38,351 nucleotides of DNA from Acetobacteraceae bacterium (GTDB lineage Bacteria > Pseudomonadota > Alphaproteobacteria > Acetobacterales > Acetobacteraceae), in contig JAIYDS010000241.1 in NCBI GenBank assembly GCA_027487385.1, positions 1-38,351 of the forward strand, read 5' to 3'. Made by a program: the position numbers and the translations under genes. Every line of letters starts with the position of its first letter. The first letter of the stretch is position 1. This document shows positions 1 through 38,351 of this stretch, piece by piece. Under the pieces are notes generated by a model that saw only the letters and a list, made by a program, of their open reading frames with translations, did not search any database and was not told the origin of the DNA.

Positions 1-240
1 CATGAATGGGCGGATCGGGAGCAGACCTTGCGCAGCTATGAGCTGTTTGCCCGTTGGGTGATGCCGCGCTTCCAGGGCAGCCTGCGCATGCCGGCCGAGA
101 GCCGGGAATGGTGCTACCAGAATCGCGAGGGGATTTTCGCGCCGAACCTGCAGGCGCTGAAGAAGGCCTTCGTGGATGCCGGCCAGGCCGTGCCGGAGAT
201 GGAGCGCCTCAAGCTGCGCGAGCGCCAACCGGGCGAGTAG
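1..240 (+). CDS. LLM-class flavin-dependent oxidoreductase, C-terminal fragment
   Basis: The window opens inside this gene. Frame 1 is open from base 1 to the TAG at 238-240, giving about 79 residues. The fragment (start HEWADREQT, then SYELFARWVMPRFQG, ending in a charged tail) resembles the C-terminal end of bacterial luciferase-like monooxygenases of the limonene-monooxygenase type. These use reduced FMN and O2 on small organic substrates. The flavin site lies upstream of the window, so the substrate cannot be judged. Its 3' end overlaps the convergent gene at 209-817 by 32 bases. The family call rests on general resemblance of a short C-terminal segment. Confidence 0.65.
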   Translation, partial: HEWADREQTLRSYELFARWVMPRFQGSLRMPAESREWCYQNREGIFAPNLQALKKAFVDAGQAVPEMERLKLRERQPGE

Positions 241-817
241 CCTCCTCCAGCGCGCGCGCCTGGTATTCGATGCGCGCGGAAATGGCGGTGAGACTCTCCA
301 CGCTGGCCTTCACCTCGGCGGCGGCGCTGCGGGCCACGCGCGTGGCGAGGATTTCGGCGCGGGCCGTCGCATTGGTGCTGCGCTCCTCGCAGCCGGCGAT
401 CAGCGCGATGAGCTGCTGGCTGTGCGCGGCCACGCGCTCCACCGAGGCCAGCGTCTCCTGCTGCTGTTGCAGCAGCAGGGCCGTGCCCTCGCGCAGCGCA
501 TGGGCGAAGGCGGTGACGGAGCGGCGCATCTCTTCCAGCTCGGCCGCTGAGGGCCCAGGCGGTGGCGGTGGCGGTGGTGGTGCGGGCGCTGCGACCGGGC
601 GGGCGCGGCGCAGCAGCAGGGCGGAGAGGGTGAGGCTGCCGCAGAGGGCGAGCGCGATCAGCGCCAGCAGGCCCGCGGTCAGCCAATCCGTGGGCAGCCA
701 GGCCATGGGCGCGGCCGCGGCGGGTGTGGCGAGCAGGGCGGCGGGAAGGGCCAGCATCCCGGCCCGGCCCAACGGACGGAGTCCCGGGGCGGGAGGGTAT
801 GGGGGGCGCGGCTGCAT
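209..817 (-). CDS. Hypothetical membrane protein with one TM segment and coiled coil
   Basis: This gene encodes 202 residues from the ATG at 815-817. A shorter start at residue 21 (MLALPAALLATPAAAA) would begin with a signal-like hydrophobic stretch and may be the true one. Visible parts are a TM helix around residues 47-70 (LLALIALALCGSLTLSALLL), a run of about eight prolines near residue 84, then a helical, Gln-rich coiled-coil region (LLLQQQQETLASVERV) to the end. The layout suggests a membrane-anchored cytoplasmic coiled coil, loosely like methyl-accepting or division-associated proteins, but no family is recognised. The proline run comes from a GGT/GGC triplet tract at 561-582 that could vary in length by slippage. 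It is convergent with, and overlaps, the upstream oxidoreductase. Confidence 0.6.
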   Translation of the reverse strand: MQPRPPYPPAPGLRPLGRAGMLALPAALLATPAAAAPMAWLPTDWLTAGLLALIALALCGSLTLSALLLRRARPVAAPAPPPPPPPPGPSAAELEEMRRSVTAFAHALREGTALLLQQQQETLASVERVAAHSQQLIALIAGCEERSTNATARAEILATRVARSAAAEVKASVESLTAISARIEYQARALEEATRPVGARAA

Positions 818-927
818 CGGGCCGGCATAGGCGGGTCGGGGTAAAGAAAGCCTTGCCGCCGGGGCCTTTGCCGATTGTTAAGCCCGCTGCCGCCATCCTG
901 CCCCGACAAGCCCCGGGAGTGACCAGG

Positions 928-2784
928 ATGGTCCATGCCAGCAATCTTTGCGCGCCGCTGATCGCCGTCCAGGGCGCAGCGCCGCCGGAGCTGGAGGCGG
1001 TGGGCGTGCCACTGCGCCGGCTGGATGGCGCTGGCCCGCTGGCGGCGCAGCTGTATCGCGCCGATCTCGCGCGGCTGGACCTGCTCTGGCTTGAAAACCC
1101 TGAGGCCTTGCTGGATTGGGACCTGACCACGCCCGAGGTGACGCGCATCGCCTGGGACCGCCATTGCACCATCCCCGCCGGGCTGCCGGCCCATCTGCAA
1201 TCCGCCGGCTATCGCCTGGCGGAGGCCGGCCTGGCCCAGCGCGACCCGGCCCGACCGGCGCCGGGGGATGTGCCGGCCCTGCGCGCCTTGGCCGAGACCC
1301 TCCCGCCCGAAGCGGCGCTGCCTTTGCTGCGGCTGATCGCGCCCTGGGATGCGGCGGCGCGGCGGGCGCTGGTGGCGCAACTGACCGCGCAAGGCGCCTG
1401 GGCCGCGGCGCTGCACCAGGCCGCCGGATTCTGCGCGGCCGACACAGCGGCGGCGGGCGCGCTGGAGGGCTTCAACCGCGCCATCGCAGGAGGCGAACTG
1501 GCGGAGGCGGAGCGCATGGCCGCTGCGCTGGCGGTCTATGGCCCGGGCAATCCCGCGGTGCTGGAGGCGGCACTGGCCTGCAACCGCAACCTGGGCCATG
1601 CCGCCCGCGCGCAGCGCTTCGCCCGCACGCTGCTGGCGCTCGATCCGCATCACGCCGGCGCGCATCTCGTCCTGCTGGAACAGGCGGTGGCCGAGGGCGA
1701 CCGGGCCGCGGAACTGGCCCATCGCAGCGGCCTCGCGCTCTCGCCGCCCGAGGCGCTGCACCCGCTGCGCCGCCTGCATGAGGCGCATCGCGCCATCAGC
1801 CTGCATCTGCTGCACCCGCTGGATGTGCCGGGCCGCGCCGCCGTGCAGGCGCTGGTCGGCGCGGCGCATGGCGTGGACCCCATGGCCCTGCCCGAGGGCG
1901 AGGCACGGCATTGGGCGCGGCATTACCGGCATCTCGCGGAAGCGGCTGATCCGGCGCTGCTGGGCCGCAGCGCCGCGCCGCTGGCGGTGGAGGCGCTGCA
2001 CCGCGCCGCCGGGCGGCCGCTCAGCTGGGCCGGGCTGCGGCGCCAGGCGCGCGGGGCGAAGCTCGCCTTCGTGGTGGCGGCGGATGCTGCCTATCTGCGG
2101 CTTTACGGCCGCGCCTATCTGACCTCCATCCTGCGCCATGCGGACCTGCCCGCGGTGATCCTCGTGCATGTCATCGGCGGCGCGCGGCAGCTGCCGGATC
2201 TGATCCGGCTGATGGATCTCGCCGACTCGCGCATCCTCTACACCGCCGATGATTTCGCCCCGGGCGACGTTACCACCCAATGCCATGACAGCGGCGGGCC
2301 GCGCGCCCTGCCGGTGGCGCATTTCCAGTGCGCGCGCTTCGCCATGGCGCGGCGCGTGCTGATGGAGCTGCGCCTGCCCGTCCTCGTCTCCGACATTGAT
2401 GCCGTGCTGCAACGCGGTGTGGCGGAGCTGATCGCGCGCTTCGCGGATTGCGACGTGGTGCTGAACCGCAATGAGGCGAGCGAGGCCTTTGGCAGCCACA
2501 TCACCGCCAATCTGCTGCTGGCCTGGCCGACCGAGGCGGGGCTCGATTTCCTTGCCGGCTTGCAGGGCTATCTGGAGACGGCGCTGGCCGCGCCGCATGT
2601 CACGCGCTGGATTGACCAATGCGGGCTGCAGGCCTGCTGGAACGCCAGCAGCGCCCGCTTCGGCTGGTTCGACACCACGGCGGACATCAACAATGTGATG
2701 TATCCGCGCTGGATGCCGAACCCCTTCCTCTTCCTATCGCTGTTTCACGGCTTTGACATGGCGAGCCTGCCGCAAGCGGCCTGA
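928..2784 (+). CDS. Large glycosyltransferase-like protein with helical-repeat N-terminus
   Basis: The start ATG at 928 is preceded by GGGAG at 914-918; the frame is open further upstream but without a better start. The product is 618 residues. About residues 90-420 are Ala/Leu-rich paired helices resembling TPR-like repeats (for example AAALAVYGPGNPAVLEAAL, HAARAQRFARTLLALDPHH). The last 230 residues look like a nucleotide-diphospho-sugar transferase fold: a beta strand LAFVVAADAAYLRLYGRAYL, a DxD-type metal site in LVSDIDAVLQ, and a GSHITANLLLAWPT segment. This fits transfer of a sugar from a nucleotide sugar, probably to a protein or surface glycan. It converges with the GT41 gene and their 3' ends overlap by 51 bases. 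Family is inferred from motifs only. Confidence 0.65.
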   Translation: MVHASNLCAPLIAVQGAAPPELEAVGVPLRRLDGAGPLAAQLYRADLARLDLLWLENPEALLDWDLTTPEVTRIAWDRHCTIPAGLPAHLQSAGYRLAEAGLAQRDPARPAPGDVPALRALAETLPPEAALPLLRLIAPWDAAARRALVAQLTAQGAWAAALHQAAGFCAADTAAAGALEGFNRAIAGGELAEAERMAAALAVYGPGNPAVLEAALACNRNLGHAARAQRFARTLLALDPHHAGAHLVLLEQAVAEGDRAAELAHRSGLALSPPEALHPLRRLHEAHRAISLHLLHPLDVPGRAAVQALVGAAHGVDPMALPEGEARHWARHYRHLAEAADPALLGRSAAPLAVEALHRAAGRPLSWAGLRRQARGAKLAFVVAADAAYLRLYGRAYLTSILRHADLPAVILVHVIGGARQLPDLIRLMDLADSRILYTADDFAPGDVTTQCHDSGGPRALPVAHFQCARFAMARRVLMELRLPVLVSDIDAVLQRGVAELIARFADCDVVLNRNEASEAFGSHITANLLLAWPTEAGLDFLAGLQGYLETALAAPHVTRWIDQCGLQACWNASSARFGWFDTTADINNVMYPRWMPNPFLFLSLFHGFDMASLPQAA

Positions 2785-4764
2785 TGTTGGACCCTGGGGC
2801 CAGAGCCGGCCATCCGCCGGCAAGGGCCGCACCGCATCCAGCCGCGCGAGGCGCTCGGCATAGAAGCCATGGTAATCGGGGAGCGCGAGCATCTCTTCGG
2901 CCTCGTGATCCAGGCTCGTGCCGATTTCGAGATAGGCGTCGAGGTTGTCCAGGCGCGGCTGCGGCGTGCGGCCGGCCTGGTGGGCGCGGGCGGCCTGGGC
3001 ATAGAGCCCCTCCAGCCGCTGCACGAGCTTTTCCATGTTGAACAGGTCACAGCGCGTGCGGCGGGCGGCGAGCGTCTTGCGATGGCGGGCCAGTTCCGCC
3101 GGATCCTGCGCGAGCGCGATGGCGCGGGCGACATAGTCATCCGGCGTGGCGCAGACCATGCCGGGCAGGCCGGCCGAGCGCACCAGGCTGCCACAAACGC
3201 GCGAGGCGAAGCTGCGCCCCGAGAGCGTCAGCACCGGCACACCCAGCCAGAGCGCGTCCGAGGCCGTGGTGTGCGCGCCATAAGGCGCGGAATCCAGAAA
3301 GAGGTCCGCCAGGCGATAGCGGGCCAGATGCTCGGGATTGGGCTGCTTGGGCGCGAAGATGATGCGGCCCTCGGCGATGCCGCGTGCGGCCGCGAAGGCG
3401 CGCAGATTGGCGCGCATCTCCTCGCCCGAATCCAGCAGCCAGAGCACAGAGCCCGGCACCGCCAGCAGGATGTCCATCCAGCGCCCCATGGTGAAGCGCG
3501 AGAGCTTCTGCGCCGCGTTGAAGCAGCAGAAGACGAAGCCCTGCTCTGGCAGGCCGGCGGCGGCGCGGCTCGGCGTCGGCGCGATCACGCGCTTGCGGTC
3601 ATTGGGCTGGTAGCAGGGCAGGCGCAGTACGCGCTCGGAATAGTAGAGCTCGGCCTCGGGCGGGATGATCCAGGGGTCGGCGATGATGTAGTTGTGCCAG
3701 GGCGTACCCAGCGTGCCGGGATAGCCGAGCCAGTTGATCTGCACCGGTGCCGGCCGCCGCGCGAAGATGGCGGTGCGCGCATCCCGCGTGTAGCCGTTCA
3801 CATCCACCAGGATGTCGATGCCATCGGCCGCGATCCGCTCGGCTGCCGCGTCATCGCTGAGGGGGCGGATATCCACCCAATGCTCCACGGCGGCCTGGAT
3901 GCGGGCCTGGAGCGCGGCATGGGAGGGCGGGCCGCAGTAATAGGCGGTCACCTCGACGCGGCTCTGGTCATGCAGCTCGAAGACCTCGGCCATCAGCGTA
4001 CCGATGGCGTGGTCCCGCAGGTCGGAGGAGATGTAGCCGATGCGCAGACGCCGCCCTTGCAGCGCGATGGGTGCATCGCGTCGATCCTGCCGGCCCAGGA
4101 GCTGCCGCTCATCCACCAGGCTGCGGGCGTAGTGATGCGCGAGCCCCAGCTGCAGCAGCGGGTCATCCGTATAGGCCAGCATGGAAAGCGGACTGGTGCC
4201 GCGCAGCAGCCGGCGGCGTTCGCTGGCATCGCCGGGTGGCAGGGCGGGCCAGGCGCATTGCACCAGGCGCAGCGCCATGAATTGCTCGATCACGTCGCGC
4301 TGCTCGGGGTTGATCTCCAGGCATTGCCGCAGCATGGCCTCGGCCAAAGCCGGCTTGAGATGCTCGCTGAGCACGCGGGCGATCTGGCGCAGCGCCGTGA
4401 GCTTATAGGCGATGGCGGCGCCGGTGACGGCGACGAGGCGCTGCGCCACCCCCTGCCATTGCTCGATGGCCTGCGGCACGGCGCCGCTGCGTTCCAGCAG
4501 CCCGCCGAGGTTGATGCTGGCCGGCAGGAAGTCCGGATTCAGCGCGAGGCAGGCGGTGAGCGAGCCCATCGCCGCTTCCGCCTCGCCGCGTTCGCTGAGC
4601 AGGCAGGCATGGTTGAAATGCGCGATGTAGAGCTGCGGGTTGGCCGGATTGGCGCCAATCCAATGCGCATAGAGGCGGCAGGCCGCCTCACCTTCCCCCT
4701 GGGCGGTGAGGCGTTGGGCTTCCGCCACAAGGTCTGAGAGCGTCATCTCCAGGGTTTCGGACAT
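2734..4764 (-). CDS. SPINDLY/OGT-type O-linked glycosyltransferase (GT41) with TPRs
   Basis: The product is 676 residues. Residues about 1-190 form TPR helices (NPQLYIAHFNHACLLSERG, NPDFLPASINLGGLLERSG). The rest is the catalytic region of the O-GlcNAc transferase family. Family blocks are visible in order: RIGYISSDLRDHAIG (the His after the Asp matches the conserved OGT His), DVNGYTRDARTAIFARRPAP, then INWLGYPGT, CCFNAAQKLSRFT (the Lys matches the UDP-binding Lys), SVLWLLDSG, and APYGAHTTASDALWLGVPVLT. Such enzymes transfer a sugar from UDP-sugars to Ser/Thr of proteins in the cytoplasm; TPRs select the acceptor. It begins only 21 bases after the octapeptide-repeat gene on the same strand, so the two are probably co-transcribed and that Ser/Thr-rich protein is an obvious candidate acceptor (inference). 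Confidence 0.9.
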   Translation of the reverse strand: MSETLEMTLSDLVAEAQRLTAQGEGEAACRLYAHWIGANPANPQLYIAHFNHACLLSERGEAEAAMGSLTACLALNPDFLPASINLGGLLERSGAVPQAIEQWQGVAQRLVAVTGAAIAYKLTALRQIARVLSEHLKPALAEAMLRQCLEINPEQRDVIEQFMALRLVQCAWPALPPGDASERRRLLRGTSPLSMLAYTDDPLLQLGLAHHYARSLVDERQLLGRQDRRDAPIALQGRRLRIGYISSDLRDHAIGTLMAEVFELHDQSRVEVTAYYCGPPSHAALQARIQAAVEHWVDIRPLSDDAAAERIAADGIDILVDVNGYTRDARTAIFARRPAPVQINWLGYPGTLGTPWHNYIIADPWIIPPEAELYYSERVLRLPCYQPNDRKRVIAPTPSRAAAGLPEQGFVFCCFNAAQKLSRFTMGRWMDILLAVPGSVLWLLDSGEEMRANLRAFAAARGIAEGRIIFAPKQPNPEHLARYRLADLFLDSAPYGAHTTASDALWLGVPVLTLSGRSFASRVCGSLVRSAGLPGMVCATPDDYVARAIALAQDPAELARHRKTLAARRTRCDLFNMEKLVQRLEGLYAQAARAHQAGRTPQPRLDNLDAYLEIGTSLDHEAEEMLALPDYHGFYAERLARLDAVRPLPADGRLWPQGPTSGRLRQARHVKAVKQR

Positions 4765-4785
4765 CCTGTCCTCCTCTCTTCAGGC

Positions 4786-6585
4786 TCAGAGGCCGAGATA
4801 GGCCGTGATCTGTTCATCCGACATGCTGCCCACCTGCGTGGCGTCGAAGCCGGCGAGCTGGGTTTCGCTCAGGGCAGCGATGTTGGTGGTGGAAAGCTGG
4901 TCGATCTGCGTGGTGGTCAGCGCGCGGATCTGCGTCGAGGTGAAGGGCTCGACCGCGGTGGTGGTGAGCGCGCCGATGACCGTGGTGGTGAGCGCGCCGA
5001 TCTGCGAGGCGCTCAGCGAGGCCACCTGGGTGGAGGAGAATTCCCCGATATCGGTGCTGGAGAGCCCCTGCACCTGGGTGGTTGTGATGCCACGCAGCTG
5101 CAGTGTGCTCATCCCCTCCACCTGGGTGGCATCGAGCGCGGAGAGGTTGGTGGCGCTCAGGGCCGCGATCTGGGAGACGCCCAGCGCACCGACCTGGGTG
5201 GCGGAGAGTTCACCCACATCGGTGGCGGTGAGGCCGCGGATCTGGGTGGCGGTCACACCACCGATCTGGGTGTTGGTCAGGGCGGCGACCTGTGTGCCGT
5301 CCATGGCGGAGAGGCCGGTGGCGGAGAGGCCTGCGATCTGGGAGGCGGCGAGGGCGCCGATCTGGGTTGCGGTCAGCTCACCCACATCGGTGGCGGAAAG
5401 GCCGCCCATCTGTGTGGCGGTGATGCCGCGGACCTGGGTGGTGCTCATGGCGCCGATCTGTGTGGCGTCAAAGCTGGAGAGTGCGGTGGCGGTGATGCCG
5501 CCGATCTGGGATGCGGTGAGGCCGCCGATCTGTGTGGTGGAAAGGCTGGCCAGGTTGGTGGCGCCGAGCGCGCCGAGCTGTGTGGCGGAGAGGGCGCCGA
5601 TCTGGGTGGAGGAGAGCTCACCCACATCGGTGGTGGAGAGGCCGCCGAGCTGGGCATTGGTCATGCCGCGGACCTGGGTGGTGGAAAGCGCGGCGACCTG
5701 CGTGGCGTCGAGGGCGGAGACGCTGGTGGCACTCAGCGCGCCGATCTGGGATGCGGTCAGGCTGCCGACCTGCGTGGCGGAGAGCTCGCCGAGATCGGTG
5801 GTGGTGAGGCCCTGGACCTGGGTGTTGGACAGTGCGCGCAGCTGGGTGCCGGAGAGGGCCGCGGCCTGTGTGGCATCGAGCGCGGAGAGGTTGGTGGTGG
5901 AGAGCGCGCCGATCTGGCTGGCGTTCAGCGCACCGACCTGCGTGGCGGAGAGTTCACCCACATCGGTGGCGGTGAGGCCGCGGATCTGGGTGGCGGTGAC
6001 GCCACCGATCTGGGTGTTGGTCAGAGCGGCGACCTGGGTCGAATCCATCGCCGACAAATTGGTCGCCGAAAGCCCGCCGATCTGCGACGTGGTCAGCCCG
6101 CCGATCTGCGTCGTGCTGAGCGCCGCCACCTGCGTCGTCGCCAGCGCGCCCACCTGGCTCACCGTCAGGGCGCGGATCTGCGTGCTGCTGAATTCGCCGA
6201 TATCCGTGGTCGTGAGCGCGCTGAGCTGCGTGTTGGTCAGCGCCCGGATCTGGGAGGTGTTCAGGGCCGCGACCCTGGTGGCGTCCAGCCCCGAAAGCTG
6301 CGTCGTGGTCAGCGCGCGCACCTGGAATTCGCCCAGCACCGCCAGTTGCTCGCCGCTGAAGCTCAGCTGCGCCGCCAGATAGGGGATCTGCGTGGCCGTG
6401 AGCCCCCGCACCTGGGAGGTGGAGAGCGCGCCGATCTGCGTGGCGCTCATCGTCTCGACCGCGGAGCTGCTCAGCGCGCCGATCTGGGTCGAGGTCATCG
6501 CGCTGATCTGCGTCGTGGACAGGGCCTGAACCGACGTCGTGGACAAGGCGCGGATCTGGTTGGTCGAAAGCAGCGAGATGGACAT
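4786..6585 (-). CDS. Octapeptide-repeat (x-Q-I/V-x-x-L-S/T-x) solenoid-like protein
   Basis: The product is 599 residues, nearly all tandem octads of the type TQIGALST. Position 2 is usually Gln, 3 is Ile/Val/Leu, 6 is Leu/Met, and 7, 8 and 1 are Ser/Thr/Ala. I count 73 octads, broken once by QLSFSG at residues 73-78. Special octads beginning TD (TDVGEL or TDIGEF) start at residues 127, 207, 263, 319, 399, 455 and 511: spacings 80-56-56-80-56-56. An octad ending in Asp-Ala/Ser/Gly sits exactly 32 residues before each. I see no Lys, His, Cys or Trp. There is no Sec signal, TM segment or RTX motif. AAGGA at about 6591-6596 precedes the ATG. Ser/Thr-x-x-Gln spacing could cap short helices; a beta-solenoid is the alternative. 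Function unknown; a surface or secreted protein is plausible. It lies between FkbM and GT41 genes. Confidence 0.85.
   Translation of the reverse strand: MSISLLSTNQIRALSTTSVQALSTTQISAMTSTQIGALSSSAVETMSATQIGALSTSQVRGLTATQIPYLAAQLSFSGEQLAVLGEFQVRALTTTQLSGLDATRVAALNTSQIRALTNTQLSALTTTDIGEFSSTQIRALTVSQVGALATTQVAALSTTQIGGLTTSQIGGLSATNLSAMDSTQVAALTNTQIGGVTATQIRGLTATDVGELSATQVGALNASQIGALSTTNLSALDATQAAALSGTQLRALSNTQVQGLTTTDLGELSATQVGSLTASQIGALSATSVSALDATQVAALSTTQVRGMTNAQLGGLSTTDVGELSSTQIGALSATQLGALGATNLASLSTTQIGGLTASQIGGITATALSSFDATQIGAMSTTQVRGITATQMGGLSATDVGELTATQIGALAASQIAGLSATGLSAMDGTQVAALTNTQIGGVTATQIRGLTATDVGELSATQVGALGVSQIAALSATNLSALDATQVEGMSTLQLRGITTTQVQGLSSTDIGEFSSTQVASLSASQIGALTTTVIGALTTTAVEPFTSTQIRALTTTQIDQLSTTNIAALSETQLAGFDATQVGSMSDEQITAYLGL
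5182..5292. repeat. 111-bp direct repeat, copy 1 (in octapeptide-repeat gene)
   Basis: By eye this segment matches 5926-6036 with four mismatches, at a distance of exactly 744 bp (31 octad codon units). Other octads in the gene share the amino-acid pattern but differ much more at DNA level. The pair therefore looks like a fairly recent internal duplication or gene conversion within the repeat gene. Confidence 0.85.
5926..6036. repeat. 111-bp direct repeat, copy 2 (in octapeptide-repeat gene)
   Basis: Second copy of the 5182-5292 segment, four mismatches by eye. It encodes the TNTQIGG, TATQIRGLTA and TDVGEL octads at the junction between the first 80-residue block and the following 56-residue block. 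In copy 1 the same octads lie at the junction of two 56-residue blocks. The two copies therefore sit at different phases of the higher-order pattern. Confidence 0.85.
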
Positions 6586-6600
6586 GGCGCATTCCTTTTC

Positions 6601-6640
6601 CAGAGAGGGCGGAGCCGGCGTCTTGCCGGCGGGGTCTCTG
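6601..6640 (-). promoter_or_regulatory. Hairpin in the leader of the octapeptide-repeat gene
   Basis: In the 149-bp gap between the FkbM gene and the repeat gene, GCCGGC at 6614-6619 can pair with GCCGGC at 6625-6630 around a 5-nt loop, with outer arms CAGAGA (6601-6606) and TCTCTG (6635-6640). It lies just upstream of the Shine-Dalgarno of the repeat gene, so it may control translation or mRNA stability, or act as a partial terminator after the FkbM gene. A similar hairpin precedes the FkbM gene. The rest of the gap shows no further clear signal. Confidence 0.45.
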
Positions 6641-6734
6641 AGGGGCGCTCTCTGGGAAACACCACTCCCGCATCACGAAACTCGCAGGCGAAGGCTTACA
6701 AAGCGTGAATCGCGCCAAAGAAATTTCGCGAGGG

Positions 6735-7832
6735 TCAGGCGGCCTTGCGGCGGGCGGATGTGGCCGGCGCGTCGAAGGCGATGGCGCCGCGCCATTGCAG
6801 CATCGGCGGCTGCGGCCCACCACCGGGCGCAAGGCGCAGCAGCCCTGCCTCTTCGTGCCAGGACCAGGGCCGCGGCCCGGCCTGGGTGATGAGCCCCGCG
6901 GCAGCCACGCGCGGCAGCATGTCGAGCAGCAGCGCGGCCTGGGCCAGGCTGCATGGGCCGAGATCGGCCAGGGCGAAGGCGAAGCGGCCCTGCCGCGCCG
7001 CATGCCGCAGCAGCGCCTCCCAATCGCGCGGCTTGCGCGGGTCCCCTGCGAAGTGGAGCGGCGCCGATGCCGCGCCGAAGCTCGCATCGGCCGCGGTTTG
7101 CGTGGCACCCAGCGCGAGGACGGAGAAATCGCGGCACCGCCCGCGGGAGGCGGCCAGCCACGCGTCAAACCCGGCCACGGGCCCGCGCAGGGCTTGCGAC
7201 GGGCGCGCCACCTCGCGCTCGAACAGGAAGTCCAGCTGCAGCAGACCGCCATTGTGGACGCCGCGCAGGCGATGGAATTCCGCCACCTCCGCGCTGCGGA
7301 AGCCCAGCGCCGCCAGCGCCGCGAAGACCTCCTCCGCCCGCGCGCCGCCCTGGTTGTATTCGACCAGCGAGATCTCGATCAGAATGTAATCCGCCTGGCG
7401 CAGCACCTCCTGCCCGCCGCGCAGCACATCCAGCTCGGCGCCCTGCGTGTCGATCTTCACGAAGTCGAAGCGGCGGCCAGCCAGCACATCGTCCAGCCGC
7501 CGCTTGGGGACGGGCGTGCGGACCAGCACCTCGTCGCGGAAGAAATGCGTGTTCTCCCGGTAGAGCGAAGTGCCGGTGGATTGCAGCCATTCGCGGGTGA
7601 GGAACAGCTCCGCCTCGCCATTCTCGTGGCTGGCGGCGAAGCCCAGCACCTCATGCCCGGTCGCGGCCAGGGCGGGCAGGCAATGCGGGTTGGGCTCCAC
7701 CAGCGTGGGCACGCAATCGGGGAAGACCTGCCGGACCCCATGGGTGAAGTGGCCCAGATGGGCGCCCACATCGAGCAGGGTGCGGGGCGCATAGCCCGCG
7801 AAACGCAACGCTTCGAGCCGTTCTGGTCGCAT
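6735..7832 (-). CDS. FkbM-family SAM-dependent methyltransferase
   Basis: The product is 365 residues from the ATG at 7830-7832. The N-terminal two-thirds is a class I SAM methyltransferase of the FkbM type: motif I as TLLDVGAHLGHFTHGV (about residues 18-33), an acidic ribose-binding position in TLVEPNPHC, and the family-typical VKIDTQGAELDVLRGG and ADYILIEISLVEYNQGG. FkbM enzymes methylate hydroxyl groups, often of sugars in glycans or natural products. The C-terminal 130 residues (from about GPVAGFDAWLAASRG) are not typical of FkbM and include a second helical/strand-rich region of unknown role. It is the first gene of the FkbM-repeat-GT41 run; the leader carries a strong inverted repeat whose arm includes the GAGAG ribosome-binding sequence. 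Confidence 0.85.
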   Translation of the reverse strand: MRPERLEALRFAGYAPRTLLDVGAHLGHFTHGVRQVFPDCVPTLVEPNPHCLPALAATGHEVLGFAASHENGEAELFLTREWLQSTGTSLYRENTHFFRDEVLVRTPVPKRRLDDVLAGRRFDFVKIDTQGAELDVLRGGQEVLRQADYILIEISLVEYNQGGARAEEVFAALAALGFRSAEVAEFHRLRGVHNGGLLQLDFLFEREVARPSQALRGPVAGFDAWLAASRGRCRDFSVLALGATQTAADASFGAASAPLHFAGDPRKPRDWEALLRHAARQGRFAFALADLGPCSLAQAALLLDMLPRVAAAGLITQAGPRPWSWHEEAGLLRLAPGGGPQPPMLQWRGAIAFDAPATSARRKAA

Positions 7833-7837
7833 GGGAT

Positions 7838-7881
7838 CTCTCGCCGGGGTCCGGCCGGCGATTTTGCCGGCAGGGCGAGAG
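7838..7881 (-). promoter_or_regulatory. Strong imperfect inverted repeat covering the FkbM ribosome-binding site
   Basis: CTCTCGCC at 7838-7845 pairs with GGCGAGAG at 7874-7881, enclosing GCCGGC at 7854-7859 and 7866-7871. On the minus strand the start-proximal arm contains GAGAG, 6 nt before the ATG of the FkbM gene, so the folded leader would hide the ribosome-binding site. Role in translation control is an inference. Confidence 0.5.
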
Positions 7882-7917
7882 TGACCGGGATGGCTTACCG
7901 CGCGGTTAACGCAGGAT

Positions 7918-8883
7918 TCAGCTCTCGGGCTTGATGTCCGCGCGGCGGATCACCGCGCCCCACTTCTCGTATTCCTCGCGTTGGATGCGGGCCAGTTCCT
8001 CCGGCGTCGAGGCCACCAGCTCATAGCCGAGTTCGAAGAAGCGGCGCGCCACATCGCTGTCGCGCGCGGTGGCGACCGTCGCGGCGTGCAGGCGCTGCAC
8101 CACGGAAGGCGGCGCGCCGGCGGTCATGTAGATGGCGGCCCAGGTGTAGCTCTCGAATTCCGGCAGTCCCTGCTCGGCCACCGGCACCAGCTCGGGCATG
8201 TTCGGGATGCGCGTCTTCGTGCCCGCGCCGAGCGCGCGCAGCGTGCCCTGCTGCACCTGGCCGATGGCCGGCGCCAGCGCGTCGATCATGAAGGTGACGC
8301 GGCCCGCCAGCAGCTCGATGATGGCGGGGCCCGAGCCGCGCGTCGGGATATGCGTGGCCCGCACGCCGGCCAGTTGCAGGAAAAGCTCCGGCGCCAGATG
8401 GGTGATGGAGCCGGCACCGGTGGAGACGTAATTGTGCCGCCCCGGCTCCCGCCGCAGCAGGGCGATCAGCTCCTGCACATTGGTGAGGCCGGAGGCCGGG
8501 TTCACCAGCACCACATGCGGCACGCGGGCGATGAAGCTGATCGGCTGGAAATCCCGCACCGGATCGTAGCGCAGCGTGGGAAACAGCGCGGGGGCGATGC
8601 TGTTGGTGGCCCCCGTGGTGCTGAACAGCGTGTGGCCATCTGTCGCGCGCGCCACCACCTCGGCCGCGATGGTGCCGCCCGCGCCGGTCCGCCCCTCGAT
8701 GATGACGGGCTGGCCCAGGCGCTGCTGCAGCCCGGGGGCGAGCAGCCGCGCCGTCAGATCCGTCACGCCGCCCGCCGCGAAGGGCAGGATCATGCGCAGC
8801 GGCTGGCGCGGCCAATCGGCCGTCTGAGCCTGGGCTGCCAGGGGCGCCGCACCAGCGGCGGCAAGCAGGGCACGGCGTTTCAT
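7918..8883 (-). CDS. Bug/TctC-family extracytoplasmic substrate-binding protein
   Basis: The product is 321 residues with an N-terminal export signal (MKRRALLAAAGAAPLAAQAQ). The family pattern follows: WPRQPLRMILPFAAGGVTD (the carboxylate-binding loop), then VIIEGRTGAGGTIAA, DGHTLFSTT, and YVSTGAGSITHL. Bug proteins are periplasmic receptors of tripartite tricarboxylate transporters and usually bind carboxylic acids. No TctA/TctB membrane genes are in the window, so this is an orphan receptor here, as is common in this group. Its ATG overlaps the stop of the upstream small AtuA-associated gene (ATGA), so it is the last gene of the glpK-PLP-AtuA operon and probably delivers or senses the substrate of that pathway. 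Confidence 0.93.
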   Translation of the reverse strand: MKRRALLAAAGAAPLAAQAQTADWPRQPLRMILPFAAGGVTDLTARLLAPGLQQRLGQPVIIEGRTGAGGTIAAEVVARATDGHTLFSTTGATNSIAPALFPTLRYDPVRDFQPISFIARVPHVVLVNPASGLTNVQELIALLRREPGRHNYVSTGAGSITHLAPELFLQLAGVRATHIPTRGSGPAIIELLAGRVTFMIDALAPAIGQVQQGTLRALGAGTKTRIPNMPELVPVAEQGLPEFESYTWAAIYMTAGAPPSVVQRLHAATVATARDSDVARRFFELGYELVASTPEELARIQREEYEKWGAVIRRADIKPES

Positions 8884-9221
8884 GCGGGTCTCTCCAGCAA
8901 TTCCTCGGGGATGGTCACGGTGAGCGACAGCAGGCGGAAGGAGTTGGTCTTGCCATGGCCATCCAGGTTCAGGCTGCCATTCACGCCGCCCTCCAGCACC
9001 TCATCCACCACGAAGTTGAAGCTGTGGATCAGCGGCAGGTCATGCCGCACGCAACTGGTGGCACCGCGATGGCGAAAGAGCGCCAGCACGCGCTCCGCCG
9101 TCACCTGCTCGGCCAGCAGCGGATAAAGCTCCGGCCGATAGGGAATGAGCGACATGTTGAGGCGGTTGCCCTTGTCGCCCGCGCGGCCATGCGCGACCTG
9201 GTGCAGGGGGACTTCGATCAC
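8880..9221 (-). CDS. Small AtuA-associated (ferredoxin-fold-like) protein
   Basis: The reading frame extends upstream, but the best start is the GTG at 9219-9221, which overlaps the AtuA stop in a GTGA arrangement. This gives 113 residues starting VIEVPLHQVAHGRAGDKGNRL. The AHGRAGDKGN and LNMSLIPY segments, and the FVVDEVLEGGVNGSLNLDGHGK C-terminal half, match the small partner or C-terminal domain that accompanies AtuA proteins; in some genomes it is fused to AtuA. It probably forms a complex with AtuA. The chemical role is not established to my knowledge. Its stop overlaps the start of the Bug receptor gene by 4 bases. Confidence 0.8.
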   Translation of the reverse strand: MIEVPLHQVAHGRAGDKGNRLNMSLIPYRPELYPLLAEQVTAERVLALFRHRGATSCVRHDLPLIHSFNFVVDEVLEGGVNGSLNLDGHGKTNSFRLLSLTVTIPEELLERPA

Positions 9222-10597
9222 GACAGAATCTCCCGCGCCGTCCGCACCGAGACCGTCACCGGCACGCGCTCGCGCAGCACCAGGTGGCTGCGCGTTAGGA
9301 TGCGCGGCGTGACGCGCCAGCGCGCCCCGCCCGTGCCCGCCGTGCCGCAGCACAACATGGCCAGGACCTCCCGCGCCGCCTGGTCGGCATCGTCGCGCGT
9401 GCGCGCTTCGACGGCCAGGCGGATGCGGATCTCCGGCGGCTCCGGTCCGTCATAGCCGCGCCAGAGCGCGCCATCATCGCTGTCATGCACGCTGGCCACG
9501 CCGATCAGGTCCACCCGCGCGCGGACATCGAGGTGGCGGATCTTCATGCGGGCGAGCAGCACATCGGCGGTGGCGCGGGCGCGGGCCAGGGCATTGGGGC
9601 CGGCGACGGAGACCTCGCCCTCGCCGAGCCAGCTGCCCTCGAAGCTCGCCGTCACCTTCAGCGTATCGGGGCGCGGATGGCCGCGCAGCCCGTGCACGGC
9701 CAAGCGGTCCTGGCCCACCTGCTCCAGCGTGCAGCCGGTGATGTCCAGCACCACATCGGGCGTGATGTAGTGCGCCGGGTCATGCAGCTCATAGAGCAGC
9801 TGCTCCTTCACCGTGCGCAGATCCACGATGCCGCCGGTGTTCGCGGCCTTGGTGATGACCAGCCCGCCCTCCCGCGTTACTTCGGCGATGGGGAAGCCGA
9901 TATTCGCGGGGTCGGGGATGTCCTTGAAGCCGGGGTCCCAGAAGACGCCGCCGGTGACCTGGCTGCCGCATTCCAGCAGGTGGCCGGTGGCGGCACCCAG
10001 CGCCAGCTTCTCCCAATCATCCGCGCGCCAGCCGAAATGATGCGCGAGGGGCGCGATGGCCAGCGCCGGGTCGCTGGTGCGGCCGGCCACCACCACATCC
10101 GCGCCCTCGGCCAGGGCCTGCACCAGCGGCTCCGCGCCGATATAGGCATTGGCGGCGATGAGGTTCCAGGCGCCCATGTCGAGCCCGGCATCCGCCTCAT
10201 GCACCGGCAATTGCCCGCCGGCGACCAGGCCCGTCACGTCATCCCCCTCGACGAGCGCGATGCGCAGATCGGGCAGGCCCTGCGCCATGGCGAGGCGCGC
10301 CACGGCCCGCGCGGCGGCGGGCGGATTGGCCGCGCCCCAATTGCCCAGCAGCGGGATGCCGTGTTGCTTCGCCAGCGCCAGGATGGGCTCCAGCAGGCGT
10401 TCCAGCATGGGCTCATAGCCCGCCTCGCGGTCGCGGCGCTTTTCCAGATGGGCCAGGGCCACGGTGCGCTCGCCCAGCGTCTCGAAGAACATGGCGGAGG
10501 GCAGGCCACTTGCGATCAGGGTGCGCAGCACGGGCAGCGGCGCATCCACCCGGTCGCCCGAGAAGCCTGCGCCATTGCCGACGAGAAAGCGGTCCAT
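9218..10597 (-). CDS. AtuA family protein (DUF1446; acyclic terpene utilisation AtuA)
   Basis: The start is ATG at 10595-10597 (MDRFLVGNGAGFSGDR), with GGGAGAA just upstream; the longer open frame has no comparable signal. The product is 459 residues. Family features are the N-terminal GNGAGFSGDR loop, LLGNWGAANPPAAARAV, a DVVVAGRTSDPALAIAP segment, HLLECGSQVTGG, and ITKAANTGGIVDLRTVKEQL. AtuA was named from a Pseudomonas citronellol/geraniol operon, but related genes occur next to varied carboxylate-pathway genes, so terpene use should not be assumed. No atuCF-like carboxylase genes are present here. It sits between the SelA-like PLP enzyme gene (37-base gap) and its small partner (4-base overlap). 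Confidence 0.88.
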   Translation of the reverse strand: MDRFLVGNGAGFSGDRVDAPLPVLRTLIASGLPSAMFFETLGERTVALAHLEKRRDREAGYEPMLERLLEPILALAKQHGIPLLGNWGAANPPAAARAVARLAMAQGLPDLRIALVEGDDVTGLVAGGQLPVHEADAGLDMGAWNLIAANAYIGAEPLVQALAEGADVVVAGRTSDPALAIAPLAHHFGWRADDWEKLALGAATGHLLECGSQVTGGVFWDPGFKDIPDPANIGFPIAEVTREGGLVITKAANTGGIVDLRTVKEQLLYELHDPAHYITPDVVLDITGCTLEQVGQDRLAVHGLRGHPRPDTLKVTASFEGSWLGEGEVSVAGPNALARARATADVLLARMKIRHLDVRARVDLIGVASVHDSDDGALWRGYDGPEPPEIRIRLAVEARTRDDADQAAREVLAMLCCGTAGTGGARWRVTPRILTRSHLVLRERVPVTVSVRTAREILS

Positions 10598-10634
10598 CTG
10601 GTTCTCCCTGGGCTCAAGTCTTCGCCGGGCCGCG

Positions 10635-11816
10635 TCAATCCGCAAGGGCGGCGCGCAGCAATTCGCCCAGGCGCGCGCAATCCCGCTCATGCAGGCTGAT
10701 CGGGTTGATGGTGAGGATGCCCTCGCGCAGCCGGGCCGGGTTCACATGCACGGCCGGGGTTCCGGCGCGCAGCCGCGCTTCCATGGCCGGTGCATCGGGC
10801 ACGCGCAGCAGCAGCAGCGGAACCTCGCCCGCGGCGCCCTCCTCGAATTCCAGGCCCGCGGCGGCGCGCACGGCGTCCAGGCGCGCCTGCCAGCGTGCGC
10901 GGCGGGTGGCCGCATCCTCGCGGGTGAAGCGGCGCAGCGCGACCAGCAGCCCCATCACCTCCTCGCGCCCCACCTTGCAGGAGCGGCCGATGCCGGTGCG
11001 CGGGAAGAAGGCGAGTTGCGACAGCGCCGAAAACTCCGCCGGCGCGCGGAATTGCCCGGCCGGCAGGTCGAGGTCGAGCATCTGCGCCAGCCCCGCCGCC
11101 ACCAGCGGCCCGCGCCCGGCGAGAATGCCCGAAGCCTGCGGCCCACCGATCGCCTTGCCGCCGGAGAAGGCCACGAGATCGGCGCCCTGTTCGAAGAAGC
11201 GGCGCAAATTCTCGGCCGGCGGCAATTGCGCGGCCGCATCCACGATCACGGGGATGCCGGCCTCCCGCGCCACGGCGGTGATCTCGGGCAAGGGCGGCTC
11301 AGCATGGGGCTGCGCCACATGCAGGATGCCGGCGGTGCGCGGCGTGATCGCATCGGCGAATTCGGCGGCACTCGCATCGCGCACGCCAGCGCCCGAGACG
11401 CGGTCGGGAATGCCGACATCCACGAGGCGCCCGCCCGCCGTCTCGATGGCGCGGTCATACATGTTGCGCTGGCTGCGCGAGATCAGGAATTCGCAGCGCC
11501 CCTCGCGCGTCATCGGCAGCCGGTTCATCGCCCCGGCATCGAGCCGCGTCAGGCAGGCTGCGGCGGCCAGCAACAAGGCGGCGGAGGCGCCGGAGGTCAC
11601 GAAACCCGCCTCCGCTCCCGTCGCGTGGGTGATCTCGCGGCAGGCCGCGGCCTGGAGGTCGAGGATATCCACGCTGGCCGTCGCGGCCTCGCGCATGGCG
11701 TCGGCCACCTCATCGCTCAACGGCCCGGCGGAGAGGCGGGTGTTGGTGCCATAGGCGTTGATAATGGGGGTGATGCCGAAGCGCTCGAAGATCATGCGCT
11801 GCGCGTCCCTGGTCAT
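10635..11816 (-). CDS. SelA-like / aminotransferase class V-type PLP enzyme
   Basis: The chosen start, ATG at 11814-11816, overlaps the glycerol kinase stop (ATGA), giving 393 residues; an alternative ATG at 11793-11795 begins MIFERFG. The protein is a fold-type I PLP enzyme of the SelA/D-glucosaminate-6-phosphate ammonia-lyase group: [37 protein letters not shown] (phosphate cup), the Asp in [13 protein letters not shown] (about residue 193, pairs with the pyridine nitrogen), and the Schiff-base Lys in [12 protein letters not shown] (about residue 221). It is not true SelA, since it is shorter and no selenocysteine genes are nearby. A lyase or deaminase acting on an amino acid or amino sugar acid is plausible; the substrate is unknown. 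Confidence 0.82.
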
Positions 11817-13291
11817 GCGCTGCGCGTGCGGCGCACGGCATCCTGCCAGAGCGCCTTGCGTTCGGCCGCTTCCGAGCGGCTCATATTCGGCAGGAAGCGG
11901 CGCTCCAGCCGCCAATGGGTGGGCGCATCGCCGGGTGGGGGCAGGAGCCCGGCCTGCAACCCCGCGAGATAGGCGGCACCCAGCGCCGTGGTCTCGGTCA
12001 CCGCGGGCCGGTCCACCGGGGCGCCCAGCAGATCGGCCAGGAATTGCATGGTCCAGTCGCTGCCCACCATGCCGCCATCCACCCGCAGCACCGTCTCCTT
12101 CATGCCCGGCCAGTCGCGCCGCATCGCGTTCAGCAGGTCACTGGTCTGCAGGGCGACCGATTCGAGCGCGGCGCGGCAGATTTCGGCGCGGCCGGAGGCG
12201 CGGGTCAGGCCCAATATGGCGCCGCGCGCCTCGGCATCCCACCAGGGCGCGCCGAGGCCGGTGAAGGCGGGCACCAGGTGCACCCGCTCGGCCGGGTTGG
12301 CGCGGGCGGCCCATTCCCCGGCTTCCCGCGCGTGCTGGATGATGCCGAGGCCGTCGCGCAGCCATTGCACCGTGGCGCCGGCCATGAAGATCGAGCCCTC
12401 CAGCGCATAGGCGCGGCGGCCGCCCAATTGCCAGGCGATGGTGGTAAGCAGGCGGTTGGTGGAGGTCACGGCCTCCTCGCCCGTCACCAGCAGGGCGAAG
12501 CAGCCGGTGCCATAGGTGGATTTCATCATGCCCGGCGCGAAGCAGGCCTGGCCGATGGTCGCCGCCTGCTGGTCGCCGGCCATGCCGAGGATGGGGATGG
12601 AGCCGCCCAGCAGCGTGGTCTCGCCGAAAGGTGCGGCACAGTCCCGCACCTCGGGCAGGAGGCCCATGGGCACGCGGAACAGCGCGCATAGCTCCGCATC
12701 CCAGGCGCCGCGATGGATGTCGAAGAGCATGGTGCGCGCCGCGTTCGTCGCATCCGTCGCATGCACGCGCCCCTCGGTCAGGCGAAACAGGAGAAAACTC
12801 TCCACCGTGCCGAAGCAGAGTTCGCCGCGCTCCGCCGCCGCCCGCGCGCCGGGCGTGTTGTCCAGCAGCCAGCCGAGCTTGGTGGCGGAGAAATAGGGGT
12901 CGAGCAGCAGGCCGGTGCGGGCCGTGACCAGCGCTTCATGGCCCTGGGCGCGCAGCCCCTCGCAGATGGCGGCGGTGCGGCGGTCCTGCCAGACGATGGC
13001 GCGGCTGACGGCGCGGCCCGTCGCGCGTTCCCAGAGCAGGGTCGTCTCGCGCTGGTTCGTGATGCCGATGCCGGCGACATCCCGCGCCGTCCCCCCGGCG
13101 CGCGCCAGGGCCTCGCGCAGCACGGCGATGCTGTGCGCGGCGATGTCCTCGGGCTCATGCTCCACCCAGCCCGGCGCCGGGAAATGCTGCGGCAGTTCCA
13201 CCTGGGCGGTCGCGCGCGGTTCCAGCCGCTCGTCAAAGGCGATGGCGCGCGTCGAGGTCGTGCCCTGGTCCAGGGCGAGCAGCAGGGGCAT
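11813..13291 (-). CDS. glpK: Glycerol kinase
   Basis: The start is ATG at 13289-13291 with GGGAG about 8 bases upstream; the upstream GTG at 13300 overlaps that SD and is less likely. The product is 492 residues, the usual GlpK length. FGGY-kinase features are [12 protein letters not shown] (phosphate loop), NQRETTLLW and AIVWQDRRT (the Arg-Glu and Trp that contact glycerol), LDPYFSATK (Tyr), AGDQQAA (catalytic Asp), [11 protein letters not shown], and [18 protein letters not shown]. All expected glycerol contacts are present, so it should make glycerol 3-phosphate from glycerol and ATP. It is odd that glpD, glpF and a glp regulator are absent and that glpK leads an operon with a PLP enzyme, AtuA and a Bug receptor, so a related polyol acid substrate cannot be excluded. 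Confidence 0.9.
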
Positions 13292-13353
13292 GGCGTTCAC
13301 TCCCAGGTGTTGGGGGCAGGAGAGGAAGGAATCCCGGCAGGGTCAACCGGGGT

Positions 13354-13382
13354 TTGACGCAGGGGGAGGGCGGCCCGACAAT
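13354..13382 (+). promoter_or_regulatory. Sigma70-type promoter for the M20 amidohydrolase
   Basis: TTGACG at 13354-13359, then exactly 17 bp, then GACAAT at 13377-13382; the gene starts at 13409. A divergent TTGACC lies on the minus strand at 13341-13346, so GTCAACC/GGTTTGAC form a small inverted repeat between two back-to-back -35 boxes. The minus -10 for the glpK operon is poor. Confidence 0.6.
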
Positions 13383-13408
13383 CGGAGAACAGCCGAGGAG
13401 CCCACCCC

Positions 13409-14584
13409 ATGCCCGTGAACAACCGCATCGCCGCCATGGCGCCCGAAATCGCTGAATGGCGCCAGACCATCCATGCCAACCCCGAGCTGGGCTTCGAGGA
13501 GCATGCGACCAGCGCGCTGGTGGCCGAGAAGCTCGCCTCCTGGGGAATCGAGGTGCATCGCGGCATCGCCGGCACCGGCCTGGTGGGCGTGCTGCGCAAC
13601 GGCAATTCGGGCCGCTCCATCGGGCTGCGCGCCGATATGGACTGCCTGCCGATGACCGAGGAAACCGGCGCGCCGCATGCTTCCAGGACACCCGGCAAGA
13701 TGCACGCCTGCGGCCATGACGGCCACACCGCCATGCTGCTGGGCGCGGCCAAATACCTGGCCGAAACCCGCAATTTCGACGGCACCGTGAATTTCATCTT
13801 CCAGCCGGCCGAGGAAGGCCCCGGCGGCGGCCGCGTCATGGTGGAGGAAGGCCTCTTCGAGCGTTTCCCCTGCGACAGCGTCTATGGCATCCACAACGAT
13901 CCCTCGCTGGCCCTGGGCGAGACCTCCATCGTCGCCGGCCCCATCCTGGCTTCGGCCGATACGGTCACCTTCAAGATCCGCGGCCTGGGTGGCCATGCGG
14001 CGCGGCCGCATATGGCGATTGATCCCGTGCTGATCGGCGCGCAGCTGGTGGTGGCGCTGCAGGGCATCGTCTCCCGCCGGGTGGACCCGCTGGACAGCGC
14101 GGTGCTGAGCCTGTGCATGTTCCATGCCGGCAGCGCCTCCAACGTCATCCCCGAGACGGCCGAGATCAAGGGCACCATCCGCACCCTGAAGAAGGAAACC
14201 CGCGCCGCGATGGAGCGCCACATCAAGCGCATCGCGGCGTCCGTCGCCGAGGCCTTCGAGGCCGAGATCGTGGTGGAGTGGAAGTCGGGCTATCCCGTCA
14301 CCGTGAACCATGAGCGCGAGGCGGATCTCGCAGCCCAGGCCGCCGCGAAGGTCTTCGCGCCCGAGGGCATCATCCGCAAGCGCCCGCCCATCATGGGCGC
14401 CGAGGATTTCTCCTACATGCTGGAGAAGCGCCCCGGTGCCTTCGTGAAACTTGGCCAGAAGGCGCCCGACGGCAAAGGCGGCGTGCCGGTGCACCATCCG
14501 AAATACGACTTCAACGACGACGCCGCGCCCTATGGCGTCGGCTTTTTCAGCGCCCTGGTGGAGCAGGAATTGCCGCGCGGATAA
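13409..14584 (+). CDS. M20-family amidohydrolase (hippurate hydrolase / N-acyl amino acid type)
   Basis: The product is 391 residues, with GAGGAG before the ATG. It is a peptidase M20D-type metal amidohydrolase: substrate and metal motifs IHANPELGFEEHAT, GLRADMDCLPM (Asp ligand), HACGHDGHTAMLLGAA (residues about 99-114, Cys/His ligands), QPAEEGPGGGRVMVEEG (catalytic and metal Glu), the dimerisation-domain GGHAARPH, and the C-terminal MGAEDFSYMLEKRPG. Such enzymes cleave N-acylated amino acids or related amides in the cytoplasm. It is divergent from the glpK operon and convergent with oxyR, with its own promoter. Substrate cannot be told from sequence. Confidence 0.92.
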   Translation: MPVNNRIAAMAPEIAEWRQTIHANPELGFEEHATSALVAEKLASWGIEVHRGIAGTGLVGVLRNGNSGRSIGLRADMDCLPMTEETGAPHASRTPGKMHACGHDGHTAMLLGAAKYLAETRNFDGTVNFIFQPAEEGPGGGRVMVEEGLFERFPCDSVYGIHNDPSLALGETSIVAGPILASADTVTFKIRGLGGHAARPHMAIDPVLIGAQLVVALQGIVSRRVDPLDSAVLSLCMFHAGSASNVIPETAEIKGTIRTLKKETRAAMERHIKRIAASVAEAFEAEIVVEWKSGYPVTVNHEREADLAAQAAAKVFAPEGIIRKRPPIMGAEDFSYMLEKRPGAFVKLGQKAPDGKGGVPVHHPKYDFNDDAAPYGVGFFSALVEQELPRG

Positions 14585-14591
14585 GGCGACC

Positions 14592-14608
14592 GGGGGGCAG
14601 CGCCCCCC
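14592..14608. terminator. GC-only hairpin between convergent M20 gene and oxyR
   Basis: GGGGGGC at 14592-14598 and GCCCCCC at 14602-14608 form a 7-bp stem with a 3-nt loop in the 25-base gap between the two stop codons. There is no T-tract on the plus strand, so it is a weak terminator or pause candidate serving both directions. Confidence 0.4.
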
Positions 14609-14609
14609 C

Positions 14610-15563
14610 TCAGGCCGTCTCCCGCGCCTTTCCGGGCTTGTGCACCTTCACGGCGCTCTGCTCGGCCAGGATTTCGCCGATGCTCTGCCGCAGCAGCCGG
14701 ATGTCCCGGATGCGGCCGAAGCTGGGCCGGTGGAAGAGCGCCACGTCGCGCATGTGCTGCCCGCCGGTGATCCGCCGATAGGCCACCATGTCATCCAGCA
14801 GCGCCCCCACCTGGATGGCGAGCTGCGGCATGAAGGAGACGCCCGAACCGGCCGCGATCATCTGCCGCAGCGTCTCCAGGCTCGCCGCCTGCAATTCGGG
14901 CGAGCCCTCGCGCAGGCGGCTGGGGCAGAGGGCGATGGCCTGTTCGCGCAGGCAATGCCCCTCGGCGAGCAGGATCAGCTCGGCCACCGGAATATCGCCG
15001 GGGCTGACCGCCTCCACCTGCGCCAGCTTGTGGTCACGCGGCACGGCCAGCGCCAGTTCCTCGCGGAACAGCGGCAATTCGGTCAGCTCGGCATCGCCCA
15101 CCGGGCTGGTGGCCAGCAGCGCGTCCAGCTCGCCTTCCTCCAGCTGGCGGACCAGCACGCGGGTATGACCCTCGGTCAGCAGCAGCTTGAGGTCGGGGTA
15201 GCGGGCGCGCAGCGGCTTCAGCAGGAAGGGCACCAGATAGGGGCCGAGGGTGGAGATCACGCCCAGGCGCAGCGTGCCGGTCAGCGGCTCGGCGCCGATG
15301 CGCACCACTTCGAAGAGGCGCCGCGCCTCGCTGATGATGCGCTTGGCCTGGGCCACCACCTCCTCGCCGCGGCGGGTCACCAGCACCCCGCGCGGGCTGC
15401 GCTCGAAGATCTCCACGCCGAGGAACTCCTCCAGCTTGCGCAGCTGGCCTGAGAGCGTGGGCTGGCTGACGCCGCAGGATTGGGCGGCGCGGCCGAAATG
15501 CAGATGCTCGGCGACGGCGGTGATGTATTCGAGATCGCGCAGGCTCAATCCGGCGAGATTCAT
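14610..15563 (-). CDS. oxyR: OxyR, LysR-type hydrogen peroxide sensor-regulator
   Basis: The product is 317 residues from ATG at 15561-15563; the longer open frame upstream lacks homologous sequence. The N-terminal winged HTH is LEYITAVAEHLHFGRAAQSC, then GVSQPTLSGQLRKLEEFLG. The effector domain carries the OxyR redox signature GHCLREQAIALCP: Cys at about residues 204 and 213, the same 9-residue spacing as the Cys199-Cys208 pair of E. coli OxyR, followed by SLETLRQMIAAGSGVSFMP. Peroxide should oxidise the pair to a disulfide and switch transcription. It is head to head with chrA across 184 bp, so OxyR may control both itself and chrA. No katG or ahp gene is in the window. Confidence 0.92.
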   Translation of the reverse strand: MNLAGLSLRDLEYITAVAEHLHFGRAAQSCGVSQPTLSGQLRKLEEFLGVEIFERSPRGVLVTRRGEEVVAQAKRIISEARRLFEVVRIGAEPLTGTLRLGVISTLGPYLVPFLLKPLRARYPDLKLLLTEGHTRVLVRQLEEGELDALLATSPVGDAELTELPLFREELALAVPRDHKLAQVEAVSPGDIPVAELILLAEGHCLREQAIALCPSRLREGSPELQAASLETLRQMIAAGSGVSFMPQLAIQVGALLDDMVAYRRITGGQHMRDVALFHRPSFGRIRDIRLLRQSIGEILAEQSAVKVHKPGKARETA

Positions 15564-15747
15564 GCGAGTCCCCAAAATTGGATGGCGAGACAGCATTCGC
15601 TCCTGGCCGCTCCAGCGCAAGGGGTTCGCGCCGAGGGCCCGGGGCGGGGAAAGGCGCTTGACGCCGGCCCTGTGCTGGTTGACCCCTGATGCTTCCCGGC
15701 GCCACGACGCGGCGCAGGATCTCCATTTTGCCGACAGGACGCCCCGC
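15564..15747. promoter_or_regulatory. Divergent oxyR/chrA control region
   Basis: This 184-bp gap separates the two starts. TTGACG at 15658-15663 is a possible -35 toward chrA, but no convincing -10 follows at 17 bp. CCAAAATTGG at about 15582-15591 is an A/T-rich near-palindrome near the oxyR start and could be part of a LysR-type site. No clear match to the ATAG-type OxyR site was found by eye. Confidence 0.3.
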
Positions 15748-17043
15748 ATGAGCGCATTGCCGAGCTTCAACGAGGCGCTGCGCGTCTGGGCGCGCATCGG
15801 CTGCCTCTCCTTTGGCGGGCCGGCCGCGCAGATCGCCATGATGCAGCGCGAGGTGGTGGACCAGCGCCATTGGGTGAGCGACCGGCGTTTCCTGCACGCC
15901 CTCAACTTCTGCATGCTGCTGCCGGGGCCCGAGGCCATGCAGCTGGCCACCTATCTCGGCTGGCTGATGCATGGGGTGAAGGGCGGCATCGCGGCCGGGC
16001 TGCTCTTCGTGCTGCCGGGCGCGCTGGTGATGCTGGCGCTCTCCTTCATCTACGCCATCCTGGGCGATGTGCCGCTGATCGCGGGGCTCTTCTTCGGTTT
16101 GAAATGCGCGGTGCTGATCCTGGTGGTGGAGGCGCTGCTGCGCGTGGCCAAGCGCGCCCTGAAGGGGGCGCTGCCCTGGGCGCTGGCGGCGGCGACCTTC
16201 GTGGCGCTCTTCGTCTTCGCCCTGCCCTTTCCCGTGGTGGTGCTGGCGGCCGCTGCCATCGGCTACGCCTTGCCCAACGCCTTCGCCGCTGGCGGCCATG
16301 GCAAGCCGCGCGAGGGCGGGCCGGCCGCGCTGGATGCCGCGCTGGCGGCCGACCCGGGCCGCATCGCCGCCATGGCGCCGCTGGCGCGCCGGGCGGGGCT
16401 GGTGGCGCTCGCCCTCTGGCTCTGGCCTGTCGCGCTGCTCATGCCGATGGGCGGCGTCTTCGCCGATATCGCCTGGTTCTTCTCCAAGATGGCGGTGGTC
16501 ACCTTCGGCGGCGCCTATGCCGTGCTGGCCTATGTGGCGCAGGAGGCCGTGGAGCATTACCGCTGGCTCTCCGCGCCCGAGATGCTGGCGGGCCTCGGCC
16601 TGGCCGAGACCACGCCCGGGCCGCTCATCCTCGTGCTGCAATTCGTGGGTTTTCTCGCGGGGTGGCGGGATTCCGGCGCGCTTGGCGCCATTGCCGGATC
16701 GGCGCTGACGCTCTGGGTCACCTTCCTGCCCTGCTTCGCCTGGATCTTCCTGGGCGCGCCCTATGTCGAGAAGCTGCATGACATGCCGCGCCTCAGGGGC
16801 GCGCTGGCGGGCGTGACGGCGGCCGTGGTGGGCGTCATCGCCAACCTCGCCCTCTGGTTCGGGCTGCGGGTGATCTTCGCGCGGATGGAGGGCATCCTGC
16901 CCGACCCCTGGAGCCTGCAACCCGCGGCCCTTCTGCTGAGTGTGCTGGCCGGGCTTTGCCTCTTTCGCTTCAAGCTCGGCGTGGTGACGGTGCTGGGGGT
17001 GACGGCGCTGGCGGGGCTGGTGCTGCGGCTGGTTGGGTTTTGA
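15748..17043 (+). CDS. chrA: Chromate efflux transporter (ChrA, CHR family)
   Basis: The start is ATG at 15748 (MSALPSFNEALRVW); the frame is open upstream through antisense oxyR only. The product is 431 residues with two homologous CHR halves, as in long bidomain ChrA. The first half has SFGGPAAQIAMMQREVV and NFCMLLPGPEAMQLATYLGW; the second has TFGGAYAVLAYVAQEAV and GLAETTPGPLILVLQFVGF. About ten or more hydrophobic helices are visible. ChrA exports chromate from the cytoplasm. The divergent OxyR fits, since chromate reduction produces reactive oxygen. A bidirectional terminator follows. Confidence 0.93.
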   Translation: MSALPSFNEALRVWARIGCLSFGGPAAQIAMMQREVVDQRHWVSDRRFLHALNFCMLLPGPEAMQLATYLGWLMHGVKGGIAAGLLFVLPGALVMLALSFIYAILGDVPLIAGLFFGLKCAVLILVVEALLRVAKRALKGALPWALAAATFVALFVFALPFPVVVLAAAAIGYALPNAFAAGGHGKPREGGPAALDAALAADPGRIAAMAPLARRAGLVALALWLWPVALLMPMGGVFADIAWFFSKMAVVTFGGAYAVLAYVAQEAVEHYRWLSAPEMLAGLGLAETTPGPLILVLQFVGFLAGWRDSGALGAIAGSALTLWVTFLPCFAWIFLGAPYVEKLHDMPRLRGALAGVTAAVVGVIANLALWFGLRVIFARMEGILPDPWSLQPAALLLSVLAGLCLFRFKLGVVTVLGVTALAGLVLRLVGF

Positions 17044-17083
17044 GCAGGATCGGGGGAGGCGGGACTTCGGGAAGAAGAAATAG

Positions 17084-17206
17084 CCTCCGGCAGCTGGGGC
17101 CGAGAGGCCCCAGACCCCAATTGTTTGGACTCAAGCAGGGTGAGTCGAGGATTTTCTATAAAATGGGGTCTGGGGCCTCTCGGCCCCAGCCGCCGGAGGC
17201 CCTTTT
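17084..17206. terminator. Large palindromic bidirectional terminator, repeat-family copy 1
   Basis: Arms of 36 nt at 17084-17119 and 17164-17199 are complementary with a single mismatch by eye and enclose a 44-nt loop. Each arm alone also folds as GGGGCC-TCTC-GGCCCC-type hairpins. CCCTTTTTAC follows the right arm on the plus strand, and an A-rich stretch (GAAGAAGAAATAG) precedes the left arm, so it can stop both chrA (+) and the hydroxylase operon (-). Related half-copies occur at 21262-21308 and 34368-34436. Nothing else was seen in the 189-bp gap. Confidence 0.8.
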
Positions 17207-17232
17207 TACTTTCTTTGCTTGAAGCCAAAGCC

Positions 17233-18165
17233 TCAGGATTTCAACGCCCGCCAGACCTCACGCAGCCCCGCCGCCTGCTGGGCGAGCCAGCCGCCCGAGA
17301 CATAGGCGCGGGGCGCCCCGGGGTCGCCCGTGCGCGGATAGGCGCCGCGGTTGAAATCCGCCGTGCCGAAGATCCAGTCCCAGACCGGCAGCAGCACGCC
17401 GTAATTCTTGCCGGAATTGCCCACGCTCAGCACGCCGTGATGCAGCCGATGGAAGCGCGGGCTGACCAGAAGGCGTTCCCCCACCCGCCCGAAATCCAGC
17501 CGCACATTGGCGTGGGAGAGGCTTTCGGCCAGGCGCAGCACGAGGAGGATGATGGGGAATTGCCCCGGCGGCACGCCGATCAGCACGGCGATGATGCCGA
17601 ACCAGGCGGCGGCGATCACGTCATCCAGCACATGGTTGCGGTCATCGGTCCAGAAGGTCATCTGCGTCTGGGCGTGATGGATGGAGTGCAGCGCCCACCA
17701 CCAGCCGAAGCTGTGCTGGAAGCGATGCCGCCAGTATTCGGCGAAATCCAGGATCACGATGTAGAGGGCCAGCGCCACCAGCGGCCATTCGCGCAGCCAG
17801 GGCAGGAAGGTCTCCAGCGTCGGCGGCACGAAGCCGCTATCGGCGATCCAGCCCTCGATGCGCGCCGAGGCGGCGAAGAACACGAGGAAGCCCAGCAAGG
17901 GCAGGATGCCGAGGCGGGTGAGCAGCGTGTAGGTCACATCCGTCCAGACGCGGCGCTGGCTCTCCCAATGCTCGACCGGGCGCCATTTTTCCAGCGGCAG
18001 GCAGATGGCGGCGACAACGATCACCTGGATGCCGCCGAAGACGAAGAAATCCATCCACTCGAAGGCCTCATCGGCCCAATCCATCAGCCCCAGCTCATAC
18101 ATCAGGGGCTGGAGCAGGGTCTCGAAGATCCAGCCGGTGAAGCGGTCATAGGCGTCGCGGATCAT
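17233..18165 (-). CDS. Sterol desaturase / fatty acid hydroxylase family membrane di-iron protein
   Basis: The start ATG at 18163-18165 overlaps the stop of the upstream deacetylase gene (ATGA). The product is 310 residues with several TM segments (FGGIQVIVVAAICLPL, LLTRLGILPLLGFLVFFA, WPLVALALYIVILDF). The histidine boxes typical of the family are present: HRFQH, then HSIHHAQ, NHV in the middle, and FHRLHHG near the C-terminus. These bind the di-iron centre that inserts oxygen or a double bond into lipids. It is the last gene of the beta-propeller/deacetylase/hydroxylase operon; the lipid substrate is unknown (hopanoid, fatty acid or carotenoid are all possible). Confidence 0.9.
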   Translation of the reverse strand: MIRDAYDRFTGWIFETLLQPLMYELGLMDWADEAFEWMDFFVFGGIQVIVVAAICLPLEKWRPVEHWESQRRVWTDVTYTLLTRLGILPLLGFLVFFAASARIEGWIADSGFVPPTLETFLPWLREWPLVALALYIVILDFAEYWRHRFQHSFGWWWALHSIHHAQTQMTFWTDDRNHVLDDVIAAAWFGIIAVLIGVPPGQFPIILLVLRLAESLSHANVRLDFGRVGERLLVSPRFHRLHHGVLSVGNSGKNYGVLLPVWDWIFGTADFNRGAYPRTGDPGAPRAYVSGGWLAQQAAGLREVWRALKS

Positions 18166-18941
18166 CGGATGCCCTCCGGTGGCAGGGGTGCGAAGCAGAA
18201 GCCGCGCTCGATCAGGCCAGTGATGAGTTGCTCGAAGATCAGGCCGAAGGGCTCGCGGCGGGAGCGCACGCCCCAATGCATCACCAGCACCTCGCCCGGG
18301 CGGATGCGGTTGAGGTTCTGCCGCAGCAGCGCGGCATTGGGATGCGCATCGGAGGCCAGCTCATCCCCCAGGAAACCATTCGCCGTCCAGCCCTGGTGGC
18401 GCAGCCCGCAGGCCTGGGCCATGCGCACCGCGCCCGGCGTCACGATGCCGCCCGGCGCGCGCCAGAGCGGCAGGACCTGCGCCTCGGGCACCATGGCGCG
18501 CAGCGCCTCGATCGGCCGGGCCAGCTCGGCGCAAAGGCCGGCCTGGTCCAGCACCTCCTGCCCCTCATTCCGGCGGGAGGCGTAGGTGACGCGGCCTGGC
18601 GCGGGATCGCCACGGAAATACCAATGCCGCCAGGTGTGGCTGGCGAAGACATGCCCCTCGGCCGCCCGTGCCCGCCAGAAGGGCGCCCAGGACGGATCGA
18701 GGTTGCGGTCGCCCCGATGGGTGGGCTCATTGGCGATGAAGAGCGTGGCGCGCACGCCGTGCCGCGCCAGGGCGGCCGCGATCATCTCCGCCTCGCGCGA
18801 CCAACCGGTGTCAATGGTGAGGTAGAGCGTGCCGGCGCAGCCGCGCCCGATGGCCGGCTGGGCGGGCGGGCGCGCCACTTGGGCGGCGGCGGGGGTGGCG
18901 AGCCCGGCAAGGGCCGCGGCCAGGGCGCGGCGGCCAGGCAT
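18162..18941 (-). CDS. Exported polysaccharide deacetylase-like (NodB-fold) protein
   Basis: The product is 259 residues from ATG at 18939-18941 (MPGRRALAAALAGLATPAAAQ), a clear Sec signal peptide; the start is two bases after the upstream stop. NodB motifs are visible: LTIDTGWS (motif 1, with the catalytic Asp but Thr where the second, metal-binding Asp usually stands), SHTWRH (motif 2, His-x-x-x-His), LWRAPGG (motif 3) and VLVMHWG (motif 5). The family removes acetyl groups from N-acetylglucosamine polymers or peptidoglycan. The Asp-to-Thr change may alter metal binding or activity. Co-encoded with a periplasmic beta-propeller and a membrane hydroxylase, it is probably involved in cell-envelope modification. 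Confidence 0.85.
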   Translation of the reverse strand: MPGRRALAAALAGLATPAAAQVARPPAQPAIGRGCAGTLYLTIDTGWSREAEMIAAALARHGVRATLFIANEPTHRGDRNLDPSWAPFWRARAAEGHVFASHTWRHWYFRGDPAPGRVTYASRRNEGQEVLDQAGLCAELARPIEALRAMVPEAQVLPLWRAPGGIVTPGAVRMAQACGLRHQGWTANGFLGDELASDAHPNAALLRQNLNRIRPGEVLVMHWGVRSRREPFGLIFEQLITGLIERGFCFAPLPPEGIR

Positions 18942-18943
18942 CT

Positions 18944-20077
18944 TCAGCGCAGCGAGGGGCGGGTGGGATAAAACGCCGGATGCCCCGCATTCACCCGCAC
19001 CGCGACCTCGGGCAGGGCCGGGGTGGCCGCGGTGGCCGCGGGCGCGGATGGCGCGGCGCGAGCGATGGCGCCGCCCCCCACCACCGGCTGCGCCATGGGG
19101 CGGCTGCCGCTGACGGCGCCCGGCGCGGCGAAGGCGAAATCGGCCCCGACCTCCGGCCGGCGCGGCATCACGAAGATGCCGTGCGGGCTGCGGCCCACGC
19201 GGATCTGCGTCTGCTCGCCCGTGCGCGGGTCCAGCACCAGGACGCGGCCCACCCAGCGCAGCGTGGCATAGATCCGCCCATCGGGGTCGAAGGCGATGCA
19301 ATCCGGCCCGCCCGGCACCTCGAAGACGCGGCGCACCTCCAGCGTGGTGGCATCCACCTCGGCGATGCGGCTGTCCACGCGGGAGGTGGCGTAGAGGAAG
19401 CGCCCATCGGGCGAGGGGAAGACATTATGCGCCCCGCGGCCGACCTGGAAGGCGGTGCGCACTTCGCGCGTCTGCGGATCGAGCGAGACGAAATCCGTGC
19501 GCCCCATCAGGCCGATCAGCAGGCGGCCATTGTGCCAGATGATGCCCGCCGGCTCCGGCCCCACATCCTGGATCCAGATCGTGGCGCGCGTGGCCATGTC
19601 CACCGCCGCCACCTGCCCGGTGCCCTGCAGCGTGACATAGACGAAGCGGCTATCCGGGCTGAAGGCCACATGGCTCGGCTTGTCCGGCTGGCGGAAGCGC
19701 TGGAGCAGGGTCAGGGTCGCGGCGTCATAGATGTCGATCTGGTCGCGCCGGAGCGAGGCGATGACGAGATACCGCCCATTCGGACTGTATTCGAGGTGAT
19801 AGGGGTTGCTGATCCGCTCCCGCCGCCGGATCTCGCCGCTTTGCGGATCGAGGAAGAACAGCTCATTGCCGCCGCTGTCCCCCACCACCAGCTCCCGCCC
19901 ATCGGGGGTGACGACCAGGTGATGCACCTCCCGCAGCACCGGGATGCGCCGGGTTTCCGTGCGCGTCACGGCATCGAGCACGGAAATCGAGGCATCGCCC
20001 GAATTCAGCACGAAGACCGTGTCCGCCCGCGCGGGGAGCGCGGTGGAGAGCAGGAGAAGAAGGGCGGCGCGCCACAT
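18944..20077 (-). CDS. Periplasmic YVTN-type beta-propeller protein
   Basis: The product is 377 residues with a signal peptide (MWRAALLLLLSTALPARAD). Seven or so blades of about 40 residues follow, with YVTN-like units such as TVFVLNSGDASISVLDAVT, HHLVVTPDGRELVVGDSGG, HVAFSPDSRFVYVTLQGTG and CIAFDPDGRIYATL. The last 70 residues are a low-complexity Ala/Pro tail (APSAPAATAATPALPEV) ending in HPAFYPTRPSLR. It lacks the cofactor motifs of PQQ dehydrogenases, so it is probably a binding or scaffold protein. It is the first gene of the operon, followed at 2 bases by the deacetylase. No clear Shine-Dalgarno precedes the ATG, and no strong promoter was seen in the 89-bp upstream gap. Confidence 0.85.
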   Translation of the reverse strand: MWRAALLLLLSTALPARADTVFVLNSGDASISVLDAVTRTETRRIPVLREVHHLVVTPDGRELVVGDSGGNELFFLDPQSGEIRRRERISNPYHLEYSPNGRYLVIASLRRDQIDIYDAATLTLLQRFRQPDKPSHVAFSPDSRFVYVTLQGTGQVAAVDMATRATIWIQDVGPEPAGIIWHNGRLLIGLMGRTDFVSLDPQTREVRTAFQVGRGAHNVFPSPDGRFLYATSRVDSRIAEVDATTLEVRRVFEVPGGPDCIAFDPDGRIYATLRWVGRVLVLDPRTGEQTQIRVGRSPHGIFVMPRRPEVGADFAFAAPGAVSGSRPMAQPVVGGGAIARAAPSAPAATAATPALPEVAVRVNAGHPAFYPTRPSLR

Positions 20078-20166
20078 GGCGGGGGAGGCTTTCAGGGGAG
20101 GATCAGGAATGCAATCAACCCCAGAAAGCCGACAAATTCAAGGCGATGCCAGCAAATTCCGCAGCG

Positions 20167-20592
20167 TCAACCCTCACGCGGCCGGAACGTCAGCGCCACG
20201 CCATTGATGCAGTAGCGCAGGCCCGTGGGCGCCGGGCCATCCGGGAAGACATGGCCCTGATGCCCGCCGCAGACCGCGCAATGCACCTCCACGCGCCGCA
20301 TGAAGAAGCTGTTGTCCTCGCTCTCGCCCACATTGGGGGCGATGGGGCTGGTGAAGGAGGGCCAGCCGGTGCCGCTCTCGAATTTCGTTTCCGAATCAAA
20401 GAGCGGCGTGTCGCAGCCGGCGCAGTGGAAGACGCCCGCCCGCTTCTCGGCATTGAGCGGCGAGGTGCCGGCGCGCTCCGTCCCGTGCTCGCGCAGGACC
20501 TTGTAGGCGGCCGGCGAGAGGGCGGCGCGCCACTCGGCCTCGCTGCGCTGGATCGGGAAATCGGTGGTGGTGGCCTTCTTGCCGAAGAACAT
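20167..20592 (-). CDS. msrB: Peptide-methionine (R)-S-oxide reductase MsrB
   Basis: The product is 141 residues. Zinc-binding pairs CAGC (residues 57-60) and CAVC (105-108), the substrate loop GTGWPSF, GHVFPDGP, and the catalytic Cys in RYCIN (about residue 128) are all present. It reduces the R epimer of methionine sulfoxide in proteins. It starts 3 bases after the msrA stop, so the two repair both epimers from one transcript. No signal peptide, so it acts in the cytoplasm. Confidence 0.96.
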   Translation of the reverse strand: MFFGKKATTTDFPIQRSEAEWRAALSPAAYKVLREHGTERAGTSPLNAEKRAGVFHCAGCDTPLFDSETKFESGTGWPSFTSPIAPNVGESEDNSFFMRRVEVHCAVCGGHQGHVFPDGPAPTGLRYCINGVALTFRPREG

Positions 20593-20595
20593 GGC

Positions 20596-21135
20596 TCAGG
20601 CCCCCACCTTGTTGAGACGGCTGGCGAAGCTCTTGCGGAACTTGCTCACCTTCGGCGCGATCACGGCGCGGCAATAGCCGGACCAGGGGTTGAGCGCGAA
20701 GTAGTTCTGGTGCTCCGGCTCGGCCGCGTAGAAGACGCTGGCGGGAACCAGCTCCGTCACCAGGGGCGCGCCCCAGATGCCGGCTTCCGTCACCTCGGCC
20801 ATGATCTCGCGCGCCGTCTGCATCTGCTCGGGCGTCTCGCCCAGGATGATGGAGCGGTATTGCGGGCCGACATCGGCGCCCTGGCGGTCTTTCGTCGTGG
20901 GGTCGTGCAGGGTGAAGAACATGCGCAGCAGGTCGGCATAGCTGACCACGGCCGGGTCGAAGCCGATGCGCACCACCTCGGCATGGCCGGTGCGCTTGGC
21001 GCAGACCTGCTCATAGGTCGGGTTTACCGTGTGCCCGCCAGCATAGCCCGAGACCACCTCATGCACGCCCGCCACGTCGCGATAGGCGGCATCGAGGCAC
21101 CAGAAGCAGCCCCCGCCCAATGTTGCGTATTCCAT
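20596..21135 (-). CDS. msrA: Peptide-methionine (S)-S-oxide reductase MsrA
   Basis: The start is ATG at 21133-21135 with AAAGGAG upstream; the open frame continues upstream but through the terminator repeat and a different gene. The product is 179 residues: GGGCFWCLDAAY with the catalytic Cys at residue 10, then GYAGGHTVNPTYEQVC, TGHAEVVRIGFDP, and GPQYRSII. It reduces S-methionine sulfoxide and precedes msrB. A TATCTA-like -10 lies at about 21163-21170, with no convincing -35. Confidence 0.95.
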   Translation of the reverse strand: MEYATLGGGCFWCLDAAYRDVAGVHEVVSGYAGGHTVNPTYEQVCAKRTGHAEVVRIGFDPAVVSYADLLRMFFTLHDPTTKDRQGADVGPQYRSIILGETPEQMQTAREIMAEVTEAGIWGAPLVTELVPASVFYAAEPEHQNYFALNPWSGYCRAVIAPKVSKFRKSFASRLNKVGA

Positions 21136-21261
21136 GTTGCCGCGCTCCTTTGTTCCGAGGGGATAGATAGGGGTGCCGGGGCCTGGGCAGAAGGGCCGGG
21201 CCGCCCTGTGCAAAGAGTTCGCGTGGGGCGGGGGAAGGTAACGCTCGGATCGGATACGAAG

Positions 21262-21308
21262 AAAAGGGGGCCTCCGGCGGCTGGGGCCGAGAGGCCCCAG
21301 ACCCCAAG
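21262..21308 (-). terminator. Palindromic terminator, repeat-family copy 2 (ends the fumarase/SDH-like operon)
   Basis: On the minus strand, just after the TAA of the flavoprotein gene, the sequence is a GGGGTCTGGGGCC / TCTCGGCCCCAG hairpin, then a GCCGCCGGAGGC segment and CCCCCTTTTC. It matches one arm of the 17.1-kb element closely. The remaining 120 bp up to msrA holds only the msrA leader. Confidence 0.75.
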
Positions 21309-21323
21309 AGTTGGACTGCGCTG

Positions 21324-23048
21324 TTACTCTGCGGCCGTTGCCAGGAGGCTTTGGCCGGGCTTGAGGCGGGTGAAGCGGACTTCGCGCCAGTCCAGCTTCA
21401 CGGCACCCTCTTCCAGCGTCACCAGCGTGTGGCTGAGGCCCTTCGCGTCCTCGTCCGTCTGCGGGAAATCCTCGCGCCAATGGGCGCCGCGGCTTTCGCA
21501 ACGCGCCTCGGCCGCCGCCACAATGGCGCGGCTGACCAGGATCAGGCTCTCCAGGTTCAGCCAATCCGCCCAGGACATGTTGAAGCCGCGCGCGCCATCC
21601 TTCACGCCGCTGCTGCGCAGCTCGGCCTCGATGGCGTCGAGCCCGGCGCTGGCTTCGGCTAGGCCCTTGGCGTCGCGCAGGATGCCCGCCTTGTCCCACA
21701 TGAGATTGGCCAGCGCGTCGCGCAGCGGGTTGAGCGGGCGAACGGGCTTGCCGAAGGGGGCCAGCGCCGCGTCGCGCGCCTGGCGCAGGGCCTCCTCGTC
21801 CGGGGCTTCCAGCGCGCCGTGTTTCGGCACCCATTCGGCCATCGCATCGCCCGCGATGCCGCCGAAGACCGTGGAATTCGCAACGCCATTGCCGCCCAGG
21901 CGGTTCGCGCCATGCACGCCGCCGGTGTCCTCGCCCGCTGCGAAAAGCCCTGGCAGGTCGGTGCTGCCATCGGCGCGGAAGACCAGGCCGCCCATCATGT
22001 AATGCGCCGTCGGCACCACGGGCACGCGGCCGCCGGCCAGGTCGAAGCCCATATCGGCGCAGCGTTCCACCATGCCCTTGAACTGCTTGGTCACGTTCGC
22101 GGGGCCCAGATGTCCCATCTCGATCCAGAGCCCGCCCTCCGCATTCACATTGCCGGCCTGGATCTCGCGCTCCATCGAGCGGGACACGATGTCGCGCGTC
22201 GCGCGCTCGCCGCGCGGATCGTATTTGTGCATGAAGCGCTGGCCGTCGCCGCCCAGCAGATAGCCGCCGGCGCCACGCAAGCCTTCCTCGATGATGGTGC
22301 CCGTCATCCGCGTGCCGGGGCCGGCCAGCACGCCGGTCGGGTGGAACTGCACCATCTCCATGTCGCGCAGGCCGAGGCCCGCGCGCAGCGCCATCGCCAT
22401 GCCATCGCAGGATTTATCGCCCGAGGGGGTGTGGTATTTGTACATGGTCGGGCCGCCGCCGGTGCCGAGCAGCACGGCCTTGGCCTGCACGAAGACGAAG
22501 CGCCCCGAGCGGATATCCAGAAGCAGTACACCGGAGAGGCGCGAACCATCCTGGCTGCGGATCAGCGCCAGCGCCCGGTGTTCCTCCAGCCGCTCGATGC
22601 CGCGCGCCCAGGTCTGTTCGGCCAGGCGGTTGATGATCTCGATGCCGGTCAGGTCGCCCTTGTGGACCGTGCGGTCGAAGGTCTGCCCGGCGAAGGCCTT
22701 CTGGTGGATGGTGCCATCGGCGTTGCGGTCGAAGAAACAGCCCCAGCGGTTTTCCAGCTCTCGGATGCGGCGCTGCGCGACGGTGACCAGCGTCCAGGCG
22801 AGGTCCTGGTCATTCAGCCATTTGCCGCCATCCAGCGTGTCCATGAAATGCCGCTCGGCGGAATCCCCGGCCGCGAGGGCCACGTTGTAGCCGCCCTGGA
22901 CCATGCGCGTGCAGCCGGATTTGCCGAGCAGGCCCTTCACCGCGACGGTGACCTTGAGGTCGGGATTGCCGGCCTTGGCGTGGAGTGCGGCCAGCAGGCC
23001 GGCGCCGCCGGAACCGAGGACGAGGATATCGGTGGTGATCCTATCCAT
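21324..23048 (-). CDS. Succinate dehydrogenase/fumarate reductase-like flavoprotein subunit
   Basis: The start ATG at 23046-23048 overlaps the preceding stop (TGATG). The product is 574 residues. Family blocks are ILVLGSGGAGLLAALHA (FAD), MEMVQFHPTGVL, IIEEGLRGAGGYLL (conserved Glu and Arg of the proton path), PTAHYMMGGL, GLFAAGEDTGGVHGANRLGGNG (substrate Arg). At the site where SdhA/FrdA carry the flavin-linking His before T-x-x-x-G-G, this protein has Cys (about residue 46, KSGCTRMVQGG), so covalent FAD by the usual bond is not expected. It is the last gene of a seven-gene operon with its own FeS and anchor subunits and a fumarase. Fumarate/succinate is likely but another dicarboxylate is possible. 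Confidence 0.85.
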   Translation of the reverse strand: MDRITTDILVLGSGGAGLLAALHAKAGNPDLKVTVAVKGLLGKSGCTRMVQGGYNVALAAGDSAERHFMDTLDGGKWLNDQDLAWTLVTVAQRRIRELENRWGCFFDRNADGTIHQKAFAGQTFDRTVHKGDLTGIEIINRLAEQTWARGIERLEEHRALALIRSQDGSRLSGVLLLDIRSGRFVFVQAKAVLLGTGGGPTMYKYHTPSGDKSCDGMAMALRAGLGLRDMEMVQFHPTGVLAGPGTRMTGTIIEEGLRGAGGYLLGGDGQRFMHKYDPRGERATRDIVSRSMEREIQAGNVNAEGGLWIEMGHLGPANVTKQFKGMVERCADMGFDLAGGRVPVVPTAHYMMGGLVFRADGSTDLPGLFAAGEDTGGVHGANRLGGNGVANSTVFGGIAGDAMAEWVPKHGALEAPDEEALRQARDAALAPFGKPVRPLNPLRDALANLMWDKAGILRDAKGLAEASAGLDAIEAELRSSGVKDGARGFNMSWADWLNLESLILVSRAIVAAAEARCESRGAHWREDFPQTDEDAKGLSHTLVTLEEGAVKLDWREVRFTRLKPGQSLLATAAE

Positions 23049-23656
23049 CACGCCGCTCCAAGCTTGGCGAGGACCGCCGCGCGGCGCGCTTCCACGCTGG
23101 CCTGCACGTCGCGGTAGAGGCTGCCCCCATGGCTGTCCATGCCGACGATGAGCGGCCCGAAATCCTTGATGGCGAAGCGCCAGAGGCTCTCGGGATTCAG
23201 GTCATCCATGTCCACATCCTCGATGGCGGCGATCCAGGTGGTCTCCAGCGCCGCGGCACCGCCGATGACCGCGAGATAACAGCCGCCCAATTCCTGGAAG
23301 GCCTTCGCGGACTCCTCGCGCAGCCCGCCCTTGCCGATGATGATGCGCACGCCCTCGCGCTCCATCAGCGGGCGCGTGAAGCGCTCCATGCGGTCGCTGG
23401 TGGTGGTGCCGATGCAGACGGCCTCATAGCCCGCCTGGTTGGTGCCGGATGGGTCCACCTTGCGGACATTGGGCGCGGTATGGATCACCGCATGGCCGTT
23501 CAGGTCGAAGCGCGTGCGGCGGCCGCGGTCGAACATATGGATCTGCGTGGCGTCGCGGATGCCGAAGAGCGTGTCCTGCAGGGTGACGGTATCGCCCGCG
23601 CGGAGCTGGCGGATATCGGCCTCGGTGCAGGGCATGTGGAGGGTGTGGTGGGCCAT
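23048..23656 (-). CDS. Class I fumarate hydratase / L-tartrate dehydratase, beta subunit
   Basis: The product is 202 residues (MAHHTLHMPCTEADIRQLRAG). Typical segments are DTLFGIRDATQIHMFD, IHTAPNVRK, GTTTSDRMERF, GKGGL, and DFGPLIVGMDSHGG. This is the C-terminal half of single-chain FumA, here a separate subunit as in TtdB; its 202 residues are close to TtdB length. With the alpha subunit it should interconvert malate and fumarate, or dehydrate tartrate. Its start lies 4 bases after the alpha-subunit stop and its stop overlaps the flavoprotein start. Confidence 0.9.
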   Translation of the reverse strand: MAHHTLHMPCTEADIRQLRAGDTVTLQDTLFGIRDATQIHMFDRGRRTRFDLNGHAVIHTAPNVRKVDPSGTNQAGYEAVCIGTTTSDRMERFTRPLMEREGVRIIIGKGGLREESAKAFQELGGCYLAVIGGAAALETTWIAAIEDVDMDDLNPESLWRFAIKDFGPLIVGMDSHGGSLYRDVQASVEARRAAVLAKLGAA

Positions 23657-23660
23657 GGCG

Positions 23661-24563
23661 TCAGAATCCGATCACCACGCCCTCGGGCGTGAAGGTGGCG
23701 CTCGCGCGCCGGGCGGAATGGCACTGCACATTCACGGCGACGGGGTTCATGGTGATGTGCGTCGCCGCCACTTCCACATGCACGGCGAAGGCGGTGGAAT
23801 CCCCGCCCAACCCCTGCGGCCCGATGCCGAGGCTGTTCACGGCCTCGCTGAGTTCCACCTCCAGCTTCGCCCCCTCCGCATCCGCGCAGACGGAACCGAG
23901 CGGCCGCGTCGCCGCCACCTTGGCCAGATGCATGCACAGATCGCTGGTGCCGCCCACGCCCACGCCCAGGATGGTCGGCGGGCAGACCTTGCCGCCCGCC
24001 CTGATCGCCGCATCCACCACGAAGCGCTTCACGCCCGAAAGCCCATCCGCCGGGATCAGCATCTGCAGGAAGGAGCCGTTCTCCGACCCGCTGCCCTTCG
24101 GGATCATCTCCAGCCGCAGCGTCCGCGGCGTCTCGACGAAATCAATGTTGATGACCGGCACATGCGCACCGCAGGAGGTGTGCGCGTTCACCCGCGTGAT
24201 GGGATGCACCACGGAGCTGCGCAGCGGATGCTCACGCGTGGCACGTTCCGTGCCGCGCGCGATGGCCTGTTTCAGCGCCCAGCCATCCAGCTCCACATCA
24301 CGGCCGATCTGCACGTTGAAGATCGGGATGCCAGTATCCTGGCAGAGCAGGTTTTCCGTGCGCTCGGCGACGGCGATGTTCTCGATCATGGTGGCCAGCA
24401 CGGAGCGCGCGAGACCATCCGTCTCGCTCGCATCCAGCCGGAAGAAGCCCTGCTTGATGTCGTCGGGGAGGATCTTCAGCGCGCGGATATACAGAAGCTT
24501 GGCCGCTTCCTCGATCGCGTCCGGCGTCACGCGCAGCTTTTCCGGGGTGGAGATGACGGACAT
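23661..24563 (-). CDS. Class I fumarate hydratase / L-tartrate dehydratase, alpha subunit
   Basis: The product is 300 residues, with GAGGAAA before the ATG. The oxygen-sensitive [4Fe-4S] ligands are plausible in NLLCQDTGIPIF, NAHTSCGAHVP and GGTSDLCMHLAK; GVGVGGTSD is a further signature. Length matches TtdA (about 300) as well as split class I fumarases, so tartrate cannot be excluded; the neighbouring SDH-like genes favour fumarate/malate. It lies 9 bases after the TSUP gene. The cluster suggests a fumarate branch that runs when oxygen is low or during use of a specific acid (inference). Confidence 0.9.
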   Translation of the reverse strand: MSVISTPEKLRVTPDAIEEAAKLLYIRALKILPDDIKQGFFRLDASETDGLARSVLATMIENIAVAERTENLLCQDTGIPIFNVQIGRDVELDGWALKQAIARGTERATREHPLRSSVVHPITRVNAHTSCGAHVPVINIDFVETPRTLRLEMIPKGSGSENGSFLQMLIPADGLSGVKRFVVDAAIRAGGKVCPPTILGVGVGGTSDLCMHLAKVAATRPLGSVCADAEGAKLEVELSEAVNSLGIGPQGLGGDSTAFAVHVEVAATHITMNPVAVNVQCHSARRASATFTPEGVVIGF

Positions 24564-24572
24564 GGCGTTTCC

Positions 24573-25304
24573 TCAGATCAGCAGGGAGATACCGGAGACG
24601 AGCAGCAGGCTCAGCAGCACCAGGCGGAAGCCTTGGGCCGGCAGGCGCTTGCCGACGCGCAGGCCGAGCCAGGTGCCGAGCAGCAGGGCGGGCACGGCGG
24701 TGGCGGTCAGGAAGATGGCCTCGCCGGTGAAGAAGCCGGTGAAGGCCAGCCCGATGATGGTCAACGCCTGCATGATGGCGATGAAGGGCTGCATCAGCGC
24801 GCGCGTGTCGGCGGGAGGCATGCCCTGCACATCGGCCCACATGCCGACCAGCGCGCCGACATAGCCGCCAATGCCGCCCAGCACGCCGGAGACGAAGCCG
24901 ATCACCGCGTCGCTGGCCCGCGTGGCGGCACGCTTGGCCGGCGTCATCCGCAGGGCGATGCGCGCCAGGGTGTAGCTGGCATAGACCACCAGCAGCAGGC
25001 CGACACCCGCCACGATGGCCCGCGCCGGCCCCAGGGCGAGAATGGCAAGGCCGATCGGCACGCCGAGCGTGGCCGTGCCCACATAAAGCCAGAGCCGCGG
25101 CCAGGGAATGTGATCCCGCACCGCATAGGTGCCGATGCCCTGGACGATCAGGCTGCCCATCACCAGCACCGGCGCCACCAGCGCGGGGGCGAGGAATTGC
25201 AGCAGCACCGCCGCCCCCACCAGCACGAAGGCGAAGCCCGCGATGCTGGCGCAAAAGGCGGCCACCAGGCTGCCCGCCGAGATGAGGAGCGCGTCAGCCC
25301 ACAT
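24573..25304 (-). CDS. TSUP (TauE/SafE) family membrane permease
   Basis: The product is 243 residues with about seven to eight TM helices. TSUP signs are two related halves, each beginning with a Gly-rich helix (ASIAGFAFVLVGAAVLLQF; FVSGVLGGIGGYVGALVG), and an acidic/basic loop TPAKRAATRASD. TSUP proteins move sulfite, sulfonates or carboxylates; direction is variable. It sits inside the operon between the SdhC-like anchor (11-base overlap) and the fumarase alpha gene. It may import or export the dicarboxylate or a sulfonated analogue handled by the operon (inference). Confidence 0.85.
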   Translation of the reverse strand: MWADALLISAGSLVAAFCASIAGFAFVLVGAAVLLQFLAPALVAPVLVMGSLIVQGIGTYAVRDHIPWPRLWLYVGTATLGVPIGLAILALGPARAIVAGVGLLLVVYASYTLARIALRMTPAKRAATRASDAVIGFVSGVLGGIGGYVGALVGMWADVQGMPPADTRALMQPFIAIMQALTIIGLAFTGFFTGEAIFLTATAVPALLLGTWLGLRVGKRLPAQGFRLVLLSLLLVSGISLLI

Positions 25305-25689
25305 TGAGCAGGAACAGGATGGCAGCCGCGATAGCGATGCCGGCCGAGGCCGCCACCATATCCTTCTGCCGGGCCCGCCAGCCCAGGAATTCCAGCGCCA
25401 TCACGCGCAAGCCGCCGGCCAGATGGACGGCCAGCAGCACGACCAGCCCCCATTCGGCGAATTTGAACAGCGCATTGTCCGTCCAGCGCAGAAAGCCCTC
25501 CAGCGCCGCCTCGCCCTGCAGGGCCTGGCCCAGCGCCCAGAAATGCAGCGGCAGGAAGAGCGCCAGCAAGAGCCCCGAGATGCGGTGCGCCAGGAAGGCC
25601 AGGTAGGTGGGGTGGCGGCGGTCCCGTCCCGGGCGCGGCGGCAGAACCGGGCGCGGGGGCGGGGCGTTGGGGTTCAGCAGCTCAGACAT
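25294..25689 (-). CDS. SDH/FRD-like cytochrome b anchor subunit (SdhC-like)
   Basis: The product is 131 residues. After a Pro-rich N-terminus, HRISGLLLALFLPLHFWALG matches the SdhC HRxSG signature and TM1; TM2 is WGLVVLLAVHLAGGLRVM; TM3 is AGIAIAAAILFLLN. His residues in TM1 (LPLHFW) and TM2 (AVHLAGG) are possible haem b ligands. With the partner anchor this gives six helices. It overlaps the partner's stop by 8 bases and the TSUP start by 11 bases, so translation is probably coupled. Confidence 0.85.
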   Translation of the reverse strand: MSELLNPNAPPPRPVLPPRPGRDRRHPTYLAFLAHRISGLLLALFLPLHFWALGQALQGEAALEGFLRWTDNALFKFAEWGLVVLLAVHLAGGLRVMALEFLGWRARQKDMVAASAGIAIAAAILFLLNVG

Positions 25690-26005
25690 GATAGAGCCCC
25701 CAGGCCGCCCGCATGCCGAAACCCGCGGTCAGCAGGCCGATGGCGAGCCAGGCCGCATCCAGGCGCGGCCCGCGCAGCCCCAGCCATTCGCCGGCGATGT
25801 TGCGCAGCCCGATCGCGCCATGCAGCCCCGCGCAGAGCGCGAAGACCACATAGAAGGCGAACCACAGATCCGCGCCGCGCGTCCGTTCCAGGATTTCCGC
25901 CGCCGACAAGCCGCCCCGCACGGCCAGCATGATCGTCACGAGATGCACGATCACGGCGATGCCCAGGAAGGCCGCCGTGATGCGCTGGATGGCCCAGAGT
26001 TTCAT
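25682..26005 (-). CDS. SDH/FRD-like second membrane anchor subunit (SdhD-like)
   Basis: The product is 107 residues with three TM helices: AFLGIAVIVHLVTIMLAV, WFAFYVVFALCAGLHGAIGL, and AWLAIGLLTAGFGMRAAWGL. His in TM1 (IVHLV) and TM2 (GLHGA) mirror those of the other anchor, so four membrane His residues are available, enough for two b haems. The N-terminus MKLWAIQRITA resembles quinone-site Arg regions of anchor subunits. It starts one base after the FeS-subunit stop. Confidence 0.8.
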   Translation of the reverse strand: MKLWAIQRITAAFLGIAVIVHLVTIMLAVRGGLSAAEILERTRGADLWFAFYVVFALCAGLHGAIGLRNIAGEWLGLRGPRLDAAWLAIGLLTAGFGMRAAWGLYHV

Positions 26006-26006
26006 C

Positions 26007-26738
26007 TCAGCGGCGCCCCAGCAGGGAATCCCAGAAGAGCTTCCGCTTCAGCCCGGCAATGGCCGAGGAGGGGTCAAGATTCTTCGGGCAGCGCTCGGTG
26101 CAGGTCTGGGTGGAGTGGCAGGAATGACAGCCGGCATCGCCGCTGACGGCATCCAGCCGCTCGCGGTTGCTGCCATCGCGCACGTCATTCACCAGGGTCC
26201 AGGCGCGGTTCATCGCGGCCGGGCCGAGATAGTCCTTGTTCCAGGCGACGATGTCGCAGGAGGCGTAGCAGACGCCGCAGCCGATGCATTCGATGCCCGC
26301 ATCGGCCTCCATGCGCTGCTTCGAGGTCGGCGGCACCACGCTGAATTCGGCCGGCACGCTGCCATCGGCCGAATCCTTGGGCTGGAAGCTTCCCTTGGCC
26401 TTGGCCCATTTGTCGAAGAAGGGCGCCATGTCGGTGGCCAAGTCGCGGATCACCGGCAGGTTGGCGAGCGGGCGGATTTCCACCACCTCGCCCGGTGCCG
26501 CCACGCGCTTCACATGGGTGCGGCAGGTCCAGCGCGCGCGGCCATTCACCTCCATGGCGCAGGAGCCGCACATGCCGACCCGGCAGGCGAAGCGATAGGC
26601 GAGATCCGGCGCCTGTTCGCGCTGGATCTGGGTGACGACGTCCAGGATGGTCTGGTTCTCGCGGGCGGGGACCGAGAAATCGGCCATCTCCCCCCCGGTT
26701 TCGTCGCCGCGCCAGATGCGGATTTTCAGATCGGCCAT
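26007..26738 (-). CDS. SDH/FRD-like iron-sulfur subunit (SdhB/FrdB-like)
   Basis: The start ATG at 26736-26738 has GGAGAGGA upstream; the longer frame lacks this. The product is 243 residues. The [2Fe-2S] site is CRVGMCGSC plus the Cys in RWTCRTH (residues about 52, 57, 60, 72). The [4Fe-4S] site is CIGCGVCYASCD (about 152-162). The next group CHSCHSTQTCTERCPKNLDP (about 205-224) has the standard C-x5-C-x3-CP of the [3Fe-4S] cluster plus one extra Cys upstream. It passes electrons between flavin and quinone. It is the first gene of the operon, downstream of the palindromic operator candidate. Confidence 0.93.
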   Translation of the reverse strand: MADLKIRIWRGDETGGEMADFSVPARENQTILDVVTQIQREQAPDLAYRFACRVGMCGSCAMEVNGRARWTCRTHVKRVAAPGEVVEIRPLANLPVIRDLATDMAPFFDKWAKAKGSFQPKDSADGSVPAEFSVVPPTSKQRMEADAGIECIGCGVCYASCDIVAWNKDYLGPAAMNRAWTLVNDVRDGSNRERLDAVSGDAGCHSCHSTQTCTERCPKNLDPSSAIAGLKRKLFWDSLLGRR

Positions 26739-26764
26739 CGCGTCCTCTCCCGATGGGCTGATCC

Positions 26765-26799
26765 TGCCCCGGTCTTGTGTCTTATACAAGACCGGGGCA
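26765..26799. promoter_or_regulatory. Perfect 14-bp inverted repeat: candidate GntR operator in divergent promoter
   Basis: TGCCCCGGTCTTGT (26765-26778) and ACAAGACCGGGGCA (26786-26799) are exact inverted repeats around GTCTTAT. It lies in the 89-bp gap between the fumarase/SDH-like operon (-) and the ThDP-GntR operon (+). On the minus strand TATAAG (26785-26780), a good -10, falls in its centre; on the plus strand TATACA at 26783-26788 could serve likewise. A dimeric regulator bound here would block both promoters. The local GntR/HutC-type regulator is the natural candidate, as its family often binds TGT...ACA palindromes (inference). Confidence 0.65.
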
Positions 26800-26827
26800 A
26801 CCTGCCGGCCAGAGCAGGAGACGCATC

Positions 26828-28450
26828 ATGCAGCACGAAATCCGCGGCGCCGACATTCTCTGGGGCGCCCTCAAGAAGGGCGGCGTCACCCGCGTCTTCA
26901 GCCTCTCGGGCAACCACATCATGCCGGTCTATGATGCGGCCTTCGAGCAGGGCATCGAGATCATCCATGTGCGGCACGAGGCGGCGGCCGTGCACATGGC
27001 CGATGCCTGGGCGCGGCTGACGGGCGAGGTCGGCGTGGCGCTGGTGACGGGCGGGCAGGGGCATTCCAACGCCGTTGCCGCCCTGCCGACGGCCCTGGCC
27101 GATGAGGTGCCGATGCTGCTGCTCTCCGGCCACGCGCCCTTGAACGAACTCGGCCTCGGCGCCTTTCAGGAGACCCCGCAGGTCGAGATGGCGGCACCCC
27201 TCTGCAAGGCCGCCTGGCTGGCCCAAAGCACGGCGGGGCTGGCGGCGGATATCGCCCGCGGCTTTGCCCTGGCGCGCTCCGGCCGGCCTGGCCCCGTGCA
27301 TATCTCGCTGCCGACCGATGTGGTGGAGGCCAAGGCCACGCCCGCCCTGCCGGTCGAGGCCGCCTATGAGGCGAAGCCCATGCCGCTCTCCGTCGAGAGC
27401 GCCGATGCTGTGCTCGCCGCCATTGCCGCGGCCGAGCGCCCCTTCCTCGCGGCCGGTCCCGCGCTGAACACGCCGGAGGGGCAGCGCCTGCGCGCGGCGC
27501 TGGAGGCGGCACTCGGCCTGCCCATCGCGCTGATGGAAAGCCCGCGCGGCCTGGGTGACCCCTCGCTCGGTGCCTTCGCCGAGATGCTGGCGCAGGCCGA
27601 TTGCGTGGTGCTGCTGGGCAAGCCGCTCGACTTCACGCTTCGCTTCGGCCGGGCTCCCTTCGTTGCCCCCGCCGCGCGCTGGGTGGTGATCGAGCCGGAT
27701 GCGAAGCTGATGGCCCGCGCGGTGGCGGGGCTGGGCGCGCGGCTCGCCGTCTCGGCCATGGCGGCGCCGCTGGAAGCCGTCGCCACCCTGGCCACCCGCG
27801 CTATGCGCCATGGCAACCCCGCCTGGGCGACCTCCCTGCGCGAGGCCATCGCGCATCGCCCCAAGGCGTGGGAGGCCCTGGCCGGCAAGCCGGGCGGGCC
27901 GATCCACCCCGCCACGCTGGGCGCCGCCCTTCGCCCCTTCGTCACGCCCGACACCGTGCTGGTGGTGGATGGTGGCGAGATCGGCCAATGGATGCAGGCC
28001 TGTCTCTCGGCACCGGAGCGGGTCATCAACGGCGTGGCGGGTGCCATCGGCGCCGCACTCCCCTTCGCGCTGGCCGCGCGGGCGGCGCGGCCGGAGGGGC
28101 GCATCCTGGCCATCTGCGGCGATGGCACCTTCGGCTTCCACATGGCGGAATTCGACACGGCGCTGCGGCATGACCTGCCCTTCGTGCTGGTCGTCGGCAA
28201 TGACGCGAAATGGAATGCGGAATACCAGATCCAGGCGCGCGACTACGGCGCCAACCGCACCCATGGCTGCGAACTCGCCCCCGGCACGCGCTATGACCGC
28301 GTGGTGGAAGGGCTGGGCGGCCATGGCGAATTCGTCGAGCGCGGCGAGGACCTGCCGGCGGCACTGGAGCGCGCCTTCGCCAGCGGCAAGCCGGCCTGCG
28401 TGAATGTGATGATCGAGGGCCTGCCCGCCCCCAATCTTCGCCGCGCATGA
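26828..28450 (+). CDS. Thiamine diphosphate-dependent enzyme (acetolactate synthase/lyase family)
   Basis: The start ATG at 26828 follows CAGGAG; 540 residues. It has the full ThDP enzyme layout: the PYR domain with the catalytic Glu in IHVRHEAAAVHMADAWAR (about residue 51), GGQGHSNAVAALPTAL and GHAPLNELGLGAFQE; a central domain; and the PP domain with GDGTFGFHMAEFDTALRHDL and NDAKWN (Mg/ThDP binding). It resembles the acetolactate synthase, oxalyl-CoA decarboxylase and 2-hydroxyacyl-CoA lyase group rather than a specific member. It probably decarboxylates or cleaves a 2-oxo acid. The ATGA overlap with the GntR gene and the divergent dicarboxylate operon tie it to the same pathway. Confidence 0.87.
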   Translation: MQHEIRGADILWGALKKGGVTRVFSLSGNHIMPVYDAAFEQGIEIIHVRHEAAAVHMADAWARLTGEVGVALVTGGQGHSNAVAALPTALADEVPMLLLSGHAPLNELGLGAFQETPQVEMAAPLCKAAWLAQSTAGLAADIARGFALARSGRPGPVHISLPTDVVEAKATPALPVEAAYEAKPMPLSVESADAVLAAIAAAERPFLAAGPALNTPEGQRLRAALEAALGLPIALMESPRGLGDPSLGAFAEMLAQADCVVLLGKPLDFTLRFGRAPFVAPAARWVVIEPDAKLMARAVAGLGARLAVSAMAAPLEAVATLATRAMRHGNPAWATSLREAIAHRPKAWEALAGKPGGPIHPATLGAALRPFVTPDTVLVVDGGEIGQWMQACLSAPERVINGVAGAIGAALPFALAARAARPEGRILAICGDGTFGFHMAEFDTALRHDLPFVLVVGNDAKWNAEYQIQARDYGANRTHGCELAPGTRYDRVVEGLGGHGEFVERGEDLPAALERAFASGKPACVNVMIEGLPAPNLRRA

Positions 28451-29169
28451 CGACCTTGGCGCGCGCGCCGCTGTATGCGCGTGCCGAGCAGGAATTGCGC
28501 GCCCGCATCGCCGCCGGCGAATGGAAGCCGGGCGAGGCGCTGCCCACCGAGGCCGCGCTTTCCGCGCAGCTTGGCATCAGCCAGGGCACGCTGCGCCGGG
28601 CGCTGGGCGTGCTGGAGGCGCAGCGACTGATCGAGCGCCGCCAAGGCATCGGCACCTATGTCACCGAGGCGACGAGCGAGCGCGCGCTCTTCCATTTCTT
28701 CCGGGCCGAGGCGCTGGATGGCGGGCGCATCACGCCGACCAGCCAGTTGCACCGGCTGGAGACAGCGCCGGCGCGGCCGGAGGAAGCCTGCGCCCTGTCG
28801 CTGCCGCAGGGCGCCCTGGTGCATCGCCTGGCGCGCCAGCGCTTCGTGGCGGGCCAGGCTGCCATCGCCGAGGAGATCGCCCTGCCGGAAGCGCTGTTTC
28901 CCGGCTTCCATCTGCCGCTCGGCGTGGAACTCACCGATGAGCTTTATGTGCATTACCAGCGGCATCACGGCATCACGGTGATGCGCGTCGCGGAGAAGCT
29001 CTCCGCCATCGGCGCGCCCGAGAGCATCGCGGGGCTGCTCGGCCTGGCCCCCGGCGCGCCGGTCATGCACATCGCCCGCATCGCCTTCGACGTGATGGAC
29101 CGCCCGGTGGAGCGCCGCCTCTCCTGGATCGAGACGCGCGCGCTGCGCTACGCGATCGAGCTGCGCTGA
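28447..29169 (+). CDS. GntR-family transcriptional regulator, HutC/UTRA type
   Basis: The product is 240 residues. The N-terminal winged HTH is GntR-like: LYARAEQELRARIAAGEW, then LPTEAALSAQLGISQGTLRRAL and RRQGIGTYV. The C-terminal UTRA ligand-binding domain follows (VHRLARQRFVAGQAAIAEE, GITVMRVAEKLSAIGAPE, GAPVMHIARIAFD). Members respond to small metabolites. It overlaps the ThDP enzyme stop by 4 bases and probably regulates its own operon and the divergent fumarase/SDH-like operon through the palindrome at 26765-26799. Confidence 0.92.
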   Translation: MTTLARAPLYARAEQELRARIAAGEWKPGEALPTEAALSAQLGISQGTLRRALGVLEAQRLIERRQGIGTYVTEATSERALFHFFRAEALDGGRITPTSQLHRLETAPARPEEACALSLPQGALVHRLARQRFVAGQAAIAEEIALPEALFPGFHLPLGVELTDELYVHYQRHHGITVMRVAEKLSAIGAPESIAGLLGLAPGAPVMHIARIAFDVMDRPVERRLSWIETRALRYAIELR

Positions 29170-29232
29170 GCCCTCGCGCGGCGGCGTGATCCGGCCTAAG
29201 CGTGACGCATTGTTCCAGGGGAAGAATCACTC

Positions 29233-30210
29233 ATGAAAGCAGCCGTCGTCACCGCCCAGGGCCTGGCCTTGCAGGAGGTTCCGGTGCCCAGGCCGGGCCC
29301 GCAGCAGATCCTCATCAAGTTGCGCGCCATCGGGCTGAACCGCGCCGATCTGGGGGTCGCGGCCGGCCATGCGCATGGCGCGGTGGGCGGCATCGGCGCC
29401 ATTCCGGGGCTGGAAGCGGCGGGCGAGATCGTCGAATGCGGCAGCGAGGTGCCCTCCCATCTCAAGCCTGGCCTGCGCGTGATGGGCGGGATGGGGTCCT
29501 GCTACGCCGAATATGCCCTGGCCGATTGGGGCCGCGTGAACCTGGTGCCCGACGCCAACATGTCCTGGGAGGTGGCGGCCACGCTGCCCGTGGCCTTGCA
29601 GACCATGCACAATGCCGTGGTGACGCATGGGCTTTGCGCGCCAGGCTCCGCCATCATGATCCAGGGCGCTTCCTCCGGCGTGGGGCTGATGGGGTTGCAG
29701 ATCGCGCGGCTGATGGGCGCGTCGGTGATTGTCGGCAGCTCCACCAACCCCGAGAAGCGCGCGCGCCTGGCGGAATTCGGCGCCACGCTGGCGGTGGACA
29801 CGAATGACCCCGCCTGGGTGAAGCAGGTGCTGGACGCGACCGAGGGGCGCGGCGTGGATTCGGTGGTGGACCAGATCAGCGGCCCGCTTGTCTCGCAGAC
29901 CCTGGCCGCGACGCGCATCCTGGGGCGCATCATCAATGTCGGCCGTCTTGGCGGCGCGGTGGCGAATTTCGACTTCGACCTGCATGCGGCGCGGCGCATT
30001 TCCTATATCGGCGTCACCTTCCGCACCCGCAGCAATGACGAGGTGCGCGAGATCGTCCGCCTGATGCGACAGGACCTCTGGGCCGCGCTGGAGGCCGGAA
30101 AGCTCGCCTTGCCGCTGGACCGTGTGTTTCACCTGGATCAGGTGCATGAAGCGCTGGCACATATGAAGGCGAACGCGCATTTCGGGAAAATCGCCATGGT
30201 CACCGGCTGA
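29233..30210 (+). CDS. Zinc-independent quinone oxidoreductase-like MDR dehydrogenase
   Basis: The product is 325 residues. It is a medium-chain dehydrogenase/reductase: GroES-like N-terminus (GLNRADLGVAAGH, PGLEAAGEIVECGSEV), then the Rossmann segment IMIQGASSGVGLMGLQIARLMGA for NADPH, and GRGVDSVVDQISG. The catalytic and structural zinc cysteines of alcohol dehydrogenases are absent, as in the Qor subfamily. It likely reduces a quinone or enone with NADPH. It follows the GntR gene by 63 bp and may be a separate unit. Confidence 0.88.
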   Translation: MKAAVVTAQGLALQEVPVPRPGPQQILIKLRAIGLNRADLGVAAGHAHGAVGGIGAIPGLEAAGEIVECGSEVPSHLKPGLRVMGGMGSCYAEYALADWGRVNLVPDANMSWEVAATLPVALQTMHNAVVTHGLCAPGSAIMIQGASSGVGLMGLQIARLMGASVIVGSSTNPEKRARLAEFGATLAVDTNDPAWVKQVLDATEGRGVDSVVDQISGPLVSQTLAATRILGRIINVGRLGGAVANFDFDLHAARRISYIGVTFRTRSNDEVREIVRLMRQDLWAALEAGKLALPLDRVFHLDQVHEALAHMKANAHFGKIAMVTG

Positions 30211-30245
30211 GGCGGGGTCTCGATCAGCGCGATAGGTGATGCCGA

Positions 30246-30275
30246 TTGGCAACCCTGGGGTGTAAAGGATATATT
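30246..30275 (+). promoter_or_regulatory. Promoter for the small secreted protein gene
   Basis: TTGGCA at 30246-30251, an 18-bp spacer, and TATATT at 30270-30275, in an A/T-rich patch unusual for this window. The start codon is at 30300 with GGAGG before it. Confidence 0.6.
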
Positions 30276-30299
30276 AACGTTCTGTTGGAGGATCCGCTG

Positions 30300-30653
30300 A
30301 TGCTGCGCAGCCTTGTCGTCCTGGCATTGATCGCCGCCCCGTCGCTTGGGCAGGCGCAGATGGCGAGCTTCTGCGCGGGAGCCGTCGTGGCGGATCTTTT
30401 CGACACGCGGGTCACCCCCGGCTCGACCACGCGCGCCACCTATTCGGTGGTGCTCCGCAACACGCAGAGCGCGGCGCGGCGTTTGCAGATCAATGTGACG
30501 GCCAGCGTGCTGGACCGGCCCAATGGCGCGCCCATCATGCTGAATCCGGGTCAGCGGCTCACGGTGCAACTGGGCTACCAGACCATCCTGCCGGGCACCC
30601 AGGCCCTGCGCGGCGAGCAATTGGCGAATGTGACGCGCGTCAGCTGCGTCTGA
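30300..30653 (+). CDS. Small secreted protein of unknown function
   Basis: The start ATG at 30300 has GGAGG upstream (the frame is open 54 bases further but without a start signal). The product is 117 residues with a signal peptide (MLRSLVVLALIAAPSLGQAQ). The mature part has two Cys (near its start, SFCAGAV, and at the end, RVSCV) that could form a disulfide, and beta-strand-like segments (TRATYSVVLRNTQSAARRLQI, RLTVQLGYQTILPG) suggesting an Ig-like sandwich. No family recognised. The 3' end overlaps the convergent SOUL gene by 14 bases. Confidence 0.75.
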   Translation: MLRSLVVLALIAAPSLGQAQMASFCAGAVVADLFDTRVTPGSTTRATYSVVLRNTQSAARRLQINVTASVLDRPNGAPIMLNPGQRLTVQLGYQTILPGTQALRGEQLANVTRVSCV

Positions 30654-31275
30654 CGGGTCGCCAAGCTTCGCTGCGCCGCAGCCCCGGGATCGTCCAGGGC
30701 GGATCGTAGAACCAGGCGCCACCAGGGCCGGTGGCGCGCCAATCACTCCCCTCGAGCGCCGCCGCCAGCCGCGCCTCGGCCTCCGCCACGGCCTCCGGGC
30801 TGGGCAGGCCTGAGAACCGCAGCACCGCGACTTCGGCCTCCGGGAGCACACGGATGGCGATGCGCGGGTCGCGCGGGCGGGGCAGGGTGGCCTCGCTGTA
30901 GCGGGCGGGCATGAAGAAGCCGATGCGCCAGCGGCCATCGCCGCCGCTTTGGGCGACCGGCGCTGTCATCCCGATCCGCTCGCCCTGCTGCGCGACCGGG
31001 GCCGTCATGCCGATTCGCTCGCCCGCCAGGTTCTCGCCGAAGATATAGGCGGCGAGCGGCCGGAAGGCGGCGCTGCGGGCGCTTTGCTCTTCGCCCGTCA
31101 CCTCCATCTCGGCGACCAGGCGGGGCGGGTAGCGGCGGATTTCCACATCGCCCAAGGAGGGGCCCAACCGGCCGATCACGGTGAAGGGGGGTTCCTCGGT
31201 GCCATCGCGCATGCCGAAGACGGAGCACGCCCCGAGCAAAGGCGCCAGTAGCAGCGGAAGAAGGCGCCGCCTCAT
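30640..31275 (-). CDS. SOUL-family haem-binding lipoprotein
   Basis: The start ATG at 31273-31275 overlaps the upstream stop (ATGA). The product is 211 residues with a lipoprotein signal (MRRRLLPLLLAPLLGAC; lipobox LGAC). The SOUL fold is indicated by VEIRRYPPRLVAEMEV, AAYIFGEN, MTAPVAQ, WRIGFFMPARYS and VAVLRFSGLPSPEAV. A 13-residue unit containing ERIGMTAPVAQ is tandemly doubled (39-bp repeat at about 30953-31030). SOUL proteins are linked to haem or other small hydrophobic ligands; here it would be anchored in the envelope. It follows a two-TM protein gene. Confidence 0.88.
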   Translation of the reverse strand: MRRRLLPLLLAPLLGACSVFGMRDGTEEPPFTVIGRLGPSLGDVEIRRYPPRLVAEMEVTGEEQSARSAAFRPLAAYIFGENLAGERIGMTAPVAQQGERIGMTAPVAQSGGDGRWRIGFFMPARYSEATLPRPRDPRIAIRVLPEAEVAVLRFSGLPSPEAVAEAEARLAAALEGSDWRATGPGGAWFYDPPWTIPGLRRSEAWRPVRRS

Positions 31276-31502
31276 CGTTCGAATCGCAGCATGATGGCCA
31301 CCCCCAACTGCACCGAGCCGAAGGTCAGCGCGCAAAAGAACCAAAGCAGCAGGAGCGGCAGCGGGTGCTCGGCCGAACGCAGCAGCAGCGTCCCCAGGCC
31401 CAGCGGATCGGCCCAGAGGATCGCCGCCATCAGCGCGGCCGAGAGACCCATGCCGATGCCGACATGGGAGAGGTAGAAGCTGAGCTTCGGCGCGTCATTC
31501 AC
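31272..31502 (-). CDS. Small two-TM membrane protein
   Basis: The product is 76 residues with two hydrophobic helices (HVGIGMGLSAALMAAILWA and PLLLLWFFCALTFGSVQLGVA) and a short basic end. No family is recognised with certainty. It is translationally coupled to the downstream SOUL lipoprotein (4-base overlap), so both may act on the same envelope function. Confidence 0.7.
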   Translation of the reverse strand: MNDAPKLSFYLSHVGIGMGLSAALMAAILWADPLGLGTLLLRSAEHPLPLLLLWFFCALTFGSVQLGVAIMLRFER

Positions 31503-31533
31503 ACCGAGGGATGTGGCCCCGGGGCGGTGATGT

Positions 31534-32481
31534 TCAATCAGGCTGCATGCCGGTGCGGCGGATCAGGGGCGCCCAGCGCTCGGCATCTTCGCGCAGCTTG
31601 GCGGCGAGTGCCGCGGGCGGCGCATCCACCGGCTCGATCCCCAGCGCCCCCAGCCGCTCCCGCACCTCCGGGTTGCGCAGCACCTCGCCCACCGCCTGGT
31701 TGATGCGGGTGATGATGGCCGGATCGGTGCCGCGCGGCGCCACGAGGCCATGCCAGCCCGAGACGGCGATGTTGGACACGCCGGCCTCGGCCAGGGTCGG
31801 CACCTCGGGCAGGGCCTGGGTGCGCGCCGCGGTCGAGACGGCAAGGCCGCGGAGCCGCCCGGCCTGCACATGCTGCGTGACCGCGCCGATATTGATCATG
31901 ACGCCCTGGAGCGAACCGCCCAGCAGGTCATTCACCGCCAGCGCGCCGCCGCGATAGGGCGCATGGGTCCAGCGCGTCTCGGTGGCCTGTTGCAGCAATT
32001 CGATCAGCAGATGGGCCAGGCTGCCATTGCCCGGCGTGCCGATGGCGATGGGGCTGCGGCGGCTCAACCCCACGAAATCGGCCAGGCTGGCCGCCGGGAA
32101 ATCGGCCTTTACCACCAGGATCTGCGGCACGGAGGTGACCTGCGCCACGGCGGCGAAATCCTCCACCGGGTCGAAGGAGAGCCGGCGGAACAGGCCCTTG
32201 TTGATGGACAGGCTGTCCGAGCCCGCCACCAGCGTCAGACCATCCGGCCGGGCGCGGGCGCCCAACTCATAGCCGATATTGCTGCCGGCACCCGGGTGGT
32301 TCTCGACCACGATGCTCTGGCCCAGCGCCGGGCCCAGGTGGCGCGCGATCAGCCGGGCCACGATGTCCTGGCTGCCGCCGGGCGCCACGGGGACGATGAG
32401 GCGGATGGGGCGATCCGCCTGGGCCAGGGCCTGGCCCGGCAGGATCAGGGCGGGGAGGGCAAGGATTTGGCGACGATTCAT
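31534..32481 (-). CDS. Bug/TctC-family extracytoplasmic substrate-binding protein
   Basis: The product is 315 residues with a signal peptide (MNRRQILALPALILPGQALAQ). Family pattern: RPIRLIVPVAPGGSQDIVAR, then VVENHPGAGSNIGYE, DGLTLVAGSD, IGTPGNGSLAHLL, and PYRGGALAVNDLLGG. It is a periplasmic carboxylate receptor without TctAB genes nearby. It stands alone between the small membrane gene and the divergent cysK, so its ligand cannot be guessed. It shares the fold but differs widely from the 7918-8883 receptor. Confidence 0.93.
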   Translation of the reverse strand: MNRRQILALPALILPGQALAQADRPIRLIVPVAPGGSQDIVARLIARHLGPALGQSIVVENHPGAGSNIGYELGARARPDGLTLVAGSDSLSINKGLFRRLSFDPVEDFAAVAQVTSVPQILVVKADFPAASLADFVGLSRRSPIAIGTPGNGSLAHLLIELLQQATETRWTHAPYRGGALAVNDLLGGSLQGVMINIGAVTQHVQAGRLRGLAVSTAARTQALPEVPTLAEAGVSNIAVSGWHGLVAPRGTDPAIITRINQAVGEVLRNPEVRERLGALGIEPVDAPPAALAAKLREDAERWAPLIRRTGMQPD

Positions 32482-32643
32482 GGTGAAATTCTCCAGGCGG
32501 CGGTGAGATGGCCGCCTTCATGAGGGAGATAAACACGTTGTTGAGGCGTGATATAGGTCGGGAAAACATCTTTGGTCAACGTGAAATCGGCGGGCGCCCC
32601 GCATGTTTCCCCCGCGCCCGGCGCATTGCTGCCGCCGCAACTC

Positions 32644-32672
32644 TTGTTTCACGCCACCGCCGTGCTGATATC
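32644..32672 (+). promoter_or_regulatory. Possible promoter placing cysK transcript start at or near its ATG
   Basis: TTGTTT at 32644-32649, 17 bp, GATATC at 32667-32672. The cysK ATG at 32681 is only 9 bases after this -10 and lacks a Shine-Dalgarno, so a leaderless mRNA is possible. The rest of the 199-bp gap upstream (32482-32643) contains no other clear signal beyond some A/T-rich sequence at about 32528-32575. Confidence 0.35.
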
Positions 32673-32680
32673 GTGCCGGC

Positions 32681-33712
32681 ATGAACGCCATCGCCCCCAC
32701 CTCTCCGCACGGCCCTGTCCTGGGTCTTCTCGGCGCCATCGGGAACACGCCCCTCATTCGCTTGGCGCGGGCCAGCGCCGCCACCGGATGCGAAATCCTG
32801 GGCAAGGCGGAATTCATGAATCCGGGTGGTTCGGTGAAGGACCGCGCGGCGCTGGCCATCATCGAGGGCGCCGAGGCGCGGGGCGAATTGCGCCCGGGTG
32901 GGTTCATCGTGGAGGGCACGGCCGGCAATACCGGGATCGGCCTGACGCTGGTGGGCAATGCGCGCGGCTATCGCAGCGTCATCGTGATGCCGGAGACGCA
33001 AAGCCAGGAGAAGATCGACTTCCTGCGCATGATCGGCGCCGATCTTCGCCTGATTCCGGCCAAGCCCTTCAAGGACCCCGGCAATTACGTCCATGTCTCC
33101 CGCCGCCTGGCGGAGGAGATGAACGCGGCCGAACCCGGCTCCGCGGTCTGGGCCAACCAGTTCGACAATCTGGACAACCGCGAGGGCCATCGCCGCACCA
33201 CCGGCGCCGAGATCCTGGCGCAGGCGGGTGGCCGGGTGGATGCCTTCACCTGCGCCTGCGGCACCGGCGGCACGCTGGCCGGCATCGCCATGGCGCTCAA
33301 GGCGCACGACGCCACCACCCAGGTGGTGCTGGCCGACCCCATGGGCTCGGCCCTCTATGCCTGGCGCAAGACGGGCGAGCCGGTGATGAGCGAGGGCGGC
33401 TCCATCACCGAGGGCATCGGCCAATCCCGCGTCCCCGGCAATCTGGAGGGCGCACCCATTGATGACGCCATCCAGGTGACCGATGAGGAAGCCCTGGAGC
33501 AGGTCTTCGACCTGACCCTGCATGAGGGGCTCTGCATCGGCGGTTCGGCTGGCATCAACGTCGCGGCCGCGGTGAAGCTGGCGCGGATGATGGGGCCGGG
33601 GCACCGCATCGTGACCATCCTCTGCGATGGCGGCGCGCGGTATCAGTCCAAGCTGTTCAACCCGGCATTCCTGCGCAGCAAGGGCCTGCCCGTGCCAGGC
33701 TGGCTCGCATGA
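32681..33712 (+). CDS. cysK: Cysteine synthase (O-acetylserine sulfhydrylase type)
   Basis: The product is 343 residues. It is a fold-type II PLP enzyme: [29 protein letters not shown] (Schiff-base Lys), [15 protein letters not shown] (Asn loop that grips the substrate carboxylate), [15 protein letters not shown] (phosphate-binding Gly loop), and [14 protein letters not shown]. The [10 protein letters not shown] form is that of the cystathionine-synthase/CysM-like branch rather than E. coli CysK (NPSFSVK). Direct overlap with cysE (ATGA) supports O-acetylserine as the substrate. No clear SD precedes the ATG. Confidence 0.88.
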
Positions 33713-34353
33713 CCCTGGAAATCATCGAACTCGGCCGCTCGATCCGGGAGCGCGACCCCGCGCGCCCTTCCTGGCCCGAGGTCATCTTCTCCTATCCCGG
33801 GCTGCATGCGGTGTTGTGGCATCGCCTCGCGCATCGCCTCTGGACGCTGGGCCTGCGCGGCCTTGGGCGCTTCACCTCGCATCTGGGGCGGATGCTGACG
33901 GGGATCGAGATCCATCCCGGTGCGAAGATCGGCCGCCGCCTTTTCATTGACCATGGCATGGGCGTGGTGATCGGCGAGACGGCGACCATCGGCGATGATG
34001 TGACGATCTATCACGGCGTGACGCTGGGTGGGCTCTCGCTCAAGGCCGGCAAGCGGCACCCGGATGTGCTGGATGGCGCCATCATCGGCGCCGGCGCGCA
34101 GGTGCTGGGGCCGATCACGGTGGGGCGCGGGGCGCGTGTGGGCGCCAATGCCGTGGCCGTCGCCTCGGTGCCGGATGGCACCACGGTGGTGGGCATCCCC
34201 GCCCGCTGCTCCGGCCCGGATTGCCCCGAGACCATCACCGTCGGCTACGGCCTGCCCGCCCAGGAAATCGACCCGGTGGGCGAGCGGCTGGCCGTGCTGG
34301 AGGCCGAGATGCGGGCCATGCGGGTGATGCTGGAGCAGCGCCGGGCCAGTTGA
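33709..34353 (+). CDS. cysE: Serine O-acetyltransferase
   Basis: The product is 214 residues. The short N-terminal helical part is followed by left-handed beta-helix hexapeptide repeats: [20 protein letters not shown], then [38 protein letters not shown] and [20 protein letters not shown]. The His and Asp of the DHGMG and YHGVTLGG stretches fit the catalytic site. Its length is that of the shorter (EpsC-type) CysE. It makes O-acetylserine for the preceding cysK; their 4-base overlap suggests the two can form cysteine synthase complex. Confidence 0.93.
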
Positions 34354-34367
34354 GGCAGGAGAAAAAA

Positions 34368-34436
34368 GCCCCCAGACCCCAATCCATTCAGGGGGTCTGG
34401 GGCCCCGGCCCCAGCCGCCGGAGGCCCTTTTTTCGG
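34368..34436. terminator. Palindromic bidirectional terminator, repeat-family copy 3
   Basis: Between the stops of cysE (+) and radC (-). CCCCCAGACCCC at 34369-34380 pairs with GGGGTCTGGGG starting at about 34392. The right part continues with GGCCCCGGCCCC, GCCGCCGGAGGCCC and six T (34429-34434). On the minus strand the left arm is followed by TTTTTT (from the AAAAAA at about 34362-34367). It is the third copy of the GGGGTCTGGGGCC...GCCGCCGGAGGCC family. Confidence 0.75.
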
Positions 34437-34437
34437 C

Positions 34438-35283
34438 CTATAGCAGCCCCTCGCGCCGGAATGAGAGCTGCTGCTCGCGTCCGATGATCACATGGTCATG
34501 CAAGGTGATGCCCAGCGCCGCCGCCGCCTGCTTCACCTCCGCCGTCATCTCGATATCGGCCCGGCTCGGCGTCGGGTCGCCCGAGGGGTGGTTGTGAACA
34601 AGGATCAGCGCTGTGGCGTGCAGGTCCAGCGCGCGCTTCACCACCTCGCGTGGGTAGACGGGGGTGTGGTTCACCGTGCCGCGCGCCTGGGCCTCATCGG
34701 CGATCAGCCGGTTCTTGGCGTCGAGGAAGAGGACACGGAACTGCTCCACCCGCTCCCGCGCCATGGCGGCGGTGAGGTAGTCCATCAGCCGGTCCCAGTT
34801 GTTCAGGACCTCCTGCTTCTTGAGCGGCGCCTGGACGAGGCGCAGCGCCGCCACCTGAACGGTGCGCAGCGCCGCGATGCCGGCATCGCCCAGGCCGTCG
34901 ATCTGGCGGAGTTCCTGCGTGGGGGCGCTTAGCGCATCGGCGAAGCTGCCGAAGCGGTCCAGCATGGCGCGGGCGATGGGCTTGGTGTCACGCCGCGGCA
35001 GGGCCAGGAAAAGCAGCATCTCGATGAGTTCATGGTCGAGGATGCCATCGGCGCCACCCTCGATCAGCTTTTGCCGCATCCGGCCCCGATGGCCCTCCAC
35101 GCCCGAGGGCGTCGCCGCGACTGGCGCGGGATCAAAGAGGCCACCGGCCTCCGACAACCCGCGCCGCCGGTTCACGCGATTCCGCCCAAGCACGGGCACG
35201 GCGCCAGCAGGATCCGGCCGCAAGGCGGCCGGCGCGCCCCGACCGCCCTCACCACCCGCGCACCAGTGGCGGCGCGAAGCCAA
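34438..35283 (-). CDS. radC: RadC/JAB-domain DNA repair-like protein
   Basis: Up to 281 residues from a TTG at 35281-35283, but the conserved region begins only about residue 62 (SGVEGHRGRMRQKLIEGG), so the true start is unclear and probably lies inside. The N-terminal helix-hairpin-helix part (LRQIDGLGDAGIAALRTVQ) is followed by the JAB/MPN-like metalloprotease domain with VHNHPSGDPTPSRAD and LGITLHDHVIIG (zinc His/Asp set). RadC proteins have unsettled roles in repair or recombination. It lies 33 bases after map on the same strand and converges on cysE. Confidence 0.88.
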   Translation of the reverse strand: MASRRHWCAGGEGGRGAPAALRPDPAGAVPVLGRNRVNRRRGLSEAGGLFDPAPVAATPSGVEGHRGRMRQKLIEGGADGILDHELIEMLLFLALPRRDTKPIARAMLDRFGSFADALSAPTQELRQIDGLGDAGIAALRTVQVAALRLVQAPLKKQEVLNNWDRLMDYLTAAMARERVEQFRVLFLDAKNRLIADEAQARGTVNHTPVYPREVVKRALDLHATALILVHNHPSGDPTPSRADIEMTAEVKQAAAALGITLHDHVIIGREQQLSFRREGLL

Positions 35284-35316
35284 GCGCGCGGAGCGCGCGC
35301 CCGGCGTCTGAGGGCA

Positions 35317-36120
35317 CTAGGAATAAGGCGGCTTGTGCAAGCCGCCCGGGCTGAGCGTGAAAATCTCGCACCCCGTCTCGGTGATGCCGATCATGTGCTC
35401 GAACTGCGCCGAAAGGCTGCGGTCGCGCGTTACGGCGGTCCAGCCATCATCCAGGATCTTCACCTCCGGCCGGCCGGCATTCACCATGGGCTCGATGGTG
35501 AAGAACATGCCCGGCGCCAGCTTCGGGCCTTCGCCGGGGCGGCCGAAATGCAGGACGTTCGGCGGCTCGTGGAACTTCCGGCCGATGCCATGGCCGCAGA
35601 AATCGCGCACGATGGAAAAGCGGTGCTTCTCGGCATAGGCCTGGATGGCGTGGCCGATATCGCCGAACGTATTGCCCGGCTTGGCGGCGGCGATGCCGCG
35701 CATCATCGCCTCATAGGTCACATCCATCAGCAGCCGGGCCTTGGTGCTGATCTCGCCCGCCGCGTACATGCGGCTGGTGTCACCATGCCAGCCATCGAGC
35801 AGGGCGGTCACGTCGATGTTGAGGATATCGCCCTCGGCGATGGTCCGCTCGCCCGGAATCCCGTGGCAGACCACGTGGTTGATCGAGATGCAGGAGGATT
35901 TGGTGTAGCCGCGATAGCCCAGCGTCGCCGGCACGGCGCCGTGATCTGTCATGAAGTCGTGGCACAGCTGGTCGAGCGCGCCGGTGGTCACACCCGGGCG
36001 GACATGCGGGGTGATCATGTCCAGGCAGGCGGCCGCGAGCGCACCGGCCCGGCGAGCCCCCGCGAAATCCTCCGGCGCGTGGCGCGTGATGCGGCGGGAT
36101 TCGCCGCCTGAATTTTCCAT
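35317..36120 (-). CDS. map: Methionine aminopeptidase, type I
   Basis: The product is 267 residues. The five metal ligands of MetAP are in place: Asp in DILNIDVTALLDGWHGDTSRM (two Asp), His in FCGHGIGRKFHEPPNV, Glu in MFFTIEPMVN and Glu in SAQFEHMIGIT; the substrate-side His is in NHVVCHGIP. It removes the initiator Met from new proteins and is normally essential. Start ATG at 36118-36120. The 63-bp gap upstream holds a GC-rich partial palindrome (GCGCGCCCCGCGCGC) but no strong promoter. Confidence 0.96.
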   Translation of the reverse strand: MENSGGESRRITRHAPEDFAGARRAGALAAACLDMITPHVRPGVTTGALDQLCHDFMTDHGAVPATLGYRGYTKSSCISINHVVCHGIPGERTIAEGDILNIDVTALLDGWHGDTSRMYAAGEISTKARLLMDVTYEAMMRGIAAAKPGNTFGDIGHAIQAYAEKHRFSIVRDFCGHGIGRKFHEPPNVLHFGRPGEGPKLAPGMFFTIEPMVNAGRPEVKILDDGWTAVTRDRSLSAQFEHMIGITETGCEIFTLSPGGLHKPPYS

Positions 36121-36183
36121 TTCTCGAGGCCGACCTGTGTTTCAATCAATACCGCTGTAGAATGCGCGCGGGGCGCGCAAGGT

Positions 36184-37062
36184 TCAACCCGCTTTCTCGC
36201 CGGTCTTGTATTCGCGAGTCTCAAGGGCGTCGGCCAGGCGCGCCGTCGCGCTGCCGGGGCGGGCGGGCTTCTGCTGGCTCTCATGCGGCGCCCATCCGGT
36301 CATCACCAGCAGCCGCAGCTCCATGCGCAGGTCGAGCGCGGCAAAGGTGAGGGGAAACAGCGCCCTGGGCGGGGTGCGCCGATCCGCCGCGCGGATGGCG
36401 CTGCTCTCGCCCGCCGCGCGCAGATCGGCGATCAGGCCCATGGGAGTGCGGTATTCCAGGGGCAGGCGGTCCTGATCCGCCACAGGCAGGGCGAAGCCCG
36501 CGCGTTGCAGCAGCCCGGCCAGGTCGCGCAGCTCGGGGAAGGGGGCGATGCGGGGCGAGATGCCGCCGCGCGTCTCGGCCTCGGCCGCGGCCAATGCCTC
36601 GCGCAGGCCCTGCAAGGTGCCGAAGCCGGGCAGGGAGGCCAGGAAGAGCCCATCCGGCGCCAGCGCCTGGCGCAGCTGGATCAGCGCGCCGGGCAGGTCA
36701 TTCACGTTGTGCAGGCTCAGATTGGCGATGATGAGGTCGAAGCTCGCGGGCGCGAAGGGCAGCCATTCCTCGTCGCCGGCCAGCGCCAGCCCGCCGGCCC
36801 GCCGCGCCATGGCGGGGGCGAGGTCCATCGAGACGATGAAGGGGATGCCCCGCGCGCGCAGTGCCGGCGCCACAACGCCCCGCCCGCCGAGGTCGAGCGC
36901 GCGGGAGAAGCGGCGGGTCGTGTCGTCCAACCGGTCCAGCAGGAGCTCGGCCGCCGCCTCCAGGATGGGGGCCACCTGGTGCACCCGCGCCGCCGCGCGC
37001 TCGCGCCGCAAGGCGATCAGGCGGCGGTCGAAGATGTCGGGCGCGGCTTCCATGGAGTTCAT
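36184..37062 (-). CDS. BioC/NDUFAF5-like SAM-dependent methyltransferase
   Basis: Start at ATG 37060-37062 (MNSMEAAPDIFDRRLIALRRERAA); a second ATG at 37051-37053 is possible. The product is 292 residues. A methyltransferase core is visible: ALDLGGRGVVAPALRARG (motif I), VSMDLAPAMARRAGG, EEWLPFAPASFDLIIANLSLHNVNDLPG, LAPDGLFLASLPG. The IFDRRLIALRRERAA N-terminus is shared with the alphaproteobacterial relatives of NDUFAF5, the complex I assembly factor, more than with BioC. Possible roles are complex I assembly (arginine hydroxylation in the human case) or malonyl-ACP methylation. It is divergent from the thiol dioxygenase. Confidence 0.8.
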   Translation of the reverse strand: MNSMEAAPDIFDRRLIALRRERAAARVHQVAPILEAAAELLLDRLDDTTRRFSRALDLGGRGVVAPALRARGIPFIVSMDLAPAMARRAGGLALAGDEEWLPFAPASFDLIIANLSLHNVNDLPGALIQLRQALAPDGLFLASLPGFGTLQGLREALAAAEAETRGGISPRIAPFPELRDLAGLLQRAGFALPVADQDRLPLEYRTPMGLIADLRAAGESSAIRAADRRTPPRALFPLTFAALDLRMELRLLVMTGWAPHESQQKPARPGSATARLADALETREYKTGEKAG

Positions 37063-37126
37063 CTGCGGCCAGTGGTGCTGGCGCGCAAGCGGGACTATCG
37101 TTTCCTGGTCCGCAGGGAGAACGCAG

Positions 37127-37741
37127 ATGAACAGCATGGATGTGAAGGCGGCCCGCACCGCCGCCGTGGCCGCCGCCGTGGGCCGCGTGCGCGAGATCGA
37201 GGCCCGCATGGGCGTGACGCGCGAGGCGCTGGACGCCATCAAGGCCGAGCTGATGAACCTCGCCGCGCAGGAGCACCTTTTCCCCAGCGCCGAATTCCCG
37301 CCGCCGCCCAATGGCGAGAAGGGCAGCAACCGCTACCTGCTGCGCGAGGAGGACAACAACCGCTTCGCCCTCTACCTGAACGCGCTGAACCCCGGCAACG
37401 AGACCAAGCCGCATGACCACACCACCTGGGCCGTGGTCGTCGCCGTGGATGGGCAGGAGCTGAACAAGGTCTATGACCGGCTGGATGACGGCTCCGACCC
37501 CGAGCGCTGCGAGATGCGCGTGCGCGAGGAGATCATGGTGGAGCCCGGGCGCGGGATTTGCCTGATGCCGGAGGATATCCACTCCATCCACACCACCGGC
37601 ACGCGCCCCACGCGCCACCTGCACATGTACGGCCTGGCGCTGGAGAAGCTGGATGGCCGCCGCGCCTTCGACGACAAGACGGGCGTCGTCTCCTATTACA
37701 ACAAGAACTTCATGAAGCCGACGGCGGACGCGAAGGCCTGA
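37127..37741 (+). CDS. Cupin thiol dioxygenase (cysteine dioxygenase-like)
   Basis: The product is 204 residues with GGGAGA before the ATG at 37127. After a helical N-terminus, the cupin core carries KPHDHTTWAVVVAVDG (His about 96 and 98) and EDIHSIHTTG (His about 152 or 155), the three iron-binding His of the cysteine dioxygenase family, followed by RHLHMYG. Such enzymes oxidise cysteine or 3-mercaptopropionate to the sulfinate with O2. Its stop overlaps the start of the rhodanese gene (TGATG), pointing to linked thiol-sulfur handling. Confidence 0.85.
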   Translation: MNSMDVKAARTAAVAAAVGRVREIEARMGVTREALDAIKAELMNLAAQEHLFPSAEFPPPPNGEKGSNRYLLREEDNNRFALYLNALNPGNETKPHDHTTWAVVVAVDGQELNKVYDRLDDGSDPERCEMRVREEIMVEPGRGICLMPEDIHSIHTTGTRPTRHLHMYGLALEKLDGRRAFDDKTGVVSYYNKNFMKPTADAKA

Positions 37742-38351
37742 TGTCGAACGTCTCGCCGGCCACGCTCAAGGCCTGGATTTCCGAAGGGTCCGAGCTCGCC
37801 ATCCTCGACGCGCGCGAGGAAGGGGAGTTCGGCCATGGGCACCTGTTCTGGGCGGTGCCCTGCCCGCTCTCGAAGAAGGAGCTGCGCGCCCGCGCCCTGC
37901 TGCCGCGCCAGGCCACCCGCGTGGTCTGCGTGGATGGCGGCGAGGGGCATGCGGCGAAGCTCGCGGCCTATCTGACCTCCATCGGCTATTCCGACGTGCA
38001 TGTGCTGCAAGGCGGCACGCCGGCCTGGGCGGCGGCGGGTTATGTCGTCTTCACCGGCGTGCATGTGCCCTCCAAGGCCTTCGGCGAATGGGCCGAGCAC
38101 CATTACGGCACGGAGAGCGTGGATCCCGCCGAATTGCAGGCCATGAAGGATTCCGGCCAGGACATGGTGATCCTGGACAGCCGCCCGATGGATGAATTCG
38201 TGAAGATGACCATCCCCGGTGCGGTGAATGTGCCGGGCGGCGAACTGGCCTATCGCATCGGTGACCTCGTGCCCAAGCCCGAGACCACCATCGTCATCAA
38301 CTGCGCCGGCCGCACGCGCAGCATCATGGGCGCGGAAAGCCTGCGCCGCGC
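37741..38351 (+). CDS. Tandem rhodanese-domain sulfurtransferase (3' truncated by window end)
   Basis: The frame is open from ATG 37741 to the end of the window (203 codons). The first rhodanese domain has AILDAREEGEFGHGHL and a degenerate active-site region VVCVDGGEGHAAKLAAYL; the second has MVILDSRPMDEFVKMTIPGAVNVPGGE and a proper active-site loop INCAGRTRS with the catalytic Cys. The protein probably continues into further domains outside the window. It should transfer sulfane sulfur, and coupling to the thiol dioxygenase suggests joint cysteine or thiol catabolism. Confidence 0.9.
   Translation, partial: MSNVSPATLKAWISEGSELAILDAREEGEFGHGHLFWAVPCPLSKKELRARALLPRQATRVVCVDGGEGHAAKLAAYLTSIGYSDVHVLQGGTPAWAAAGYVVFTGVHVPSKAFGEWAEHHYGTESVDPAELQAMKDSGQDMVILDSRPMDEFVKMTIPGAVNVPGGELAYRIGDLVPKPETTIVINCAGRTRSIMGAESLRR

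Follow-up and report, generated by a model that had tools for sequence, protein, structure and literature searches.

An ALTTAQ octad-repeat protein encoded beside a GT41 glycosyltransferase is predicted to form an alpha-superhelical rod with opposed charge stripes

We propose, with somewhat more confidence than doubt, that a 599-residue octad-repeat protein of the ALTTAQ family is an exported, O-glycosylated alpha-superhelical rod, of which the glycosylation, export and function are what we infer. The protein is encoded in the window, a stretch of 38,351 nucleotides from an Acetobacteraceae bacterium (contig C282 of a 5.5 Mb genome in 313 contigs, 88.75% complete). As far as we have seen, and going by sequence, the new features are a pitch of 3.44 octads with a code of 7- and 10-octad spacings, opposed charge stripes, and a gene neighborhood of GT41 glycosyltransferase or type I secretion (T1SS) genes. 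The family name was already known from Pfam; a literature search gave nothing on function. The pitch of a repeat protein was obtained from sequence statistics alone and gives sharp structural predictions. A repeat family without a described function also gains a candidate role, as substrate of the adjoining GT41.

The octad array

The repeat gene lies at 4786..6585 on the minus strand, begins with ATG and has a GC3 of 0.90. By sequence comparison it is under purifying selection: dN/dS is 0.09-0.16 in comparisons with four homologous stretches, of which two come from the same genome. An antisense ORF of 525 aa inside the gene (window 4805-6382, plus strand) is probably a side effect of the high GC content and the repeated codons.

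The main array consists of 63 contiguous octads that run from residue 95 to the C-terminus in a single register. A loose octad pattern fits 62/63 of them and the strict pattern xQ[IV]xxL[ST]x fits 23/63. About eight further octads lie N-terminal of a register break (residues 63-94, 6304..6399, minus strand), where the octad phase shifts and one block is predicted with lower pLDDT (84, residues 71-80). The initial annotation had counted 73 octads of the strict form; the octads are real, but they number about 71, and only 28 in the whole protein match strictly. The octad observation itself is real, and the repeat is more regular than was first seen. Lysine, histidine, cysteine and tryptophan had been reported as absent, and the protein contains none of any of them. 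Lysine is plentiful in some relatives (67 in L008).

Seven octads beginning with Thr-Asp (TD) were located from the octad list and the stripe analysis described below, all on the minus strand: residues 127-134 (6184..6207, on the acidic stripe), 207-214 (5944..5967), 263-270 (5776..5799), 319-326 (5608..5631), 399-406 (5368..5391), 455-462 (5200..5223) and 511-518 (5032..5055). Every position first given for them, and hence the 80-56-56-80-56-56 spacing, holds. An octad ending in Asp-Ala/Ser/Gly precedes the TD octad by 32 residues in 7/7 cases, and an Arg octad precedes it by 8 or 16 residues in 7/7, again as described. One extra Asp-Ala/Ser/Gly-ending octad stands at residue 575 with no TD octad after it.

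A 192-residue super-unit had been called identical between copies, which is incorrect. Octad identity is 57% both at lag 24 (192 residues) and at lag 31 (248 residues), and exact duplications in the protein reach at most four octads. Octad autocorrelation in the window protein, against a null of 1000 octad shuffles, gave z scores of 5.8 at lag 7, 3.5 at lag 14, 3.6 at lag 17, 7.0 at lag 24 and 6.6 at lag 31; lag 10 was weak, at only 1.8.

Superhelical pitch

Octads were coded by their residues and Fourier transformed along the octad index, with shuffled octads as the null. Runs of fewer than 30 octads were excluded, as were the near-duplicate or fragment proteins L053, L018 and L020. L005 was also dropped from the open-frequency scan, and L005 and L006 from the autocorrelation and the held-out and charge sets; both were kept in the finer scan and the TD analysis. 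With frequencies of 0.02-0.5 open, the top peak fell at 0.2875-0.295 cycles/octad in 34/42 runs, and extra peaks at 0.42, 0.13, 0.16 and 0.45 are aliased second to fifth harmonics of the main pitch. A finer scan of 0.25-0.33 gave a median of 0.2905 cycles/octad, or 3.44 octads per turn and 104.6 degrees per octad. In that band 34/44 runs reached p<0.01, and the pitch spread among significant runs was about half a per cent. The mean autocorrelation of 40 runs tracks cos(104.6 deg x lag) with r=0.80 over 32 lags and peaks at 7, 10, 14, 17, 24 and 31. At a pitch of 3.44 octads, 56 residues come to nearly 2 turns, 80 to nearly 3 and 192 to nearly 7. The spacings behind the exact three-level periodicity claimed at first are real, but they are better described as one superhelical period.

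Phylum loci fetched after the pitch fit served as a held-out sample of 46 runs. Significance was reached by 39 and missed by 7; the peak lay at 0.29 in 18, at the alias of that frequency in 2, at about 0.5 in 17 and at other frequencies in 2. All 17 runs at about 0.5 (two octads, 16 residues) belong to family f175, and three of them also have z >9 near 0.29 (L143, L148). The pitch rule thus holds strongly within the alphaproteobacterial set but only in part outside it. The two-octad period dominates many runs of the f175 loci L142, L146, L149, L150 and L151, where it replaces or overlies the 3.44-octad pitch. Genomes with f175 each carry several repeat genes.

Spacings of 7, 10, 24 and 31 octads could also record nothing but duplication of gene cassettes, in which case the pitch would be structurally meaningless. 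Long stretches are indeed duplicated exactly in some relatives (65 octads in L091, 31 in L093, 21 in L003), and the plain two-octad period of f175 proteins fits such an origin. However, runs with exact duplicates of at most one octad keep the pitch (r 0.88 in L014, 0.85 in L015, 0.84 in L009, 0.79 in L012 and 0.67-0.81 in three L056 runs), although other runs of this low-duplication kind, for which exact duplicates alone were scored, have low r (a fourth L056 run at 0.25, one of L090 at 0.15 and one of L021 at 0.14). A 24-octad cassette would moreover give power at all multiples of 1/24, not mainly at 7/24, and a single number brings lags 7, 10, 17, 24 and 31 all close to whole turns. We regard cassette duplication as the whole explanation as quite improbable, and favor a superhelical pitch.

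Charge stripes

Since seven octads make about two turns, ten about three and twenty-four about seven, special octads placed every 7 or 10 steps draw straight stripes. TD octads were examined in runs with at least four of them (28 runs). Of 247 TD spacings, 234 fell in the set {7,10,14,17,24,31} octads, against 15% expected; 144/247 were 7 octads and 35/247 were 10 octads. TD octads pointed at one angle (p<=0.001) in 26/28 runs, with a resultant length of 0.85-0.99 compared with random means of 0.19-0.44. The exceptions were two of the three L090 runs, with R of 0.40 (p 0.48) and 0.63 (p 0.045). The pitch used in this alignment had been fitted on most of the same proteins; three L138 runs were held out, and their TD resultant was 0.99.

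Nine proteins were then aligned with their TD octads at 0 degrees. Acid residues in them lay mainly at 300-30 degrees, reaching 1.95 per octad at 0 degrees, and Lys/Arg had its maximum at 150 degrees. Helix position N3 was occupied by Gln in 95-98% of octads at 90-240 degrees, and this Gln was replaced by Asp near 0 and by Asn at 300-330 degrees. When TD was left free, acid and base were both significantly striped in 27/38 runs, with a mean separation of 156 degrees (R 0.84). These statistics suggest that the stripes lie along the rod at the 3.44-octad pitch. The acidic stripe would consist of TD..E octads flanked by Asp/Asn octads, and the basic Arg/Lys stripe would run about 156 degrees away.

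We infer from stripes on nearly opposite sides that complementary faces could pack rods side by side. A bolder version is possible but rather doubtful: that these proteins form a class of their own, secreted and O-glycosylated 'screw' fibres in which tiles of 7 and 10 octads make up a two-tile code that lays down straight acidic and basic stripes. Through these stripes the glycosylated rods would zip together laterally and out of phase into surface sheets or cables, and giant members (up to 6436 aa) would be single-chain cables. If so, the 7/10-octad code would play in a superhelix the part that heptad and hendecad play in coiled coils.

The acidic stripe may instead bind Ca2+ outside the cell and drive folding after type I export, as in RTX proteins. 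The geometry would place D at helix position N3 and E three residues on, with Asp N-caps adjoining. The concentration of acid residues around 0 degrees speaks for such sites, as do the T1SS genes that adjoin several members. RTX exoproteins have Gly/Asp-rich nonapeptide repeats, whereas ALTTAQ has an octad with S/T-x-x-Q, and no match of the window protein to the nonapeptide Ca2+-binding repeat was obtained by Pfam up to E 1. The opposite basic stripe, in addition, suggests charge pairing as well. A calcium-dependent rod is unlikely on balance, but it is compatible with the exported rod proposed here, glycosylation then being optional.

Predicted fold

AF2 modelled all 599 residues from 12 sequences with a pLDDT of 94.9 and a pTM of 0.73, placing a helix of 4-6 residues in nearly every octad. 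A piece of 24 octads, modelled from 23 sequences, gave a pLDDT of 96.0, a pTM of 0.87 and one helix per octad. L016 was omitted from the folding alignment because it has a masked stretch. In these models each octad is predicted to be one short capped helix, with S/T as N-cap followed by x, T, Q and then I/V-x-x-L. The ALTTAQ protein would fold as one continuous alpha-superhelical rod with about 3.44 octads per turn. The regular solenoid with a placed charge ladder that was first suggested is supported by the AF2 models, the sequence-derived pitch and the aligned acidic and basic stripes.

Could the protein be a beta-solenoid, or ice-nucleation-like, that AF2 has wrongly rendered as alpha? Against this, S/T-x-x-Q with I-x-x-L is a capping-box pattern that we take to read as helical. 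There is a superficial likeness to ice nucleation proteins, which are Thr-rich bacterial tandem repeats with outward Thr arrays according to the available part of PMC9418140. The ice nucleation repeat, however, is a 16-residue beta-solenoid, and ALTTAQ is predicted to form short helices. AF2 does err on repeats; the error described in the available text of PMC11795689 is over-confidence on perfect repeats, and it runs towards beta, yielding confident false beta-solenoids. By contrast, the prediction here is helical and the window repeats are imperfect. HeliScrew4 (PDB 9zem), whose name implies helices, also matches by sequence, and altogether a beta fold is hardly credible.

HeliScrew4 has the same octad pattern as ALTTAQ and was the best PDB sequence match (phmmer E=2.6e-12, profile E=1.5e-19). 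It has 120 residues, with Pro-Glu at the helix start where ALTTAQ has Thr-Thr, and from its name and sequence only we judge it to be a designed protein. It is likened to ALTTAQ by sequence alone, being absent among the Foldseek matches listed. For the 24-octad model, the first nine matches among solved structures were chains of the mesothelin superhelix, an animal protein, with probability up to 1.00. Their TM-scores of <=0.42 and rmsd of 7.7-13.9, at 12-20% identity, indicate that the fold is not the same in detail. No close fold match for the 24-octad model was found among the matches listed (structure library up to April 2026). For the 599-residue model the best PDB matches listed were large helical proteins with TM <=0.28 (0.37 by target length, mesothelin), and a viral fold library gave three matches at E<=0.001 with TM <=0.36. 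If the proposed rod is real, it would offer a template from nature for octad rods whose surface stripes can be chosen.

Competing sequence matches were rejected. Pfam Gp5_trimer_C, LRR_EndoS and DUF4351 score above their own cut-offs yet conflict with the all-helical models. A leucine-rich repeat was suggested by this EndoS-LRR model (34.5 vs 27.9 bits) and by weak sequence matches to LRR chains; both AF2 models are helical and contain no strand.

Family and distribution

The window protein matches Pfam PF20080 (ALTTAQ_rpt) with 291.7 bits, against a curated cut-off of 26.4, over 28 stretches (E=7e-89). The initial annotation had recognized no described family, which is wrong in name, since the repeat is PF20080 and HeliScrew4 in the PDB shares its octad pattern. 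It is correct in that literature searches for ALTTAQ, PF20080 and HeliScrew turned up no paper describing the repeat, the pitch, the gene neighborhood or HeliScrew4. With the window's genome counted, PF20080 matches occurred in 11/60 relatives, 6/289 class genomes and 24/397 phylum genomes (20 over the cut-off).

Among ALTTAQ open frames that are not cut by contig ends, the shortest has about 530 aa (L017) and the longest 6436 aa (G418). Giant frames of 4900-6436 aa were seen in G418 (C1 and C323), G411 (C1 and C2), G383 (C40) and G611 (C1). Two overlapping frames share the ALTTAQ stretch at L015:5146-11548 and at L055:6340-14900, reflecting either a frameshift or a pair of genes. The phage-collection search matched a single phage, Mycobacterium phage Squirty, in two records; its hypothetical protein at NC_026588.1:36383-37030 has 30% identity over 39% of the query.

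Gene neighborhood

Three genes follow one another on the minus strand in the order FkbM, ALTTAQ, GT41, with gaps of 149 and 21 bp, and probably form one operon. The upstream neighbor (6735..7832, 365 aa) encodes an FkbM-type methyltransferase, and the downstream neighbor (2734..4764, 676 aa) a GT41 (OGT-type) glycosyltransferase. The OGT-type domain of the latter is clear (PF13844, 278.2 bits vs a cut-off of 25, E=1.3e-82). TPR models fall below Pfam cut-offs in the window GT41 and above them in the orthologues L003 and L016. An HMW1C-type N-glucosyltransferase (NGT) was rejected as its identity, NCBIfam NF049992 giving 26.4 bits vs a cut-off of 1000.

Conservation of this arrangement was examined by tblastn at 54 loci, 50 of which had a repeat gene by our criterion (L061, L095, L141 and L145 failed). 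A GT41 homologue lies <=5.1 kb from the repeat gene in 28/50 loci, window counted, and a further locus with a 28%-identity match was left uncounted. An FkbM homologue is near in 8/50, window again counted, a sugar epimerase in 6/50, and a close T1SS ABC and/or MFP homologue within 6 kb in 8/50. The locus set is weighted to near relatives, and 20 loci were found using the window protein itself. It also includes pieces of one gene or genome (L018/L020, L057/L060, L058/L059, L135/L136) and pairs of genes of one genome (L089/L090, L091/L092, L137/L138, L142/L151).

GT41 was confirmed by Pfam in 13 loci: the window, 8/10 neighbors of one set and 4/10 of another, the proteins checked being chosen by size and place. 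The remainder comprised two GH3 glycosidases in the first ten, and three T1SS-type ABC proteins, one HlyD and two kinases in the second. For a scale of chance, two GT41 genes in 5.49 Mb would put well <1% of random genes within 5 kb of one. In the 60-genome set of relatives, GT41 was found in 11/11 ALTTAQ genomes vs 22/49 others; it was near ALTTAQ on the same contig in 10/11, the exception, G027, having a single weak repeat match. The later phylum loci include 15 with a repeat gene; 3 of these had a strong GT41 and 3 others a T1SS neighbor. L017, L090, L092, L137, L139 and L146, which have flanks on both sides, matched neither GT41 nor T1SS strongly (L139 had a weak ABC match); other loci without these neighbors were often cut by contig ends. 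In G211 a second ALTTAQ gene (L089:1-1089, minus strand), cut by the fetched stretch, lies on the other side of GT41, so that the enzyme sits between two possible substrates.

Glycosylation and export

GT41 probably O-glycosylates the Thr/Ser-rich rod in the cytoplasm, by analogy with FlmG and flagellins. As described in the available part of PMC7591256, Caulobacter FlmG is an enzyme with TPR and glycosyltransferase (OGT) parts that modifies flagellins in the cytoplasm. Both systems would have a cytoplasmic OGT-type enzyme modifying an exported, self-assembling protein. They differ in that the substrate of FlmG is flagellin and leaves by flagellar export (same part of PMC7591256), whereas gene order is what points to ALTTAQ as a substrate. 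FlmG is likened to the window GT41 by description rather than by sequence comparison, and the term GT41 does not appear in the available part of PMC7591256. Sugars on the rod may be modified further, by FkbM here and by the epimerase at other loci. If the proposal is true, bacterial OGT-like enzymes have another kind of substrate besides flagellin. Thr before Gln was considered as a GT41-linked mark and rejected: it is common in the T1SS-linked L091 and L093 and rare in the GT41-linked L022 and L054, so its distribution provides no clean mark of glycosylation.

The rod would then leave by type I secretion to the cell surface, in the window's lineage by analogy. Type I export is suggested because T1SS genes lie beside members elsewhere, because the C-terminal ends are similar and because the genome has two PrtD-type ABC genes. 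The C-terminal end (residues 560-599, 4789..4908, minus strand) is a candidate export signal that is similar in many of the relatives compared, some rows of that comparison being cut by contig ends. A PrtD-type T1SS ABC scored over its cut-off at 2 places in the window's genome, and in 7/7 genomes tested, this one counted. HlyB-like ABC or MFP proteins of the kind found beside other members had no match inside the window, and the HlyB-like ABC of other lineages had no E<=1e-100 match in the close relatives G009, G015, G019 and G025. An ABC protein close to that of L091 was sought in the window's genome, where the best match was only 34%, and TIGR03375 was nowhere over its cut-off there.

A solenoid that stays in the cytoplasm as a platform for peptide, RNA or protein binding, with the neighboring GT41 acting on something else, would account for several of these observations. 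Inspection of MSISLLSTNQIRALS... by eye shows no evident signal peptide, the repeat gene of the window has no T1SS match beside it, and alpha-solenoids such as Pumilio and armadillo match weakly in fold searches. Against this stand the T1SS genes that adjoin other members and the C-terminal end, whose likeness among many relatives is what one would expect of an export signal at that end. GT41, moreover, adjoins not only alphaproteobacterial but also Burkholderiales/Comamonas members (L021, L022). We consider a cytoplasmic binding protein improbable, and prefer the exported, glycosylated rod.

Elsewhere in the window, a 686-aa ORF at 724-2784 on the plus strand has no Pfam match at E 0.001 and may not be a gene. 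Positions 7918-20077 hold ordinary metabolic genes, among them a TctC receptor, AtuA, a SelA-like protein, an FGGY kinase and an M20 peptidase, together with a LysR regulator, a chromate transporter, an FA hydroxylase and a YncE-like propeller.
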